Shown: piece by piece, positions 1 to 64,000 of the stretch
Numbering within the stretch: position 1 is the first letter of the stretch
Layout: each line of letters begins with the position of its first letter
Source of the DNA: Sphingomonas natans
GTDB taxonomy: Bacteria; Pseudomonadota; Alphaproteobacteria; Sphingomonadales; Sphingomonadaceae
Length of the DNA: 64,000 nucleotides
Reading direction: 5' to 3'
Assembly: GCF_030546695.1 (NCBI RefSeq)
Contig: NZ_JAUOTP010000001.1
Location: 496,001-560,000, forward strand
Notes under the pieces: generated by a model
Told to the model about the DNA's origin: nothing
The model's input: the letters and a program-made list of their open reading frames with translations, nothing else
The model's database searches: none
Translations under genes and position numbers: made by a program

Positions 1-993
1 AAGATCGGCGATCCGAGCTTCAAGGACGAAGCGCGCAAATTGCTCGCCGCGGACGGCATCGCGGCCAATCTCGCCTCGATCAAGCGCATCTTCGAGCGCT
101 TTCTGACGTTCGGCGACGGCCCGACCGATGCGGTCATGGTCGACAATGCCGATTGGCTCGACGCGCTCGAATATATCCCGTTCCTGCGCGATGTCGGCCA
201 GCATTTCTCGGTCAACCGGATGCTGAGCTTCGACAGCGTCAAGCTGCGCCTCGATCGCGAGCAGTCGCTCTCGTTCCTCGAGTTCAACTACATGATCCTC
301 CAGGCTTATGATTTCCTGGAGCTGTCGCGCCGCGCGGGCTGTCGCCTGCAGATGGGCGGATCGGATCAGTGGGGCAATATCGTCAACGGGATCGAGCTGG
401 CCCGGCGCATGGACGGCCAGGAGGTGTTCGGCGTCACCACGCCGCTCATCACGACCGCCGACGGCGGCAAGATGGGCAAGACGATGGCCGGTGCGATCTG
501 GCTGCACGAGGATCAGCTGCCGCATTTCGATTATTGGCAATTCTGGCGCAACACCGACGATCGCGACGTCGGCCGCTTCCTGCGCCTGTTCACCGATCTG
601 CCGCTCGACGAGATCGCGCGGCTGGAGGCGCTGCCGGGTGCCGAGATCAACGAGGCGAAGAAGATCCTCGCCGACGAGGCGACCGCGATGTGCCGCGGGC
701 GCGGCGCGGCCTCGGTCGCCGCCGCCACCGCACGCGCCACGTTCGAGGAAGGCGGCGCGGGCGAGGATCTGCCCAAGCTCTCCGTGCCGACCGGCTCGAT
801 CCCGCTCATCCAGGCGCTGACCGTGCTCGGCCTTGCCGGCTCGAACGGCGAGGCGCGCCGCAAGATCGCCGAGGGCGCGGTCCGCCTCAACGATCTGCCG
901 ATCAAGGACGAGAAGTTCGAGATCCAGCTCGAAGCGGAAGCCAGCGTCAAGATCAGCCTCGGCAAGAAGCGCCACGCGCTGCTGACGCGCTGA
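1..993 (+). CDS. tyrS: Tyrosyl-tRNA synthetase, 5'-truncated by the window edge
   Basis: Class I aminoacyl-tRNA synthetase that charges tRNA-Tyr in the cytoplasm. The frame is open from base 1, so the N-terminal part with the HIGH motif lies outside the window. The tyrosine-binding GGSDQWGN motif is visible near base 355. A KMSKS-like loop reads KMGKT near base 470. The last 60 or so residues form an S4-like RNA-binding domain ([15 protein letters not shown]). This order matches the bacterial TyrS family. The stop is followed after 10 bases by a bestrophin-like gene on the same strand, so the two may be co-transcribed. Confidence 0.97.
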
Positions 994-1003
994 GCCGCCC
1001 CCG

Positions 1004-1882
1004 ATGATCGTCGCCAGCGTCCCCAATGTGAAGACCATCGTGCGCGAGGTCTGGAAGCCGCTGGTCGTGCTGATCGTCTGGGACGTGGCGGTGACCGTCT
1101 TCTACGTGATCTCGCCGTTCAAGGCCCCGTCCCTGCCGCTGACCCTCTTCGGCTCGGCGCTGGCCTTGTTCCTCGGCTTCCGCAGCAATTCGGCCTATCA
1201 GCGCTGGTGGGAAGGCCGCGTGCTGTGGGGCGCGCTGATCAACGCCTCGCGCAGCCTCGCGCGCAACGCGATCGCCTTCCTCGGCCGCGACGATCCGCGC
1301 GCCCGCGCGATCATCCTCCAGCAGATCGCCTATGTTCACGCGCTGCGCTGCCAGCTCCGCCGCCAGCCGCTCGACGAGAAGGTCTATGCGTTCGTGCCCA
1401 AGGACGAGGCCGAGGCGCTGCTCCAGACGCAGAACCCGGCCAACAGCCTGCTGGAAGGCACGGGCCGGCGCGTCGCCGATGCGCTCCGCGCAGGGCAGAT
1501 CGACACGATCCAGCAGGTCCACCTTGATGCGATCCTCGTCGATGTCGCCAATGCGCAGGGCGGGATGGAGCGGCTCAAGAACACGCCTTTGCCCAATCAA
1601 TATCGCTTCGTGCCGGCCTTGTTCACGCGGCTCTTCTGCCTGCTGCTGCCGATCGGTCTGGTGGAAACGCTGGGCCTCGTCACGCCGATCGGATCGACGG
1701 TCGCGAGCCTGATGTTCCTCGCGGTCTTCGCGATCGGCGAGGATCTGACCGATCCGTTCGGCAACAGCGTCCACGATCTCCCGCTGTCGTCCATGTCCCG
1801 GACGGTCGAGGCCAATCTGCTGCAATCGCTGGGCGAGGAAGCGCCCCCGCCTTTGCTGCCCGACAATGGCGTGCTCTGGTAA
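1004..1882 (+). CDS. Bestrophin-like (UPF0187/YneE family) membrane protein, copy 1
   Basis: A 292-residue inner-membrane protein of the bestrophin/UPF0187 family, whose characterised members are anion or cation channels. Visible features are an N-terminal hydrophobic pair (LVVLIVWDVAVTVFYVI and LTLFGSALALFLGF), the family signature FRSNSAYQRWWEGR near residues 60-73, and a C-terminal hydrophobic pair around FTRLFCLLLPIGLVETLG. The segment before the C-terminus, DPFGNSVHDLPL, is also typical. It starts 10 bases after tyrS. A second copy of the same family lies about 1 kb downstream on the opposite strand and shares the N-terminal MIV..P motif. The substrate ion cannot be read from sequence. 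Confidence 0.88.
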   Translation: MIVASVPNVKTIVREVWKPLVVLIVWDVAVTVFYVISPFKAPSLPLTLFGSALALFLGFRSNSAYQRWWEGRVLWGALINASRSLARNAIAFLGRDDPRARAIILQQIAYVHALRCQLRRQPLDEKVYAFVPKDEAEALLQTQNPANSLLEGTGRRVADALRAGQIDTIQQVHLDAILVDVANAQGGMERLKNTPLPNQYRFVPALFTRLFCLLLPIGLVETLGLVTPIGSTVASLMFLAVFAIGEDLTDPFGNSVHDLPLSSMSRTVEANLLQSLGEEAPPPLLPDNGVLW

Positions 1883-1928
1883 CAGGCGCGATGGAACCGC
1901 TGCGCGGCCGATCGATTGACCAGGGATC

Positions 1929-2630
1929 GTGCTCCGCGTCCTGCCTCTGTCGCTGATCGATCTCACCCAGCCGCGGATCCTCGCGATCCTGTTCCGCTCG
2001 CTGTTCGTGACGTTGCTGATCTTCCTGGGGCTCGGCATCGGCGCGGTCTGGGCGCTCGACGGCGCGGATCCCTGCCTGTGGTGGAGCGGCCAGAGCTGCG
2101 AGTTCGGCCTGTCGGCGAGCGGGCTCGGCGCGCTGGTCATCACCGTGCTCGGCATCTGGCTGCTCTTTCCCGCCGTCGCGCTGGGCGTGATCGCGGCATA
2201 TTCCGATCGCATCGTCGCGACCGTCGAGGCGCTCCATTATCCCGACGCTGCAGCGGCCGCACGGCCCGCGGGCGTGGGCGGCGGCCTGGTCCTCGGGCTG
2301 CGCTCGGCGGGCCGGCTGCTCGTCTACAATCTGATCGCTCTGCCCTTCTACCTACTGCTGCTGGTCACGGGCGTAGGCACGATCGTGCTGTTCGTGCTCG
2401 TCAACGGCGTCGCGATCGGCCGCGATTTCGGCGAGATGGTCGCCGCGCGCCATGGCGACGGCCCGCTGCGCCGCGAATGGCTGCGCGCCACGCGCGGCGA
2501 ACGCGCCGCGATCGGCATCATCATCACCTCGCTCTTCCTCGTCCCCATCGTCAACCTCATCGCCCCCCTGCTCGGCGCGACGATGGCAACGCACCTGTTC
2601 CACCGGGACGCTAGCGCAACACCCCGTTGA
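1929..2630 (+). CDS. EI24/CysZ-like integral membrane protein
   Basis: A 233-residue polytopic membrane protein resembling the EI24 domain family that includes CysZ-like proteins. It has about four to five hydrophobic segments: LFRSLFVTLLIFLGLGIGAVW, LGALVITVLGIWLLFPAVALG, NLIALPFYLLLLVTGVGTIVLF, and a C-terminal segment ending in NLIAPLLGATMATHLFHR, which resembles the EI24 C-terminus. The start is a GTG at 1929 with a CAGGGA sequence just upstream. Its last 20 bases overlap the 3' end of the convergent second bestrophin gene. It lies between two bestrophin copies; a functional link is not established. The sulfate-uptake role of CysZ should not be transferred. Confidence 0.78.
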   Translation: MLRVLPLSLIDLTQPRILAILFRSLFVTLLIFLGLGIGAVWALDGADPCLWWSGQSCEFGLSASGLGALVITVLGIWLLFPAVALGVIAAYSDRIVATVEALHYPDAAAAARPAGVGGGLVLGLRSAGRLLVYNLIALPFYLLLLVTGVGTIVLFVLVNGVAIGRDFGEMVAARHGDGPLRREWLRATRGERAAIGIIITSLFLVPIVNLIAPLLGATMATHLFHRDASATPR

Positions 2631-3501
2631 CGGGCGCGAGCGGCTCCGGCGCGGGATCGCCGATCGCCTGCAGCAGATCGATCTCGATCGTCCGGCAGAT
2701 CGCGCCCAGCGGGATATCGTGAACCGTATTCGCGAAGGGATCGACGAGATCGTCGCCGATCCTGAGCGCGGCGAGGAACATCAGCCCCGCGACGGTCGAT
2801 CCGATCGGCGTGGCGATGCCCAACGCCTCGACCAGCCCGATCGGCAGCAGCAGGCAGAAGAGCCGGGTGAAGAATTCGGGGAAGAAGCGGAAGCCGTTGG
2901 GCAGCGGCGTATTCTTGATCCGCTCCATGCCGCCCTGCGCATTGGCGATATCGATCAGCACGCTCTCGATCCGCGACTGCTGGACGGTATCGATGTGCCC
3001 CTGCCGCTGCGCCTCGGCGATGCGCCGTCCGGTCCCGTCGAGCAGGCCGTTGGCGGCGTTGGTGCGCCCCAGTCCTTCCTGCGCTTCCTCCGGGCTCAAT
3101 CGCCGCAGGATTTCGGGCGCGGGATCCTGCCGGCGCAGCTGGCAGCGCAAGGCGTTCACATAGGCGATCTGACGCAGCACGATCGTGCGCCGCAGATCGC
3201 GCGTCGCGGGTCCGTCGACGCCGAGGAACGCAGTCGTCGCGCGCGCCAGGCTGCGCGAGCTGTTGACCATCGCCCCCCACAGGATGCGCCCCTCCCACCA
3301 GCGCTGATAGGCCGAGTTGCTCTTGAAGCCGAGGAACAGCGCCAGCACCGTCCCGAACAGAGTCAGCGGCAGCGCCGGCGCGTGGAACGGCATGATGAAA
3401 TAGAAAGCGGTGACGGCGACGTCCCACAGGAACAGGACGCTCAGCACCTTCCAGACATCGGCGACGATCTGGCGGATCCGGGGTATGCGTTCGACGATCA
3501 T
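2611..3501 (-). CDS. Bestrophin-like (UPF0187/YneE family) membrane protein, copy 2
   Basis: A 296-residue paralogue of the gene at 1004-1882. It has the same signature FKSNSAYQRWWEGR, the same NTPLPNGFRFFPEFFTRLFCLLLPIGLVEALG core and the same tail DPFANTVHDIPLG. I chose the ATG at 3501 because the resulting N-terminus, MIVERIPRIRQIV, aligns with MIVASVPNVKTIV of copy 1. The frame stays open up to an ATG at 3576, which would add 25 non-conserved residues. The two copies converge on the EI24-like gene, consistent with duplication and inversion. It is likely an inner-membrane ion channel of unknown selectivity. Confidence 0.85.
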   Translation of the reverse strand: MIVERIPRIRQIVADVWKVLSVLFLWDVAVTAFYFIMPFHAPALPLTLFGTVLALFLGFKSNSAYQRWWEGRILWGAMVNSSRSLARATTAFLGVDGPATRDLRRTIVLRQIAYVNALRCQLRRQDPAPEILRRLSPEEAQEGLGRTNAANGLLDGTGRRIAEAQRQGHIDTVQQSRIESVLIDIANAQGGMERIKNTPLPNGFRFFPEFFTRLFCLLLPIGLVEALGIATPIGSTVAGLMFLAALRIGDDLVDPFANTVHDIPLGAICRTIEIDLLQAIGDPAPEPLAPVNGVLR

Positions 3502-3565
3502 CGATTTCGAGCTCGGTGGCGAAGGGCGGTGGAAAGGCAGCGCGCGGGCGCGCTCCAGCGGAACA

Positions 3566-3778
3566 TCAATCCCCATCGGTCGACGCTTCGTCCGAGACGC
3601 CCGATGCGACCATGCGCAGGCCGAGCAGCCCGACCATCAGCGCCGCGCGCGAAGCGGCGATCATCGTCTGCGGCGTTTCGGTAAGGTGCGTCGCAAACAG
3701 CAAGGCGATGCCGACGAACAAGGCGCTCGCGACGAGCAGCAGGCGCCAATGCAGGCGGCGGGCGGCAGTGAGGATCAT
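3566..3778 (-). CDS. Small two-helix membrane protein, unknown function
   Basis: A 70-residue protein with two hydrophobic helices, LLLVASALFVGIALLFATH and a second around AALMVGLLGLRMVASG, followed by an acidic tail. The frame is open further upstream, but I chose the ATG at 3778. A GGAG sits about 8 bases before it and the residues upstream of it look like random GC-rich, Arg-rich translation. It lies just upstream of bestrophin copy 2 on the same strand, so the two may be co-transcribed. I do not recognise a family. Confidence 0.55.
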   Translation of the reverse strand: MILTAARRLHWRLLLVASALFVGIALLFATHLTETPQTMIAASRAALMVGLLGLRMVASGVSDEASTDGD

Positions 3779-4024
3779 GCGGGACTCCGGCCGGGATCGG
3801 TGCCGCTCGCGAACGAAACGACGGGCTCTCTCTCCGGTGCATCCCGCTCGTGACGGCGGGCATGGGAGGCCAGATCGCCAGTTCGGTCGCCCGCGCCAAG
3901 GCCGAGCGGCACGCGCGCAAGCATTCCTGCCGCGCCGGACACGCTCGGAAAGATAAGGGCTCCGGAGCCACGCCGCAGCAACGTCCGGACATCGCAACGT
4001 GACGAAGCATGTCCGCCCGCCGGC

Positions 4025-6085
4025 TCAGCCCGAGCGCAGCAGCCCCACCGCGGCGTCACGCTCGAACAGATAGAGCGCGATCCGCGCCGCCTGCCCGCGC
4101 GGCCCTTCCAGCCCGCCGTCGCGATCGACGAGCAGGCAGGCGTCGTCGGTCGCGGTCTCGATCAGCGCCTGCACCTGCTCCGGGCTCGCGAGCCGGAACG
4201 CCGCCTCGCCCGACTGGCGCGTGCCGAGGATCTCGCCCGCGCCGCGCAGGCGCAGATCCTCCTCGGCGATGCGGAAGCCGTCATTGCTCTCGCGCAGCAG
4301 CGCGAGGCGTGCGCGCGCCGTCTCGCCTAGGATCCCGCCGCGAAGCAGGATGCAGACCGAGCGCCCCTCGCCCCGCCCGACCCGCCCGCGCAACTGGTGG
4401 AGCTGGGCGAGGCCGAAGCGGTCGGCATGCTCGATGATCATCAATGTCGAATTGGGCACGTCGACGCCGACCTCGATCACCGTCGTCGCAACCAGCACGC
4501 CGATCCGGCCGGAAGCGAAGGCCTCCATCGCCTGATCCTTTTCCGGGCCCTTCATCCGCCCATGGATCAGCCCGACCTTGTCGCCGAAGCGCGCCTTCAA
4601 AGCGATCGCGCGACTTTCGGCGGCGGCGAGGTCGCTCGCCTCATTCTCCTCGACGAGCGGGCACACCCAATAAGCCTGCCCGCCCGCGGCGAGATGCCGG
4701 CCGAGCCCGTCGACGACCTCGTTCAGCCTGTCCTCCGAGATGACGCGCGTCTCGATCGGCTGGCGGCCGGGCGGGCGCTCGTCGAGCCGGCTCACGTCCA
4801 TCTCGCCATATTGGCTGAGCGTCAGCGTGCGCGGGATCGGCGTCGCGGTCATCGCCAGCAGATGCGGCGGACGCTCGGCCTTCTGGGTCAGCAGCATCCG
4901 CTGCGCGACGCCGAAGCGATGCTGCTCGTCGATCACGACGAGGCCGAGCTTCCGATAGGCCACCGCCTCCTGGAAAATGGCGTGCGTGCCGACGAGGATG
5001 TCGATCGATCCGTCGGCGAGCCCCATCATCGTCGCCTCGCGGACGCGGCCCTTGTCGCGCCCGGTCAGCACCGCGACGTTGACGGGCAGGCCGCCGAGCT
5101 GGCGCGACAGCGTCTCGTAATGCTGGCGCGCAAGGATCTCGGTCGGCGCGAGCATCGCCGCCTGTGCGCCGGCCTCGACCGCGACCAGCATCGCCATCAG
5201 CGCGACGAGCGTCTTGCCCGCGCCGACATCGCCCTGCAGCAGCCGCAGCATCGGCGTCGCCTGCGCGAGATCCCCCTCGATCTCGCCGATCGAGCGCGTC
5301 TGCGCGCCGGTCGGCAAGTAAAGCAGCTTCAGCGCGTCGCGCAGCCGGCCATCTCCTGCGAGCGGCAGCCCCCGGCGGCGGCGCGAACTTGCCCGCACGA
5401 GCATCAACGCGAGCTGATTGGCGAAAATCTCGTCATAAGCGAGCCGCTCCTGCGCGATCCGGTCGCTGGGATCCGCGTGGAGCCGCGTCACCGCCTCGCG
5501 CCAGGCGGGCCAGCCGCGCGTGGCGAGCAGGCTCGGCTCGATCCATTCGGGCAGATCGGGCATCCGTTCGGCCGCCGCCTCGATCAGGCTCGCCAGCCGC
5601 TTGTTCGATAGCCCCTCGGACAGCGGATAGACCGCCTCGCGCGCGGGCAGCGCCTTCGCCTCCTCGAGCGCCATCACCTCGGGATGGACGATCTGGAGCC
5701 ACTGGTCGTAGCGCTCCAGCTTGCCGCTGATCGTACGCGGCTCGCCGAGCGGCAGCAATTTCTTCGCGTAGCCGGACCCGCTCCGGAAGAAGACCAAAGC
5801 GACAACGTTGCCGGCCGCATCGGTCGCGACGACGCGCGCCGGCGCCCGCGCCGAGCCGCCGAGCCGATATTCGGTCGGGGTGACGACGGTGGTGACGATC
5901 TGGCCGACATCCGCCTCGTCGAACTCCGCGACCGTCTTGCGATCGATCCAGCCCGTCGGCAGGTGAAACAGCAGATCGCGCACGCGCGCCAGACCCAGCC
6001 GCGCGAGCGGCTTGGCGAGCGCCGGTCCGACGCCTTTCAGGGCCTCGATTTCGGTGAAGAGCGGGTGAAGTATGTCCGGCCGCAA
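4025..6085 (-). CDS. recG: ATP-dependent DNA helicase RecG
   Basis: A 686-residue RecG, the branch-migrating helicase that remodels stalled replication forks and Holliday junctions. In order it shows an N-terminal wedge/OB domain (ALKGVGPALAKPLARLGL, residues 15-32), Walker A GDVGAGKT, the DEAH-like box DEQH in VIDEQHRFGV, motif III TATPIPRTL, and motifs V-VI in NSTLMIIEHADRFGLAQLHQ followed by RGRVGR. Length is normal for the family. The C-terminal TRG region is shared with Mfd, encoded about 0.9 kb away on the other strand. The 246 bases between its stop and the small membrane protein contain only a 12-base perfect palindrome at 3958-3969. Confidence 0.97.
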   Translation of the reverse strand: MRPDILHPLFTEIEALKGVGPALAKPLARLGLARVRDLLFHLPTGWIDRKTVAEFDEADVGQIVTTVVTPTEYRLGGSARAPARVVATDAAGNVVALVFFRSGSGYAKKLLPLGEPRTISGKLERYDQWLQIVHPEVMALEEAKALPAREAVYPLSEGLSNKRLASLIEAAAERMPDLPEWIEPSLLATRGWPAWREAVTRLHADPSDRIAQERLAYDEIFANQLALMLVRASSRRRRGLPLAGDGRLRDALKLLYLPTGAQTRSIGEIEGDLAQATPMLRLLQGDVGAGKTLVALMAMLVAVEAGAQAAMLAPTEILARQHYETLSRQLGGLPVNVAVLTGRDKGRVREATMMGLADGSIDILVGTHAIFQEAVAYRKLGLVVIDEQHRFGVAQRMLLTQKAERPPHLLAMTATPIPRTLTLSQYGEMDVSRLDERPPGRQPIETRVISEDRLNEVVDGLGRHLAAGGQAYWVCPLVEENEASDLAAAESRAIALKARFGDKVGLIHGRMKGPEKDQAMEAFASGRIGVLVATTVIEVGVDVPNSTLMIIEHADRFGLAQLHQLRGRVGRGEGRSVCILLRGGILGETARARLALLRESNDGFRIAEEDLRLRGAGEILGTRQSGEAAFRLASPEQVQALIETATDDACLLVDRDGGLEGPRGQAARIALYLFERDAAVGLLRSG

Positions 6086-6106
6086 GCGCTGCCCAAACCC
6101 GTATCG

Positions 6107-6490
6107 TCAGTCGGTCAGCCAGACGAGATCGAAACGGCCGCCCTTCCAGATCGCGACGCCGTCCGATGCCTCGCGATAGCCGAAGGCAAGCTCGTTGCCC
6201 TTGAGATGGACGCGCGGCCGATCGCAACGCACGCCGCGCGTGCCGAGCCCCTTGCCGCATGCGGTCGCGAACTCGCCGCCCTGCGCCTTGCCGAGATAGA
6301 AATTGGCCGGATCGGCGAGCGACATCAGGAAGAGCGGCTTGCCCGCGTCCGCGCCCCGCCGGATCATCACGCGATAGCCTTCGGCCGCCTTCACCAGCTC
6401 GGCCGTGTCGCGCTTGCCGTCATGATCGAAATCGCCCGTCACGGACGGCAGAGCGGCCAGCGACAATGCGGCGGCGAGAAACGGTATCAT
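6107..6490 (-). CDS. Small secreted protein with an EF-hand-like Asp loop, unknown function
   Basis: A 127-residue protein beginning with a short signal-like hydrophobic segment (MIPFLAAALSLAALPSVTG). It is followed at once by DFDHDGKRDTAEL, an Asp-rich loop like those in FG-GAP or dockerin/EF-hand calcium-binding repeats. Two Cys (in TACGKGLG and VRCDRP) could form a disulfide, consistent with export. It sits 21 bases upstream of recG on the same strand. The predicted location is the periplasm. No catalytic motif is visible and function is unknown. Confidence 0.7.
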   Translation of the reverse strand: MIPFLAAALSLAALPSVTGDFDHDGKRDTAELVKAAEGYRVMIRRGADAGKPLFLMSLADPANFYLGKAQGGEFATACGKGLGTRGVRCDRPRVHLKGNELAFGYREASDGVAIWKGGRFDLVWLTD

Positions 6491-6668
6491 TCAGCGTGCC
6501 CCGGCGATGGAAAGCCGTCGCGATAACTACCCGCGCCCCGATCGAAGCGCAACAAACGAGACGCCGGCGACCATTGTTTCCCCGGGCCGACCCCCTTAGA
6601 TGTCGCGGCCGCACTCCCCTCAACCGGCGCCGCAAAGCGGCTGCCGGCCGCACCGCATTGGACCCAAG

Positions 6669-6935
6669 ATGGACCGCGATACCCGCCTCAAGCGCCTGCG
6701 CTTCCGCGCCTGGCATCGCGGCACGAAGGAGGCCGATCTCATGATCGGCGGCTTCTTCGATCATTGCGGGCAGGATTGGAGCGAGGCCGAGATCGCCTGG
6801 TTCGAGGATTTTCTCGAGGAACAGGATGTCGACATCATGGCCTGGGCGATGCGCGTGCAGCCGATCCCGACACGCTGGCAGGGGCCGATGATCGATCGGC
6901 TGTGCGTGCTCGATTTCGTCAAGGTCGAGAAGTAG
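6669..6935 (+). CDS. sdhE: FAD assembly factor SdhE (succinate dehydrogenase assembly factor 2)
   Basis: An 88-residue SdhE/YgfY/SDHAF2 family protein that promotes covalent FAD attachment to the flavoprotein subunit of succinate dehydrogenase. The diagnostic RGxxE motif appears as HRGTKEADL near residues 16-24. The helical core WSEAEIAWFEDFLEEQDVDIMAW is typical, and length matches the family. The frame is open from 6600, but the ATG at 6669 gives the conserved N-terminus MDRDTRLKRLRFRAWHRG. Its stop is 4 bases before mfd, so the two are probably co-transcribed. Confidence 0.93.
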   Translation: MDRDTRLKRLRFRAWHRGTKEADLMIGGFFDHCGQDWSEAEIAWFEDFLEEQDVDIMAWAMRVQPIPTRWQGPMIDRLCVLDFVKVEK

Positions 6936-6939
6936 GCGC

Positions 6940-9900
6940 ATGGCCGATGTATCGCGCATCCTGAAAGCCGGCGAGGCGCTGACGCTCGCGGGCGCGCCGA
7001 CGGGCTTCCTCCCCTGGCTGATGGCCGATCTCGCGCGCGCCGCGGTCAAGAACGGCAAGGGCGGCCGCGCCGTCTTCGTCGCTCCCGACGAGATCGGGAT
7101 GCGCGCGGTGGCGGAGGCCGCGCGCTTCTTCGCGCCCGAGGTCGAGACGATCACCTTCCCGGCCTGGGACTGTCTGGCCTATGACCGCGCCTCGCCCTCG
7201 CTGCGCGCGACGTCGGAGCGGCTGGCCGCGCTCCACATGCTCCAGCACAAGGTGACGGCGCCGCAGCTGCTTGTCACCACAGTGAACGCAATCACGCAGC
7301 GGACGCTGACGCCGTTCCGCATCCGCCAGCTCGCGGCGACGCTCGCGCCGGGCGAGCGGATCGATCGCGATGCGCTCGCCGAATTGCTGCAGGCGAACGG
7401 CTATGTCCGCACCGATACGGTGCACGAAGCCGGCGAATATGCGGTGCGCGGCGGGCTCGTCGATCTGTTTCCGTCGGGCGAAAGTCGCGCGCTCCGCCTC
7501 GACTTCTTCGGCGACGAGATCGAGAGCCTGCGCCAGTTCTCGGCGGACGACCAAAGGACGACAGCGCGGATCGAGGGCTTCACCCTGCTCCCCGCCTCCG
7601 AAGCTCTGCTCGACGCCGAGAGCATCAAGCGCTTCCGCACGCGCTATCGCGAGAAGTTCGGCGCCAACGCCACCGGCGACCCGCTGTACCAGGCCGTCTC
7701 CGAAGGACGCCGCCTCTCGGGCATGGAGCATTGGCTGCCGATGTTCGAGGAGAAGCTGTCCAGCCTCTTCGACCATCTCTCGCCCGATGACCTGATCGTC
7801 CGCGATCATGGCGCGGACGGCGCGGCCGAGGCGCGGTTCGCCGCGGTGCTCGACTATCACGAGAATCGCGTTCGCGCGCTCAAGTCGGATCCGGGCAGCT
7901 ATCGCCCGCTCGCGCCGTCCGATCTGTACCTGATGCAGCGCGAATGGACCGAGACGGTCGCAGACCGCCCGATCCACCTCGTCACGCCGTTCCATGAGCC
8001 CGAGAGCGATCGCGTGATCGATTTCGGCGTCGATCCCGCGCGCGATTTCGCACCCGAGCGCGCGCAGAACGCCAACGTCTACGATGCGGTGGTCGAGCAT
8101 CTCGGCAAGCTCGCCATGACCAAGCGCAAGGTCGTGCTTGCCAGCTATTCGGCCGGCGCGCGCGAGCGGCTGAAGGGCCTGCTCGCCGATCACGGCCTCG
8201 ACTCCGCGATGTTCGCGGATGACTGGCAGGATGCGCTCGGCCGCGCCTTCAAGCCCGGCACGACCGCGCTCGCGGTGCTGCCGCTCGATCACGGTTTCAC
8301 GACGCCCGATGTCGCGCTGCTGACCGAACAGGACATGCTGGGCGACCGGCTCGTCCGCCGCCAGAAAAGGCGCAAGTCGACCGACGCGTTTCTCGCCGAA
8401 CTGGCGACGCTTTCGCCCGGCGACCTCGTCGTCCATGCCGATCACGGCATCGGCAAATATGAGGGGCTGACGCAGATCCCGGTTTCGAAGGTGCCGCACG
8501 ATTGCGTCGCGCTTTCCTATGCCGGCGGCGACAAGCTCTACGTCCCCGTCGAGAATCTCGAAGTCCTGTCGCGCTACGGCTCCGAGGAAGGCGCGTCGCT
8601 CGATCGGCTTGGCGGCGAGGCGTGGCAGCGCCGCAAATCGAAGATGAAGGAGCGGATCCGCGAGATTGCGGGCGAGCTCATCGCCACCGCCGCGCTGCGC
8701 GCGTTGCGCGCCGCCGACATCGCGCAACCCGACGCCGCCTACAACGCCTTCGTCGATCGCTTTCCGTATCAGGAGACCGACGATCAGGATCGCGCGATCG
8801 GCGATGTGCTCGACGATCTCGCTGCGGGCAAGCCGATGGACCGGCTCGTCTGCGGCGATGTCGGCTTCGGCAAGACAGAGATCGCGCTGCGCGCCGCCTT
8901 CGTCGCGGCGATGGCCGGCTTCCAGGTGACGATCGTCTGCCCGACGACCCTGCTCGCCCGCCAGCATTACAGCTCGTTCCAAGAGCGCTTCCGCGGCTTC
9001 CCGATCAACATCGGTCGCCTCTCCCGCCTCGTTCCCGCCGCTGAGGCGAAGCGCACGAAAGAGGGGCTCGCCGACGGCACGATCGACATCGTCATCGGCA
9101 CGCACGCCGTCCTCGCCAAGGGGATCGAATTCAAGCGCCTGGGTCTCGTCGTCGTCGATGAGGAGCAGCGCTTCGGCGTCGTCCACAAGGAGCGGTTGAA
9201 GGCGCTCAAGACCGACGTCCACCAGCTGACGCTCACCGCGACGCCGATTCCGCGAACATTGCAGATGGCGATGTCGGGCCTGCGCGAACTGTCGGTGCTG
9301 CAGACCCCGCCGGTCGATCGCCTTGCCGTGCGCACCTATGTGGCGCCGTGGGATCCGGTCGTGATCCGCGAGGCTTTGCTGCGCGAACATTATCGCGGGG
9401 GGCAGAGCTTCTTCATCGCCCCGCGCGTCGCCGACCTGCCCGACATCGAGGAGTTCCTGCGCAAGGAAGTCCCCGAAGTCCGCTACGTCGTCGCGCACGG
9501 GCAGATGGCGGCGGGCGAGGTCGAGGAGCGGATGTCCGCTTTCTACGACAAGAAGTTCGAGGTGCTCGTCTCGACGACGATCATCGAGAGCGGGCTGGAC
9601 ATCCCGTCCGCCAACACGATGATCGTCCACCGCGCGGATCGCTTCGGGCTGGCGCAGCTCTATCAGATCCGCGGTCGCGTGGGTCGGGCGAAGACGCGCG
9701 CTTATGCCTATCTGACGACGCCACCCAACCGCCAGATCACCGAGACCGCCGCCAAGCGGCTCCACATCCTGTCGAACCTCGACACGCTCGGCGCAGGCTT
9801 CCAGCTCGCCAGCCACGATCTCGACATTCGCGGCGCGGGCAATCTGCTCGGCGACGAGCAATCGGGGCATATCAAGGAGGTCGGCTTCGAACTCTACCAG

Positions 9901-10416
9901 TCGATGCTGGAAGAGGCGATCATGGACGCAAAGGCCGGCGGCCTCGCCGAGGCGCTACGCTCGAAGGAATTCTCGCCGCAGATCAGCGTCGACGCGCCGC
10001 TGATGATCCCCGACGAATATGTCCCCGATCTGGATCTGCGGATGGGGCTCTATCGTCGCCTCAACGAGCTCGACGACAAGGGTGGGATCGAGGCGTTCGC
10101 CGCCGAGATGATCGATCGCTTCGGGCCGCTGCCCGACGCGACGCAGAATCTGCTGACGGTGATGGAAACCAAGCTCAACTGCCGCAAGGCCTGCATCGCC
10201 AAGCTCGATGTCGGCCCGAAGGGCGCGCTCGTCACCTTCTTCGAGGATCATTTCCCCGATCTGGAGGGGCTGATCGCCTATGTCGGCAAGCTGAAGGGCA
10301 CGGCGCGGCTGCGTCCCGACAGCAAGCTCGTCATCCAGCGCGATTGGCCCAACGCAGAGAACCGGCTCAATGGCGCATTGCAGCTGTCGCGCGGCCTCGC
10401 CAAGATCATGAAATGA
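6940..10416 (+). CDS. mfd: Transcription-repair coupling factor Mfd
   Basis: An 1158-residue Mfd, which removes RNA polymerase stalled at DNA lesions and recruits UvrA. It shows the N-terminal UvrB-homology region, a CarD-like RNA-polymerase-interacting domain near residues 490-560 (LSPGDLVVHADHGIGKYEGL), Walker A GDVGFGKTE, the DEEQ box in VVVDEEQRFGVVHKER, the TATPIPRTL motif, and a RecG-like TRG region with RADRFGLAQLYQIRGRVGR. The C-terminal regulatory domain (DEYVPDLDLRMGLYRRL) is present. Length is typical. Its TGA overlaps the ATG of the next gene by three bases (ATGA), implying coupling. Confidence 0.98.
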   Translation: MADVSRILKAGEALTLAGAPTGFLPWLMADLARAAVKNGKGGRAVFVAPDEIGMRAVAEAARFFAPEVETITFPAWDCLAYDRASPSLRATSERLAALHMLQHKVTAPQLLVTTVNAITQRTLTPFRIRQLAATLAPGERIDRDALAELLQANGYVRTDTVHEAGEYAVRGGLVDLFPSGESRALRLDFFGDEIESLRQFSADDQRTTARIEGFTLLPASEALLDAESIKRFRTRYREKFGANATGDPLYQAVSEGRRLSGMEHWLPMFEEKLSSLFDHLSPDDLIVRDHGADGAAEARFAAVLDYHENRVRALKSDPGSYRPLAPSDLYLMQREWTETVADRPIHLVTPFHEPESDRVIDFGVDPARDFAPERAQNANVYDAVVEHLGKLAMTKRKVVLASYSAGARERLKGLLADHGLDSAMFADDWQDALGRAFKPGTTALAVLPLDHGFTTPDVALLTEQDMLGDRLVRRQKRRKSTDAFLAELATLSPGDLVVHADHGIGKYEGLTQIPVSKVPHDCVALSYAGGDKLYVPVENLEVLSRYGSEEGASLDRLGGEAWQRRKSKMKERIREIAGELIATAALRALRAADIAQPDAAYNAFVDRFPYQETDDQDRAIGDVLDDLAAGKPMDRLVCGDVGFGKTEIALRAAFVAAMAGFQVTIVCPTTLLARQHYSSFQERFRGFPINIGRLSRLVPAAEAKRTKEGLADGTIDIVIGTHAVLAKGIEFKRLGLVVVDEEQRFGVVHKERLKALKTDVHQLTLTATPIPRTLQMAMSGLRELSVLQTPPVDRLAVRTYVAPWDPVVIREALLREHYRGGQSFFIAPRVADLPDIEEFLRKEVPEVRYVVAHGQMAAGEVEERMSAFYDKKFEVLVSTTIIESGLDIPSANTMIVHRADRFGLAQLYQIRGRVGRAKTRAYAYLTTPPNRQITETAAKRLHILSNLDTLGAGFQLASHDLDIRGAGNLLGDEQSGHIKEVGFELYQSMLEEAIMDAKAGGLAEALRSKEFSPQISVDAPLMIPDEYVPDLDLRMGLYRRLNELDDKGGIEAFAAEMIDRFGPLPDATQNLLTVMETKLNCRKACIAKLDVGPKGALVTFFEDHFPDLEGLIAYVGKLKGTARLRPDSKLVIQRDWPNAENRLNGALQLSRGLAKIMK

Positions 10417-11324
10417 TCCGCCGCGCATTTGCCATGCTGTCCGTTGCGCTCGGCCTCGCGGCGGGCAGCGCCGCCGCCGCGCGGATCATGGACTGGGACG
10501 ATCTGCTCGGCCGGCCGCGCCCGAAGGCCGACGCGTCGATCGCTTATGGCCGCGATCGGCTGCAACATGTCGATCTGTGGCGGCCGCGCGGGCGAGGCCC
10601 CTTCCCCGTCGTCGTGATGATCCATGGCGGCTGCTGGCGGACCGATGTCGCGACCGCGGATATCATGGACTGGGCGGCGGACGATCTGCGCCGGCGTGGC
10701 ATCGCGGTGTGGAACGTCGAATATCGGGGTGTCGATCGGCCGGGCGGCGGCTATCCCGGCACCTTTCTCGATATCGCCGCCGGGTCCGATCTGCTGGGCC
10801 GCATCGGCGCGCGCTATGGCCTGAGGACGGACCGCGTCGTCGTGCTCGGCCATTCGGCGGGCGGGCATCTCGCGCTCTGACTGGCGGCGCGGCGCGGCAT
10901 CCCCGCGCGAAGCGCGCTGCGCGCGCCGGCCCCGCTGCGGATCGCAGGCGCGGTCAGCCTCGGCGGGCTGCCCGATCTGGAAGTCGCATCGGCACCGCCG
11001 GGCGACACGTGCGGCCCGAACGCCGTCGCCCGCCTCATCGATGGCGGAACGGGGCGGCGCGATCTGTTCACGGACACGTCGCCGGCGCGGCTTGCCCAGC
11101 CCGCCATCCCGATCCGGCTGATCAACGGCGAACTGGACGGCATCGCACCGCCGGCCGCGGCGGAGGCCTATGTCACGCGCGTCCACAACGCCGGGATCCG
11201 CCGTATCGCTATCGAGGACGAAGCGCATGTCGAGGAAATCGCACCCGGCACGCGCAGCTGGGCGGCGGCGATCGATTTCGTGACGGAGATCGTGCAGCCG
11301 CGCGAGCGGCATCTGCCGCGATAG
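10413..11324 (+). pseudogene. Alpha/beta hydrolase interrupted by one in-frame TGA
   Basis: A signal-peptide-bearing alpha/beta hydrolase of the BD-FAE/esterase type, 303 codons long, with one in-frame TGA at 10878-10880. Upstream of the stop are the signal segment (FAMLSVALGLAAGSAAAA), the oxyanion HGG in MIHGGCW and the nucleophile motif GHSAGGHLAL. Downstream the same frame resumes as LAARRGIP and keeps the expected Asp (NGELDGIAPP) and His (DEAHVEE) of the triad, ending at a TAG. In relatives the residue after GGHLAL is often Trp, so TGG to TGA is the simplest explanation. The start overlaps the mfd stop (ATGA). A sequencing error cannot be excluded. Confidence 0.88.
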
Positions 11325-11907
11325 GCCCTAAGCGGCCGTTTTGCGGCCATTCGCGCCGATAAGCTTCGCCAAACGGCCGCAACGATTCACCTTACGAAAC
11401 GATCGAAAAGGTTTGTGACGGGAATCGACGCGGGGATGCCTCCAATGTTGGAAAGTTCCATCCCGTTAACGTCTGGCCGATCAAATAAGCCGGGAACCGC
11501 AAGCTGATTCCCGTTACCATCGGGTTACGGGAAAAAAGCCTGGCCGCGTTCGCGATGGCCATCGGCGTGGGGAAGCGCCCTTCGAGGGCGACGGGGATAT
11601 CGAAAGGCGTGAAGCTCTGACGAGGGGGGTCTGATGTCGCGCGCGCTGCCAACACCATATCGCCTCGCGGCGCTCCGTGGCCGGATGTCCGGCTCCGCGT
11701 TCGGATCGCGGCGCGCCTGATCGTGAATCGCCGCACCGCCCCTTTGCTTTCGCATCGCCGGGTGGCGGCTCGTTTCCGGTCCTCGCGCTCGGGCCTCCGC
11801 GCGGCCAGCGCCGCCAACGGGGCGGTGTCGCGCAGCTCTTCGGCCCCCAGCGGCTCGATCGAATTCAATCCAACCCAGCCGGGTGTCGGCAGCGGAGAAT
11901 GACTGTC
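11325..11907 (+). promoter_or_regulatory. 583-base non-coding leader upstream of the M20-lipoprotein/ABC operon
   Basis: No convincing gene lies here. The left 200 bases are less GC-rich than their surroundings. They hold related motifs: GACGGGAATC at 11417, TCCCGTTAAC at 11461, TCCCGTTACC at 11509 and the inverted form GGTTACGGGA at 11523. The last two form a hairpin (11510-11531) followed by six A. A 28-codon reading frame with a purine-rich site (GAGGGGGG) runs 11634-11720 but resembles nothing known. This stretch probably holds the promoter and an untranslated leader for the 14-kb downstream unit; that role is inference. Confidence 0.4.
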
Positions 11908-13563
11908 ATGACCACGACTCCACGCATGAAGACGATCTCGAGGATCGCCGGCACGGCGGCCCTGGCCCTCGCGCTCGCCGCCTGCGGCAAGAGCGGCGAC
12001 GGCGCCAACACGACGACCGCGAGCGCCGAGAGCGCCGGACCGAAACTCGGCATCCGCCCGAGCGGTGACGAGACGGTCGGCCCCGACATGTCGAAGATCA
12101 AAAATGCCGACCTCCCCAAGGTGTTCGACTATATCGACAAGCATATCGACGAGCATGTCGTGAACTTGCAGAAGTGGATCCAGCAGCCGTCGATTTCGAA
12201 TACCGGCGAAGGTATTCAGGAATCGGCCGAAATGGTGAAGGGTTTCCTTGATCAGCTCGGCTGCCAGAAGACGCAGGTCTTCGATGTCGGCAAGACCAAA
12301 TATGGCACGCAGGGCAATCCGGTCGTCTACGGCAAGTGCGACGAGGGGGCGAAGAAGACGCTGATCGTCTATTGGCAAGGCGATACGATGCCGGTGACGC
12401 AGCCGGATCTGTGGAAGGCGCCGCCGTTCGAGGGTCGCCTCGTCGAGCAGGCCCCGTTCAAGAAGGTGCTGATCGGCCGAGGCGCGATCAACTCCAAGGG
12501 CCCGGAGATGACCTTCCTCAACGCGCTCATGTCGATCAAGGCAGTGACGGGGAAGCTGCCCGTAAATCTGATCTTCGTCGTCGAGCATGACGAGGAGCGG
12601 ATGGATATCGGCCTTAACAAGTTCATGACCACGCACATGGACATGTTCAAGGGCGCCGACGGCGTCTGGGGCGGCGGCGGTTCGGAGGGCTGCGTGTTCT
12701 TCGAGCTTAAGACGAGCGGCAAGAGCTGGGGTCGCGGCCCGGTCTATTCGGACATCCATGGCGGCAACAAGCGCTCGGTGGATTCGCCGGCCTGGCGCCA
12801 CATCCAGATGCTCTCGAAGCTGGTATCCGAGGATGGCAACACCGTCCTGATCCCGGGCTTCTACGACAATATCGTGCCCAACAGCCCGGAGACCGAAGCG
12901 GCGCTGCGCAAGACCGCCGAGACCTATGACCTGAAGCGCGCGGCCAAGAATCTGGGCGTCGCCCGCTTCATCTCGGACGATCCCTATACGCAGCTGAAGA
13001 TGCAGCGGACGGGTACGTCGATGAACCTCGACGGCATCTGGGGCGGCAACATGTTCGCCGGCGGCTCCGGCGCGATCCTGCCCAACCAGATCATCTCCAA
13101 GCACGCTTTCCGCTACGTGCCGAACATGGACGGGCCCGATCTCGTCGCGAAGGTCCGCAAATATCTCGATCAGCTCGGCTACAAGGATGTCGAGATCAAT
13201 CTCATCGGCGATGTGCCTTGGGCGATCCGCGATCGGAACAACGATCAGGCGCGGGCGATGACCTATGCGCAGGACATCTTCACCAAGCCGCTGACGCCCG
13301 GCGGAAGCGGCGCCTATTGGCCGGCTTACCTCTTCTCCGGCAAGGAGACGAACATCGATCTGCCGATCGCGGCGGTCCGCGGCGGCACCGGCGGCAACGC
13401 GCATGCGGCCAACGAATGGTATGTCATCGAAGGCGCCGGCAAGCAGTTCGGCATGGCGACCGCCGAGAAAATGGTCGCGACCGCGCTCTATGTCTATGCT
13501 GGGCTGAACGGCCCGATCCCGGTCAAGACCGAAAAAGCCAACGGCGCGGACGGAGGGTCCTGA
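11908..13563 (+). CDS. M20-fold lipoprotein, tandem copy 1
   Basis: A 551-residue predicted outer-membrane lipoprotein with an M20 (carnosinase-like) metallopeptidase fold. A lipobox LAAC places the acylated Cys near residue 26. M20 landmarks are LWKAPPFEG (169-176), GRGAINSKGP (190-199), the Glu pair DEER (228-231), SDIHGG (281-286) and the C-terminal GGNAHAANEW (496-505). The first metal-ligand motif, GHxDxxP in active M20 enzymes, reads WQGDTMP, so the His is Gln. The bridging Asp of GRGxxD reads Asn195. The Glu pair and two His remain. I chose ATG 11908, with GGAG 10 bases upstream; ATG 11899 and 11926 are alternatives. Confidence 0.87.
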   Translation: MTTTPRMKTISRIAGTAALALALAACGKSGDGANTTTASAESAGPKLGIRPSGDETVGPDMSKIKNADLPKVFDYIDKHIDEHVVNLQKWIQQPSISNTGEGIQESAEMVKGFLDQLGCQKTQVFDVGKTKYGTQGNPVVYGKCDEGAKKTLIVYWQGDTMPVTQPDLWKAPPFEGRLVEQAPFKKVLIGRGAINSKGPEMTFLNALMSIKAVTGKLPVNLIFVVEHDEERMDIGLNKFMTTHMDMFKGADGVWGGGGSEGCVFFELKTSGKSWGRGPVYSDIHGGNKRSVDSPAWRHIQMLSKLVSEDGNTVLIPGFYDNIVPNSPETEAALRKTAETYDLKRAAKNLGVARFISDDPYTQLKMQRTGTSMNLDGIWGGNMFAGGSGAILPNQIISKHAFRYVPNMDGPDLVAKVRKYLDQLGYKDVEINLIGDVPWAIRDRNNDQARAMTYAQDIFTKPLTPGGSGAYWPAYLFSGKETNIDLPIAAVRGGTGGNAHAANEWYVIEGAGKQFGMATAEKMVATALYVYAGLNGPIPVKTEKANGADGGS

Positions 13564-13565
13564 TT

Positions 13566-15203
13566 ATGAAGAAATTCGTCCCCCTCGTCTCGGCGATCAC
13601 GCTCGCCCTCGCGCTCGCCGCCTGCGGCAAGAGCGGCGGCGGCGCCAATACGACGACCGCGAGCGCCGAGACCGCCGGACCCAAGCTCGGCATCCGCCCC
13701 AGCGGTGACGAGACGATCGGTCCCGACATGGCGAAGATCAAGAATCCCGATCTTCCCAAGGTCTTCGACTATATCGACAAGAATATCGACGAACATGTCG
13801 TCAATCTGCAGAAGTGGATCCAGCAGCCCAGCATCTCGAATACCGGCGAAGGTATTCAGGAAAATGCCGAGATGGTGAAGGGCTTCCTCGATCAGCTCGG
13901 TTGCCAGAAGACGCAGGTCTTCGACGTCGGCAAGACCAAGTACGGCACGCAGGGCAATCCGGTCATCTACGGCAAGTGCGACGAGGGTGCGAAGAAGACG
14001 CTGATCGTTTACTGGCAAGGCGATACGATGCCGGTGACGCAGCCGGATCTGTGGAAGGCACCGCCGTTCGAGGGCCGGCTCGTCGAGCAGGCGCCTTTCA
14101 AAAAGGTGCTGATCGGGCGCGGCGCGACCAACTCCAAGGGTCCGGAGATGACCTTCCTGAACGCCCTGATGTCGATCAAGGCGGTGACGGGCAAGCTGCC
14201 CGTCAATCTGATCTTCGTCGTCGAGAATGACGAGGAGCGGATGGATATCGGCCTCAACAAGTTCATGACGACGCACATGGACATGTTCAAGGGCGCCGAC
14301 GGCGTCTGGGGCCCGGGCGGCTCGGAAGGCTGCGTGTTCGTCGAGCTGAAGACGAGCGGTGCCAAGTGGGGCCGCGGCCCGGTCTATTCGGACATTCACG
14401 GCGGCAACAAGCGCTCGGTCGACAGCCCGGCCTGGCGCCACATCCAGATGCTCTCGAAGCTGGTCTCGGCCGACGGCAACACCGTGCTGATCCCGGGCTT
14501 CTACGACAATCTGCTGCCGAACAGCCCGGAGACCGAGGCGGGCCTGCGCAAGACCGCCGAGACCTACGATCTGAAGAAGGCCGCCGAGCGGCTGGGCGTC
14601 GCGCGCTTCATCTCGGACGATCCCTATACGCAACTCAAGATGGCCCGCACCGGCACGTCGATGAACATCGACGGCATCTGGGGCGGTAACATGTTCGCAG
14701 GCGGATCGGGCGCGATCCTGCCCAACCAGATCATCTCGAAGCACAATTTCCGCTACATGCCCAACATGCATGGGCCGGACATCGTCGCCAAGCTGCGCAA
14801 ATATCTGGACAAGCTCGGTTATTCGGACGTCGAGATCAACCTCGTCGGCGATGTGCCGTGGGCGGTGCGCGACAGAAATAACGATCTCGCACGCGCGAAT
14901 GCCTATGCGACGGAGATCTTCACGAAGCCCGTCTCCGCGGGCGGCACGGGCGCCTACTGGCCGGCCTATCTGTTCTCGGGGCAGGAGACGAACATCGATC
15001 TGCCGATCAGCTCGGCGCGCGGCGGCACCGGCGGCAACAGCCACGCCGCCAACGAATGGTACGTCATCGAAGGCGCCGGCAAGCAGTTCGGCATGGCGAC
15101 GGCCGAGAAGATCGTCGCGACCGCGCTTTATACCTATGCGGGGCTCAACGGCCCGGTTCCGGTCAAAGAGAAGACAAGCGCCGGTGATGGAGGTGGCTCA
15201 TAA
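13566..15203 (+). CDS. M20-fold lipoprotein, tandem copy 2
   Basis: A 545-residue paralogue that is near-identical over most of its length to copy 1. It starts two bases after the copy 1 stop. The signal peptide MKKFVPLVSAITLALALAAC ends in a lipobox with Cys20. The same altered metal site is present: WQGDTMP and GRGATNSKGP, with NDEER for the Glu pair, SDIHGG, and GGNSHAANEW at the C-terminus. The high nucleotide identity to copy 1, including at synonymous sites, suggests recent duplication or gene conversion. Its TAA shares one base with the ATG of copy 3, so translation is probably coupled. The substrate is unknown. Confidence 0.87.
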   Translation: MKKFVPLVSAITLALALAACGKSGGGANTTTASAETAGPKLGIRPSGDETIGPDMAKIKNPDLPKVFDYIDKNIDEHVVNLQKWIQQPSISNTGEGIQENAEMVKGFLDQLGCQKTQVFDVGKTKYGTQGNPVIYGKCDEGAKKTLIVYWQGDTMPVTQPDLWKAPPFEGRLVEQAPFKKVLIGRGATNSKGPEMTFLNALMSIKAVTGKLPVNLIFVVENDEERMDIGLNKFMTTHMDMFKGADGVWGPGGSEGCVFVELKTSGAKWGRGPVYSDIHGGNKRSVDSPAWRHIQMLSKLVSADGNTVLIPGFYDNLLPNSPETEAGLRKTAETYDLKKAAERLGVARFISDDPYTQLKMARTGTSMNIDGIWGGNMFAGGSGAILPNQIISKHNFRYMPNMHGPDIVAKLRKYLDKLGYSDVEINLVGDVPWAVRDRNNDLARANAYATEIFTKPVSAGGTGAYWPAYLFSGQETNIDLPISSARGGTGGNSHAANEWYVIEGAGKQFGMATAEKIVATALYTYAGLNGPVPVKEKTSAGDGGGS

Positions 15204-16849
15204 TGAAGTTCGTATCGCTCGTTTCGGTGATGGCCCTCGGCCTCGCTCTTTCCGCCTGCGGCAAGAGCGACGGGGGCGGCAACGCCACCGCCGCCAAGGA
15301 TAGCGCACCCAAGCTCGGCATCCGTCCCTATGGCGACGAGACCGTCAAGCCGGACATGACGAAGATCAAGAATGCCGATCTTCCGAAGGTGTTCGACTAT
15401 ATCGACAAGCATATCGACGATCATGTCGTGAACCTGCAGAAGTGGATCCAGCAGCCGTCGATCTCGAATACAGGCGAAGGTATTCAGGAATCGGCCGAGA
15501 TGGTAAAGGGCTTCTACGATCAGCTCGGCTGCCAGAAGACGCAGGTCTTCGAACCCGGCAAGACCAAGTGGGGATCGCAGGCCAATCCGGTCGTCTATGC
15601 CAAGTGCGACGAGGGCGCGAAGAAGACGCTGATCGTCTATTGGCAATATGACACGATGCCGGTGACGCAGCCCGATCTGTGGAAGGCGCCGCCGTTCGAG
15701 GGCCGCCTCGTCGAGCAGGCGCCGTTCAAGAAAGTGTTGATCGGCCGCGGAGCGACCAACTCCAAGGGTCCGGAGATGACGTTCCTCAACGCGGTCATGT
15801 CGATCAAGGCCGTCACGGGGAAGCTGCCGGTCAATCTCATCTTCGTCGCCGAGGGTGACGAGGAGCGGATGGACATCGGCCTCAACAAGTTCATGTCCGA
15901 GCATATGGACCTGTTCAAGGGCGCCGACGGCGTCTGGGGTCCGGGCGGTTCCGAAGGCTGCGTGTTCGTCGAGTTGACGACGAGTGGCAACAAATGGGGC
16001 CGCGGCCCGGATTATTCGGACATCCACGGCGCGTTCAAGCTCGCCGTCGACAGCCCGGCGTGGCGCCATATCGAGATGCTGTCGAAGCTGACCACGGATG
16101 GGGGCAACAAGGTCGCGATCCCCGGTTTCTACGACGATCTCCTTCCTCCGACGAAGGAAACCGAGGCCGGGCTGCGCAAGGCGGCAGCAGGCTATGACCT
16201 GAAGAAGGCTGCGAAGAATCTCGGCATCACCCGCTTCATCTCGGACGATCCCTATACCGTGCTCAAGATGCTGCGCACGGGCACGTCGATGAACCTCGAC
16301 GGCATCTGGGGCGGCAACATGTTCGCGGGCGGCTCTGGGGCGATCCTGCCCAACAAGATCACGTCCAAGCACAATTTCCGCTACCAGCCGAACATGACGG
16401 GGCCGGACATCGTCGCCAAGCTGCGCAAATATCTCGATCAGCTCGGCTACACGGACGTCCAGATCAACGTCGTCGGCGACGTGCCTTGGGCGATCCGCGA
16501 CCAAAATAACGATCTCGCCAAGTCGAACGCCTATAGCCGGAGCATCTTCGGCGGCAGCGGCGGCATGGCGTTCGCCGGCGGCGGCGGTGGTTACTGGCCG
16601 GCCTATGTCTTTGCAGGCAAAGAGACGAACATCGATCTGCCGATCAGCGCGGCTTATGGCGGCGCCGGCGGCAACGCGCATGCCGCCAACGAGTGGTATG
16701 CGATCGAGGGTTCGGGCAAGCAGATGGGCATGGCCAGCGGCGAGAAGCTCGTCGCGACCGCGCTCTACAGCTTCGCGGGGCTCAACGGCCCGATCGCGGC
16801 GCCCGCCCCACCCGCTCCCACCGCACAGAAGGCAGGCTCCGGATCGTGA
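15203..16849 (+). CDS. M20-fold lipoprotein, tandem copy 3
   Basis: A 548-residue paralogue beginning MKFVSLVSVMALGLALSACGK, with a lipobox Cys19. The first metal motif reads WQYDTMP and the bridging-Asp motif reads GRGATNSKGP, so both ligand changes are kept. The Glu pair is in EGDEER, closer to canonical M20 enzymes (EGxEE) than in copies 1 and 2. It is more diverged than copies 1-2: SDIHGAFKLAVDSP replaces SDIHGGNKRSVDSP, and a Gly-rich loop (FGGSGGMAFAGGGGG) is inserted near residues 450-465. The C-terminal His is retained (GGNAHAANEW). It overlaps copies 2 and 4 by one and four bases. Confidence 0.87.
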   Translation: MKFVSLVSVMALGLALSACGKSDGGGNATAAKDSAPKLGIRPYGDETVKPDMTKIKNADLPKVFDYIDKHIDDHVVNLQKWIQQPSISNTGEGIQESAEMVKGFYDQLGCQKTQVFEPGKTKWGSQANPVVYAKCDEGAKKTLIVYWQYDTMPVTQPDLWKAPPFEGRLVEQAPFKKVLIGRGATNSKGPEMTFLNAVMSIKAVTGKLPVNLIFVAEGDEERMDIGLNKFMSEHMDLFKGADGVWGPGGSEGCVFVELTTSGNKWGRGPDYSDIHGAFKLAVDSPAWRHIEMLSKLTTDGGNKVAIPGFYDDLLPPTKETEAGLRKAAAGYDLKKAAKNLGITRFISDDPYTVLKMLRTGTSMNLDGIWGGNMFAGGSGAILPNKITSKHNFRYQPNMTGPDIVAKLRKYLDQLGYTDVQINVVGDVPWAIRDQNNDLAKSNAYSRSIFGGSGGMAFAGGGGGYWPAYVFAGKETNIDLPISAAYGGAGGNAHAANEWYAIEGSGKQMGMASGEKLVATALYSFAGLNGPIAAPAPPAPTAQKAGSGS

Positions 16850-18519
16850 AGAACAAGACCGTCTCGCTCGTCTCGCTGATGACCTTGTCGCTGGCGCTCG
16901 TCGCCTGCGGCAAAGGCAGCGAAGGCGGCAACGCCACCGCCGCGCGGGAGAGCACCGCGCCCAAGCTCGGCATCCGTCCGCAGGGCGACGAGACGGTCAA
17001 GATCGACAAGGCGATGATCCACAATGCGGATCTGCCGAAGATCTACGATTATATCGACAGCCACATCGACGAGCATGTGAACAACCTGCAGAAGTGGATC
17101 CAGCAGCCGTCGATCTCGAATACCGGCGAAGGTATCCAGGAATCGGCGGAGATGGTGAAGGGCTTCTTCGACCAGCTCGGCTGCCAGAAGACGCAGGTCT
17201 ATGACGTCGGCAAGACCAAGTGGGGCCAGCAGGGCAACCCTGTCGTCTATGCCAATTGCAACGAAGGCGCGAAGAAGACGCTCGTCATCTACTGGATGTA
17301 CGATACGATGCCGGTCACCCAGCCGGATCTGTGGAAGGCGCCGCCGTTCGAAGGCCGCCTCGTCGAACAGGCGCCCTACAAGAAGGTGTTGATCGGCCGC
17401 GGCGCGGTCAACTCCAAAGGCCCCGAAATGTCGATGCTGAACGCTTTGATGTCGATCAAGGCGGTCACCGGCAAATTGCCCGTCAACCTCATCTTCGTTG
17501 CCGAGGGCGACGAGGAGCGGATGGACATCGGCTACAACAAGTTCGTTACCTCGCATCCCGAGCTGATGAAGGGCGCCGACGCGATGTACACGTTCGGCTT
17601 CCAGCAGGGCGGCTCTGGCTTCGTGCTGTCGGGCTCCGAAGGCTGCGTGTTCGTCGAGCTGACGACGAGCGGCAAGAGCTGGGGGCGCGGCCCGGTCTAT
17701 TCGGACATTCACGGCGGCAACAAGCGCTCGGTCGACAGCCCCGCCTGGCGCCACATCCAGATGCTCTCGAAGCTGACCGATGCCAGCGGCAACAAGGTGA
17801 TGATCCCCGGCTTCTACGACAATATCGTGCCGCTGACGCCCGAGAAGGATGCCGAGCTGCACGCCCAGGCCAAGGGCGTCGACATGAAGAAGGCGGCCGA
17901 GGGCCTCGGCGTCGCCCGCTTCACCTCGGACGATCCCTATGAGATGCTCAAGATGGCGCGCTACGGCACGTCGATGAACCTCGACGGCATCTGGGGCGGC
18001 AACATGTTCGCCGGCGGCTCCGGTGCGATCCTGCCCAACAAGATCACCTCGAAGCACAATTTCCGCTACGTCCCCAACATGACGGGGCCCGACATCGTCG
18101 CCAAGCTGCGCAAATATCTCGATCAGCTGGGCTACAAGGATGTCGAGATCAACATCGTCGGCGACGTGCCCTGGGCCAAGCGCAGCACGGACAACGAGAT
18201 CGGTCGCTCGGTCTACGCCGCGTTCGACCAGTTCGGCATCGGCCATGCACCGATCACGGCGATCGAGAGTATCGGCGGCGGCTATTGGCCGGCCTATCTG
18301 TTCGCCGGCAATGGCGCGCCGTTCGACATCCCGATCGTCGGCGGCATGCTCGGCAGCGGCGGCAATGCCCACGCCGCCAACGAATATTATGTCATCGAAG
18401 GTGCGGGCAAGGTCTACGGCATGGCCGGCGCCGAGAAGTCGGTCGTCGCCGTGCTCTACAATTATGCAGGTCTCAACGGCCCGATTGCCGCCACCCCGCC
18501 CCCGGCCAAGAAGAACTAG
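16846..18519 (+). CDS. M20-fold lipoprotein, tandem copy 4
   Basis: A 557-residue paralogue starting at a GTG that overlaps the copy 3 stop (GTGA). The frame is open further upstream, but only this start gives a signal peptide (VKNKTVSLVSLMTLSLALVACGK) with lipobox Cys21. The first metal motif is WMYDTMP, so the ligand His is now Met, and the bridging motif is GRGAVNSKGP. It carries a unique insertion, YTFGFQQGGSGFVLS, just before the conserved GSEGCVFVEL. Its C-terminal region differs most from the other copies (GGMLGSGGNAHAANEYY). It ends 36 bases before the ABC ATPase gene and closes the array. Confidence 0.87.
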   Translation: MKNKTVSLVSLMTLSLALVACGKGSEGGNATAARESTAPKLGIRPQGDETVKIDKAMIHNADLPKIYDYIDSHIDEHVNNLQKWIQQPSISNTGEGIQESAEMVKGFFDQLGCQKTQVYDVGKTKWGQQGNPVVYANCNEGAKKTLVIYWMYDTMPVTQPDLWKAPPFEGRLVEQAPYKKVLIGRGAVNSKGPEMSMLNALMSIKAVTGKLPVNLIFVAEGDEERMDIGYNKFVTSHPELMKGADAMYTFGFQQGGSGFVLSGSEGCVFVELTTSGKSWGRGPVYSDIHGGNKRSVDSPAWRHIQMLSKLTDASGNKVMIPGFYDNIVPLTPEKDAELHAQAKGVDMKKAAEGLGVARFTSDDPYEMLKMARYGTSMNLDGIWGGNMFAGGSGAILPNKITSKHNFRYVPNMTGPDIVAKLRKYLDQLGYKDVEINIVGDVPWAKRSTDNEIGRSVYAAFDQFGIGHAPITAIESIGGGYWPAYLFAGNGAPFDIPIVGGMLGSGGNAHAANEYYVIEGAGKVYGMAGAEKSVVAVLYNYAGLNGPIAATPPPAKKN

Positions 18520-18555
18520 GCCTCACTTTTCCTCTCCTTCCAGGCAGGTACGCTC

Positions 18556-19299
18556 ATGTCGATCATTTCACTGCAAGGGCTCAAGAAGACCTACAAATTG
18601 GGCGACAATATCGTCCAGGCACTTGCCGGGGTTACGCTCGATATCGCGCAGGGCGAATTCGTCGCGATCACCGGGCCGTCCGGTTCGGGCAAGTCGACGA
18701 TGATGCACATCCTCGGCTGCCTCGATCGCCCGACCGAGGGCAAATATATGCTCAACGGCAAGGATGTGTCGTCGCTGCCGCGCGACGAGCTCGCCGACAT
18801 CCGCAACAAGCAGATCGGCTTCGTCTTCCAGGGCTTCAATCTGCTGCCGCGCACGACCGCGGTCGAGAATGTAGAGGTGCCCCTGCTCTACACCCGCCCG
18901 GTGATGCCGGCAGCCGAGCGGCGCGAGCGGGCGATGAAGGCGCTCACCGCGATGGGCCTGCAGGATCGTTACGATCACCATCCGAACCAGCTTTCGGGCG
19001 GCCAGCAACAGCGCGTCGCGATCGCCCGCGCGCTCGTCAACGAGCCGACTTTGATCCTGGCGGACGAGCCGACCGGTAATCTCGACACCAAGACCTCGAT
19101 CGAGGTGATGCGGATCCTGCAGGAGCTGCGCGAGGAGAAAGGCATCACGATCGTGCTGATCACGCACGAGCCCGATATCGCCGCCTACGGCACGCGCATC
19201 ATCGCGGTGCGCGACGGCAAGATCCTGTCGGACGAGCCGAACACGCCGCGCTCGACGCTCGAGATGGCGCCCGAACAGATCATGGTGACCGCGAACTGA
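18556..19299 (+). CDS. ABC transporter ATP-binding protein (MacB/LolD type)
   Basis: A 247-residue ABC ATPase of the MacB/LolD/FtsE class that drives type VII (mechanotransmission) ABC systems. It shows Walker [10 protein letters not shown] (residues 39-47), a Q-loop [11 protein letters not shown], signature LSGGQQQR, Walker [13 protein letters not shown] and an H-loop LITHE. It follows the M20 array by 36 bases and precedes three permease genes, so it is probably the sole energiser of this complex. Proteins of this class move lipoproteins, peptides or macrolides through the periplasm rather than across the inner membrane. The substrate here is unknown. Confidence 0.94.
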
Positions 19300-19315
19300 T
19301 CGGAATATCGAAGCC

Positions 19316-20974
19316 ATGATTCCGGGTCGCCATTTCGTCGTCCTCGCCTTCCAGGCGCTGCTCCGGAACCGGATGCAGACCGCGCTTGCCATGATCGGCG
19401 TGCTGGTCGGCGTCGCCGCGCTCGTGACGAGCCTCGCGCTCGGCCGCGGCGCGCAGGAATCGGTCGAGGATCAGCTGCGCGCGGCGGGCGCGAACCTGAT
19501 CGTCGTCACTGCCGGCAATTATGCCAAGGGCAAGGAGGATCGGAGCGATCCGGACGGCAATATCGGCCATACCGGCGCACTTGATCCGCGCGATCTCGCT
19601 CCCCCCTATCTGCGAACGATGCCGCCGCTTGGCGCCCGGCTCGAACAGGTCGCCCTCAACGCGCAGCCCTTCCGCATCTTCCAAGATCGCATGGCGCCGC
19701 AGGGCGCGCAGATCCTGTACCCGATGCCCTATGGCTATGTGACCAGCGACGGCGCGCTCGCCGAGCCTGCGCGCAGCCCCGCCGACGCGCTGCTGATCCC
19801 GAGCCACTTCGAGGACGATCCGCTCGCGATCCACGATCACCCGACCGCCAAGGACCGGCTCGGCGACGTGACCGCGGGCCTCGGATCGGCCGCGACGCTG
19901 ACCGTCGAGGATGCACGCGCCGTAGCCGAGCTGGCGGGCGTCCAGCATGTCGTCGCCGGCGTCCACGAAAATGCGCGCATCTTCGTCGCGAACGACAAGA
20001 CCAAGCAGTGGTTCACGCGCTACCATGGCACGGAATGGGCGCTGCCCGAGCTGCGCAGCGGCTGGTCGATGATCCATGGCCGCTTCCTCTCCAAGGAGGA
20101 TGGCGAGGAGAAGGCTCAGGTCATGGTGCTCGGCAAGGTCGTCGCCGATCGGTTGTTCGGCGAGGGCGTCAATCCCGTCGGCCAGATGACGACGATGTGG
20201 AACCAGCCGTTCAAGATCATCGGCGTCCTCTCCAGCCGCAGCTGGGCATCGTCACCCGTCGCCGGCGACGACCAGTTCGACGCCGTCTATGTCCCCGTCC
20301 AGACGATCGACGGGCTCCTCAACCTCAGCAAGCTCAACACGATCTCGCTCTCGGCGAAGTCGGTCGGCGACGTCAGCCGCCTCTCGACGCAAGTCAAACT
20401 GCTGCTGCGCAAGCGCCACAAGATCGGCGAGGAAGTCCCCGACGATTTCACCGTCACGACGATGGCGCAGCAGGCGATCGGCAAGGGCATTCCGCCGCAG
20501 CTCGCCCGCGTGATCTCGGGCAATCTGCAGGATATCGACCGGCTGACGATCGAGCAGATGTCCTCGTCGCTCAAGAAGACCAACATGATCATGCTGATCA
20601 TGCTGGCCGGCGTCGCGACGATCTCCCTGCTCGTCGGCGGCATCGGCGTGATGAACCTGCTGCTGCTTTCCGTGACGCAGCGGACGCGCGAGGTGGGCCT
20701 GCGCATCGCGCTCGGCGCGCGCCGCAGCGACATCGCGACGCAGTTCGTGCTGGAAGCGCTGCTGCTGTGCATCATCGGCGGCGTGCTGGGGATCCTGACC
20801 GGGGTGCTAGCCTCGGGGGGGCTCCAGCGCTTCTTCTCCTGGTCCGCCGTCATCTCGCCGATGTCGGCTTTCGTCTCGCTGATCGTCGCCGCTTTGCTCG
20901 GCATCGTCTTCAGCGTTTATCCCGCGCGCCGCGCCGCGCTTCTCGATCCCATCGAGGCTCTCCGCCATGAATAA
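19316..20974 (+). CDS. MacB/FtsX-type ABC permease 1
   Basis: A 552-residue permease of the MacB type. One N-terminal transmembrane helix (MIGVLVGVAALVTSLAL) is followed by a periplasmic domain of about 380 residues and three C-terminal helices of the FtsX domain (MIMLIMLAGVATISLLVGGIGVMN, then two more). The conserved cytoplasmic segment TREVGLRIALGARRSDI joins the second and third helices. It is the longest of the three permeases, mainly in the periplasmic domain. The ATG at 19316 lies 16 bases after the ATPase stop. Its 3' end overlaps the next gene by eight bases. Confidence 0.92.
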   Translation: MIPGRHFVVLAFQALLRNRMQTALAMIGVLVGVAALVTSLALGRGAQESVEDQLRAAGANLIVVTAGNYAKGKEDRSDPDGNIGHTGALDPRDLAPPYLRTMPPLGARLEQVALNAQPFRIFQDRMAPQGAQILYPMPYGYVTSDGALAEPARSPADALLIPSHFEDDPLAIHDHPTAKDRLGDVTAGLGSAATLTVEDARAVAELAGVQHVVAGVHENARIFVANDKTKQWFTRYHGTEWALPELRSGWSMIHGRFLSKEDGEEKAQVMVLGKVVADRLFGEGVNPVGQMTTMWNQPFKIIGVLSSRSWASSPVAGDDQFDAVYVPVQTIDGLLNLSKLNTISLSAKSVGDVSRLSTQVKLLLRKRHKIGEEVPDDFTVTTMAQQAIGKGIPPQLARVISGNLQDIDRLTIEQMSSSLKKTNMIMLIMLAGVATISLLVGGIGVMNLLLLSVTQRTREVGLRIALGARRSDIATQFVLEALLLCIIGGVLGILTGVLASGGLQRFFSWSAVISPMSAFVSLIVAALLGIVFSVYPARRAALLDPIEALRHE

Positions 20975-21410
20975 GACGCTTCTCGCCTTCGCCGCGCTGA
21001 TCCTCGGCACGACGCCTGCGCTCGCCCATAACGGCGTCATCCACGAAGCCCCGCACGGGGGCATCATGAAGGCGACAAAGACCTCGCATCTCGAGATCGT
21101 TCTGGCGCCCCAGGGCGGCGCGCGCATCTATTTCATGGATGCCTCGGGCAAGCCCCTGCCCGCCTCGGCCGCCAGTGACGTGTCGGTCGAGATCGACCGG
21201 CCCGGCCAGAAGACCGAATATATCACGATGCGGCCCGATCCGACCGGAACGCTGTGGACCGGCAACGGCAAGCCCGCGAACGACCCGAAGAGCGTGATCC
21301 GCATCGGCAGCGTCGTGCGCGGCGAATCCGAGCTGATCGAAGTGCCGCGTTCGCAATTCCCGGTCTACGGCAAGGAAGCTCCGGCGAAGGGCAAGACCCA
21401 TGCTCACTAA
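20967..21410 (+). CDS. Small secreted His-rich protein
   Basis: A 147-residue protein with a clear signal peptide (MNKTLLAFAALILGTTPALA) that probably leaves a mature N-terminus starting HNGVIHEAPHGG. His residues near both ends (HNG, IHEAPHGG and the C-terminal KTHAH) suggest metal binding, but no named domain is certain. It resembles short periplasmic proteins found next to metal-efflux genes. It overlaps permease 1 by eight bases and permease 2 by eleven, so it is an integral part of the transporter operon and may be a periplasmic accessory of the permeases. Confidence 0.8.
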   Translation: MNKTLLAFAALILGTTPALAHNGVIHEAPHGGIMKATKTSHLEIVLAPQGGARIYFMDASGKPLPASAASDVSVEIDRPGQKTEYITMRPDPTGTLWTGNGKPANDPKSVIRIGSVVRGESELIEVPRSQFPVYGKEAPAKGKTHAH

Positions 21411-22854
21411 TCTCCGCATGGCGCTGAAGGCGCTCACGCAGAACAAGCTTCAGGCGATCCTGACCTTGCTCGGCATGAGCGTGGGCGTGGCGATGGTCGT
21501 GATCGTCTCGGGGCTCGGCCGCGGCGCGCAGCTGCGCATCGAAAGCCAGATCGAAAGCGCCGGGCCGACGCGCATCACGATCAAGTCCGGCAATTTCACG
21601 CCGTCCGCGATCGACAATAGCGGCCAGCAGGACAGCGGCGGCGGCGAGCCCTCCGAAGGCATCGCGACGACGAGCGGCGCCGGTGGTGACGGCAGCGCGA
21701 TGGCCGATCTGTCCAAGGACGAGGCGGTCCTCGATGCGCGGCGCCGCATCACAGCGCCCAAGCGGACCGAGTTCAAATCGCCGCCGACGCCGATCGACGC
21801 CGCGCAGGTCGCGGCGCTCGGCAAGCTCGACGGCGTCAAGGCAATCGCCGGGCAGATGCAGGGCAATGCGAGCCTCGATGCGAGCGCGAACCTGCCGACC
21901 ACGATCCTGCGCGTCTCGGGCTTCGATGCCGCCTGGCCCGAAATGACGGGCTGGAAGCTGCGCGAGGGCCGCATGCCGAGCGCAAGCGAGCATGACAGCG
22001 GCGCGCCGGTGATGCTCGTCAGCCCCGCCGTCGCCAAGCGGCTATGGCCCGATGCGCCGTCGGCGATCGACAAGATCGTGCCGATGAGTGGCAAGCAGGT
22101 CCGCGTCGTCGGCGTCGTCAGCGGTGCCGAGGAGAAAGGCGGCTCGGTCGTCGTGCCGCTCGTCTATATCCCGAACAAGCTGGCGGGCGAACTGCTCGGC
22201 CGCAACAGCTACGACACGGTCACGATCCGCACGCAATCGATCGGCGTGACGACCAAGGTCAACAAGGAGGTTACGGCAGAGCTGCGCCGGATGCACGGCC
22301 TTGGCGAAGGCTGGGCGAACGACTTCCGCGCAGAGACGCAGAGCAACAGCGCACTGCCCGGCATGGGCTCCGATCCGCGCCTCGCCCGCGCGGTCCATTC
22401 CAATTCGGTCGGCTTCGAGCAGACCTCGTGGGAAGAGATGGCGAAGAGCCTGCGCCAGGCAGGCCGGACCTTCGGCTATCTGCTCGGCGGTGCCGCGGCG
22501 GTGTCGCTGCTCGTCGGCGGGATCGGCGTGATGAACATCATGCTCGTCTCGGTCGCCGCGCGCACGCGCGAGATCGGGCTGCGCATGGCGCTCGGCGCGC
22601 GCACGCAGGACGTGATGATCCAGTTCCTCGTCGAGGCGGTCACGCTGGCGGCGCTCGGCGGGATCATCGGTCTCGCGCTGGGCGGGGTCGGCCTCTACGT
22701 GACCGAGCACGGCTTCCACACGGCCACCGCGATCTCGCCGATCATGCTGTTCGTCGCGGTCGCGATGGCGGCGATCACGGGCATCGTCTTCGGCTTCGGC
22801 CCCGCGCGCCGCGCCTCGCTGCTCGATCCCGTCATCGCGCTGAAATCGGAATGA
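21400..22854 (+). CDS. MacB/FtsX-type ABC permease 2
   Basis: A 484-residue MacB-like permease. The N-terminal helix GMSVGVAMVVIVSGLGRGAQ leads into the periplasmic domain, where a Ser/Gly-rich low-complexity loop (around DSGGGEPSEGIATTSGAGGDGS) is inserted. The FtsX domain has the same signature as permease 1: VSLLVGGIGVMNIMLVSVAARTREIG and LGARTQDVM. Its ATG lies inside the end of the His-rich protein gene, implying coupling. It is followed after 49 bases by a third permease. One ATPase dimer with two different permeases would be a heteromeric MacB-type complex; which pair assembles is unknown. Confidence 0.92.
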   Translation: MLTNLRMALKALTQNKLQAILTLLGMSVGVAMVVIVSGLGRGAQLRIESQIESAGPTRITIKSGNFTPSAIDNSGQQDSGGGEPSEGIATTSGAGGDGSAMADLSKDEAVLDARRRITAPKRTEFKSPPTPIDAAQVAALGKLDGVKAIAGQMQGNASLDASANLPTTILRVSGFDAAWPEMTGWKLREGRMPSASEHDSGAPVMLVSPAVAKRLWPDAPSAIDKIVPMSGKQVRVVGVVSGAEEKGGSVVVPLVYIPNKLAGELLGRNSYDTVTIRTQSIGVTTKVNKEVTAELRRMHGLGEGWANDFRAETQSNSALPGMGSDPRLARAVHSNSVGFEQTSWEEMAKSLRQAGRTFGYLLGGAAAVSLLVGGIGVMNIMLVSVAARTREIGLRMALGARTQDVMIQFLVEAVTLAALGGIIGLALGGVGLYVTEHGFHTATAISPIMLFVAVAMAAITGIVFGFGPARRASLLDPVIALKSE

Positions 22855-22903
22855 CGATGCGCTTCTTTCCTTCCACGTCTGCCTGCCCCGATCGGAGGTC
22901 TCC

Positions 22904-24238
22904 ATGTTCGCGCTGATGCCCGTCAATATCCGGCTCGCGCTCCGCTCGCTCAGCCGTAACCGGCTGCGGACGTTGCTCACCATGCTCGGCATGATCATCG
23001 GCGTCGCTGCGGTGCTCACGATGGTCGCGCTCGGCACGGGCGCGCGCGCCTCGGTCGAGGGCGAGGTCGGCTCGGCCGGCACCAAGCTGGTCTTCGTTCA
23101 CTCGGGCAATTATATCCGTGGCGGCGCGAGCGTCGGCATCGAGGAAGGCAGCGGCGGCGCCGATACGCTGACGCTGGCCGACATGAACGCGATCAAGAGC
23201 GAGGTGCAGGGCATCAAGTTCATCAGCCCGGGCCTGAGCACGCGCACGAGCGTCACGGTCGGCGCGACCAAGGCCTTCGCCAAGATCGAGGGCGTCGCCC
23301 CTGCATATTCGGATGCCTATTCCTGGGATCTAAAGCCCGGCAAGATGTTCGAGGACAATAGCAGCCAGGCGGTCGTCGGCCGCGCGCTGGCCGATCAATT
23401 GTTCGGCAAGGGCTCCAATCCGGTCGGCAAATCGATGCAGATCCGCGATCAGGTGTTCGAGATCGTCGGAGTCACCTCGGGCGAGTCCGAGGATCACAAG
23501 GACACCGTCTTCGTCCCGTACCAGAAGCTGCAGTCCGCGCTCGGCATGCAGAATATCAAGGAAATCGTCATTGCCGCCGACAAGGCCGGCGAAGCCTCGC
23601 GCATCGGCGAGGACGTGAAGAAGGTGCTCCGCAAGCGCCACGGTCAGGGCAATGGCGCGGCGAAAAGCTATCTGTCGGCGCAAGCCGGCAGCGGCACCTC
23701 GCCCGACGATTTCACGGTCGAGACGCAGGCCGCGCAGGCGCTGACCAAGGGCCTCTACACGCCCGCCGCCGCCTTCGCGCTCGCCAACCTGCCCAAGCTG
23801 GACGAGGTCAATCTGGAAGAGATGGCCGACACGCTCGATCATGCGAGCGACACGATGACGGCGCTGCTCGCCTCGATCGCCGGCGTTTCGCTGATCGTCG
23901 GCGGGATTGGCATCATGAACATCATGCTCGTCTCGGTGACCGAGCGCACCCGTGAGATCGGGCTGCGCGTCGCCAGCGGCGCGCGCTCCAGCGATGTCGC
24001 GATGCAGTTCCTGATCGAGGCTGTGACTTTGTCGGTGCTCGGCGGGCTTATCGGGCTGGTGCTGGGCCTCGTCGCCTCGCGCCTGATCGGCTGGTCGCTG
24101 GCGTGGCCGGTGAGCGTGTCGTTCGCCGCGATGGGCCTGGCGATGGGGATTGCCGCCGCGGTCGGCCTCGTCTTCGGTATCTATCCCGCGCGCCGCGCCT
24201 CGCTGCTGGATCCGATCGACGCGCTCCGCACGGAATGA
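22904..24238 (+). CDS. MacB/FtsX-type ABC permease 3
   Basis: A 444-residue MacB-like permease and the shortest of the three. It has an N-terminal helix (MLGMIIGVAAVLTMVALGTGA), a periplasmic domain, and an FtsX domain with ISLIVGG-like and GIMNIMLVSVTERTREIGLRVASGARSSDV motifs. The C-terminus ends in the family hallmark YPARRASLLDPIDALRTE, also present in permeases 1 and 2. A GGAGG site lies just before the ATG at 22904. It is encoded directly after permease 2 and 22 bases before the GTG of the anchored metallopeptidase gene, on the same strand. Confidence 0.92.
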   Translation: MFALMPVNIRLALRSLSRNRLRTLLTMLGMIIGVAAVLTMVALGTGARASVEGEVGSAGTKLVFVHSGNYIRGGASVGIEEGSGGADTLTLADMNAIKSEVQGIKFISPGLSTRTSVTVGATKAFAKIEGVAPAYSDAYSWDLKPGKMFEDNSSQAVVGRALADQLFGKGSNPVGKSMQIRDQVFEIVGVTSGESEDHKDTVFVPYQKLQSALGMQNIKEIVIAADKAGEASRIGEDVKKVLRKRHGQGNGAAKSYLSAQAGSGTSPDDFTVETQAAQALTKGLYTPAAAFALANLPKLDEVNLEEMADTLDHASDTMTALLASIAGVSLIVGGIGIMNIMLVSVTERTREIGLRVASGARSSDVAMQFLIEAVTLSVLGGLIGLVLGLVASRLIGWSLAWPVSVSFAAMGLAMGIAAAVGLVFGIYPARRASLLDPIDALRTE

Positions 24239-24260
24239 GGCCGGCGGGAGCGCGACACCG

Positions 24261-25610
24261 GTGACGGCCCCCGATCCCGCGCTCCCATCGCGCCATTCCA
24301 ATCGCCGCCTGCTGGCGCTGGCTGCGGGCGGCGCGATCCTCCTCCTCGCGCTGCTCGCGGCGCTGCGGCTCGGTATGCCCGCACCGCTCGCGGCAAGCGA
24401 TTCCGTCGATCTGCAAGCGCGCCGCTTCGTCGAGCTGGCGCTGGCGTTCGGCAAGACAGATTCGAAGGAGGTCGACAGCTATTTCGGCCCCGACGCGCTG
24501 CTGCCGAAAGAGGGCCAGCCGGCGCCGACGCTCGATGCTCTCCAGCGCGATCTTGCCGCCCTCGCTGGGGAGATTTCCGCTGAGCCGGGGCCACCCTCCC
24601 CGCGCCGCACGAGGCTCGCCAGCCGTGTGGTCCATCTCCAGGCGCTGATCGAAAGCATCCGCACGCCACATGCTTTGTCGTTCGACGAGGAGGCGAAGCG
24701 CATCTACGGAATCGATCCCGTGCCCGTGGATGCGGCGGCGATGGCGCAGGCGAAAGCCGCGCTCGGCAGGCTCCTGCCCGGTCCGGGACTACTCGCCACG
24801 CGCGTCGACGCGTTCCGCGCGCGCTACGTCATTCCCGAGGCGAAGCGCGAGGCGGTGTTCAGCCGTGCGCTCGGCGAATGCCGGCGGCGGACGCGCGCCC
24901 ACTGGAAGCTCCCCGCGACCGAACGGCTCGACGTGGAATGGACGTCGGCGGCCGAAGCCGCATGGCATCGCTATCGTGGCGGCTATCATAGCGTGCTGCA
25001 GGTCAATCCGCAGGCGGTCGCCTTCCTCGGCTCGGCGCTCGATATCGCCTGCCACGAAGGCTATCCCGGGCATCATGCCCAGTTCGTGATGCAGGATCTC
25101 GCCGCGCGTCCCGCCGGCCTGCCGATCGAGGATCGCGTCGTGATCCTTCGCTCGCCGGAGACGATGTTCCGCGAAGGCGCGGCCAATTACGGGGTCGATC
25201 TCGCTTTCCCGCCCGGCGAGCGGCTCGCGTTCGAGCGCGACGTGCTGTTTCCGCTGGCCGGATTCCGCCCGGCCGAGGCGGCGCGGTTCGAGCAGGTCCG
25301 CGCGCTGATCGACGCGCTCTCGCCCGCGACCGCGCCCATCCTGCGCGACTATCGCGACGGTCGCCTCTCCGCCGACGCCGCCGCCGCCGCGCTTCAGCGC
25401 GACGCGCTCGTCTCGAGCCCCCAGGCTCTGCTCGGCTTCGTCGATGCCCTTGGAGCATATGCGCTCGGTTACACGGTCGCGCGTGACTGGGTCGCGGCGC
25501 GCGTCGCGCGCGAGGCTGGCGGCGGCGATCGCTGGCCCGTATTAGGCCGCTACGTCGCTGCCGCCGGTATGCCACCTCTTCGTTCCGACAAGCCCAAGGA
25601 CCTGCCATGA
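24261..25610 (+). CDS. Membrane-anchored DUF885-like metallopeptidase
   Basis: A 449-residue protein with one N-terminal membrane anchor (RLLALAAGGAILLLALLAALRLG) and a periplasmic domain. The motif HEGYPGHH at residues 265-272 matches the HExxPGHH zinc site of the DUF885 family of putative metallopeptidases. A second conserved patch, FREGAANYGVDLAFP, follows about 35 residues later and may supply the third ligand. It is shorter than typical DUF885 proteins of about 600 residues. I chose the GTG at 24261, with GGAG 10 bases upstream; the longer frame overlaps permease 3. It is the only gene of this unit with an intact zinc-protease motif. Confidence 0.78.
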   Translation: MTAPDPALPSRHSNRRLLALAAGGAILLLALLAALRLGMPAPLAASDSVDLQARRFVELALAFGKTDSKEVDSYFGPDALLPKEGQPAPTLDALQRDLAALAGEISAEPGPPSPRRTRLASRVVHLQALIESIRTPHALSFDEEAKRIYGIDPVPVDAAAMAQAKAALGRLLPGPGLLATRVDAFRARYVIPEAKREAVFSRALGECRRRTRAHWKLPATERLDVEWTSAAEAAWHRYRGGYHSVLQVNPQAVAFLGSALDIACHEGYPGHHAQFVMQDLAARPAGLPIEDRVVILRSPETMFREGAANYGVDLAFPPGERLAFERDVLFPLAGFRPAEAARFEQVRALIDALSPATAPILRDYRDGRLSADAAAAALQRDALVSSPQALLGFVDALGAYALGYTVARDWVAARVAREAGGGDRWPVLGRYVAAAGMPPLRSDKPKDLP

Positions 25611-26023
25611 TCGACACGCCCCGCCCCTTCGCCCGCCGCCTCGCGCTGCTGGCGGCCCTGGCACTGGGGGCCTGTTCGTCGGGGGGCGAGGCGCCGAAGG
25701 TAACCGATCCGGTCGAGCGCGCCTTCCTCGAGGCCAATGACAAGGCGATGGGGGCGATGATGGCCGCCATGGAGGTGAAGCCGACCGGCGATGTCGATAA
25801 GGATTTCGCCTTGATGATGATCCCGCACCATCAGGGCGCGATCGACATGGCGCAGGTCCTGCTGAAATACGGCAAGAACGAGGAGCTGAAGGCGCTCGCG
25901 CGCGACATCGTTGCCAAGCAAGCCGAGGAAATCGCGCTCATGCGCCGTATAGCGGGCGACGCGCCTGCGTCTCCTGCCGAGAGCGGCAACATGGCGATGA
26001 AGCACAGCGATCATTCGATGTAG
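25607..26023 (+). CDS. DUF305 (CopM-like) lipoprotein
   Basis: A 138-residue lipoprotein (lipobox ALGAC, Cys at residue 23) with the DUF305 signature MMIPHHQGAIDMA. The family is a ferritin-like helical bundle rich in His and Met; the cyanobacterial member CopM binds copper. Further Met/His residues occur at the C-terminus (MAMKHSDHSM). Its ATG overlaps the peptidase stop (ATGA), so it is the last gene of the M20/ABC unit. This suggests metal, perhaps copper, as one theme of the operon, but that is inference. A hairpin-forming GC-rich stretch lies between it and the convergent lysR-type gene. Confidence 0.87.
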   Translation: MIDTPRPFARRLALLAALALGACSSGGEAPKVTDPVERAFLEANDKAMGAMMAAMEVKPTGDVDKDFALMMIPHHQGAIDMAQVLLKYGKNEELKALARDIVAKQAEEIALMRRIAGDAPASPAESGNMAMKHSDHSM

Positions 26024-26037
26024 CCGGGCGGGCGGCG

Positions 26038-26931
26038 TCAGCCGTCGCCCGATTTCAGCATCCGCATGAACGTTCGCGCGATCGGGGAAGGCTCGGTCCC
26101 GCGAATGAGCCAGAGGCGGCTCAACGCGCCTCCTGCGATCAGTGGCCGATAGACGACGCCATCCGCCCGCAGCGCGTTTAGCGATTGGCTGATGACGGTA
26201 ATCCCAAGCGCCGCCGCGACGAGCCCGAGCATCGAGCCGAGGCCATTAACCTCCTGAACGACGCGGACTTCGCGGCCCTCGCGCGCAAACAGCAGATCGA
26301 CCTGCTCGTTGAAGCCCGCACCCCCGTCGGCCGAAAACATGACGAAGGGCTGATCGGCGATGTCGCCGATGCTGAGCGGGCGGTTTTCCAGCGCGAGCGG
26401 ATGATCCTCGCGCAGAGCGACCAGCAAGGGCTCCTCCTGAACGAGACTGGCGATCAGCGCCGTCGGCAAGACCGGCCGATCGAGGCCGCGGATGAAGCCG
26501 AGATCGAGCTGCCCCTCGCGCAATTGGCTGAACTGCGCATCCCGCCCGAGCTCCCGCAGCGTCAGGTGGATGGCGGGATGCTCGGCGCGGAACTGCGCGA
26601 AGCTCCGCGAGACCAACGGGACGAACGGAACCGAGCTGGCGAAGCCGATCGACAACTCGCCTTCCTCGCCCTGCTGGATGCGGCGCGCGACCGCGATCGC
26701 ATGCCGCGCCTGGGCAAGCGTGCGGCGCGCTTCGACGAGGAAGATGACGCCGGCGTCGGTCAGGCGGACGCGCCGGCTCGTTCGATCGAACAACTCGATC
26801 CCGAGTTCCTCCTCGAGCGCCCGGATCTGCTGGCTCAGCGGCGGCTGCGAGATGCCGAGCTTGGCAGCGGCGCGCCCGAAGTGCAGTTCTTCCGCCACAC
26901 GGACGAAGTAGCGTAGGTGCCGAAGTTCCAT
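26038..26931 (-). CDS. LysR-family transcriptional regulator
   Basis: A 297-residue LysR-type regulator. The N-terminal winged helix-turn-helix MELRHLRYFVRVAEELHFGRAAAKLGISQPPLSQQIRALEEELG is canonical, and the effector-binding domain spans residues 90-295 (EGELSIGFASSVPFVPLVSRSF). It is transcribed away from the RND efflux operon across a 174-base AT-richer region containing a T-N11-A motif. The usual LysR logic would make it the regulator of that operon and of itself. The 3' end converges on the DUF305 gene with 14 bases between stops. The effector is unknown. Confidence 0.94.
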   Translation of the reverse strand: MELRHLRYFVRVAEELHFGRAAAKLGISQPPLSQQIRALEEELGIELFDRTSRRVRLTDAGVIFLVEARRTLAQARHAIAVARRIQQGEEGELSIGFASSVPFVPLVSRSFAQFRAEHPAIHLTLRELGRDAQFSQLREGQLDLGFIRGLDRPVLPTALIASLVQEEPLLVALREDHPLALENRPLSIGDIADQPFVMFSADGGAGFNEQVDLLFAREGREVRVVQEVNGLGSMLGLVAAALGITVISQSLNALRADGVVYRPLIAGGALSRLWLIRGTEPSPIARTFMRMLKSGDG

Positions 26932-26982
26932 GATCAGGTCGTAAAAGCTATCGATTGAGCCATATCATATATTTGAGGATCG

Positions 26983-26999
26983 ATTGGCTATGGTGCAAT
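26983..26999. promoter_or_regulatory. Candidate LysR box between lysR and the RND operon
   Basis: The sequence ATTGGCTATGGTGCAAT is an interrupted dyad (ATTG, nine bases, CAAT) that fits the T-N11-A LysR recognition rule. It lies 52 bases upstream of the LysR start and 107 bases before the RND pump start. The surrounding AT-rich DNA also holds TATCGATA-like half sites and two ATCGAT repeats. Assignment rests on position and motif only. Confidence 0.45.
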
Positions 27000-27105
27000 G
27001 CGGAAAAGATGTACCGATGAGTATCGATACATACAGGTCGTCGCACGCTTCCCCCGAAGCAGCCCTCCGGGGACCGCGATCTGCCTTGGGAGCTGACGTG
27101 CGTCG

Positions 27106-30100
27106 ATGATCGGTATCGTTAAGGTCGCGCTCTCGCGCCCGCTCACCTTTATCGTTATGGCGGTGGTGATCCTGATTGCCGGCATCGGTGCGGCGCTCAG
27201 GACTCCGGTCGATATCTTTCCCGACATTCGGGTGCCCGTCATCGCCGTCGCGTGGCAGTATGCCGGCCTTCCGCCCGAGGAGATGGCCGGCCGCATCATC
27301 ACCCCTTACGAGCGCGTGCTGACGACCACGGTCAACAATATCGAACATGTCGAGAGCCAGTCGCTCCAGGGCATCGGCATCGTCAAAATCTTCCTTCAGC
27401 CGGGCGCCGACGTCCGCACCGCAACCGCGCAGGTCACCGCCGTGTCGCAGAGCGTGCTTCGCCAGCTTCCCCCCGGCGTCACGCCGCCGCTGGTTCTGAA
27501 CTACAGCGCATCGACGGTGCCGATCATCCAGCTGGCCCTCTCCGGTCGCGGCCTCGGCGAGCAGGAATTGTTCGATCTTGCGCAGAACCAGATCCGCACC
27601 CAACTCGTCACGGTCCCCGGCGCGGCGGTTCCCTACCCGTCCGGCGGCAAGACGCGCCAGGTCCAGATCGACATCAATCCCGATGCACTGCAGGCGCGCG
27701 GGCTATCGGCGCAGGATGTGGGCGCGGCGATCGCGGCGCAAAACCAGATCAATCCGGCCGGCTTCGCCAAGATCGGCACGTACCAGTATAGCGTGAAGCT
27801 CAACAATGCGCCGAGTTCGATCGACGCGCTCAACGATCTGCCGGTGAAGGTCGTCAACGGCGCGACTATCTACATGCGCGACGTGGCGTATGTGCGCGAC
27901 GGCGCCGCGCCGCAGACCAATGTCGTCCATGTCGATGGCGGGCGTTCGGTGCTCATCACCGTGCTCAAGAACGGCTCGACGTCGACGCTCGCGATCATCG
28001 ACGGGATCAAGGACGCCATTCCGAAGATCGCCCAGGGCCTGCCGGACACGCTCAAGATAAAGCCGGTCGGCGATCAGTCGCTGTTCGTGAAGGCGGCGGT
28101 GTCGGGCGTGGTCAAGGAAGGCGCAATCGCAGCGGCGCTGACGAGCCTGATGATCCTGCTGTTCCTCGGTTCGTGGCGATCGACCGTCATCATCGCGCTC
28201 TCGATCCCGCTGGCCGTGCTTGCCGCCATCTTCGCGCTGTCGGCCGTCGGCGAAACGCTCAACGTGATGACTTTGGGCGGGCTGGCGCTCGCGGTCGGCA
28301 TCCTCGTCGACGATGCAACGGTCACGATCGAGAATATCAACTGGCATCTGGAACAGGGCAAGGACGTCACCACCGCGATCCTCGACGGCGCCGCGCAGAT
28401 CGTAACCCCGGCGTTCGTCTCGCTGCTCTGCATCTGCATCGTCTTCGTGCCGATGTTCGCGCTTCCTGGCGTCGCCGGCTTCCTGTTCGTGCCGATGGCG
28501 CTCGCAGTCGTCTTCGCGATGATCGCTTCGTTCATTCTCTCGCGCACGCTCGTGCCGACGATGGCGATGTATCTGCTCAAGCCGCATGCCCACACCGACG
28601 GCCATGACGCGCCGCGCTCGGGCAATCCGCTGGTTCGCTTCCAGCGCGGCTTCGAAGCCCGCTTCGAGAGCGTTCGCGAGCGCTACGTCCAATATCTGTC
28701 GCTGGCGCTGTCGCACCGCAAGCCGTTCATGATCGGCTTCATCGTGATCGTGCTCGCCTCGATGCTGCTCGTGCCGTTCCTCGGCCGCAACTTCTTCCCG
28801 GCGGTGGATGCCGGGCAGATCATGATCCACGTCCGCGCGCCGGTCGGCTCTCGGATCGAACAGAGCGCGGCCGAATTCGATCGGATGGAGCGGCGCATCC
28901 ATCAGCTGATCCCCGGCGAGGAAATCGCTGCCGTCACCGACAATATCGGCCTGCCGGTGAGCGCCATCAACACGGTCTACAACAATTCAGGCACGATCGG
29001 ACCGCAGGACGGCGATATCCTGATCACGCTCGGCGAGGGTCATCAGCCGACCGCCGATCACATCGCGATGCTGCGCCGCGAATTGCCCAAGAGCTTCCCC
29101 GGCTCGACCTTCGCCTTCCTGCCGGCCGATATCACGACCCAGATCCTGAACTTCGGCGCGCCCGCGCCGATAGATATCCAGGTCACCGGGCGCAACGGCA
29201 AAGACAATGCCGCATTCGCCGCCAGGGTCCTGCGCGAGATCCGCTCGGTTCCGGGCGTCGCCGATGCGCGCATCCAGCAGACCGCGCGCTATCCGCAGCT
29301 CAACGTCGACATCGATCGCACGCGGATCGGCCAATATGGGCTGACCGAGCGCGACGTGACGACGAGCCTTGCCAACACGCTGGCGGGCACGTCGCAGACC
29401 GCGCCGGTCTTCTTCCTCAATCCGGACAACGGGGTCTCCTATCCCGTCGTCGCGCAGACTCCCGAATATCAGATCGGATCGATCGGCGACCTGACGAACG
29501 TGCCAATCTCAGGCTCCGGGAGCACGACGCCGCAGGTGCTCGGCGCGCTCGGCGAGGTATATCGGACCAACACCACCCCGGTGGTCAGCCACTATAACAT
29601 CCAGCCGGTCGTCGACATCTATGCGGCGACGCAGGGCCGCGATCTCGGCTCGGTCGCGAATGCGATCCAGAGTGTGCTCAAGAAGCTCGACAAGGAGAAG
29701 CCGAAGGGCGTCACGGTCACGATCCGCGGGCAATATCAGACGATGAACACCTCCTTCACGGGGCTTGGCGTCGGACTCGTCGGCGCGGTCGTGCTGATCT
29801 ATCTGCTGATCGTCGTGAACTTCCAGAGCTGGCTCGATCCGTTCATCATCATCACCGCGCTGCCCGGCGCGCTGGCCGGCATCGTCTGGATGCTGTTTCT
29901 GACGGGCACGACTCTGTCGGTCCCGGCGCTGACCGGCGCGATCATGTGCATGGGCGTGGCCACGGCCAATTCGATCCTCGTCGTGTCTTTCGCGCGCGAA
30001 CGGCTCGCCGAATTGGGCGATGCGACCAAGGCCGCGCTGGAGGCGGGCATGGTCCGCTTCCGCCCGGTGCTGATGACCGCGCTCGCGATGATTATCGGCA

Positions 30101-30291
30101 TGCTGCCGATGGCGATGAGCATGGGCGAAGGCGGCGAGCAGAATGCGCCGCTCGGCCGCGCCGTGATCGGCGGGCTGATCGTCGCCACCATTGCGACCCT
30201 GTTCTTCGTGCCGACCATTTTCTGTGCCTTCCACAACCGACGCGCCGCCAAGCACAAGGCGCCCGGTCAACTCGAGCTTGCCAGTGTCTGA
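27106..30291 (+). CDS. RND multidrug efflux pump, inner-membrane subunit
   Basis: A 1061-residue resistance-nodulation-division transporter with the usual 12 helices and two large periplasmic loops. The N-terminal helix is followed by TPVDIFPDIRVPVIAV. Helix 4 carries the proton-relay Asp pair in VGILVDDATVTIENI, as in HAE1-type pumps rather than heavy-metal pumps. The second-half signature GAIMCMGVATANSILVVSFARERLAELGD is present. It is first in an operon with an adaptor and an outer-membrane channel, which reverses the common adaptor-first order. The likely role is export of amphipathic drugs; substrates cannot be inferred. Confidence 0.96.
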   Translation: MIGIVKVALSRPLTFIVMAVVILIAGIGAALRTPVDIFPDIRVPVIAVAWQYAGLPPEEMAGRIITPYERVLTTTVNNIEHVESQSLQGIGIVKIFLQPGADVRTATAQVTAVSQSVLRQLPPGVTPPLVLNYSASTVPIIQLALSGRGLGEQELFDLAQNQIRTQLVTVPGAAVPYPSGGKTRQVQIDINPDALQARGLSAQDVGAAIAAQNQINPAGFAKIGTYQYSVKLNNAPSSIDALNDLPVKVVNGATIYMRDVAYVRDGAAPQTNVVHVDGGRSVLITVLKNGSTSTLAIIDGIKDAIPKIAQGLPDTLKIKPVGDQSLFVKAAVSGVVKEGAIAAALTSLMILLFLGSWRSTVIIALSIPLAVLAAIFALSAVGETLNVMTLGGLALAVGILVDDATVTIENINWHLEQGKDVTTAILDGAAQIVTPAFVSLLCICIVFVPMFALPGVAGFLFVPMALAVVFAMIASFILSRTLVPTMAMYLLKPHAHTDGHDAPRSGNPLVRFQRGFEARFESVRERYVQYLSLALSHRKPFMIGFIVIVLASMLLVPFLGRNFFPAVDAGQIMIHVRAPVGSRIEQSAAEFDRMERRIHQLIPGEEIAAVTDNIGLPVSAINTVYNNSGTIGPQDGDILITLGEGHQPTADHIAMLRRELPKSFPGSTFAFLPADITTQILNFGAPAPIDIQVTGRNGKDNAAFAARVLREIRSVPGVADARIQQTARYPQLNVDIDRTRIGQYGLTERDVTTSLANTLAGTSQTAPVFFLNPDNGVSYPVVAQTPEYQIGSIGDLTNVPISGSGSTTPQVLGALGEVYRTNTTPVVSHYNIQPVVDIYAATQGRDLGSVANAIQSVLKKLDKEKPKGVTVTIRGQYQTMNTSFTGLGVGLVGAVVLIYLLIVVNFQSWLDPFIIITALPGALAGIVWMLFLTGTTLSVPALTGAIMCMGVATANSILVVSFARERLAELGDATKAALEAGMVRFRPVLMTALAMIIGMLPMAMSMGEGGEQNAPLGRAVIGGLIVATIATLFFVPTIFCAFHNRRAAKHKAPGQLELASV

Positions 30292-31474
30292 GAATCAGGA
30301 ACTCCCCCCGCTGCCGGATGATCGGCAGACGCGGAACCTCAAGCGTTTCGGCATCGGTGCCGCGATCGTCGCGGTCGCCGTGGTCGGCTTCGGCATCGTC
30401 AGCCGCAACCGCGCCGATCATGCGCTAGCCGAGACGGCCAGCACCGCCTCGACGCTGACCGTCACGGTCGTGCATCCGACCAAGCCTGCGGAAGGCGGCG
30501 ATCTCGCTCTGCCGGGCACGATCCAGGCCTTCAACAGCGCCGCCATCTATGCGCGCACCAGCGGCTATATGAATCGCTGGCTCGTCGATATCGGCGATCG
30601 GGTGACGGCGGGCCAGGCGCTCGCGATCCTTGATGCGCCCGATCTCGATCAGCAGCTCGCACAGGCGCGCGCCGATTATCAGACGACTCTCGCGCAGGAA
30701 TCGCTCGCAAAAACGACCTCGGTGCGCTGGGCGGGGCTGCGCAAGCAGGACGCGGTCTCGCAGCAGGAAGCCGACGAGAAGGCCGGCGACTACAAAGCCA
30801 AGATCGCCGTCGCCAATGCGAGCCTCGCCAACGTCAAGCGGCTCGAGGCGGAGAAGGGCTTCACGATCCTACGCGCGCCGTTCGCGGGCACGGTCACCAG
30901 CCGATCGGCGCAGAACGGCGCGCTCGTCATCTCGGGCACCGCCGCCGCGCAGCCCTTGTTCACCGTCTCGGACAATCGCCGGATGCGCATCTATGTGCGC
31001 GTACCGCAGACCTATTCGGGCCAAGTGCGGCAGGGCATGGTCGTGAAGATGACGTTGCCCGAATTTCCGGGCCGTACCTTCACCGGCACGCTCACCCGCT
31101 CGGCGGGCGCGATCGACAATGCCTCGGGCGCGGTGCTCGTGCAGGTGGAGGCGCCCAATGCGAGCGGCGAGCTGAAGCCGGGCGCCTTCGTCCAGGTCAG
31201 CTTCCCGCTCAATGCCCAGTCCGGAGCGCTCCGCATTCCGGCGAGCGCTTTGATCTTCGGCGCGGACGGCACGACCGTGGCGACCGTCGATCCGTCGGGC
31301 CATGTCGCGATGAAGAAGATCGTCATCGCCCGCGATCTGGGCAAGCAGATCGAAGTCGCGCAGGGGCTCAAAACGTCCGACCAGATCGTCGATACGCCCC
31401 CGGACGCGATCCAGGCCGGCGATCAGGTCAAGATCGCTCAGGGCGCGAAGGCGGACGATGGCCGTGCGAGCTAG
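30284..31474 (+). CDS. RND efflux periplasmic adaptor (HlyD/AcrA family)
   Basis: A 396-residue membrane fusion protein. After a charged N-terminus comes one anchor helix (FGIGAAIVAVAVVGFGIV). Barrel-sandwich/lipoyl half motifs (SAAIYARTSGYMNRWLVDIGDRVTAGQALAILD and FTILRAPFAGTVTSRSAQNGALV) flank an alpha-hairpin, followed by a beta-barrel domain. I chose the GTG at 30284, which overlaps the pump stop by eight bases. The upstream open frame is a shadow of the pump gene. The 3' end overlaps the outer-membrane channel gene by 17 bases. Confidence 0.94.
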   Translation: MSENQELPPLPDDRQTRNLKRFGIGAAIVAVAVVGFGIVSRNRADHALAETASTASTLTVTVVHPTKPAEGGDLALPGTIQAFNSAAIYARTSGYMNRWLVDIGDRVTAGQALAILDAPDLDQQLAQARADYQTTLAQESLAKTTSVRWAGLRKQDAVSQQEADEKAGDYKAKIAVANASLANVKRLEAEKGFTILRAPFAGTVTSRSAQNGALVISGTAAAQPLFTVSDNRRMRIYVRVPQTYSGQVRQGMVVKMTLPEFPGRTFTGTLTRSAGAIDNASGAVLVQVEAPNASGELKPGAFVQVSFPLNAQSGALRIPASALIFGADGTTVATVDPSGHVAMKKIVIARDLGKQIEVAQGLKTSDQIVDTPPDAIQAGDQVKIAQGAKADDGRAS

Positions 31475-32909
31475 GATTTTCGCCAGCGCCGCGACGGCGC
31501 TGCTGCTCGCCGGTTGCTCGTTCGCTCCCGCCTACCGACCCGCGGCGACACCGACGCCCGCCGCGTTCAAGGAGGATCAGCCGGTCCCGCCCGCTGGCTG
31601 GGCCGCCGCCGCGCCGCAAGATATGGCGACTCGCGGCGCTTGGTGGACGGTCTTCGCGGATCCCGTACTCGACGATCTGGAAGCGCGCGCCGAACGGGCC
31701 AGCCCCACGCTCGCCGCCGCGATCAGCCGCTACGATGCCGCGCGTGCCGAAGTCCGCGAGGCCAAGGCCGATCTGTATCCGCAGGTCGATGCCAGCGCGC
31801 AGATCAGGCGCGAGCGGCTGTCTGGCGACCGCCCGGTCGCGCTGAGCGGTTCGGCCGAATATACGCAGCGGCTTGTCGGTGCCTCGGCACGGTACGAGCT
31901 GGATCTGTGGGGCCGCATCCGCAATGAAGTGTCCGCGCGCGGCGCCGAGGCGCAGGCGAGCCGGGCCGATCTGGGCAATGTCCGTCTCAGCCTGCAGGCC
32001 GATCTCGCCGATGCCTATCTGCGGCTGCGCGGGCTCGATGCCGAAAAGCAGCTGCTCGAGCGCACCGTCGTCGCCTACACCCGCGCGCGGGACCTGACCC
32101 AGACGCGCCACGACGGCGGCGTCGCCAACGGGCTGGACGTGAGCCGCTCGCGCACGATCCTCTCCTCGGCGCGCGCGCAATTGTCGGACGTCGCCAACAG
32201 CCGTGCCGCGCTGGAGCACCAGATCGCTGCGCTGATCGGCGAGCTGCCCTCGACCTTCGCGCTCGCCGCCGACGTGAAGCCGTTCGCGCCGCCGATCCTG
32301 CCCGCCGCACCGCCTTCGGAGCTGCTCCAGCGTCGCCCCGACGTGGCGCAGGCCGAGCGCAGCGCTTATGCCGCCAATCGCCGGATCGGTGTGGCACGCG
32401 CCGCCTGGTTCCCGACGCTCTCGCTCGGCGCGCAGGGCGGCTACAATTCCGTACGCAGCGATGTGATCTCGTCGCCGGCGAGCTTCTGGACGCTCGGGCC
32501 GGCGATGCTGGTGCAGACGATCTTCGACGGCGGCCGCCGCGCCGCGCAGGTCCGCATCAGCCGCGCCGAATATGAGACCGCCGCCGCCGACTATCGCGGC
32601 ACGGTGCTCACCGCCTTCCGCGAAGCCGAGGACAGCCTCGCCGGCGCGCGCCTGCTCGCGCAGGCCTCGGTCGATCAGCGCGATGCGGCGGAGGCCGCGG
32701 CCCGGACCGAGCAGCTCGCGCTGATCCGCTATCGCGACGGCGCCTCCGATTACCTCGATGTCGTGACCGCGCAGACCGCGGCGCTCGATGCCGAGCGTTC
32801 GGCGCTCCAGGTGCAGACGCGGCGGATGCAGGCGGCGGTGGCTTTGGTCCGCGCGTTCGGCGGGGATTATCGCGACGGCGCGCCGCCGGCCCAGCCCGCC
32901 CAGCCCTAA
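31458..32909 (+). CDS. RND efflux outer-membrane channel lipoprotein (NodT/OprM family)
   Basis: A 483-residue outer-membrane factor with a lipobox (ALLLAGCS, Cys near residue 20) and the NodT-family opening SFAPAYRPA. Two internally repeated halves each hold a coiled-coil hairpin and barrel strands. Family motifs are ARYELDLWGRIRNEVSA in the first half and SELLQRRPDVAQAERSAYAANRRIGVARAAWFPTLSL in the second. It completes the tripartite pump encoded just upstream. Its stop converges on the yjbQ-like gene, with a short inverted repeat (GGGCGA/TCGCCC) between them. Confidence 0.95.
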   Translation: MAVRARIFASAATALLLAGCSFAPAYRPAATPTPAAFKEDQPVPPAGWAAAAPQDMATRGAWWTVFADPVLDDLEARAERASPTLAAAISRYDAARAEVREAKADLYPQVDASAQIRRERLSGDRPVALSGSAEYTQRLVGASARYELDLWGRIRNEVSARGAEAQASRADLGNVRLSLQADLADAYLRLRGLDAEKQLLERTVVAYTRARDLTQTRHDGGVANGLDVSRSRTILSSARAQLSDVANSRAALEHQIAALIGELPSTFALAADVKPFAPPILPAAPPSELLQRRPDVAQAERSAYAANRRIGVARAAWFPTLSLGAQGGYNSVRSDVISSPASFWTLGPAMLVQTIFDGGRRAAQVRISRAEYETAAADYRGTVLTAFREAEDSLAGARLLAQASVDQRDAAEAAARTEQLALIRYRDGASDYLDVVTAQTAALDAERSALQVQTRRMQAAVALVRAFGGDYRDGAPPAQPAQP

Positions 32910-32928
32910 TCCCGTCGCTCCGGGCGAG

Positions 32929-33351
32929 CTATTCGCCCAGCAGATGCAGCGCGATCGCGCGGCGGTGCGGGCGGCGGCGGTGCTCGAACAGGTAGATGCC
33001 CTGCCACGTGCCCAACGTAGGCACGCCGCCCGAGACCGGTATCGTCAGCTGGACCTGCGTCAGCGCAGTGCGCAGATGCGCGGGCATGTCGTCCGGCCCC
33101 TCGTCGTCATGCGCGTAAGCAGACGGGTCCTCGGGCGCGATCCGAGCAAAATACGCCTCCAGATCGGTGCGCACCTCGCGCGCCGCATTCTCCTGGATCA
33201 GCAGCGACGCGGAGGTGTGGCGGCAGAAGAGCGTGAGCAGGCCGGTGGCCATGCCCTGCTCCCCCGTCCAGTCGACGATCTCGCGCGTGATCTCGACGAG
33301 GCCCTGCCGCCGCGTCTCGATCCGAAGCTCGCCGCTCGCCTGCCGCAGCAC
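32929..33351 (-). CDS. YjbQ/UPF0047 family protein
   Basis: A 140-residue YjbQ-family protein. The signatures are FCRHTSASLLIQENA (residues 42-56) and the C-terminal GTWQGIYLFEHR. E. coli YjbQ has weak thiamine-phosphate synthase activity; the physiological role is unsettled. Length is typical and the His and Glu residues of the putative active site (HTSASL, HDDEGPDDMPAH) are present. It follows the DUF3035 gene by five bases on the same strand and may be the tail of the ileS-lspA operon. Confidence 0.92.
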   Translation of the reverse strand: MLRQASGELRIETRRQGLVEITREIVDWTGEQGMATGLLTLFCRHTSASLLIQENAAREVRTDLEAYFARIAPEDPSAYAHDDEGPDDMPAHLRTALTQVQLTIPVSGGVPTLGTWQGIYLFEHRRRPHRRAIALHLLGE

Positions 33352-33356
33352 GGCGC

Positions 33357-33800
33357 TTATTGCGGCGCGGGCGCGCTCGAGGGGGTCGAGGCCTTCGCAT
33401 CCGTGCCCGCGCTCGGCGGCGCGTTCAAGATATCGCGCGTCGCTGATCCCTTGTTGACGGTCGTCGTGCCGGGCGACCCGGCCTCGCTGCGGATGCCGGG
33501 CGCCGCGGGCGGACCGGCGGCCTGGAGCATCGCCTGCTCTCCGGCGCTCGGCTGCACCTGACCGCCGAACAGAGCGTTGAGCGCCTGAGTCGAGCTGTCG
33601 GCTTCCTGCGGGCGGGGCTCACCGGGACGCGGCGGCACGAGCGCGAAATCGGGCGGCACCACCAGCGGCTGCGCGCGGCCGACGACGAACTCGTCGGGAC
33701 CGGAGCGGCCCGCAAACACGCCCTTTGGCGTCTTCGCCGCGCAACCCGCCAGGGTCAGGAGCGCCAACGGCACGGCCGCGACCCAGATACGCTTAGACAT
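33357..33800 (-). CDS. DUF3035-like lipoprotein
   Basis: A 147-residue lipoprotein with a signal peptide ending LALLTLAGCAA (Cys about residue 20). The short motif VGRAQPLVVPPDFALVPPRPGEPRPQE is typical of the alphaproteobacterial DUF3035 family, usually encoded after lspA. The C-terminal half is low-complexity Pro/Ala/Ser. I chose the ATG at 33800, which has a GGAG/AAAGAGA site upstream and yields the lipoprotein signal; the upstream open frame is antisense-like. It overlaps lspA by eight bases. Being encoded beside the lipoprotein signal peptidase fits its own lipoprotein nature. Confidence 0.85.
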   Translation of the reverse strand: MSKRIWVAAVPLALLTLAGCAAKTPKGVFAGRSGPDEFVVGRAQPLVVPPDFALVPPRPGEPRPQEADSSTQALNALFGGQVQPSAGEQAMLQAAGPPAAPGIRSEAGSPGTTTVNKGSATRDILNAPPSAGTDAKASTPSSAPAPQ

Positions 33801-34290
33801 TCTCTTTCTCCGCAGGCGATGCGTCACGCACGAACAATGCGCGCACGGCCAAAAGTACGACGCCGACGCTAATCGCCGCGTCGGCAACATTGAAGACCAA
33901 AAAGGGCGACCATGCGCCGAAGTGAAGGTTGAGGAAGTCCGCGACATAGCCGAGCCGCACCCGATCGCCGATATTGCCGATCGCGCCGCCGAGGATCGAG
34001 CCCAGCGCGAGCGCATCGATCCGGTTGCGTTCGCGCAGCAGCCACACGAGCACGCCGATCGCGATCGCGGCGGTGACGGCGGTGAGAAGCCAGCGCTCGG
34101 CAGTGCTGCCCGCGACGAGGAAGCCCATCGAGACGCCGTAATTCTCGACCCAGATCAGCCGGAAGATCGGCAGCAGATCGACCGGCCCGCGCGCCGGCAG
34201 CGCGATCGGCCCGATGATGATCCATTTGGTGATCTGGTCGGCGAGCAGCACGATCAGGGCCGTGAGAAAGCCGGCTACGCGCGCCGGCAT
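33793..34290 (-). CDS. lspA: Lipoprotein signal peptidase (signal peptidase II)
   Basis: A 165-residue inner-membrane aspartyl peptidase that cleaves prolipoproteins at the lipobox. Four hydrophobic helices are present. The two catalytic Asp motifs are GGAIGNIGDRVRLGYVADFL and FNVADAAISVGV. The ATG at 34290 shares one base with the ileS stop (TGATG); a longer open frame upstream lies inside ileS and is rejected. The arrangement ileS-lspA is conserved in many bacteria. It would process the M20, DUF305, NodT and DUF3035 lipoproteins of this window. Confidence 0.96.
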   Translation of the reverse strand: MPARVAGFLTALIVLLADQITKWIIIGPIALPARGPVDLLPIFRLIWVENYGVSMGFLVAGSTAERWLLTAVTAAIAIGVLVWLLRERNRIDALALGSILGGAIGNIGDRVRLGYVADFLNLHFGAWSPFLVFNVADAAISVGVVLLAVRALFVRDASPAEKENV

Positions 34291-37268
34291 CAGCCGACGA
34301 CCTCGGTGCAGCGCGCGCACAAGGCGCCGTCCTCCGTCACCTCGGGCAGATGCCGCCAGCAGCGCCCGCACTTCTCGAGCTCGGTCTTGGCGACCTCGAA
34401 GCGGACCAATTCACCCTCGCCGGCTTCTGGGATCGGGGGATGATCGCAGATCGACACCGTCGACGTGATCGCGATCTCGGCGAGATCGACTGAGCGGATA
34501 AGATCGACATCTTCGCTCGCGTACGTGTGAACTGTCACGTCAGCCTCGAGGCTCGATCCGATGACCTTGCCGCGCCGCAGCGGCTCGATCTCGCCGGTCA
34601 AAGTCGTGCGCAGCGCGCGGATCCGCTCCCACTTCATGCGCAGATCGTCGTCCTGCCAGCCGGCATCGACCTCGGGCCATTCCAGCAGATGGACGCTGCC
34701 GCCCTCGGGATAGCGCGTGCCCCACACTTCCTCCGCGGTGAAGCACAGGATCGGCGCGGCATAGCGGACGAGCGCGTGGAACAGAGTGTCCAGCACCGAC
34801 CGATAGGCGCGCCGCTTGGGATCGCCGGCCGCATCGCAATAGAGGCTGTCCTTGCGGATATCGAAGTAGAAGGCCGACAGATCGTTGTTGCAGAAATCGC
34901 CGAGCGCGCGCGCATAGCGATTGAACTCGAACGCCGCGGTCGCCGAGGCCAGCTCGCTGTCCAGCGCGGCGAGCTGGTGGAGCATGTAGCGATCGAGCTC
35001 CGGCATCGCCGCGAAAGCGATCGTCTCCGCATCCGAAAAACCCTCAAGCGCGCCCAGCAAGTAGCGGAATGTGTTGCGGATCTTGCGATAGGCATCGGAG
35101 GTGGTGGCGAGCACCTCCTTGCCGATGCGGACATCCTCGAAATAATCGGTCGAGGCGACCCACAGGCGCAGGATATCCGCGCCGCTCTCGCCGATGATCT
35201 TGAGCGGATCGACGACATTGCCGATCGACTTCGACATCTTGCGGCCCTGCCCGTCGAGCGCGAAGCCGTGCGTCAGCACCGCATCGTAGGGCGCCCGGCC
35301 GCGCGTGCCGCAGCTTTCGAGCAAAGACGACTGGAACCAGCCGCGATGCTGGTCCGACCCTTCCAGATACAGGTTGGCGCGCACATCCTTGCCGTAGCGC
35401 GCCTCGACGGTGAAGACGTGCGTGCAGCCGCTGTCGAACCAGACGTCGAGAATGTCGCGCTGCGGCTCGTAGTCGGCCGTGTCGTAATCAGGTCCCAGCA
35501 GCGCCTGATGATCGGCCGCGAACCACGCATCCGCGCCGCCCTCCTCGAACGCTGCAACGATGCGCGCGTTGACTGCCGGATCAACGAGATAGGCGCCGCT
35601 CTTCCTGTCGAGATAGAGCGCGATCGGCACGCCCCAGGCGCGCTGGCGCGAGATCACCCAATCGGGCCGGCCCTCGACCATCGCCCCGATCCGGTTGCGC
35701 CCCTTGTCGGGCACGAAGCGGGTGTGCGCGATCGCGTCGAGCGCGAGTTCGCGGAGGGTGGGGGCATTGCCTGCTTCCCCTCCCGCCTGCGGGAGGGGAT
35801 TGAGGGGTGGGCCTCCAACACCAGCCGCCAACGCGCCAGCAGCAGCATCGCTGCCCACCCCCGATCCCTCCCGCAGGCGGGAGGGGAGGTTTGCCCCAAG
35901 CGGCTTATCCATTCCGATGAACCATTGCGGGGTCGCCCGGAAGATCACCTTGGCCTTGGAGCGCCACGAATGCGGATAGCTGTGCTTGAAGTCAGCGCTC
36001 GCCGCGAGCAGCCCGCCCGCTGCGCGCAGGTCCGAACAGATCGGCCCGTCCGGCGCGTTGAATTTGGGATTGATGACGCTGCCCTGCCCGCCGAGCCAGC
36101 CCCAGTCCGCCCGATACTTACCGTCGCCCTCGACCGCGAAGACCGGTTCGATACCGTTCGCCTTGCACAGCAGGAAATCGTCCTCGCCATGATCCGGCGC
36201 CATATGGACGAGGCCGGTGCCCGCATCGGTCGTGACGAAATCGCCCGCCAGCATCGGCCGTGGATTGGCGAAGAAGCCGCCGAGATGGTGCATCGGGTGG
36301 CGAACGAGCGTGCCGGCGAGGTCCGAGCCAAGCCCTACCCACTTAAGCTCCCAAAGCTGATTTGGGCCTAGCTGACTCTCTAGTCTGTCTTGGAAAGCCG
36401 TTCTAAGCTGGCGAGCGATCAAATACGCTACGGGCGAAGCATTTTCTCGAAGATCACCCGGCACGAAGGAGATTAATTCGTACTCAACCTCCGGCCCATA
36501 AGCCAAAGCCTGGTTGACCGGGATCGTCCACGGCGTCGTCGTCCAGATCACCGCATGTGCGCCGACCAGCTCCGGCACCGCGCTCTCGACGATCTCGAAC
36601 GCCACATCGATCTGCGTCGAGGTGATGTCCTCATATTCCACCTCGGCCTCGGCCAGAGCGGTCTTTTCGACTGGGCTCCACATCACCGGCTTGGCGCCGC
36701 GATAGAGCTGGCCGGTCTCGGCGAACTTGAGCAGTTCGCCGACGATCGCGGCCTCGGCCTCGTACTTCATCGTCAGATAGGGATCGTCCCAGTCGCCCAT
36801 GACGCCCAGCCGCTTGAACTGCTCGTGCTGCACGCCGACCCAATGCTCGGCATAGGCCCGGCATTCGGCGCGGAACTCCGCAACCGGCACGGCATCCTTG
36901 TCGAGTTTCTTCTTGCGATAGGCCTCCTCGACCTTCCACTCGATCGGCAGACCGTGGCAGTCCCAGCCCGGCACGTAGGGCGCGTCCTTGCCGAGCAACG
37001 ACTGGGTGCGGACGACGATGTCCTTGAGCACCTTGTTCATCGCATGGCCCATGTGGATGTCGCCATTGGCGTAGGGCGGGCCATCGTGGAGGATGAAGCG
37101 CTCGCGCCCGGCGCGTGCGGCGCGCAGCCGGCCGTACAGATCGTCCGCCGCCCATTTGGCGAGGATCGCGGGCTCCTTCTGCGCGAGGCCGGCCTTCATC
37201 GGGAAGTCGGTCTTCGGCAGGAAGACGGAGGAGCGGTAGTCGGGTGTTTCGGGAACGTCGGTCATCAA
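34290..37268 (-). CDS. ileS: Isoleucyl-tRNA synthetase with an in-frame palindromic repeat
   Basis: A 992-residue class I synthetase that charges tRNA-Ile and edits valine. It shows the HIGH-type motif GDIHMGHAMN, an editing domain, the conserved RPDWVISRQRAWGVPI segment, KMSKS within GRKMSKSIGNV, and a C-terminal zinc finger (KCGRCWRHLP...CARC). About 45 extra residues, GANLPSRLREG to LPQAGGEAGN, lie between WFIGMD and LRELALDAI, where relatives have only a few. This insert is encoded by a large inverted repeat (35774-35891) that keeps the frame. A separate patch (about 36345-36490) is unusually AT-rich and uses codons unlike the rest of the gene. It overlaps lspA. Confidence 0.96.
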   Translation of the reverse strand: MMTDVPETPDYRSSVFLPKTDFPMKAGLAQKEPAILAKWAADDLYGRLRAARAGRERFILHDGPPYANGDIHMGHAMNKVLKDIVVRTQSLLGKDAPYVPGWDCHGLPIEWKVEEAYRKKKLDKDAVPVAEFRAECRAYAEHWVGVQHEQFKRLGVMGDWDDPYLTMKYEAEAAIVGELLKFAETGQLYRGAKPVMWSPVEKTALAEAEVEYEDITSTQIDVAFEIVESAVPELVGAHAVIWTTTPWTIPVNQALAYGPEVEYELISFVPGDLRENASPVAYLIARQLRTAFQDRLESQLGPNQLWELKWVGLGSDLAGTLVRHPMHHLGGFFANPRPMLAGDFVTTDAGTGLVHMAPDHGEDDFLLCKANGIEPVFAVEGDGKYRADWGWLGGQGSVINPKFNAPDGPICSDLRAAGGLLAASADFKHSYPHSWRSKAKVIFRATPQWFIGMDKPLGANLPSRLREGSGVGSDAAAGALAAGVGGPPLNPLPQAGGEAGNAPTLRELALDAIAHTRFVPDKGRNRIGAMVEGRPDWVISRQRAWGVPIALYLDRKSGAYLVDPAVNARIVAAFEEGGADAWFAADHQALLGPDYDTADYEPQRDILDVWFDSGCTHVFTVEARYGKDVRANLYLEGSDQHRGWFQSSLLESCGTRGRAPYDAVLTHGFALDGQGRKMSKSIGNVVDPLKIIGESGADILRLWVASTDYFEDVRIGKEVLATTSDAYRKIRNTFRYLLGALEGFSDAETIAFAAMPELDRYMLHQLAALDSELASATAAFEFNRYARALGDFCNNDLSAFYFDIRKDSLYCDAAGDPKRRAYRSVLDTLFHALVRYAAPILCFTAEEVWGTRYPEGGSVHLLEWPEVDAGWQDDDLRMKWERIRALRTTLTGEIEPLRRGKVIGSSLEADVTVHTYASEDVDLIRSVDLAEIAITSTVSICDHPPIPEAGEGELVRFEVAKTELEKCGRCWRHLPEVTEDGALCARCTEVVG
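35774..35891. repeat. Palindromic element inserted in frame in ileS
   Basis: About 118 bases with long inverted arms, 35774-35812 and 35854-35891. The core CTCCCGCCTGCGGGAGGG is itself a hairpin, and each arm ends toward the centre in a GGGTGGGC/GCCCACCC block. The arms match with few differences over about 38 bases. It adds roughly 45 codons to ileS without a stop. It resembles the gene-invading palindromic elements known from Rickettsia and similar dispersed repeats of sphingomonads in style, but identity with a named family is not claimed. Confidence 0.85.
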
Positions 37269-37278
37269 TTCTTCCGTT

Positions 37279-37390
37279 CCGTTCGTGTCGAGCAGCTTCG
37301 AGCCTGTCGAGAAGCGGCGGTCGAGACACCGCGCGCGCCATCTCGACTTCGGTTCTCGACTAGGCTCGAACCTTCGCTCGATGCGAACGG
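37279..37390. repeat. Imperfect inverted repeat between ribF and ileS
   Basis: A 112-base element whose arms start CCGTTCGTGTCGAGCAGC and end in the reverse complement-like GCTCGATGCGAACGG. The arms pair over about 35 bases with mismatches. A half copy of the same family (TTCGAGCAGCTTCGAGC) occurs at the extreme right end of the window. It lies in the 129-base gap between the ribF stop and the ileS start, so in RNA it would form a stable hairpin within that operon. Confidence 0.7.
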
Positions 37391-37397
37391 GGTTGGT

Positions 37398-38375
37398 TCA
37401 AGTCGCCACCGCGCTTAGGCGGCGGCGCGCCTCTTCGCAATCGGCGTCCATCTGCGCGACGAGCGCGTCGAGCCCGTCGAACTTCGCCTCGGGGCGGAGG
37501 AACGAGACCAGCTCGACCTCAATCACGCGATCGTAGAAGCTTTCGGCAAAGTCGAAGAGATAGGTTTCCAGCAGCTCCTTGGGCGGATCGAAGGTCGGGC
37601 GGATGCCGAGATTGGCCGCACCCGCGATCACGCGCCCGTCGTCGAGCCGCGCGCGCACCGCATAGATGCCGTAGCGCGGCCGCAGATAATCGCCCAGATC
37701 GACGTTGGCGGTCGGATAGCCGATCGTCCGCCCGCGCTTGTCGCCGTGGATGACGACGCCCTCGATCCGGTGCGGCCGCGTCAGGAGCGCCGTCGCCGTC
37801 TCGCACTCGCCCGCGATCAGCGCCTGGCGGATGCGGGTCGAGGAGATCGGGCCGTCCGCGTCTTGGATCGGGGCGACCGCCTCGGCCGTGAAGCCGTGGC
37901 GCAGGCCCAATGCGGCCAGCATCTCGGTCGTACCCGAACGCGCCTGGCCAAACGTGAAATCGACGCCCGTCACGATACCCGCAGCGCCAAACCAGGCTGC
38001 CAGCCGCTCATCGACAAACCGCTCGGGCGAGAGCGCGGCGAGCGCGGCATCGAAGCCGATCACGATCATCGCATCCACGCCGGCACCTGCGAACAAGCGT
38101 GCGCGTTGGTCGATCGTCGTCAGCCGCGACGGCGGCAGATCGGGGCGGAAGAAAGCCGCCGGATGCGGATCGAAGATCGCCGCCAGCGCAGGCCGCCCCT
38201 CGGCTCGGGCCCGCGCCACCGCGCGCCCGACTACCGCCTGATGGCCGAGATGGAAGCCGTCGAAATTGCCGAGCGCGATTACCCCGCCGCAAAAAGCCGC
38301 CGGCAGCGGCGCGTCACCTGTCAGCCGCTCCATGCGGGGGCGTATAGGCAGCGCGGGCAGAGCTGCCAACGGCAT
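37398..38375 (-). CDS. ribF: Bifunctional riboflavin kinase / FAD synthetase
   Basis: A 325-residue enzyme that phosphorylates riboflavin to FMN and adenylylates FMN to FAD. The N-terminal nucleotidyltransferase domain has GNFDGFHLGHQAVV near residue 35 and ISSTRIRQAL. The C-terminal flavokinase domain has HGDKRGRTIGYPTANV and ETYLFDF. I chose the ATG at 38375, preceded by GAGG at a good distance. The ATG at 38333 (MERLTGD) is a conserved alternative 14 codons in, but has no visible ribosome site. It lies upstream of ileS, the usual bacterial order ribF-ileS-lspA. Confidence 0.95.
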   Translation of the reverse strand: MPLAALPALPIRPRMERLTGDAPLPAAFCGGVIALGNFDGFHLGHQAVVGRAVARARAEGRPALAAIFDPHPAAFFRPDLPPSRLTTIDQRARLFAGAGVDAMIVIGFDAALAALSPERFVDERLAAWFGAAGIVTGVDFTFGQARSGTTEMLAALGLRHGFTAEAVAPIQDADGPISSTRIRQALIAGECETATALLTRPHRIEGVVIHGDKRGRTIGYPTANVDLGDYLRPRYGIYAVRARLDDGRVIAGAANLGIRPTFDPPKELLETYLFDFAESFYDRVIEVELVSFLRPEAKFDGLDALVAQMDADCEEARRRLSAVAT

Positions 38376-38422
38376 GATTTGAACCTCGATTGATGCTAGA
38401 TCAAAGCACGAGGGGTGACGCG

Positions 38423-39919
<1,497 letters not shown>

Positions 39920-40348
39920 GCAGCGCGGTCTAGCGCCGCCCTTTCGATCCGCCAAGTCGTCGCGAAGCCTCCGAAACGGATCGATCCGCGCTGGAGCCGC
40001 CCGCCCCGCCCGAAGCACTGTTCGCGCCATGTCTCGGGGGATCGAACGTGCTGCTTGGCGTCATCGGCGGTCTGGACGTGGCGGATACCGGGGCCGCGGC
40101 GGCATTGCTGGAGCCGGCCTTGCTCAATCTCGATCACGAGCAGTTTCATGTCCTCCATCTCGGCACGCGGCTGCGGCTGATCTGGCACGAGGCCTATGCC
40201 TCAGGATCCGAAGGCGGCGTCGATGTGCCGCTGCGACGATTATTCTCCGATGCGCTAGAGCATGTTTCGACCTGACTAACTCGCGTGGGATTCCCAAAGC
40301 TGTGACGTTCTGATTCAAGCTGCGTGCTGGCGAGGGAGGCTGGCATGC

Positions 40349-40735
40349 ATGACCAGAGCGCTGTCGGTTGATCTTCGCAGACGGGTAATTGCCGCGGTCG
40401 ATGGTGGTGCGTCGTGCCGCCAGGCGGCCGAGCGGTTCGGAGTGAGCGCATCGAGCGCGATCCGCTGGCATGCCCTGTCGCGGACCGTTGGGGACGCGAG
40501 TCCCAAGCCGCAGGGCGGGGATCGCCGTTCGGGGCGGATCGAGGCGCATGCCGCTGTGATCCTGGCTGCGCTTGAGGGGAAGCCGGACATCACGCTGGCC
40601 GATCTGCGGGACGAGCTTGCCGGAGGCGGGATCGGCGTCAGCATCGCCGGCCTGTGGCGGTTCTTCCAGCGGCGGCGGATCACGCTCAAAAAAAGACCGG
40701 GCATGCCGCCGAGCAGGATCGTCCCGACGTTCTGA
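40349..40735 (+). CDS. IS630-family transposase, N-terminal frame (orfA)
   Basis: A 128-residue helix-turn-helix frame: [33 protein letters not shown], then a second helical domain ending [16 protein letters not shown]. This is the DNA-binding half of an IS630 transposase. The catalytic half is in the -1 frame, and seven A at 40688-40694 read as AAA AAA in this frame, a typical programmed -1 slippage site. A frameshift there would give a fused protein of about 315 residues. It lies inside the element that disrupts the RadC-like gene. Confidence 0.9.
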
Positions 40736-41295
40736 GCCGGCGTGAGGCATGGTTCGAGGGCCAGCTCGATCTCGATCCGCACACGCTGGTGTTCATCGAC
40801 GAGACCGGTGCCAGCACCAAGATGGCCCGGCTCCATGGACGAGCGCCGCGCGGCGAGCGGCTGCGGGCGGCGATTCCGCACGGGCACTGGAAGACGACTA
40901 CCTTCGTCGGCGCGCTCAGGCTCTCCGGCATGACCGCGCCGATGGTGCTCGACGGCCCGATGACCGCCGAGTGGTTCCTCGCTTACACTGAGCAGGTGCT
41001 CGTGCCGACGCTGCGCCCCGGCGATGTCGTGATCCTCGACAATCTGCCAGCCCACAAGGGCAGCGCCGTCCGCGCGGCGGTCGAGGCAGCCGGAGCAACG
41101 CTCCTGTTCCTCCCGCCCTACTCGCCGGACTTCAATCCCATCGAGAACGCCTTCGCCAAGCTGAAGACGCTCCTGCGCAAAGCCGCCGCCCGCACCGTCG
41201 ATCACCTCTGGCGCGTCATCGGCGAGTGCCTCGACGCCTTCACACCCTCTGAGTGCGCCAACTACTTCAAAGCCGCTGGATATGACGCATACTGA
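40654..41295 (+). CDS. IS630-family transposase, catalytic DDE frame (orfB)
   Basis: The DDE half of the transposase, open from 40654 and probably joined to orfA by a -1 frameshift at the A7 run. The three acidic catalytic motifs are visible: [23 protein letters not shown] and the Glu in [11 protein letters not shown]. The C-terminus ends [11 protein letters not shown]. The first 20 residues before the frameshift site are probably never translated alone. All motifs are intact, so the transposase may be active. Confidence 0.9.
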
Positions 41296-41504
41296 TCGAA
41301 AAATGCTCTAGCACTGGAAAGCCGCGCCCTGGTGCTCGCGCACAACCACCCCGCCGGCGATCCGATGCCCAGCCGTGCGGACCGGGTCGTCACGCGCCGG
41401 ATCGTCGAGATCGCGCGGCCGCTGGATATCAAGGTGCTGGATCACCTGATCTTCGGATCGGGCGGCTGGCGGAGCTTCCGCCAGCTCGGCCTGATGTGAG
41501 AGTG

Positions 41505-41897
41505 ATGCCAGAGGGCCTGTAAGCCGGGTTCTGTCCACCCCGTCTCCGGGGATGGGCGACCATTCCTCTAGGACGACGCTTGCGCGCCGCCTCAAGCAAC
41601 CAACCCGGACGACCGGATCGAGCAGATCCCTATGCCGTCCCTATTCGGTCTTGCTCCCGGTGGGGTTTGCCATGCCGCCCCTGTTGCCAGGCGCGCGGTG
41701 CGCTCTTGCCGCACCCTTTCTCCCTTACCCGGATTTCCACCCATATTGATGGGAGGAGCCCGCCGGGCGGTATCCTTTCTGTGGCACTTTCCCTGAGGTC
41801 ACCCTCGCCGGGCGTTATCCGGCACCGTCACTCTGTGGAGCCCGGACTTTCCTCCCCTCGTCTTGCGACAAGCGGCGGCCGCCCGGCCCTCTGGCGC
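41505..41897 (-). ncRNA. rnpB: RNase P RNA, bacterial class A
   Basis: On the minus strand the sequence carries the conserved P4 core GAGGAAAGTCCGGGC near its 5' end, then AGGGTGACCTCAGGG and GTGCCACAGA, and near the 3' end ACAGAACCCGGCTTA. The 5' and 3' ends pair through GCCAGAGGG and CCCTCTGGC, the P1 stem, which sets the limits. The length, about 390 bases, is normal for type A RNase P RNA, the catalytic subunit that removes 5' leaders from pre-tRNA. It lies between the disrupted RadC-like gene and the amidase gene. Confidence 0.95.
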
Positions 41898-41932
41898 GGC
41901 GGCAGGTACGCCGCGTCGCAGCCCCTGTCGAG

Positions 41933-42643
41933 TCAGCCTTGCGAGCGCTTGGCCTCGGCCGCCTTGTCGCCGCCGGTCAGCAGCGACAGCAGGATCGCGC
42001 GCGTCTGCCCGTCTATCTCGCCATCGATCCGCTCGGGCCGATAGCGGCGCTGGAACGCGCGCACGGCCGCAGAGCCATCGATCACCTCATAGCCGAAGCG
42101 TTCGAGCGCGAGCAGGAAGCCGCCTTCGCTCCAATGCGGATCGGTCAGATATTTCACCGGCCGGGGCAGAGCGAGCCGGACCTTCGCCAGCCGTTCCCAA
42201 TCGAACAGCTCGCCCGGATCTTCCTTGCGCGTCGGCGCGATATCCGAATGGCCGACGATATTGCCGCGGGTGATGCCATATCGCCCGCAAATGTCATGCA
42301 TCAGCGGCAGCAGCGCTTCATATTGCGCCTCGGTGAAGGGCCGGTAGCCGAATTCGTGCCCGGGATTGACGATCTCTATCCCGATCGACGCCGAATTGAC
42401 GTCGTCGATGCCGCGCCAGTGCGATCGGCCGGCATGCCAGGCACGCTTGGATTCCTCGACGAGCCGCAGGATCTGGCCATCTTCGGCTATGATATAATGG
42501 CTGGAGACCTTGGCTGCCGCGTCGGTCAGCCGCGCAATCGCAGACGCGGCATCCTGCATCCCGGTGTAATGGAGCACCAGGATCGAGAGGGGCAGCTTGC
42601 GCTCGTCGAAATTCGGAGACGGGCAGTCGATGATCTGAGGCAT
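41933..42643 (-). CDS. N-acetylmuramoyl-L-alanine amidase (AmpD/AmiD type)
   Basis: A 236-residue amidase_2 protein that cleaves the amide between muramic acid and the peptide stem. Zinc-ligand regions are ILVLHYTGM, then KAWHAGRSHWRG-type context with VSSHYII, and the C-terminal VGHSDIAPTRKEDPGELFDW. A C-terminal peptidoglycan-binding-like helical stretch (FGYEVIDGSAAVRAFQRRYRP) makes it AmiD-like. No signal peptide is obvious, so it could be cytoplasmic (AmpD-like recycling) or leave by another route. I chose the ATG at 42643 (MPQIIDCPSPNFDER), the conserved family opening. Confidence 0.9.
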   Translation of the reverse strand: MPQIIDCPSPNFDERKLPLSILVLHYTGMQDAASAIARLTDAAAKVSSHYIIAEDGQILRLVEESKRAWHAGRSHWRGIDDVNSASIGIEIVNPGHEFGYRPFTEAQYEALLPLMHDICGRYGITRGNIVGHSDIAPTRKEDPGELFDWERLAKVRLALPRPVKYLTDPHWSEGGFLLALERFGYEVIDGSAAVRAFQRRYRPERIDGEIDGQTRAILLSLLTGGDKAAEAKRSQG

Positions 42644-42693
42644 GGGCTCTCGCTGCGGCCGGGCCTCCAGCATAGCGCCGCCGGACCGATCCG

Positions 42694-43527
42694 CTAGTCC
42701 TGCGCCGCCTGCCAGCCTTTCAGGCGGTAGAAACCGCGCAACTCGCGGTCCGCTTCGAAGGCGTCGCTCTGGCCGAGCACGGTCTCGCCCGCCCCGAGGA
42801 AGAGCAGCCCGTCGGGCGCCATCGACTGGGCGATCCGATCGAGCACGCTTCGGCGCGTCGCGATCGGAAAATAGAGCAGCACGTTGCGGCAGAGCACGAT
42901 ATCGAACCGCCCCGCAGGGGCGGCCTCCATCAGATTGTGGACGGCGAAAGCGATCGTCCGCCGTAGCTCCATCTTCGCACGCCAGCTCTCCGCCTCGGGC
43001 TCGAACCAGCCGAGCATATCGCCGATCGGCAGGCCGCGCTGGATCTCGAGCTGGCCATAAAGCCCCTCGCGCGCGCGAGAAATGGCCTGTGGCGAGACGT
43101 CGGTGGCGAGGATCGACACATCCCAGTCCTGCCAGCGCTCCGTGGCGCGATGCAGCTGGATCGCCAGGGAGTAGGCCTCTTGGCCGGTCGAGCAGCCCGC
43201 AGACCAGATGCGCAGGCGGCGCGTATCGATCCGACGTTCGGCAATGGCCGGGAGCGCCTCGTCCGCAAACGACCGGAACGCTGCGATATCGCGGAAGAAG
43301 CTCGTCTCGTGATTGAGCAAAGCCTCGACCACGTCTTGGATCAGCCGTCCTTCCTCGGCCCGGCCGAGCCGCGTCGCGAGCTGATCCAGCGAATCGAGTC
43401 CCTCGGCTTTCAGGACCGGACCTAGTGCGGTTTCGATCCGCCAGCGGCGGGCGGCGAGGAGTTCCTGTCCGGTCGCGCGTTCCAGCAACTTCGAAAATGC
43501 CCCTGCGGCGAGCGGGCTCATATCCAT
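42694..43527 (-). CDS. cheR: Chemotaxis protein methyltransferase CheR
   Basis: A 277-residue CheR that methylates glutamates on chemoreceptors using S-adenosylmethionine. The N-terminal helical domain is followed by the catalytic domain with ETSFFRD, the SAM-binding IWSAGCSTGQEAYSLAI, ILATDVS, and FDIVLCRNVLLYF. I chose the ATG at 43527 (MDMSPLAAG); the longer open frame upstream is the shadow of cheB. It overlaps the cheB 3' end by ten bases and is last in the che operon. No receptor gene is present in the window. Confidence 0.95.
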   Translation of the reverse strand: MDMSPLAAGAFSKLLERATGQELLAARRWRIETALGPVLKAEGLDSLDQLATRLGRAEEGRLIQDVVEALLNHETSFFRDIAAFRSFADEALPAIAERRIDTRRLRIWSAGCSTGQEAYSLAIQLHRATERWQDWDVSILATDVSPQAISRAREGLYGQLEIQRGLPIGDMLGWFEPEAESWRAKMELRRTIAFAVHNLMEAAPAGRFDIVLCRNVLLYFPIATRRSVLDRIAQSMAPDGLLFLGAGETVLGQSDAFEADRELRGFYRLKGWQAAQD

Positions 43528-44615
43528 GGAGTGGCTCCGCGCGATTCGATCCGATCCGCCACTTCGCGCGCCAACGAAGCAGGCGGCAGTGCGAGACGGG
43601 CGATGCCGCTGCTCATCACCGCACCAGGCATTCCCCAAACGACCGAGCTTCCCGCGTCCTGCGCGAGAATCTCGCCGCCCGCCGTGACCATATCGGCCGC
43701 GCCAATCTCTCCATCCCGGCCCATCCCGCTCAGGATGAGACCAAGGCCGCCGGCCCCGTAGATCGTGGCCACGGCGCTCAGCATCGGATCGACCGACGGC
43801 GTGCAGCCGGAGGGCATGCGCCGACGCTCCAGCTTGACGTGGACGGTGCCGCGCGTGCGCGCGAGGCCCAGATGCGCATCGCCGGGCGCAAGCAATATCG
43901 CTCCCGGCGCGAGCGGCATGCCGTCGAGCGCCAAGCGGGTCGGCCGGCCCGACATCTCCTGAAGCTGCCCGGCGAAATAGGGCATGAAGGGCGCGGGCAG
44001 ATGCTGCGTCACGAGGATCGGCGTTTGGATCGAGGACGGGAATACCGAGAAGAAGGAGGCAAGCGCGTGAACGCCCCCCGTGGAGGCTCCGATCGCGATG
44101 CATTCGATTCCGCGGGCCGCTGGCGATGGCGCGGGCAAGTCCTGCTCGGCGATCGCCAGCGCGCGGCGCGCACCGCCGCTTTGCCCTGCCGGTGCCGCCG
44201 CGATCCGCCGAACCTTCTCGATCAATTCCTGCGCGAAGCTGCCCGCGAGCCGCCCAGCGCCGGGCTTCAGCAACGTATCGGCCGCGCCGAGGCGGAGCGC
44301 ATGCAGGCTGGACGCCGCGCCGTCGCTGCAGGCGGACGATACGACCATCACGCGACGGCCACCGCGCTCGATCATCGTCGGCAACACTTCGAGGCCGCCC
44401 ATGTCGGGCATTTCGAGATCGAGCAGGATGAGATCGGGCTGATGGACGTCGAGCGCCGCGAGCGCGGCGCGCCCGCTCCTGGCCTCGGCGACGACGACGA
44501 TGTCGGGCTGCGCCTCGAGCATCCGAACCAGCACGGCGCGCGCGACGATCGAATCATCGACGACCATCACCCGAATCGGGCGATCAGCTCTGCGGCTGGC
44601 GGCTTCCGCGCTCAT
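43518..44615 (-). CDS. cheB: Chemotaxis response regulator methylesterase CheB
   Basis: A 365-residue CheB. The receiver domain (VMVVDDSIVARAVL, phosphorylated Asp in LILLDLEMPDMGG) is joined by a linker to the methylesterase domain with the Ser motif IGASTGG, TQHLPAPFMPYFA, and the Asp motif ILSGMGRDG. It removes methyl or amide groups from chemoreceptors after phosphorylation by CheA. The start ATG at 44615 lies 26 bases after cheY. The open frame continues far upstream across other genes and is rejected there. Confidence 0.95.
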   Translation of the reverse strand: MSAEAASRRADRPIRVMVVDDSIVARAVLVRMLEAQPDIVVVAEARSGRAALAALDVHQPDLILLDLEMPDMGGLEVLPTMIERGGRRVMVVSSACSDGAASSLHALRLGAADTLLKPGAGRLAGSFAQELIEKVRRIAAAPAGQSGGARRALAIAEQDLPAPSPAARGIECIAIGASTGGVHALASFFSVFPSSIQTPILVTQHLPAPFMPYFAGQLQEMSGRPTRLALDGMPLAPGAILLAPGDAHLGLARTRGTVHVKLERRRMPSGCTPSVDPMLSAVATIYGAGGLGLILSGMGRDGEIGAADMVTAGGEILAQDAGSSVVWGMPGAVMSSGIARLALPPASLAREVADRIESRGATPWI

Positions 44616-44641
44616 CGTCTGACTGCCCTGCAGCGGCCGCG

Positions 44642-45010
44642 TCAGGCGACGCCGACGATCTGCAGCTTGCTCTCGATCGTATCGCGATCGAACGGCTTCA
44701 TCACATATTCGTCGGCGCCCGCTTCGATCGCGGCGCGGATATGCGCGCTGCCATTCTCGGTCGTGCAGAACACGACCTTGGGGCGGCGGGGCAATTCGGC
44801 TTCGCCCAGCGCGCGCAGGAATTCGATGCCGCTCATCACCGGCATGTTCCAGTCCAGCAGGATCACGTCGGGCGGGACCATGGTGGTGCAGTGGGTCAGC
44901 GCCTCCTGCCCGTCGCCGGCTTCCGCGACCGTGAAGTCGAGCGCCTCCAAGATATGGCGGGCAACCTTCCGGATCACCTTCGAATCGTCGACAACCAGGC
45001 AGGTCTTCAT
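44642..45010 (-). CDS. cheY: Chemotaxis response regulator CheY
   Basis: A 122-residue single-domain receiver that relays phosphate from CheA to the flagellar motor. The acidic pocket is in CLVVDDSKVIRKVAR, the phosphorylated Asp in VILLDWNMPVMSG, and the Lys in YVMKPFDRDTIE. The start MKTCLVVDD at 45010 matches the usual alphaproteobacterial CheY N-terminus. An in-frame ATG at 45022 would add four residues but has an AGG directly abutting it. It lies between cheW and cheB in a typical alphaproteobacterial order. Confidence 0.93.
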   Translation of the reverse strand: MKTCLVVDDSKVIRKVARHILEALDFTVAEAGDGQEALTHCTTMVPPDVILLDWNMPVMSGIEFLRALGEAELPRRPKVVFCTTENGSAHIRAAIEAGADEYVMKPFDRDTIESKLQIVGVA

Positions 45011-45088
45011 GATTTCGTCCATCCTGTTGGGCGGAATAGTTCGGACGCCGTCTTAGGCATCGGGGTGTAAGGATCGGGTTAAGACCGG

Positions 45089-45526
45089 TCAGGCGGCGGC
45101 CGCCTGTTCCTCGCCCCCGAGGATCAGTTGGGCCGGATCGATCAGCAGGATATCGCCCCGCTCCGTTCCCAGCCGCCCGATCGCGACGCGCGCCCAGCCC
45201 GGCTCGAGCTTGGCGACCAATGGCGACGGTGCGCCGGCGCTCGCGACATCCTCGACCGCTTCGACTAGCAGCGCATAGCTGTGCCCGTCGATGAGGATGA
45301 CGACGGCTTCGGGCATGACCGCGCCCTCGATCTTGCCCAGACCGAGCGCCGCGCGCGAATCGATCACGGTCAGCACGCGGCTGCGCAGCGCGAACAGCCC
45401 GGCGATGTGCGGTGCCACCCGGGGCACGCGAGTGATATTGTCGATCTCGACGACCGAACCCACTTCGTTGGCGTCGATCGCGACAAGCTCGCCGGCGATC
45501 CGGACCATCAGATACAGACGTTCCAT
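45089..45526 (-). CDS. cheW: Chemotaxis coupling protein CheW
   Basis: A 145-residue CheW-domain protein that links chemoreceptors to CheA. It begins MERLYLMVRIAGELVAIDANEVGSVVEI and carries RVAPHIAGLFALRSRVLTVIDSRAALG, the CheW hallmark of a beta-barrel adaptor. The start ATG is adjacent to the cheA stop with no gap, so the two are probably translationally linked. Its length fits the family. It is the only free-standing CheW in the window; CheA carries its own CheW-like region. Confidence 0.93.
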   Translation of the reverse strand: MERLYLMVRIAGELVAIDANEVGSVVEIDNITRVPRVAPHIAGLFALRSRVLTVIDSRAALGLGKIEGAVMPEAVVILIDGHSYALLVEAVEDVASAGAPSPLVAKLEPGWARVAIGRLGTERGDILLIDPAQLILGGEEQAAAA

Positions 45527-47860
45527 TCAGCCCCTCCCAGCCCGCGCGGCGGCGGCGACGGCATCGAGCAGGCTCGCCCGATCGTAGCGCCAGATCGAGC
45601 CGCTTTCGCCCTCGCCGGCCTCCGCGGCGGCACGCAGGCGGATGCAGGGCACCTCCAGCTCGCTGCCCCCGACGGCGCCGATGACGACATCGATGCGCTC
45701 CGTGGCGGCGACATCTCCGAACAGCACGCGGTAGCCTGCGGCGACCAGCACCGGTTCCAGGAACTGGCGCGCCCACGGATCGCGTTCGTCGGCGATCAGG
45801 CAGGTCGGCGCACGTTCGGATCGCGGCGCGATGCGGCTGGCGAACAGCCAATGGGCATCGAGCAATTCGACCTGGTCGCCATCGAGCAGCGTGATCCCCG
45901 CAATCGGTCCGCTCGCCGCGACCGGCGTGAATTCGGTGCCGAGATCGACGATGTCGATCACCACGTCGATCGCATAGGCGATCCGGCTCTGCCCATCCCC
46001 GAGCTGGAGCACGCGCAGCCGGCCGGCGGCGGGGAGCGGGCCGCCGGCGATGAGCGGGACGATCACGCCTTGATGCGCAAGATTAAGAAGGCCGCCCGTC
46101 TCGGCGACCTGCTCGCGCCCGACATCCTCGATCCGCTCGACCAGTCCCAGCCGCACGGCCCGCCTGATCCCGTCCAGATCGCGAAACAGCAGGGTCGGCA
46201 CGGCAACGGCACCGTCCGGCTCGGCAGCCGGCTCCTCCTGGATCTGCTCGCTGGCGGTGGCGACACCGGCTGTCGCAGCAAGACCGGCCACGTCGAACAG
46301 CAGGATCGGGCGGCTGTTGTCGGGCAGGGTCGTGCCCGCATAGATGCCGGTCGCCATGATCGCAGGCGCTGCCGGTTTCACGACAAGCTCCTCATGATCG
46401 AGGACCGCATCGACGAGCAATGCGAACGGCTCGCCCCCGCCCGAGCGGACGACGAGCAGGACCGGCCAGCGGCTCGCCACCTCGGCGCTTTCGGAGCCGA
46501 GAAACGCGCCCAGATCGATGACGGGCAGGCTTCGCCCGCGGATATGGGCGACGATCGCGCCGCCGATATGCTGGAGGTTCACGTCGCCGCGTCCGACGCG
46601 GACGATTTCCTCGATCGCGGAGCGCGGCACGGCGAAATTATGCTCGCCCGAGGCGATGATCAGCGCGGGAATGATCGTCAGCGTCAGCGGCAGGCGCAAC
46701 GTCAGGCGCACGCCATGACCGGGCCGGCTGTCCAGATCGATCATCCCGCCGATCCGCTCGATATTGGCGCGGACGACGTCCATGCCGACGCCGCGGCCGG
46801 AAATCTCGGTGACGCTGCTGGCGGTGGTCAGGCCGGGCAGGAAGATCAAAGCGAGCTTGCGCTGCAGCGTCATGCCCGCGACCTGCTCGGCGGTGACGAG
46901 CCCGGCGGCGAGCGCCTTGGCGACGAGCCGGTCGGCATCGATGCCGCGGCCATCGTCGATCGCATCGATCAGGATCTGGTTGCCCGCCTGGCGCGCGGAG
47001 ACGCGCAGCCGGCCCGACGCGGACTTGCCGGCGGCGATGCGCTCCTCGGGCAGTTCGATCCCGTGATCGATCGCATTGCGCACGATATGCGTCAGCGGAT
47101 CACGGATCATCTCGATCATCTCGCGATCCAGCTCGACGTCGCCCCCGTCGATATCCAGCTGGACCGTGCGGCCGAGCTGCGAGCACAGGTCGCGGACCAT
47201 GCGCGGCAGGACCGAGAAGAGGCCGTCGATCCGCGCCATGCGCGTGCGGGTCACCGCATCGCGCACCTCGGCGACGCATTGCGACAAGCGCTCGAACGCG
47301 ACATCGGCCGCCGTGTCCGTGCCCGATGAGCGTAAAGCGCGCGACAATTCGTTGCGCGCCAGCACCATGTCCGAGACGCCGGCCATCATCCGATCGAGCA
47401 GATCGACCGGCAGGCGGATACTGCGCGATACGACGCGCGGCGCGTTGGTCGGCGCGGCCTGGGCGGGGCCGGCGACGGCTTCGGCCTCGCCCGGCTGGAG
47501 CGCCGCGATCAGCAGGCTGTCGATGCCGTCGGGCAGCGATTCGCCGCTCTCCATCGCGTCGGTCAGCTCGCCGATGCGATCGATGATGGCGAGCACGGCG
47601 CTGACGAGCGCCGCATCCGGTGTCCGGGCGCCGTCGCGGACTTCGGCGAGCACGTCTTCAGCCGAATGGCTCAGCCGCTGGAGGCGCGGCAGATCGAGGA
47701 AGCCGCAGCTCCCTTTTACGGTGTGGACGAAGCGGAAGATCGCATCGAGCCGCGTCCGGTCGCCCGGATCGGCTTCCCACGCGACCAGTTCGCCCGCGAT
47801 CGCATCGAGGGTTTCCCGTGTCTCGGCAATGAAATCGGTAAGGAGATCGTCCATCGGCAA
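45527..47860 (-). CDS. cheA: Chemotaxis histidine kinase CheA
   Basis: A 777-residue CheA. The P1 phosphotransfer domain has the phosphorylated His46 in FRFVHTVKGSCGF. The linker from about residue 110 to 150 is short and a CheY-binding P2 domain is not evident. P3 dimerisation and the P4 ATPase follow, with N box HIVRNAIDHGIELP, G1 DDGRGID, and G2 GRGVGMDVV. The C-terminus holds two CheW-like P5 segments (VPRSAIEEIVRVG and a second around DLDGIRRAVRLGLVERIEDV), making it longer than the E. coli protein. It is second in the operon after chpT. Confidence 0.95.
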   Translation of the reverse strand: MPMDDLLTDFIAETRETLDAIAGELVAWEADPGDRTRLDAIFRFVHTVKGSCGFLDLPRLQRLSHSAEDVLAEVRDGARTPDAALVSAVLAIIDRIGELTDAMESGESLPDGIDSLLIAALQPGEAEAVAGPAQAAPTNAPRVVSRSIRLPVDLLDRMMAGVSDMVLARNELSRALRSSGTDTAADVAFERLSQCVAEVRDAVTRTRMARIDGLFSVLPRMVRDLCSQLGRTVQLDIDGGDVELDREMIEMIRDPLTHIVRNAIDHGIELPEERIAAGKSASGRLRVSARQAGNQILIDAIDDGRGIDADRLVAKALAAGLVTAEQVAGMTLQRKLALIFLPGLTTASSVTEISGRGVGMDVVRANIERIGGMIDLDSRPGHGVRLTLRLPLTLTIIPALIIASGEHNFAVPRSAIEEIVRVGRGDVNLQHIGGAIVAHIRGRSLPVIDLGAFLGSESAEVASRWPVLLVVRSGGGEPFALLVDAVLDHEELVVKPAAPAIMATGIYAGTTLPDNSRPILLFDVAGLAATAGVATASEQIQEEPAAEPDGAVAVPTLLFRDLDGIRRAVRLGLVERIEDVGREQVAETGGLLNLAHQGVIVPLIAGGPLPAAGRLRVLQLGDGQSRIAYAIDVVIDIVDLGTEFTPVAASGPIAGITLLDGDQVELLDAHWLFASRIAPRSERAPTCLIADERDPWARQFLEPVLVAAGYRVLFGDVAATERIDVVIGAVGGSELEVPCIRLRAAAEAGEGESGSIWRYDRASLLDAVAAAARAGRG

Positions 47861-47917
47861 GCCCAGCGCACGCCTCGATGCGCGGGCTGCTCATCGCAGG
47901 AGATGGTAAAAAGAGGC

Positions 47918-48565
47918 TTAAGCAGGCGCCATGACGGCCGGGGCGGTGACGCCGAACAGGAGAATGCCGTCTTCCTCCGAAAAACGCAGCGAACGCCCTT
48001 CGCGCCGCGCGAGTTCGCGGATCAGCAATGCGCCGGCCGTACGCGACGACATCGCATCGCCGACATCCTCCCCTTCCAGCAGTGCGCGGATCTCCGCATC
48101 GATCACGAGCCGCGGCCCCTCGGCGCGGATGACGACCTCGTCCGCCTCGACGCCGACATCGAGCCGCCCGCCGCGCACGAGCGCATCGAGCGCGATCAGA
48201 GCGAGATTGAGCAGGATGCGCGTCGCGCCGCGCGACAGGTTCGACTGATCGACGAGCCAGCCGAAATGGACGCGCTTGTTGCCGCGGACGATGCCCTCCA
48301 GCGCGGCCTTCGCCTCGCGCGCATCGATATCGTCGCCATATCCGCCCGCCGCGCCGAAGGCCAAGCGGAAGAATTTGAGCTTGTCCGCGGACGCGCGTGC
48401 GCTGTCGGCGAGCAACTCCATGCACTGAGCGCGCATCTCGGGATCCTGCTCGTCCTGGAGCAACTCGAGCCCGTTGTTGAGCGCCCCGACAGGGCTCAGC
48501 AGATCGTGGCACAGGCGCGAGCAGAGCAGGCTCGCAAATTCGACCGATACATCCTGCATGGACAT
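47918..48565 (-). CDS. chpT: Histidine phosphotransferase ChpT
   Basis: A 215-residue ChpT-type phosphotransferase, which in Caulobacter carries phosphate from CckA to CtrA and CpdR. The signature SRLCHDLLSPVGALNNGLELL holds the phosphorylated His20, followed by a degenerate HATPase-like domain (GATRILLNLALIALDALVRGG). It lies 57 bases upstream of cheA on the same strand. This physical link between the cell-cycle/motility phosphorelay and chemotaxis genes is notable, since in this order CtrA-controlled motility and CheA signalling may be co-expressed. Confidence 0.9.
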   Translation of the reverse strand: MSMQDVSVEFASLLCSRLCHDLLSPVGALNNGLELLQDEQDPEMRAQCMELLADSARASADKLKFFRLAFGAAGGYGDDIDAREAKAALEGIVRGNKRVHFGWLVDQSNLSRGATRILLNLALIALDALVRGGRLDVGVEADEVVIRAEGPRLVIDAEIRALLEGEDVGDAMSSRTAGALLIRELARREGRSLRFSEEDGILLFGVTAPAVMAPA

Positions 48566-48635
48566 TCCAATCCCCGGTTGCCGAGCGGCAAAACGCGGCT
48601 TCTGACGGTTGTCGCGGCGGAGCGCAACCTTGGCC

Positions 48636-49019
48636 CTACGCGATCGACAGCGGAAGCGGCGCGAAGCCGTGCGGCCCGGCCTGCCACAGACCCGCCTCGC
48701 CTCGCGCGAGGATCAGCCAGAGCCGACCCGGCTCCGCGGCGACCATGTCGCGCGACGAGGGCAAGAGCGAGCCCGAGGGGTGCGAGTGATAATGGCCGAC
48801 GAGGCGCGCCCCCCCTGCCCGCTCGGCGCGATGCGCGGCGATGAGCGCGGCTGGATCGATCTCGAACATGTCCTCGGGGCGGACGGCGACATTGGCGGTC
48901 GGCACGACGGCGTCGATCCGATCCTCCGTGCCGAAGAGCAGACCGCATATCTCGCGCGACGGCGATGCCGCGGCGAGCGCGATCAGGCGATCGAGGCACT
49001 GGCGGCTGATGAAGGTCAC
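48636..49019 (-). CDS. M67 (JAMM) family metallopeptidase
   Basis: A 127-residue JAB/MPN+ protein. The zinc motif is complete: the upstream Glu in SREICGLLFG and HYHSHPSGSLLPSSRD, which fits HxH-x7-S-x2-D exactly. Small bacterial members of this family are predicted isopeptidases or sulfur-carrier processing enzymes; the substrate here is unknown. I chose the GTG at 49019 (VTFISRQCLDRLIALAAASP); the much longer open frame upstream is antisense to rluD and is rejected. It lies 70 bases upstream of chpT on the same strand. Confidence 0.87.
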   Translation of the reverse strand: MTFISRQCLDRLIALAAASPSREICGLLFGTEDRIDAVVPTANVAVRPEDMFEIDPAALIAAHRAERAGGARLVGHYHSHPSGSLLPSSRDMVAAEPGRLWLILARGEAGLWQAGPHGFAPLPLSIA

Positions 49020-49166
49020 CGCGCGACCTGCTAATCGCGATCGGGAAACGTGTCGAGCCGGCCGTCCCGGCGTGAAATTCGCAAGGCGATCCAGGACGAA
49101 GGCAGTCGCCAGTCGCCCCGCCGCCGATCTTGAAAATCGCCCCCTCCCTCCCATATCCGAGACCGG

Positions 49167-50117
49167 ATGGATGCGGGGGTATCGACCAAATTTGCGAGCG
49201 TGCCGGATGAGGCCGCTGGCTGGCGTCTGGACCGGACGCTGGCGGTGCTTATCCCGACGCTGTCGCGTGAGCGGCTGAAGGCGCTGATTTCGTCGGGCAG
49301 CGTGACGCGCGACGAGACGCTTGTCCGCGATCCGGCGATCAAGGTGAAGGCGGGCGACGCCTATGTGGTCACCGTCCCCGATCCCGCGCCGACGCACAAC
49401 GCGGCGCAGGACATCCCGCTCGTCATCGCCTTCGAGGACGAGCATCTGATCGTCGTTGACAAGCCTGCCGGGCTGGTCGTTCACCCGGCCTGCGGCAATC
49501 TGGACGGGACATTGGTGAATGCTTTGCTCCACCATTGCCGGGGCTCGCTCTCGGGCATCGGCGGGGTCGAGCGGCCGGGCATCGTCCACCGGATCGACAA
49601 GGATACGTCGGGGCTGATCGTCGCCGCCAAGACCGATCGCGCGCATGCGGGGCTCGCCAAGCAATTCGCCGACCACTCGATCGACCGGCGCTACAAGGCG
49701 ATCGTCTCGGGCCGGCCGCGCCCGGCCAAGGGGAAGGTCGATGCGCCGCTCGGGCGCAGCCCCCATGATCGCAAGAAGATGGCGATCGTCCGCGACGGCA
49801 AGCGCGCGGTCACGCATTACGACACGATCGAGACGCTCGACGGGGCGAGCCTCGTCGAGTGTCGGCTGGAGACGGGCCGGACGCACCAGGTGCGCGTCCA
49901 CATGGCATCGATCGGCCATTCGCTGCTCGGCGACCAATTCTATGGCCAGCCGAGCCGGGAACAGCGCAAGCTGCTGGCGAGTTTGGGTTTCGAGAGGCAG
50001 GCGTTGCATGCGGCACGCCTCGGCTTCATCCATCCCGTGACAAGCGAAACTATGGCGTTCGAAAGTAGTATTCCCGCAGACATGCAGGATCTATTCAGAC
50101 GTCTTCTGCTAGGGTGA
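49167..50117 (+). CDS. rluD: 23S rRNA pseudouridine synthase, RluD family
   Basis: A 316-residue RluA/RluD-family pseudouridine synthase. An N-terminal S4-like domain (RLDRTLAVLIPTLSRERLKALISSGSV) precedes the catalytic domain with the active-site Asp in VHRIDKDTSGLIV, then RRYKAIVSGRP and GRTHQVRVHMASIGHSLLGD. RluD itself modifies helix 69 of 23S rRNA. The substrate assignment within the family is by similarity of domain layout only. It is divergent from the JAMM peptidase gene and is followed after 64 bases by rpoH. Confidence 0.93.
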   Translation: MDAGVSTKFASVPDEAAGWRLDRTLAVLIPTLSRERLKALISSGSVTRDETLVRDPAIKVKAGDAYVVTVPDPAPTHNAAQDIPLVIAFEDEHLIVVDKPAGLVVHPACGNLDGTLVNALLHHCRGSLSGIGGVERPGIVHRIDKDTSGLIVAAKTDRAHAGLAKQFADHSIDRRYKAIVSGRPRPAKGKVDAPLGRSPHDRKKMAIVRDGKRAVTHYDTIETLDGASLVECRLETGRTHQVRVHMASIGHSLLGDQFYGQPSREQRKLLASLGFERQALHAARLGFIHPVTSETMAFESSIPADMQDLFRRLLLG

Positions 50118-50181
50118 TCAACAGACGGGGGAGGCCTGGCAGGCCGCCTCCGGGGCGCACTGCCCAGGGAGATCTACGAAC

Positions 50182-51090
50182 ATGGCCATCAAGTCCTCCA
50201 CCCCCGCGACCATCCCGGCGCTCGGCGGCGAGGCGGGTCTCAATCGCTATCTATCCGAGATCCGGAAGTTTCCGCTCCTCCAGCCGGAGGAGGAGTATAT
50301 GCTCGCCAAGCGCTTCCAGGAGCATGGCGACACCGAGGCGGCGGCGAAGCTCGTTACCAGCCACCTGCGACTCGTGGCGAAGATCGCCATGGGCTATCGC
50401 GGCTACGGTCTGCCCACCGCCGAGCTGATCAGCGAAGGCAATATCGGCCTGATGCAGGGCGTGAAGAAGTTCGAGCCCGATCGCGGCTTCCGCCTCGCCA
50501 CCTATGCGATGTGGTGGATCCGCGCCTCGATCCAGGAATATATCCTGCGTTCGTGGAGCCTCGTGAAGATGGGCACGACCGCGGCGCAGAAGAAGCTCTT
50601 TTTCAACCTCCGCCGGATGAAGAGCCAGCTCGACGCGTTCGAGGAAGGCGATCTCAACGCCGTCCACGTCGCCAAGATCGCGACCGACCTCGGCGTGACC
50701 GAGGACGAGGTCCACTCGATGAATCGCCGGATGGCGATGGGCGGCGACACGTCGCTCAACGTGCCGATGCGCGAGGATGGCGAGGGCCAGTGGCAGGATT
50801 GGCTGGTCGACACCGATCCGCTGCAGGACGAGCGCCTGGCCGACAGCCAGGAGAAGGACGTCCGCCACGACATGCTGACCGAGGCGATGGATAGCCTCAA
50901 CGATCGCGAGAAGCATATCCTCGCCGAGCGCCGGCTGGCCGACGATCCCAAGACGCTGGAAGAGCTCAGCCAGGTCTATGGCGTGAGCCGCGAGCGCGTC
51001 CGCCAGATCGAGGTGCGCGCGTTCGACAAGCTCCAGAAGGCGATGATGCGGATCGCCGGCGAGAAGCGATTGCTGCCCGCGATGGCATGA
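50182..51090 (+). CDS. rpoH: RNA polymerase heat-shock sigma factor RpoH (sigma-32)
   Basis: A 302-residue group 3 sigma factor. Region 2 has DLRLVAKIAM-like and GLMQGVKKFEPDRGFRLATYAMWWIRASIQEYILRSWSL. The RpoH box, QKKLFFNLRRMK, is diagnostic. Region 4 ends TLEELSQVYGVSRERVRQIEVRAFDKLQ. It directs transcription of chaperone and protease genes. A GGGAGAT site lies before the ATG at 50182. A strong hairpin follows the stop at 51097-51128. Confidence 0.97.
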   Translation: MAIKSSTPATIPALGGEAGLNRYLSEIRKFPLLQPEEEYMLAKRFQEHGDTEAAAKLVTSHLRLVAKIAMGYRGYGLPTAELISEGNIGLMQGVKKFEPDRGFRLATYAMWWIRASIQEYILRSWSLVKMGTTAAQKKLFFNLRRMKSQLDAFEEGDLNAVHVAKIATDLGVTEDEVHSMNRRMAMGGDTSLNVPMREDGEGQWQDWLVDTDPLQDERLADSQEKDVRHDMLTEAMDSLNDREKHILAERRLADDPKTLEELSQVYGVSRERVRQIEVRAFDKLQKAMMRIAGEKRLLPAMA

Positions 51091-51096
51091 TGATGC

Positions 51097-51128
51097 GCCG
51101 TCACTCCCGCTCCGGCGGGGGTGACGGC
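51097..51128 (+). terminator. Hairpin terminator after rpoH
   Basis: GCCGTCACTCCCGC pairs with GGCGGGGGTGACGGC across a short TCC-type loop, starting 7 bases after the rpoH stop. No T-tract follows, so it may act with Rho or as a 3' stabiliser rather than as a classical intrinsic terminator. Confidence 0.5.
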
Positions 51129-51189
51129 GGCTGCCAGCGTGACGCCAAACGCAATAGGCCCTGACGGGTCATTCGACTAAAGTATAGGG

Positions 51190-51201
51190 TATTGCGCAAT
51201 A
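51190..51201. promoter_or_regulatory. Perfect 12-base palindrome upstream of the STAS-like gene
   Basis: TATTGCGCAATA is a perfect palindrome in an AT-rich stretch 64 bases before the next gene's ATG, next to a TATAGGGTATT sequence that could contribute a -10 element. It could be an operator, but no regulator is assigned. Confidence 0.3.
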
Positions 51202-51264
51202 TAGTCGGCGGTGGCTTCCTCGCCATTTGAGCGATCGTTAACTGCGCCCGCCTAGCGCATCGTC

Positions 51265-51669
51265 ATGCTCAGCAATCCTGTTCCAGTTGTACTGCCGCCG
51301 ACTTACGCGATTCACGAAGAAGAGCATGAACGCGTCGTGCGGATGGTCGTCGCAGGTTTCTTCGATCGCGAGACCTTGCTCCGCCATTTCGCCGACAATG
51401 CGGAGTTCGTCACCCGGCGCAGGGCGGCGGGCCGGCCGATCCGGGTGCTGATCGACGCGCTCAAGCTCCAGCCGCATACGGTGGAAAACCAGGCGATCGT
51501 CATGCAGTCGTTCGAGCAGATCTATCGCCCGGACGACCGGGTCGCGATCACCGTCGAATCCAGTCTCGTGAAGATGCAGATGCGGCGCACGCATAGCTTT
51601 GGCGAGATCATTGGCTTCTTCGTCTCCGAGACCGCCGCGATGACATGGCTGCTGGCGCATGACGGATAG
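51265..51669 (+). CDS. Hypothetical STAS/SpoIIAA-like protein
   Basis: A 134-residue soluble protein without signal or membrane segment. Alternating strands and helices (RVVRMVVAGFF, RPIRVLIDALKLQPH, DRVAITVES, TAAMTWL) resemble the SpoIIAA-like STAS fold found in many alphaproteobacteria, but no decisive motif is present. It is preceded by an AT-rich region with the palindrome described at 51190. It stands alone between rpoH and a small XRE/DUF2975 pair encoded on the opposite strand. Function unknown. Confidence 0.72.
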   Translation: MLSNPVPVVLPPTYAIHEEEHERVVRMVVAGFFDRETLLRHFADNAEFVTRRRAAGRPIRVLIDALKLQPHTVENQAIVMQSFEQIYRPDDRVAITVESSLVKMQMRRTHSFGEIIGFFVSETAAMTWLLAHDG

Positions 51670-51756
51670 GGTCCATTTTTCATAAGGGGGCGGCTGCCGT
51701 AGCTCGCCCTTGTCCAGCGTGCGGCAGCTGACGCACGAGCGCCGCCCCTCCCCGTC

Positions 51757-51987
51757 TCACTCCTCGATCGTCAGGTCCTCGTCCGATGGGACATAGCCGA
51801 GTATGTCGCCCGGCGTGCAATCGAGATAGCGGCAGATCGCCGCGATCGTCGCGAAGCGGACGCCCTTCACCTTGCCGGACTTGAGCAGCGACAGGTTCGA
51901 TTCGGTGATCCCGATCGCCTTGGCCAGTTCGTTCGAGCGTATCTTGCGCTGCGCCAACACCACATCGAGATTGACGATCACCGGCAT
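51757..51987 (-). CDS. Small XRE-family (YozG-like) DNA-binding regulator
   Basis: A 76-residue Cro/C1-type helix-turn-helix protein: VVLAQRKIRSNELAKAIGITESNLSLLKSGKVKGVRFATIAAICRYLDCTPGDILGYVP. Length and layout match the YozG group, typically encoded with a DUF2975 membrane protein as it is here. I chose the ATG at 51987 because it overlaps the DUF2975 stop (TGATG) and the upstream residues look random. It probably represses or controls its own operon. Confidence 0.9.
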   Translation of the reverse strand: MPVIVNLDVVLAQRKIRSNELAKAIGITESNLSLLKSGKVKGVRFATIAAICRYLDCTPGDILGYVPSDEDLTIEE

Positions 51988-52613
51988 CAGACGAAGCTGG
52001 CCACGTCGCGCTCGGCCCGGCCGCCGGCATCGATCGCCCAGGCGACCGCGACCGCCGCGAGCGCGAGCAGCAGATCGCAGGCGAGCCGCAGGAAATCGAC
52101 CTCCAGATACCACATCGCCCCCGATGGCGTGCCCGGAAACAGGATCATCGCGCTCAGGCTGTCGGTGACCGGCGGCGCGATCGCCGCGACCAACGCCGCC
52201 AGCGCGGCACGGCGCAGCCAGGGCAGAGCTTGCGCCAGATCGTCACCGACGCGCGCCGCCAGCCGCCGCAGCGCGAGGCCGACCGCCAGCATGAGCGCCG
52301 CGAACGGCAGGCCGCGGATCAATTGCGTCGCGGCCAGCCCTGCGCGCACGATCGGCCGCGCCACATGATGCGCGAACGCCGCCTGCGCCGTTCGGGACGC
52401 GGCGAGCGCCGGGCGGGCGTCTTCGGGCGCGAGATCGATGAGCGGCGTCCGGCCGGTGCATCCCGCCGCGCCGCACCGCACGGACAAAGCGGGCCGGGCC
52501 ATCGAGACGGCCGTCCCGACCAGGCTGACCAGCCCGACCAAAAGGAACAGAGCGGCCGCGAGACGCACGATCCGCGCACGGCGCGGGGACAGCGAATATG
52601 TGTCCAACATCAT
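51987..52613 (-). CDS. DUF2975 membrane protein
   Basis: A 208-residue integral membrane protein with about four hydrophobic helices (AAALFLLVGLVSLVGTAVSM, GLPFAALMLAVGLAL, AALAALVAAIAPPV, ACDLLLALAAVAVAWAI). The pair DUF2975 plus a small YozG-like XRE regulator is a recurring two-gene module in bacteria; the function of the membrane partner is not known. The start is the first of two consecutive ATG at 52613. It is divergent from a PagL-like gene across 86 bases of AT-rich sequence. Confidence 0.8.
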   Translation of the reverse strand: MMLDTYSLSPRRARIVRLAAALFLLVGLVSLVGTAVSMARPALSVRCGAAGCTGRTPLIDLAPEDARPALAASRTAQAAFAHHVARPIVRAGLAATQLIRGLPFAALMLAVGLALRRLAARVGDDLAQALPWLRRAALAALVAAIAPPVTDSLSAMILFPGTPSGAMWYLEVDFLRLACDLLLALAAVAVAWAIDAGGRAERDVASFV

Positions 52614-52699
52614 ATTCTTTCTGTTTGACGATAATAATCCGCCTTTTTACATCAATCATCGCGGCTGGACGACAGCCATTGCGCGAAGGGGGATCGGGG

Positions 52700-53335
52700 A
52701 TGGACAGGGTGAGTGGCAGTTTCGTCATAATCGTGGCGTGCGTGCCGTTTCCGGCACGGGCTCAGAGCGAGCCCCTGCGTCCGGGCGCCGAGATCGCGAT
52801 CGGCTGGCTCGACCACGGCATTCGAAAGCCATTCCGGAGCGCGCCGCCGCCCGGCTTCATCTATGAAGGCGAGGAGGAGCGCCACACGGCCGATCTCCAG
52901 TTCGTCTATCGCAGCGCGCCGCTGACGGTAGCGCTCAAGCCGCGCCTGACCGCGCGCCTGCAGCTCAACACGGCGGGACGGACGAGCTTCGCCAGCCTCG
53001 GCGCGGAATGGCGGCAGCATCTGCTGAACGACAGGGTCTATGCGCAGACGGGCATCGGGCTGACGATCCACGACGGCTATCGCATGACGCCCGATCCCTT
53101 CGCCCCCGGCCTGTCGGATGCCGAGGCCGCGCGGCGATACCGGCTCTATTCGCGCCGGACGTCGTTCGGCTCGCGCGTCCTGTTCAACCCGAGCCTGTCG
53201 CTCGGCGTGCGGCTCGACACGCGCTGGGCGATCGAGGCGGCGTTCGAGCATTTCAGCCACGCGCAGCTGTTCGGGAAACAGAATCCCGGCATCAACACGA
53301 TCGGACTGCGGCTCGTGCATGCGCTGGGGCGGTGA
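52700..53335 (+). CDS. PagL-like lipid A 3-O-deacylase
   Basis: A 211-residue secreted protein with a signal peptide (SGSFVIIVACVPFPARAQ) and a beta-barrel-like body. The C-terminal motif FEHFSHAQLFGKQNPGIN matches the PagL active site, with His and Ser spaced as HFS. PagL removes the 3-O acyl chain of lipid A at the outer membrane. I chose the ATG at 52700, preceded by AAGGGGGA at seven bases; upstream residues in the frame are not signal-like. It could remodel sphingomonad outer-membrane lipids; activity is inferred from the motif. Confidence 0.78.
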   Translation: MDRVSGSFVIIVACVPFPARAQSEPLRPGAEIAIGWLDHGIRKPFRSAPPPGFIYEGEEERHTADLQFVYRSAPLTVALKPRLTARLQLNTAGRTSFASLGAEWRQHLLNDRVYAQTGIGLTIHDGYRMTPDPFAPGLSDAEAARRYRLYSRRTSFGSRVLFNPSLSLGVRLDTRWAIEAAFEHFSHAQLFGKQNPGINTIGLRLVHALGR

Positions 53336-53357
53336 GGCCGATCGGTCGCCGCTCTAT

Positions 53358-53741
53358 CTAGCTTTCGAACGCCTCGATGATCGGGCATGGTCCCTTTGCC
53401 GAGGCGCCGCATTCGTGTGCAAGCCTGGCGAGCGACGTGCGCGCTTCGGTTAGCAACGCGATCTTCGCGTCCAGTTCGGCGATGCGCTCCAGAGTCAGCG
53501 CGCGCGCCTTCGCGCGGTCGTGGCTCGCATCGAGTGCGAGAAGTTCGCCGATAGCTTCCAACGTGAATCCCGCCGCCTGCGCCTGTCGGATGAAGCGCAG
53601 CCGGCGCAGATCGGCTTCCGCATAGCGACGGATCGCGCCGGCGCGCTCGGGCACGCGCATCAGCCCGCGTCTTTGGTAGAAGCGTATCGTCTCGACCCCG
53701 ACCCCGCCGGTCTGCGCGAGCGCGCCGATCGTGAGCTCCAT
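53358..53741 (-). CDS. MerR-family metal/redox regulator with two Cys
   Basis: A 127-residue MerR protein. Its N-terminus MELTIGALAQTGGVGVETIRFYQRRGLMRVPERAGAIRRY is the winged helix of MerR. The C-terminus keeps Cys111 and Cys119 (ECGASAKGPCPII), which correspond to two of the three mercury ligands of MerR. The third position in classic MerR (Cys82 of Tn501) reads Asp here (SHDRAKA), so mercury specificity is doubtful. It is divergent from the glutaredoxin-MauE gene, with a matching MerR-type promoter starting five bases beyond its start codon. Confidence 0.9.
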   Translation of the reverse strand: MELTIGALAQTGGVGVETIRFYQRRGLMRVPERAGAIRRYAEADLRRLRFIRQAQAAGFTLEAIGELLALDASHDRAKARALTLERIAELDAKIALLTEARTSLARLAHECGASAKGPCPIIEAFES

Positions 53742-53746
53742 CCTGC

Positions 53747-53777
53747 TTGACTCCGTACCGTGGTACGGCGGCTATAC
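53747..53777 (+). promoter_or_regulatory. MerR-type promoter with 19-bp spacer and perfect dyad
   Basis: A -35 TTGACT and a -10 CTATAC are separated by 19 bases. This overlong spacer is the hallmark of MerR-activated promoters. The spacer starts with the perfect dyad CCGTACC-GT-GGTACGG (53753-53768). It drives the glutaredoxin-MauE gene at 53811 and lies directly beside the divergent merR-type gene, so it probably also represses that gene. Confidence 0.85.
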
Positions 53778-53810
53778 GGCGGCCCGGCAAAGACCGACAG
53801 GGTGAAGACG

Positions 53811-54554
53811 ATGGTGACGACCACAGCCAAGCAGGCGACAATCTATCGGATGACGATCGGAAAGTCGGTCTGCCCGCACGGGCGCAAGGCGCTGCATCTG
53901 CTCAAGAGTCAGGGCTTTGCGGTCGAGGATCACACCTTCCGGACGCGCGAGGAGACCGACGCGTTCAAGGCCGCGCAGGGCGTGACCTCGACGCCGCAGA
54001 TCTTCATCGACGGGGAGCGTATCGGCGGCAATGACGATCTGCGCCGCTATCTAGGCAAGAAGGTCCGCGATCCCAGGGCGGTGACTCATCGGCCGGTGAT
54101 CGCGGTGTTCGCGGTGACGGCATTGATGGCGTTGGCTGCGAGCTATGGGGCGTTCGGCGCGATCGTGCCGGGGATCGTCTTCCAATGGTTCATCGCGTTC
54201 AGCATGTGCGTGCTCGCGATCCTGAAGCTGCGCGATATCGAGAGCTTCTCGAGCATGTTCCTGGGCTATGACCTGCTCGCGCGGCGATGGCTGCCTTATG
54301 CCTATCTCTACCCCTTCGGCGAGGCGCTGGCGGGGTTGCTGATGATCGCAGGCGCGCTGCGCTGGCTCTCGATCCCGATCGCGCTCTTCATCGGCACGAT
54401 CGGCGCGGTCTCGGTCATCAAGGCGGTCTATGTCGACAAACGCGACCTCAAATGCGCGTGCGTCGGCGGCGACAGCAATGTGCCGCTCGGCTTCCTGTCG
54501 CTGACCGAGAATGTGATGATGGTCGTGATGGCGCTGGTGATGCTCGTCGTCTGA
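53811..54554 (+). CDS. Glutaredoxin-MauE/DoxX fusion membrane protein
   Basis: A 247-residue fusion. Residues 1-85 are a glutaredoxin domain with a single active-site Cys in KSVCPHGRKAL and the cis-Pro motif VTSTPQIFIDGERIGG. Residues 100-247 are a four-helix MauE/DoxX-like domain with a Cys-rich CACVGG near the last helix. I chose the ATG at 53811; a GTG three codons upstream is an alternative. The promoter is a MerR-type promoter facing a MerR regulator. This suggests a metal or thiol stress-induced electron-transfer role; the substrate is unknown. Confidence 0.85.
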   Translation: MVTTTAKQATIYRMTIGKSVCPHGRKALHLLKSQGFAVEDHTFRTREETDAFKAAQGVTSTPQIFIDGERIGGNDDLRRYLGKKVRDPRAVTHRPVIAVFAVTALMALAASYGAFGAIVPGIVFQWFIAFSMCVLAILKLRDIESFSSMFLGYDLLARRWLPYAYLYPFGEALAGLLMIAGALRWLSIPIALFIGTIGAVSVIKAVYVDKRDLKCACVGGDSNVPLGFLSLTENVMMVVMALVMLVV

Positions 54555-54563
54555 GCAGCGCCC

Positions 54564-55361
54564 TCAGAAGCGGCGGACCACGCCCCAATAGGCCTCGATA
54601 TCGGGGCTCGATCGGTTGAGCCCGGCGACGCCGCCGACATCGAACTGGAGATTGTCGCCGATCTTGTAGGCGAAGGAGGCCGATGCCAGCGTTGTCGTCG
54701 CGTGCCCCGAGGGATCGCGGTCGCGGATCGCCTGCACTTCGAGCTCGAGATCGAGCTGCTTGGTCAGGCCGAAATCGACGCCGGCCGTGCTGCCCACCGC
54801 CAGATGGCGGCCATTGCCGCTCTCGTTCGCCGCCGCATCCGCCTCGGGCGTGAACTGGAGGTGGAGATCGGGATTGATCTCGAACGAGACGGGCACGAGC
54901 AGGCTCGCGCTCCAGGTGCCCGCGCCAATCGGCTGGCGGCCGACGGGGATCGACACCGACGGCAGCACCGCGAGCGAGAAGCCCTCGCCGTCCGGGTTTG
55001 CGAGGTTCTGCTTGAGGCCGAGCGTGATGTCGCCCGTCCGGTGCGCGGTCTCGATGTCGCCGCTCATCTTGTCGCGCTCGCGCTCGCGGCCATAAGCGCT
55101 CCAGCCGAGGCGGACTTCGGTCGTCGGGCCCACGCCGAAGCGGCCGAGCATGTTGCCGAGCAGGAACGTGTCGGTGCGGCTGTCGGCATTGCTGTCGTGC
55201 GTCCAGTCGGCGAGACCCGTCTCGATCTGCAAATGGCCGGCGTCCACCGTGCAGGCGGGCGTGCCGAGGCCGGGCCGATCGGTGCACAGATCGCGCAGGT
55301 CCGCCGCCGTCGCGGGTGCCGCCGCCAGCATCGTCGCCGCTATCGCCCAGATCCGCATCAT
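54564..55361 (-). CDS. MetA-pathway-of-phenol-degradation-like outer-membrane protein
   Basis: A 265-residue exported protein with a signal peptide (MMRIWAIAATMLAAAPATAA) and beta-rich porin-like repeats. It begins DLCTDRPGLGTPACTVDAGHLQIETGLADW. The short repeated strands (LGLKQNLANPDGEGFSLAVLPSVSIPVG, AGVDFGLTKQLDLELEVQAI) resemble the pfam13557/MetA-pathway transporter-like family. The ATG at 55361 is preceded by an AAGGGGCGGGG site. The frame stays open far upstream into mtgA on the other strand and is rejected there. A signal-bearing barrel fits an outer-membrane location; the substrate is unknown. Confidence 0.75.
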   Translation of the reverse strand: MMRIWAIAATMLAAAPATAADLRDLCTDRPGLGTPACTVDAGHLQIETGLADWTHDSNADSRTDTFLLGNMLGRFGVGPTTEVRLGWSAYGRERERDKMSGDIETAHRTGDITLGLKQNLANPDGEGFSLAVLPSVSIPVGRQPIGAGTWSASLLVPVSFEINPDLHLQFTPEADAAANESGNGRHLAVGSTAGVDFGLTKQLDLELEVQAIRDRDPSGHATTTLASASFAYKIGDNLQFDVGGVAGLNRSSPDIEAYWGVVRRF

Positions 55362-55445
55362 GCCCCGCCCCTTTTCGTTCGGGCAATCAAACGGACACAT
55401 TGCTAGCCTGTTCCGCTCGCGGCCTGCTTCGACTAGATCGGCGTC

Positions 55446-56165
55446 ATGGCCGCCAGCGCGAAGCGAAAATCGACGACCTCCCGCTCTTTGCCCCGCCCGC
55501 TTTTCCGCTGGCTGGTGCGCGCGATCCTGATCTTTGTCGGCGGATCGATCCTGTGGGTGATCGTCTATCGCTTCGTGCCGCCACCGATCACGCTGACCAT
55601 GATCGGCGACGTCGTCGGCGGGCGATCGATCTCGAAGGACTGGATGCCGCTGTCGCGGATGGATCCGAACATGGCGCGCGCCGCCATCGCCGCCGAGGAC
55701 GGCAATTTCTGCTCGCATCACGGCTTCGACTTCACCGCGATCCGCAAGGCCTATTCGGGCAACGAGGCGGGCAAGCGCTATCGTGGCGGCTCGACGATCA
55801 GCCAGCAGACTGCGAAGAATGCGTTCCTGTGGCAGGGGCGTTCGTGGCTTCGCAAGGGCCTCGAGACGTGGTTCACTGGGCTGATCGAACTGATCTGGGG
55901 CAAGCAGCGGATCATGGAAGTCTATCTCAACGTCGCTGAGACGGGGCTCGGCACCTACGGCGCCAATGCCGGGGCGATGCGCTATTTTCATCATGATGCG
56001 AGCCGGCTGAGCCCGACCGAGGCCGCGCGCATCGCCGCAATCCTGCCGCTCCCCAAGAAGCGCGACGCGATCGCGCCGCATGGCTTCGTCCGCAAATATG
56101 GCGACCGCATCACGCGCCGGCTCGGGCCGGTGCGGCGCGGCGGATATACCGCATGCGTCGGCTGA
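55446..56165 (+). CDS. mtgA: Monofunctional biosynthetic peptidoglycan transglycosylase
   Basis: A 239-residue GT51 enzyme that polymerises lipid II glycan strands. One N-terminal membrane helix (LVRAILIFVGGSILWVIVYRF) is followed by the catalytic Glu in AAEDGNFCSHHGFD, the second-Glu motif RGGSTISQQTAKNAFLW and KQRIMEVYLNVAETG. Length and layout match MtgA. Its 3' end overlaps the next gene (a glycosyltransferase) by 13 bases, an unusual coupling of a peptidoglycan gene with a glycosyltransferase gene. Confidence 0.96.
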   Translation: MAASAKRKSTTSRSLPRPLFRWLVRAILIFVGGSILWVIVYRFVPPPITLTMIGDVVGGRSISKDWMPLSRMDPNMARAAIAAEDGNFCSHHGFDFTAIRKAYSGNEAGKRYRGGSTISQQTAKNAFLWQGRSWLRKGLETWFTGLIELIWGKQRIMEVYLNVAETGLGTYGANAGAMRYFHHDASRLSPTEAARIAAILPLPKKRDAIAPHGFVRKYGDRITRRLGPVRRGGYTACVG

Positions 56166-57166
56166 TACGCCCGAAGCTCGCCATCGTCGTGATCGGCCGA
56201 AACGAGGGCGAGCGGCTCAAGGCGTGCCTACGCTCGGTCATCGGCGAAGGGCCGGTCGTCTATGTCGATTCGGGATCGAGCGACGGCAGCCAGGATTTCG
56301 CGCACGCGCTGGGCGCCAAAGTCATCCAGATCGACGTGCCGCATTTCACGGCGGCGCGCGCGCGCAATGCCGGCGCGTCGTTCGTCCAAGAACCCCAATT
56401 CCTCCAGTTCATCGATGGCGATTGCGAAATGCAGCCCGGCTGGATCGCGAAGGGGATGGCCGCGCTCGAGGCGGATCCCAGCCTCGCGCTCGTCTTCGGA
56501 CGGCGGCGGGAGCGCCATCCCGAGGCATCGGTCTATAATGCGCTGTGCGACGACGAGTGGGACGTGCCCGTCGGCGAAGTCGGCGCGTGCGGCGGCGATA
56601 TCCTGATCCGCGAGGTGGCCTATCGTGCGGTCGGCGGCTATCCGGAAGACATGATCGCGGGCGAGGAGCCCGACATGTCGATGCGGCTGCGCGCGGCCGG
56701 CTGGCGGCTCGCACGGATCGAGGGCGAGATGACGCTGCACGATGCGGCGATCATGCGCTTCGGCCAATGGTGGCGGCGCACCAAGCGCGCGGGCCATGCC
56801 TTCGCCGAGCTCGCCTGGCGGCACCCGAGGAGCACCTGGCCTAACTGGAGCGCGAGCGTCTGGCGCGATGTGATCTGGGGCGGACTGATCCCGGCGCTCG
56901 CCATGCTCGGGATCGTCGGCGGGCTGTTCAGGCCGGTCTTCCTGCTGATCACCGCGGCGTGCATCGCTTTGTTCCTCGTCAATATCGCCCGGATCTACCG
57001 GCGCCGGCTGGCCGAAGGGCTCCCGCCCCGCCTCGCGCGCGCCAGCGCGGTGCTGCTCATGATCGGCAAGATCCCCGAGTTCGCCGGCTTCGTCGCCTTT
57101 CACCGCGAGCGCCGGTCCGGGCGCAAGGCGGTGCTGATCGAATATAAGGACACGACGCGGGCATGA
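56153..57166 (+). CDS. Family 2 glycosyltransferase, membrane-associated
   Basis: A 337-residue GT2 enzyme. It opens KLAIVVIGRNEGERLKACLRSV, holds the nucleotide-binding VDSGSSDGS, the DxD-like FIDGDCEM, and later GGYPEDMIAGEEPDMSMRLRAAGW, typical of family 2 transferases. Two or three C-terminal hydrophobic helices (LIPALAMLGIVGGLF, FLLITAACIALFLVNI) suggest attachment to the inner membrane. Its last four bases overlap the next gene (ATGA). It probably adds a sugar in an envelope or exopolysaccharide pathway; donor and acceptor are unknown. Confidence 0.87.
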   Translation: MRRLIRPKLAIVVIGRNEGERLKACLRSVIGEGPVVYVDSGSSDGSQDFAHALGAKVIQIDVPHFTAARARNAGASFVQEPQFLQFIDGDCEMQPGWIAKGMAALEADPSLALVFGRRRERHPEASVYNALCDDEWDVPVGEVGACGGDILIREVAYRAVGGYPEDMIAGEEPDMSMRLRAAGWRLARIEGEMTLHDAAIMRFGQWWRRTKRAGHAFAELAWRHPRSTWPNWSASVWRDVIWGGLIPALAMLGIVGGLFRPVFLLITAACIALFLVNIARIYRRRLAEGLPPRLARASAVLLMIGKIPEFAGFVAFHRERRSGRKAVLIEYKDTTRA

Positions 57167-57681
57167 GCGATCGTCCCGGCCTGTTCGCGCTGATCGCCGA
57201 GGACTGGCGCGCCAACGGGCGGGACTGGACGCGTCCGGGCTTCCGCGCGCTCGCCGTCCACCGCTTCGGCGTGTGGCGGATGGGAGTGCCCCAGCCGCTG
57301 CGCGCGCCGCTCTCGATCCTCTATCGCCACCTCTTCCGCCGCTGCCGCAACATCTACGGGATCGAGCTGCCTTATTCGGTCGTCGTCGGCCGGCATGTCG
57401 TGATCGAGCATCAGGGCGGGATCGTCGTGCATGGCGCGACGGTGATCGGCGACCGCTGCATCCTGCGCCAGAATTGCACGCTCGGCATAAAGCGGATGGA
57501 TGCGCTGGCCGACGCGCCGATCCTGCACGAGGGCGTGGAGCTCGGCGCGGGCGCGGTCGTGCTCGGACGGGTCCATCTCGGCAAGGGCGCGAAGATCGGC
57601 GCCAACGCGGTCGTCCTGAGCGACGTGCCCCCGGGCGCTTTTGCGCTCGGCGTGCCCGCGACGATCCGCGCGGGCCGCTGA
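57163..57681 (+). CDS. Serine acetyltransferase-like hexapeptide acyltransferase
   Basis: A 172-residue left-handed beta-helix acetyltransferase. The N-terminal segment IAEDWRANGRDWTRPGFRALAVHRFGVWRMGVP is followed by hexapeptide repeats (VVGRHVVIEHQGGIVVHGATVIGDRCILRQNCTLG). It resembles serine O-acetyltransferase-like enzymes in polysaccharide clusters, where they acetylate sugars. It is encoded between two glycosyltransferases and coupled by overlap to the first, which favours a glycan role over cysteine synthesis. Confidence 0.83.
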   Translation: MSDRPGLFALIAEDWRANGRDWTRPGFRALAVHRFGVWRMGVPQPLRAPLSILYRHLFRRCRNIYGIELPYSVVVGRHVVIEHQGGIVVHGATVIGDRCILRQNCTLGIKRMDALADAPILHEGVELGAGAVVLGRVHLGKGAKIGANAVVLSDVPPGAFALGVPATIRAGR

Positions 57682-57683
57682 TC

Positions 57684-58715
57684 GTGGCGCGATCGATCGC
57701 GATCGTGATGGTTAATTACCGGACGCCCGAGCTCGCGCTCGCGGCGCTGGCCTCGGTTGCGGGCGAGCGCGCCGCCGAGCCGGGTCTGCGCGCGATCCTC
57801 GTCGATGGCGGCTCCGGCGACGGATCGTCCGAGACACTGGCGGCGGCGCTGCACGGATCTTCGCTCGCCGAGTGGGTCCAATTGCTCGCGCTGCCGCTCA
57901 ACGGCGGCTTCGGCTGGGCCAACAACCAGGCGATCCAGCGGCTGCTACAGGGCCACGATCCACCCGATTATATCCACCTGCTCAACCCCGATACCCGGAT
58001 CGAGACGGGCGCGGTCTCGCGGCTTGCCGACGTGCTGGACCGGAATGCGCGCTGCGGCGCGGTCGGGAGCCTGCTGCTGGAGCCGGACGGATCACCCTCG
58101 GGATCGGCCTTCGCCTTCCCTTCGGTGCGCCGCGAGCTGATCCGCGGGGGGCGCATGGCGATCCTCGAGCGCCTGTTCGCGAAGGGCAGGCTGGTTTCCT
58201 TCGGCGAGGCGGCCGATGAGGTGGAATGGGCGACGGGCGCGAGCGTGATGATGCGTGCCGCGGCGCTGCGCGGCTCGGGGCTCTTCGACACCGGCTTCTT
58301 CCTCTATTTCGAGGAGGTCGAGCTGATGTGGCGAATGCGCCGTGCGGGCTGGTCGATCCGGCACGAGCCGGCGAGCCGCATCGTCCATGTCGGCGGCGCC
58401 GCGACCGGGGTCAACGGATCGCGCCCGACCGCGCTGCGGCCGAAGCTGCCGGCTTACTGGTATGCGTCGCGCCGGCGCTTCCTGGCGCTGACGGGATCGC
58501 GCGGGCGCGCCGTGGCAGCGTCGGCGGCGTGGCTCGCCGGGCACGGGCTGCTGATGGCACGGCGAATGATCGGCAGCGCGAAGCAGCATGCGATCGTCGA
58601 GCGCGATGCGCGCAGCTTACTGAAGAACGGCTTGTTGCCGACGGTGCGGGACAGAAAGGCTGCCGTCGCGCGATGGGATGATCCGCCGGGCGAGCCGCCC
58701 GCCTGGATGGGCTGA
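57684..58715 (+). CDS. Family 2 glycosyltransferase (rhamnosyltransferase-like)
   Basis: A 343-residue GT2 enzyme with AIVMVNYRTPELALAAL, the nucleotide-binding VDGGSGDGSSE, NGGFGWANNQAI, the DxD-like HLLNPDTRIE and the late GLFDTGFFLYFEEVELMWRMRRAGW. This layout fits the rhamnosyl/dTDP-sugar type of GT2. I chose the GTG at 57684; an in-frame ATG at 57708 (MVNYRTPEL) is an alternative. It is third in the mtgA-glycosyltransferase-acetyltransferase unit and converges on lptA with seven bases between the stops. Confidence 0.86.
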   Translation: MARSIAIVMVNYRTPELALAALASVAGERAAEPGLRAILVDGGSGDGSSETLAAALHGSSLAEWVQLLALPLNGGFGWANNQAIQRLLQGHDPPDYIHLLNPDTRIETGAVSRLADVLDRNARCGAVGSLLLEPDGSPSGSAFAFPSVRRELIRGGRMAILERLFAKGRLVSFGEAADEVEWATGASVMMRAAALRGSGLFDTGFFLYFEEVELMWRMRRAGWSIRHEPASRIVHVGGAATGVNGSRPTALRPKLPAYWYASRRRFLALTGSRGRAVAASAAWLAGHGLLMARRMIGSAKQHAIVERDARSLLKNGLLPTVRDRKAAVARWDDPPGEPPAWMG

Positions 58716-58722
58716 CTCGGGC

Positions 58723-59283
58723 TTACTTCGTTGGCGCCGGTGTCGGCGCCGCCTGCGTGCGCTGTGGGACGGTGAAGCGGCCGGTAACGCGGCCGCCCTT
58801 CGCGCCGGTCACGCCGCCGCCGACGGCGCTGCCGTCCACGGTCGATCGCCCGCTGTTGAGATCGATCACGAGCCGCGCGCCGTTAACGGTATTGCCTGCG
58901 CGCACCAGCGAGACGCCGCCGATCAGCGTGATGATGCGCCGATTAAGATCATAGATGCCGAACGAGCCCTTGGCGCGCTCGCTCGGGCTGACGACGGTCA
59001 CCCCGCCCGACGCATCGATGCGCTGGATCTGCGGATCCGCATTGGGGCCAGTGCCCTTGGCATAAGCGACGGTCATCCGCGCCGCATCCATCGTCAGATC
59101 GCCTTGCACGGTATGGACATTGCCGACGAAGATCGCGCGATCGGCGCGGTCCTGCACCTCGATCCGATCGGACGTGACGTCCACCGGCGCGTTGCTGTCA
59201 TGCCCGCGCAGCAGGGACACGCCCTGCGCGGCAGCGGCAGTCGCCAGCAATGGCGACGCGACGAGAAGAAGCCCCCTGATCAT
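58723..59283 (-). CDS. lptA: Lipopolysaccharide transport periplasmic protein LptA
   Basis: A 186-residue OstA-domain periplasmic protein, the bridge of the LPS (in sphingomonads, glycosphingolipid/LPS-like) export machine. It has a signal peptide (LLLVASPLLATAAAAQ) and the repeated jelly-roll strands VTSDRIEVQDRADRAIFVGNVHTVQGDLTMDAARMTV. It overlaps lptC by four bases (ATGA). The usual next gene, lptB, does not follow here; a convergent glycosyltransferase does. A C-terminal Pro/Ala-rich tail (TQAAPTPAPTK) is present. Confidence 0.9.
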   Translation of the reverse strand: MIRGLLLVASPLLATAAAAQGVSLLRGHDSNAPVDVTSDRIEVQDRADRAIFVGNVHTVQGDLTMDAARMTVAYAKGTGPNADPQIQRIDASGGVTVVSPSERAKGSFGIYDLNRRIITLIGGVSLVRAGNTVNGARLVIDLNSGRSTVDGSAVGGGVTGAKGGRVTGRFTVPQRTQAAPTPAPTK

Positions 59284-59927
59284 CGCGCGCCTCTGGCCTG
59301 CCGCTGGACGATATGCAAGCGCGCGTGGCCGACGAGATCGACGACCTTGGTCTCCATATTGGCCTGCATCCGGTCAGCCGCGAACGTCCCGAGCGGCATC
59401 TTGCCGTCGACCGGCCCGCGGCTCTTGAGCAGGCGCGTGCGCATGTCGACGAGCACGTCGCGCGTATCGACGCGGTAGCCGCCCGCGCCATCGTAGCGCA
59501 CCGGGCCGTCCACCGCGATGCGATCGGTGTTCATGTCGTAGCGGCCGCGCGGGGCCGTCACGTCGGCCGGCCCGTCGGTTAGGCCGATCCGCGCGTGCAG
59601 CGTCTGCAGCCGCAGGATCGGATCGCGCGAGGATTGCTGGACGGCCGAAGCGGCGGTCAGGATGAAGGGCTGATTCTTGCCATCGCGCCCGCGATAGACG
59701 GCGTGGCTGACGCGCATCCGCTCCGGCGCGACATCGACGCCCTTCTTGGACAAGACGAAGCTGATGTCGCGACCGACCGTCAATGGCGCAAGCGCGAGGA
59801 AGGCGGCGATGATGCCGACCGCCGCGGGCAGAGCGACGCGTAGGATCGCCATCTGCACATCGTGACGCCCGCCCGCGATCGCCCAATCCCGGCGTTGCGC
59901 ACGGCGTTCGCTGGCGAGGAGCGACAT
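59280..59927 (-). CDS. lptC: LPS export system protein LptC
   Basis: A 215-residue single-pass membrane protein (LRVALPAAVGIIAAFLALAPL) with a periplasmic OstA-like domain: QTLHARIGLTDGPADVTAPRGRYDMNTDRIAVDGPVRYD. LptC accepts lipid from the LptBFG complex and passes it to LptA. I chose the ATG at 59927. A GTG at 59939 that overlaps the rnd stop (GTGA) would add four residues and could reflect coupling. It lies between rnd and lptA in the order seen in many alphaproteobacteria. Confidence 0.87.
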   Translation of the reverse strand: MSLLASERRAQRRDWAIAGGRHDVQMAILRVALPAAVGIIAAFLALAPLTVGRDISFVLSKKGVDVAPERMRVSHAVYRGRDGKNQPFILTAASAVQQSSRDPILRLQTLHARIGLTDGPADVTAPRGRYDMNTDRIAVDGPVRYDGAGGYRVDTRDVLVDMRTRLLKSRGPVDGKMPLGTFAADRMQANMETKVVDLVGHARLHIVQRQARGAR

Positions 59928-59935
59928 GGCCTCGG

Positions 59936-60553
59936 TCACATGTGCGCGAAGATATCGATCTCCGGCCAACCCGCGAGATCGAGATCGGCGCGGGCGGGCA
60001 GGAAATCGAAGCAGGCCTGGGCGAGCTCCATCCGGCCCTCGCGGACGAGGCGCTCGTTCAGTTTCTCGCGCAGCTGGTGAAGGAAGCGCACGTCGGACGC
60101 GGCATAATCCTTCTGTGCGTCGCTCAGCTCGGGCGCGCCCCAATCGGACGATTGCTGCTGCTTGGAGATATCCTGGCCGAGCAGCTCGCGCACCAGCTCC
60201 TTCAGCCCGTGACGATCCGTATAGGTGCGGATCAGGCGCGAGGCGATCTTGGTGCAATAAACCGGCGCCGCGACCACGCCGAGATAGTGGCGAATCGCCG
60301 CCAGATCGAAGCGCGCGAAATGATAGAGTTTGAGCCGGTTCGGATCGGACAACACCGCCCGCAGGTTCGGCGCGGCATAATCGCTGCCCGGCGAGAAGCG
60401 GACGAGATGCTCGTCCCCGCCCCCGTCCGAAATCTGAACAACGCACAGGCGATCACGCGGGGTCAGCAGCCCCATCGTCTCGGTATCGATCGCGATCGGC
60501 CCTGCGGCGAGCACATTTGCGGGCAGGTCTTCTTCATGGAAATATACGGTCAT
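59936..60553 (-). CDS. rnd: Ribonuclease D-like 3'-5' exonuclease
   Basis: A 205-residue DEDD exonuclease of the RNase D type, without the C-terminal HRDC domains of E. coli RNase D. The catalytic acidic residues are visible in IAIDTETMGL, HFARFDLAAI and the final YAASDVRFLHQL motif. This shortened form is common in alphaproteobacteria. It processes RNA 3' ends in the cytoplasm; exact substrates are unknown. It is the first gene of a unit with lptC and lptA. Confidence 0.9.
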   Translation of the reverse strand: MTVYFHEEDLPANVLAAGPIAIDTETMGLLTPRDRLCVVQISDGGGDEHLVRFSPGSDYAAPNLRAVLSDPNRLKLYHFARFDLAAIRHYLGVVAAPVYCTKIASRLIRTYTDRHGLKELVRELLGQDISKQQQSSDWGAPELSDAQKDYAASDVRFLHQLREKLNERLVREGRMELAQACFDFLPARADLDLAGWPEIDIFAHM

Positions 60554-60795
60554 GCACGGCCCTTAGGCGCGTCCGGGGATCGGCTCAATGGCATCCGACG
60601 GAGGCAAAATGAGCCAACGTGAAGCGCCGTTCACGATCATGGCGGGAAAAAGGCCGAATTCGCTCGCGAGGGGCCGGGATTTGTTGTAAGCATGTCGTAG
60701 CTTAGGCATAGACTATGCTGACCAGCCCGGTACGACTTCGCCCGTCGCGCCTGGTTCGATGCTCGGGGCGACTGACACGGAAAGATTATTGCGGC

Positions 60796-61605
60796 ATGGG
60801 TTTTGATAGAGGGCGGCGCGGCCAACGCGGTGGCAGGGACAAGCGCGACGGCTTTGGCGAGGACAACTTCGGTGGGTCCGATTTCGGCGGCGGCGGCGGT
60901 CGTGGCTATGGCGGCGGCGGTGATCGCTTCGGTGGCGGCGGCGGCTTCGGTGGCGGCGGCGATCGCTTCGGCGGTGGCGGCGGCTTCGGCGGCGGCGGCG
61001 GCGGCGGCGGTGGTTTCCGCAGCGGCGGTGGCGGCGGCTTCAGCGGCGGTGGCCGTGGCGGCGCCGGCGGCGGCATGCCCGCGCAGATGATCGGCGAGGG
61101 CAAGGGCACGGTCAAGTTCTTCAACGGCCAGAAGGGCTTCGGCTTCATCGTTCGCGATGATGGCGGCGAAGACGTGTTCGTGCACATCTCGGCGGTCGAG
61201 CAGGCTGGTCTTTCCGGTCTCGCCGACAACCAGACGCTGGAATTCACGCTCGTCGATCGCGGTGGCCGCGTCTCCGCGACCAACCTCAAGCTTGTCGGCG
61301 ATATCCTGCCCGTGACCGAAGGGCGTGCCCCGCCCCCGGCCGGTGGTGCAGGCGGTGCGCCCGCGGGTGGTCCGCAGCGTCAGCTGACGGGCGAAAAGGC
61401 CGGCGGCACGGTCAAGTTCTTCAACGCGATGAAGGGCTTCGGCTTCATCCAGCGCGATGACGGGCAGCCCGATGCGTTTGTCCACATCTCGGCTGTCGAG
61501 CGTGCGGGCATGACGACGCTCAACGAGGGCGACCGTCTCCAGTTTGAACTGGAAGTCGATCGTCGCGGCAAGTACGCAGCGGTGAACCTCGTTCCCGGCG
61601 AGTAA
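60796..61605 (+). CDS. Two-domain cold-shock protein with a Gly-rich N-terminus
   Basis: A 269-residue RNA chaperone. Residues 1-95 are an Arg/Gly- and GGF-rich low-complexity segment. Two cold-shock domains follow: about 100-170 (GTVKFFNGQKGFGFIVRDDGGEDVFVHIS) and 203-268 (GTVKFFNAMKGFGFIQRDDGQPDAFVHIS). Both keep the RNP1 KGFGFI and RNP2 VFVHIS-type RNA-binding motifs, joined by a Pro/Gly linker. I chose the ATG at 60796, where MGFDRGRRGQRGG opens the disordered region; the upstream frame looks random. A hairpin terminator follows at 61634-61673. Confidence 0.92.
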   Translation: MGFDRGRRGQRGGRDKRDGFGEDNFGGSDFGGGGGRGYGGGGDRFGGGGGFGGGGDRFGGGGGFGGGGGGGGGFRSGGGGGFSGGGRGGAGGGMPAQMIGEGKGTVKFFNGQKGFGFIVRDDGGEDVFVHISAVEQAGLSGLADNQTLEFTLVDRGGRVSATNLKLVGDILPVTEGRAPPPAGGAGGAPAGGPQRQLTGEKAGGTVKFFNAMKGFGFIQRDDGQPDAFVHISAVERAGMTTLNEGDRLQFELEVDRRGKYAAVNLVPGE

Positions 61606-61633
61606 TCGCGGGTTCGAAATACTGCTCGAAGAT

Positions 61634-61673
61634 GGGCCCGGTCGGCGAATGCGCCGGCCGGGCCTTTTCTTTT
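61634..61673 (+). terminator. Intrinsic terminator after the cold-shock gene
   Basis: GGCCCGGTCGGCG and CGCCGGCCGGGCC form a 13-base-pair GC-rich stem with one mismatch and a short loop, followed directly by TTTTCTTTT. It lies 29 bases after the stop. Confidence 0.9.
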
Positions 61674-61823
61674 GTCTCCGGCCGAATGACCGTTCGTCAT
61701 CGCAGGCGAGGCCCTCATCGCGATCTTTAGCGTCCCCAAGAAAGCCTCTCTTCGATCGGGCCAGCCGCGTATCTATCTCTCCTGTCTGATCGTTGCTCCG
61801 CGCAACGCCCCGGAGAAGAGACG

Positions 61824-62333
61824 ATGCGCCAGATCCTGACCCCTTTCATCGCCCTGGCGATCGCCGGCGCGGCCTCCGCAGCGGTCCCCGCCCCGCGCGT
61901 TGCCGCGCAGAGCTTCGAACAGCTCGCGAAGCCGCTCCCCCTTCCCTACAGCCAGACCGCACCGGCGATGGCCGCGGTCGACAAGGCGCGGGCGAAAGCG
62001 AAGGCGTCGGGCAAGCTGCTGCTGATCGATCTGGGTGGGAATTGGTGCCTCGATTGCCGGATCCTCGCGGGCACGATGGAATTGCCCGAGGTCGAGACCT
62101 GGCTGCGCAAACATTATGAGCTGGTCTCGGTCGATGTCGGCCGCTTCGACAAGAATCTCGACGTGCCCGCGCGCTACGGCTTCACCAAGCGGCTCGAGGG
62201 CGTGCCCGCGCTGCTCGTCGTCGATCCCAAGAGCGACAAGCTGATCAATACGGGCAAGACGACCGCACTCTCGGACGCGCGCAGCATGAACCCGCAGGGC
62301 CTTGCCGATTATCTGGCGCAGTTCGCGCGCTGA
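61824..62333 (+). CDS. Exported thioredoxin-family protein
   Basis: A 169-residue periplasmic protein with a signal peptide (TPFIALAIAGAASA) and a thioredoxin fold. The redox motif is WCLDC in DLGGNWCLDCRIL, a variant of CxxC, and the cis-Pro is in EGVPALLVVD. It fits the thioredoxin_7/DsbE-like group without a recognisable partner. It converges on the DNA-ligase gene with nine bases between stops. Its reductant and targets are unknown. Confidence 0.9.
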   Translation: MRQILTPFIALAIAGAASAAVPAPRVAAQSFEQLAKPLPLPYSQTAPAMAAVDKARAKAKASGKLLLIDLGGNWCLDCRILAGTMELPEVETWLRKHYELVSVDVGRFDKNLDVPARYGFTKRLEGVPALLVVDPKSDKLINTGKTTALSDARSMNPQGLADYLAQFAR

Positions 62334-62342
62334 CGAAGCCGG

Positions 62343-63947
62343 TCAGACGATCAGCCGCTTGAGGCCCGCGATCGTGTCCGCCTCCGCCGCCGGCTTGTCG
62401 GTGCGGATGCGCGCGATGCGGGGGAAGCGCATCGCCACGCCGGATTTGTGGCGCTTCGATTCGTGGATCGAATCGAACGCGATCTCCAGCACGAGGCTCT
62501 TCTCCACCTCGCGCACCGGGCCGAAGCGCTGGACGGTCGCATTGCGGACGAAGCGGTCGAGCATCTTCAGCTCCTCGTCGGTGATGCCCGAATAGGCCTT
62601 GCCGACGGGCAGCAACTCGCCCTCCTCGGTCCAGCAGCCGAACGTATAATCCGAATAATAGCTGGACCGCCGGCCGTGGCCGCGCTGCGCATACATGATG
62701 ACGCAGTCGGCGGTGAGCGGGTCGCGCTTCCACTTGTACCACAGGCCCGTGCGGCGGCCCGCGACATATGGCGAGTCGCGGCGCTTGAGCATCACGCCCT
62801 CGATCGCGGCATCGCGCGCGCCGGCGCGGATTTCCTCCAGCGCCTCGAAATCCCTGGCCTCGATCACCGCCGAAAGATCGAAGCGATCGGGATCGAGCTT
62901 ACCGACGAGCGCCTCCAGCCGCGCGCGCCGCTCGGTCCAGCCTCGCTCGCGCAGATCCTCGGCGCCGTCGAACAGGATGTCGTAGAGCCGGACGAAGGCC
63001 GGGTAGTCGGCCAGCGCCTTCGGAGAGACGGTCTTGCGGCCGAGCCGCTGCTGGAGCGCGTTGAAGCTCGCCGCGCCCTCGCCTTCCGCCAGCGCCTCGC
63101 CGCCCTGATGCGCGCCTTTCACGAGCAATTCGCCATCGAGCACGCCGGGCTCGTGGAAGGCGGCGGCGACTTCGGGGAAGCTCGCGGTGATGTCGTCGCC
63201 GGCGCGGCTATAGAGCCGGGTCTCGGCGCCGATGCAGACGATCTGGACGCGGATTCCGTCCCATTTCCACTCGGCCGCAAAATCGGCGAGATCGACGCGC
63301 GCGTCCTCGAGCGGATGCGCGAGCATGAACGGGCGGAAGACCGGCACGTCCGCCGAGGTCGGCTGGGCTCCCGTGCCCTCCCCCCAGGCGAAGAGCGGCG
63401 CGAAGGGCGGCTTGAGCCCGTGCCACACCTCCTCGACCTGATCGACATCGAGCCCGAACGCGCTCGCCAGCCCCGTCTTGGCGAGCCGCGACGAGACGCC
63501 GACGCGCAGCGCGCCCGTCGCGAGCTTTAGCAGCGCGTAGCGGCTCGACGCGTCGAGCTGGTCGAGCATGTCGGCGAGCGCGCGCGGCGCCTCTCCCCGG
63601 CCCAGCGTCATCAGCCGTTCGACGACCGCGGAGATACGCAGCGCGCCGCTGTCGATCTCTTCGACCATCCCCGGCGGCTTGGGCCAGAGCAGCGACACCG
63701 TCTCGGCGAGATCGCCGACGAAATCGCGGCTCATCGCAAACAGCACGGGATCGACGCGCTCCTCGACGATGGCCTTGATCGCGGCCGCCTTCACGTGCGG
63801 CAGATCGAGCGTGCCGGTCAGCGCCGCCATCGCCCAGCCGCGATCGGGATCGGGCGTCGCGCGCAGATAATCGGCGATCAGCTTCAGCTTGGCGTTGCGC
63901 GATCGCGTGTAGACGAGGCCATCGAGCAGGCGGGAAAAGTCACGCAT
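62343..63947 (-). CDS. ATP-dependent DNA ligase (PP_1105/Lhr-associated type)
   Basis: A 534-residue ATP-dependent ligase. The N-terminal DNA-binding domain (residues 1-200) is followed by the adenylation domain with motif I EWKWDGIRVQ (nucleophile Lys228), motif IIIa-like FVRLYDILFDG, and motif IV-V EGVMLKRRDSPYVAGRRTGLWYKWKRD, then an OB domain. This length and arrangement match the bacterial ligase family encoded with an Lhr-type helicase and an MBL-type exonuclease in a DNA-repair cluster; its neighbours lie outside the window. The start is the ATG at 63947. Confidence 0.92.
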   Translation of the reverse strand: MRDFSRLLDGLVYTRSRNAKLKLIADYLRATPDPDRGWAMAALTGTLDLPHVKAAAIKAIVEERVDPVLFAMSRDFVGDLAETVSLLWPKPPGMVEEIDSGALRISAVVERLMTLGRGEAPRALADMLDQLDASSRYALLKLATGALRVGVSSRLAKTGLASAFGLDVDQVEEVWHGLKPPFAPLFAWGEGTGAQPTSADVPVFRPFMLAHPLEDARVDLADFAAEWKWDGIRVQIVCIGAETRLYSRAGDDITASFPEVAAAFHEPGVLDGELLVKGAHQGGEALAEGEGAASFNALQQRLGRKTVSPKALADYPAFVRLYDILFDGAEDLRERGWTERRARLEALVGKLDPDRFDLSAVIEARDFEALEEIRAGARDAAIEGVMLKRRDSPYVAGRRTGLWYKWKRDPLTADCVIMYAQRGHGRRSSYYSDYTFGCWTEEGELLPVGKAYSGITDEELKMLDRFVRNATVQRFGPVREVEKSLVLEIAFDSIHESKRHKSGVAMRFPRIARIRTDKPAAEADTIAGLKRLIV

Positions 63948-63962
63948 GGCTCACCCCGATCC

Positions 63963-64000
63963 GTTTGGTTCGAGCAGCTTCGAGCGAAGTCGAGAAGCGT
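63963..64000. repeat. Half copy of the TCGAGCAGCTTCGAGC dispersed repeat, cut by the window edge
   Basis: The last 38 bases contain GTTCGAGCAGCTTCGAGC and GTCGAGAAGC, matching the left arm of the element at 37279-37390. It lies just upstream of the ligase gene; the rest continues beyond the window. Confidence 0.6.

Follow-up and report, generated by a model that had tools for sequence, protein, structure and literature searches.

Four genes for lipoproteins with an M20 peptidase fold lie next to genes for an ABC ATPase and three permeases in the genome of Sphingomonas natans, which raises the question of whether they form a single envelope system and what such a system might do. We examined a 64-kb stretch of the genome, here referred to as the window, in which the eleven co-directional genes of the original prediction were all found as placed, with overlaps or gaps of at most 49 bases (Table 1). 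The possible GTG start codon of M20d at 16846 overlaps the stop codon of M20c, and a consensus scan identified no terminator-like site between 18519 and 18556. An assembly artefact is unlikely, since an identical eleven-gene make-up, the four M20 copies included, was identified in a congener, G001. In a comparison of flanking genes in congeners G001 to G006 and 8 genomes overall, mfd was present in 7 of the 8 genomes, among them 5 of the 6 congeners, the LysR neighbor gene was found in G001 and also in G003, there far from mfd, and no empty site was read.

Table 1. Genes of the unit at positions 11908..26023 of the 64-kb window
Gene product	Position	Strand	Remark
M20a, M20-fold lipoprotein	11908..13563	+	Gln at first metal-ligand position
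M20b, M20-fold lipoprotein	13566..15203	+	M20a nearest on tree
M20c, M20-fold lipoprotein	15203..16849	+	Nearest solved structures: M20 carboxypeptidase 4mmo and carnosine-type dipeptidases
M20d, M20-fold lipoprotein, adjoins ATPase gene	16846..18519	+	Met at first metal-ligand position; inferred GTG start
MacB/LolD-type ABC ATPase, separate subunit	18556..19299	+	
perm1, MacB_PCD + FtsX permease	19316..20974	+	Core subunit, present in both phyla
Small secreted protein, invariant HxE	20967..21410	+	Beta-sandwich model resembling CrdA/P19
perm2, MacB_PCD + FtsX permease	21400..22854	+	Clade only in proteobacterial carriers
perm3, MacB_PCD + FtsX permease	22904..24238	+	Core subunit, present in both phyla
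Membrane-anchored DUF885-fold protein	24261..25610	+	Intact HExxPGHH and downstream Glu residues; inferred GTG start
DUF305/CopM-like lipoprotein	25607..26023	+	Local addition, not conserved with module

The predicted composition was confirmed, with some refinements. Each of the four M20 proteins has a signal peptide and a lipobox in its translation, the array copies are 70% to 81% identical to M20a, and the Pfam M20 and M20_dimer domains scored above cut-off in M20a and M20d, the two copies scanned. All three permeases contain MacB_PCD and FtsX domains above cut-off, with identities to perm1 of 33% for perm2 and 42% for perm3, and a quick tree placed perm1 and perm3 as the core subunits in both phyla, with the perm2 clade confined to proteobacterial carriers. 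Walker and signature motifs are visible in the translation of the single ATPase, for which the best NCBIfam matches were MacB and LolD, both below the equivalog cut-offs (236.2 bits for LolD, cut-off 307.75), and the permeases reached at most 34.8 bits against LolCE (cut-off 362.45). As permease domains and a MacB/LolD-type ATPase are encoded together, the unit belongs to the type VII ABC systems (MacB superfamily). Neither a periplasmic adaptor nor an outer-membrane factor was found among the eleven genes, nor in the 25 families (of 89) listed for the 74 proteins that flank 12 loci. The unit probably does not work as a tripartite exporter.

The proposal that the M20 array forms a unit with the ABC genes was open to refutation if they were rarely neighbors elsewhere, and it withstood this comparison. 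Of the 41 named loci of the M20 subfamily with complete flanks, 33 had the permeases, 28 the DUF885-like gene and 23 the small-protein gene, in a count that required more than 50% identity for the ATPase and more than 35% for a permease. None of these genes were carried by 10 control loci of M20 paralogues with 32% to 35% identity (10 of 11 places, one at a contig end being excluded; flanks of 8 kb versus 10 kb, two of them cut to less than 3 kb on one side). With module genes at most of the M20-subfamily loci and none at the paralogue loci, the neighborhood cannot be attributed to chance. The M20 gene was without adjacent permeases at 8 of the 41 loci. In 25 genomes selected for holding the M20 gene, 24 had a perm1 match, although that in G333 was weak (40%, 5e-62) and possibly represents another permease, and by reading, the best match was within 2 kb of the M20 gene in 21. 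Genes were counted as module members if a window protein matched them in tblastn at more than 45 bits, a procedure that misses divergent members. For the wider set of 74 loci, the 80 best stretches out of 117 confirmed ones were used; the set includes truncated contigs and, in places, several loci per genome.

The carriers belong to the Acidobacteriota, Gammaproteobacteria, and Alphaproteobacteria, and the cultured species Croceicoccus mobilis, Granulicella rosea, and Parahaliea maris are among them. The module is rare: it occurred in 1 of the 296 genomes from the order of S. natans and in 1 of 398 from its phylum (four and three candidates scored per genome, respectively), and it is not a system found throughout the Sphingomonadales. 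Carriage on plasmids was also rejected, as the 9 plasmid records that matched M20d at E 1e-30 had a best identity of only 33.2%. The unit in the window represents a genuine and apparently undescribed gene set, common to scattered Acidobacteria and Proteobacteria, that combines a MacB-type motor with peptidase-derived, probably outer-membrane proteins and a second peptidase. No description of it was found in the open PubMed Central literature among the matches listed, most of which were unrelated, and PMC11266112 had M20 matches only in the reference list.

Two features that had been regarded as part of the system proved to be local. The quadruplicated lipoprotein is not its hallmark: one M20 copy was present at 24 of the 41 fully flanked loci, two at 14 and three at 3, the tandem copies were lineage-specific in a quick M20 tree, and the four copies in the window are a local expansion. 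An ancient pair of Q-type and M-type M20 proteins was likewise unsupported, as the Met/Gln position requires at least 6 changes on the quick tree. The DUF305 protein, which scored 85.4 bits against NCBIfam CopM (cut-off 90), was encoded at only 1 of 76 other loci, that of the congener. A gene for an RND pump adjoins the unit in the S. natans genome; neither this gene nor that for the DUF305 protein is conserved with the module, and both were rejected as members. At other loci, a TonB-receptor-like gene lies directly upstream in roughly 15 of 62 cases, a tally that depends on similarity to the query receptors; the window has none there. According to Pfam, L051 encodes a TonB receptor with a plug, and L062 and L059 encode OMP_b-brl_4 barrels without a Plug match. 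Genes for an M20D amidohydrolase, a gamma-glutamyltransferase, and an acetamidase were noted near some loci. The original prediction was silent on these receptors, on the altered metal site of the M20 proteins, and on the resemblance of the small protein's fold to copper and iron proteins.

The M20 proteins share sequence family and dimerization domain with M20 metallopeptidases of the carnosinase/carboxypeptidase type, in which we take the His of HxD and the bridging Asp in GRGAxDxKG to serve the metal site. In contrast, the first-site His was replaced by Met or Gln and the bridging Asp by Asn in all 107 sequences, from loci collected with two scan patterns of which one demanded Met/Gln and neither covered the Asn position. 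The Glu-Glu pair was present in 107 of 107 sequences and the distal His in all 105 that were readable. With the standard two-metal site lost, their sequences suggest that these proteins most likely bind a peptide-like ligand rather than cleave it by the standard mechanism. A strict lipobox rule was satisfied by 69 of 95 M20 proteins, with Asp at position +2 in only 2 of the 69; by eye, a Cys follows a hydrophobic segment in 24 of the remaining 26, the other two being truncated, and 4 further proteins without an anchor motif were kept outside the 95.

The annotation of a DUF885-like peptidase held at the level of fold, which was clear and accompanied by the HExxPGHH motif, but not at the level of sequence: the DUF885, M32, and ACE-type peptidases are among the closest known proteins, but the window protein scored below the cut-off for Pfam PF05960 (16.2 bits, cut-off 32.4; E 0.012), and 13 of 42 family members had a DUF885 match at E 0.01. 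Its catalytic residues were invariant and the site intact in an alignment of 42 rows (the window protein and 45 matches, less L099 and three short sequences). The gene was on the opposite strand at 13 of 45 loci. In the small secreted protein, HxE was invariant in a 32-row alignment that excluded L073 and L079. Its model is a nearly all-beta sandwich, which among the Foldseek matches listed resembles the copper and iron proteins CrdA and P19, and the protein may bind copper or iron. The P19/Tp34 proteins are characterized by an Ig-like fold with H-x-E metal ligands. Homology to P19 was not detected at the profile level, as PF10634 (P19/Tp34) matched none of 32 members at E values up to 10, in a search where HMMER filters drop most weak matches, and hhalign gave a probability of 0.5%. 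PDB sequence profiles returned nothing meaningful for either protein. The small protein of the window lacks the Met of the proposed site at the corresponding position, which slightly lowers our confidence in the explanation below.

The observed gene make-up, conserved linkage, and motif and fold assignments would be best explained by a conserved type VII ABC system in the cell envelope that handles a peptide or peptide-bound metal with M20-fold binders, a DUF885-fold peptidase, and a small metal protein, a reading to which we assign a probability of roughly 0.4. The "peptide or metal complex" guess of the original prediction remains the best-fitting hypothesis. Complex formation, substrate, metal, and direction we infer as follows. 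Perm1 and perm3 would form a heterodimer, to which perm2 would be an alternative or additional subunit. This heterodimer would be powered by the single ATPase and would have as periplasmic partners the M20-fold lipoproteins, the anchored peptidase with its intact zinc motif, and the small His/Glu protein. At least in carriers with an upstream receptor, a TonB-dependent receptor would import the peptide or peptide-bound metal, the lipoproteins would then capture it, the ABC machine would use ATP to pull it or pass it on, the peptidase would open it, and the small protein would receive the metal. A more specific version is doubtful: a new class of TonB-linked uptake, without export, in which the metal-site-altered M20 proteins would be outer-membrane substrate-binding lipoproteins, and the type VII heterodimer would mechanically strip off or pass on the peptide or peptide-bound metal to the peptidase and a copper/iron-type carrier.

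The intact DUF885-like site, together with the presence of its gene at most loci, would also suit a machine that presents substrates to a hydrolase. Here, the permeases would extract an amphipathic peptide or acyl-peptide from the inner membrane for cleavage by a docked peptidase, which could be the DUF885-fold protein or else one of the M20 proteins acting through a non-standard site, and metals would be incidental. In YbbAP-TesA, a periplasmic hydrolase is the partner of a type VII ABC system (PMC12646458), and the amidohydrolase, gamma-glutamyltransferase, and acetamidase genes near some loci point the same way. Nevertheless, the copper-protein-like component and the upstream receptors are left unexplained and the DUF885-like gene is at times inverted, and we consider this alternative unlikely.

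A Lol-like role for the unit appears quite improbable, as the ATPase and permease scores are far below the LolD and LolCE cut-offs, the peptidase and small protein are unaccounted for, and some M20 genes lack adjacent permeases, even though nearly all of the selected genomes hold a perm1 match somewhere. It would be consistent with the several different permeases and separate ATPase, as in LolCDE (PMC5985334), with the lipoprotein nature of the M20 proteins and the scarcity of Asp at +2, and with Aat, a composite, partly Lol-like system able to serve one lipoprotein (PMC7943197). Defense against peptide antibiotics or metal stress, by MacB/BceAB-type removal of toxic peptides from the membrane and their destruction by the peptidase, or by periplasmic copper detoxification, is likewise improbable. 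Such roles are known for some MacB relatives (PMC5985334), the DUF305/CopM-like and RND genes adjoin the unit in S. natans, and CrdA is a copper resistance protein, but these neighbors do not follow the module and the adaptor and outer-membrane factor are missing from the genes and listed families.

The closest analogues of the unit are Fet, Zrg, and YbbAP-TesA, all users of MacB-type ABC machines. FetMP-FetABCDEF, as seen in L130, combines a beta-sandwich periplasmic metal protein (P19) with two MacB_PCD/FtsX permeases and a separate ATPase, and a FetB-FetC heterodimer was proposed because both are needed (PMC10783030). However, L130 also contains genes for an FTR1 permease, FtrD, and thioredoxin-like proteins, none of which are among the eleven genes (a Pfam scan of nine, the other two being M20 copies), it has no M20 or DUF885 matches, and the window small protein has no detectable homology to P19. 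The zinc-uptake operon ZrgABCDE encodes a periplasmic protein rich in His alongside a MacB-like permease and ATPase (PMC9820375), but has one permease instead of two to four, and ZrgA has a ferredoxin-like fold rather than the modeled beta-sandwich. YbbAP-TesA shares the linkage of type VII ABC genes to a periplasmic hydrolase, but has a fused double permease (PMC5985334) in place of separate single ones, and an esterase in place of peptidase folds. LolCDE also has more than one permease and one ATPase, whereas its accessory genes differ and the module falls short of its profiles.

Few jobs are known for type VII ABC machines: YbbAP-TesA was presented in 2025 as the fourth such system characterized in Escherichia coli (PMC12646458), and for the FetBCD ABC system of iron uptake, both function and substrate were called unclear (PMC10783030). 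The module, which occurs in cultured bacteria of soil and marine origin, adds a compact and independent case in which the partners have peptidase folds, and it makes the periplasmic role of these machines testable. It also suggests that evolution has retained a peptidase fold whose metal site is altered, duplicated it, and linked it to an ABC motor. TonB-linked uptake, if true, would add another functional type to the mechanotransmission ABC machines.

All eleven genes of the unit were present when it was re-read from the window sequence, which confirmed the predicted arrangement of four M20 copies, one ATPase and three permeases. The four M20-fold proteins (M20a to M20d) were 70% to 81% identical when M20b to M20d were compared with the first copy; all four translations carried lipoprotein signal peptides, and the 2 copies that were scanned matched the M20 and M20_dimer families in Pfam. 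The nearest models to the ATPase were MacB and LolD, with scores under both cut-offs, and each of the 3 permeases passed the cut-offs for MacB_PCD and FtsX. The genes of the unit overlapped or nearly abutted, and a consensus scan identified no terminator-like site at 18519-18556. The in-frame TGA in the alpha/beta hydrolase gene (see table) indicates a pseudogene or, alternatively, an error in sequencing.

Coordinates of features in the window and in loci of other genomes (G001, a congener genome with the same unit)
Feature	Position	Strand	Observation
Alpha/beta hydrolase gene	10416-11340	+	Directly 3' of mfd; in-frame TGA at 10878-10880, just past a GHSAGG motif
Eleven-gene unit	11908-26023	+	
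M20a to M20d	11908-18519	+	
M20 array segment	12001-18000		G+C 0.615-0.632, versus 0.64-0.71 in nearly all of the remaining window; strong AT skew
ATPase gene	from 18556	+	
LysR regulator (divergent) and RND pump	26038-30291		3' of the unit; retained in G001, not conserved with the module elsewhere
Secreted family member, locus L062	3066-3980	opposite to module	Upstream of the module; with its relatives, in eight loci; examined member without Pfam match
Fet-type iron cluster, locus L130	4065-11631		Read from DNA: FTR1, P19, FtrD, two MacB_PCD/FtsX permeases, ATPase, thioredoxin-like protein

The linkage of the module, by which we mean the M20, ABC, DUF885-like and small-protein genes, is conserved. 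When the GTDB species collection was searched with the M20 alignment, the best 80 of 117 confirmed stretches yielded 74 loci; by title these were mostly from Acidobacteria and Gammaproteobacteria, with others from Croceicoccus, a Sphingomonas MAG, a Rhizobiales genome and one titled Cyanobacteria. Module members were located by mapping the window proteins onto the loci, and were then counted. Among the 62 loci that extended 1.5 kb or more past the last M20 gene, the ATPase gene directly followed an M20 gene in 43 and a permease gene was found in 49. The M20 genes neighbour ABC genes elsewhere: the 41 fully flanked loci contained permeases in 33 cases, the ATPase in 31, the DUF885-like gene in 28 and the small protein in 23, versus none of these in 10 control stretches fetched around paralogous M20 genes (32% to 35% identical) from the window's own order. 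The other 8 fully flanked loci, which had no permeases, do not break the linkage at the genome level: their genomes were among 25 M20-holding genomes examined, of which 24 contained a match to the first permease. In 21 of the 25, the best such match, read by eye, was no more than 2 kb from an M20 gene. The module is rare in samples of the order (296 genomes) and the phylum (398 genomes): no genome other than that of the window showed the M20 protein or the first permease, and neither occurred alone, a single positive genome giving little further information on co-occurrence.

The M20 quadruplication, originally singled out as notable, proved to be the least general feature. The four-copy unit was also found in 1 of the 6 congeners searched (G001), and the 41 fully flanked loci contained one (24 loci), two (14) or three (3) copies. 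In the M20 tree, M20a to M20c of the window grouped with sequences of G001, Croceicoccus and the Sphingomonas MAG and adjoined M20d, and separate tandem duplications were seen in other parts. Of 33 loci, 17 had two permeases, 15 had three and 1 had four. The first and third permeases formed 2 clades in which both phyla were represented, the clade of the second had proteobacterial carriers only, and some acidobacterial loci contained an additional permease, a third one, that was nearer to one of those 2 clades. Among the loci examined, DUF305 occurred beyond the window in G001 only.

The HxD histidine, the bridging aspartate, the Glu-Glu pair and the distal histidine have roles in M20 enzymes. 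Alignment with solved M20 enzymes showed that the HxD histidine is replaced (Met in 79 and Gln in 28 of 107 sequences) and that the bridging aspartate is Asn in all 107. The Glu-Glu pair and the arginine after it were invariant (107/107), as was the distal histidine in the 105 readable rows. We infer from these residues that standard two-zinc chemistry has probably been lost; one-metal or other chemistry is possible. The readable 32% to 35% identical paralogues also had Asn, and a non-histidine at the first position, and the site change therefore predates the module.

For the small secreted protein no Pfam family fitted, and a Foldseek search with its model, a beta-sandwich with a pLDDT of 84.6, returned nothing under 0.001. 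With the same model, VIA gave 11.3 for DUF4426, 11.1 for the copper protein CrdA and 8.4 to 9.7 for P19/FetP/FtrA/Tp34/HftA. H41 and E43 were invariant in 32 sequences and H26 was present in 29 of 30; position 36 was Met in 27 of 32 and Ala in the window, where a Met is at position 34. The H-x-E motif is shared with all 9 P19 proteins fetched for comparison, but a profile comparison with P19 did not find homology. The model and these residues suggest that the protein may bind metal.

In 17 of 62 loci, a TonB-receptor-like gene with the orientation of the module was located no further than 2 kb upstream of it; these include two short-hit calls, plus L051 and L060, which lack module ABC genes nearby. 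For the three examined by Pfam, a barrel and plug were assigned in L051 and OMP_b-brl_4 barrels in L062 and L059. Matches anywhere in the locus numbered 31 of 62, versus 2 of the 10 controls, none of them within 2 kb upstream, and the window contained no such gene. M20D amidohydrolase, HupE, acetamidase or gamma-glutamyltransferase genes accompany the module in some loci. HupE/UreJ-like genes were seen near the module in L077, L079, L084, L088, L090 and L091, four of which also contained acetamidase-like genes.

The P19/Fet cluster in L130 resembles the module in combining MacB_PCD/FtsX permeases with a separate ATPase, and ABC matches adjoined P19 in 2 of the 10 P19 loci examined. Campylobacter jejuni deletion mutants of fetB, fetC or fetD have a growth defect that is greater when iron is low (PMC10783030), and the cluster is also described in PMC6083913; the parts of the Fet literature covered do not state a MacB_PCD/FtsX make-up for its permeases. 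The Zrg permease has been called MacB-like (PMC9820375). In the periplasm, type VII ABC proteins act mechanically (PMC5985334); LolA, EnvC and the hydrolase TesA are among their partners (PMC12646458). The module's gene set was not found among the top-ranked open PubMed Central papers searched. It belongs to the type VII ABC kind and is not a categorically new machine; by analogy with these systems, and from its parts and neighbours, we propose that it would handle a peptide or metal-peptide in the periplasm.
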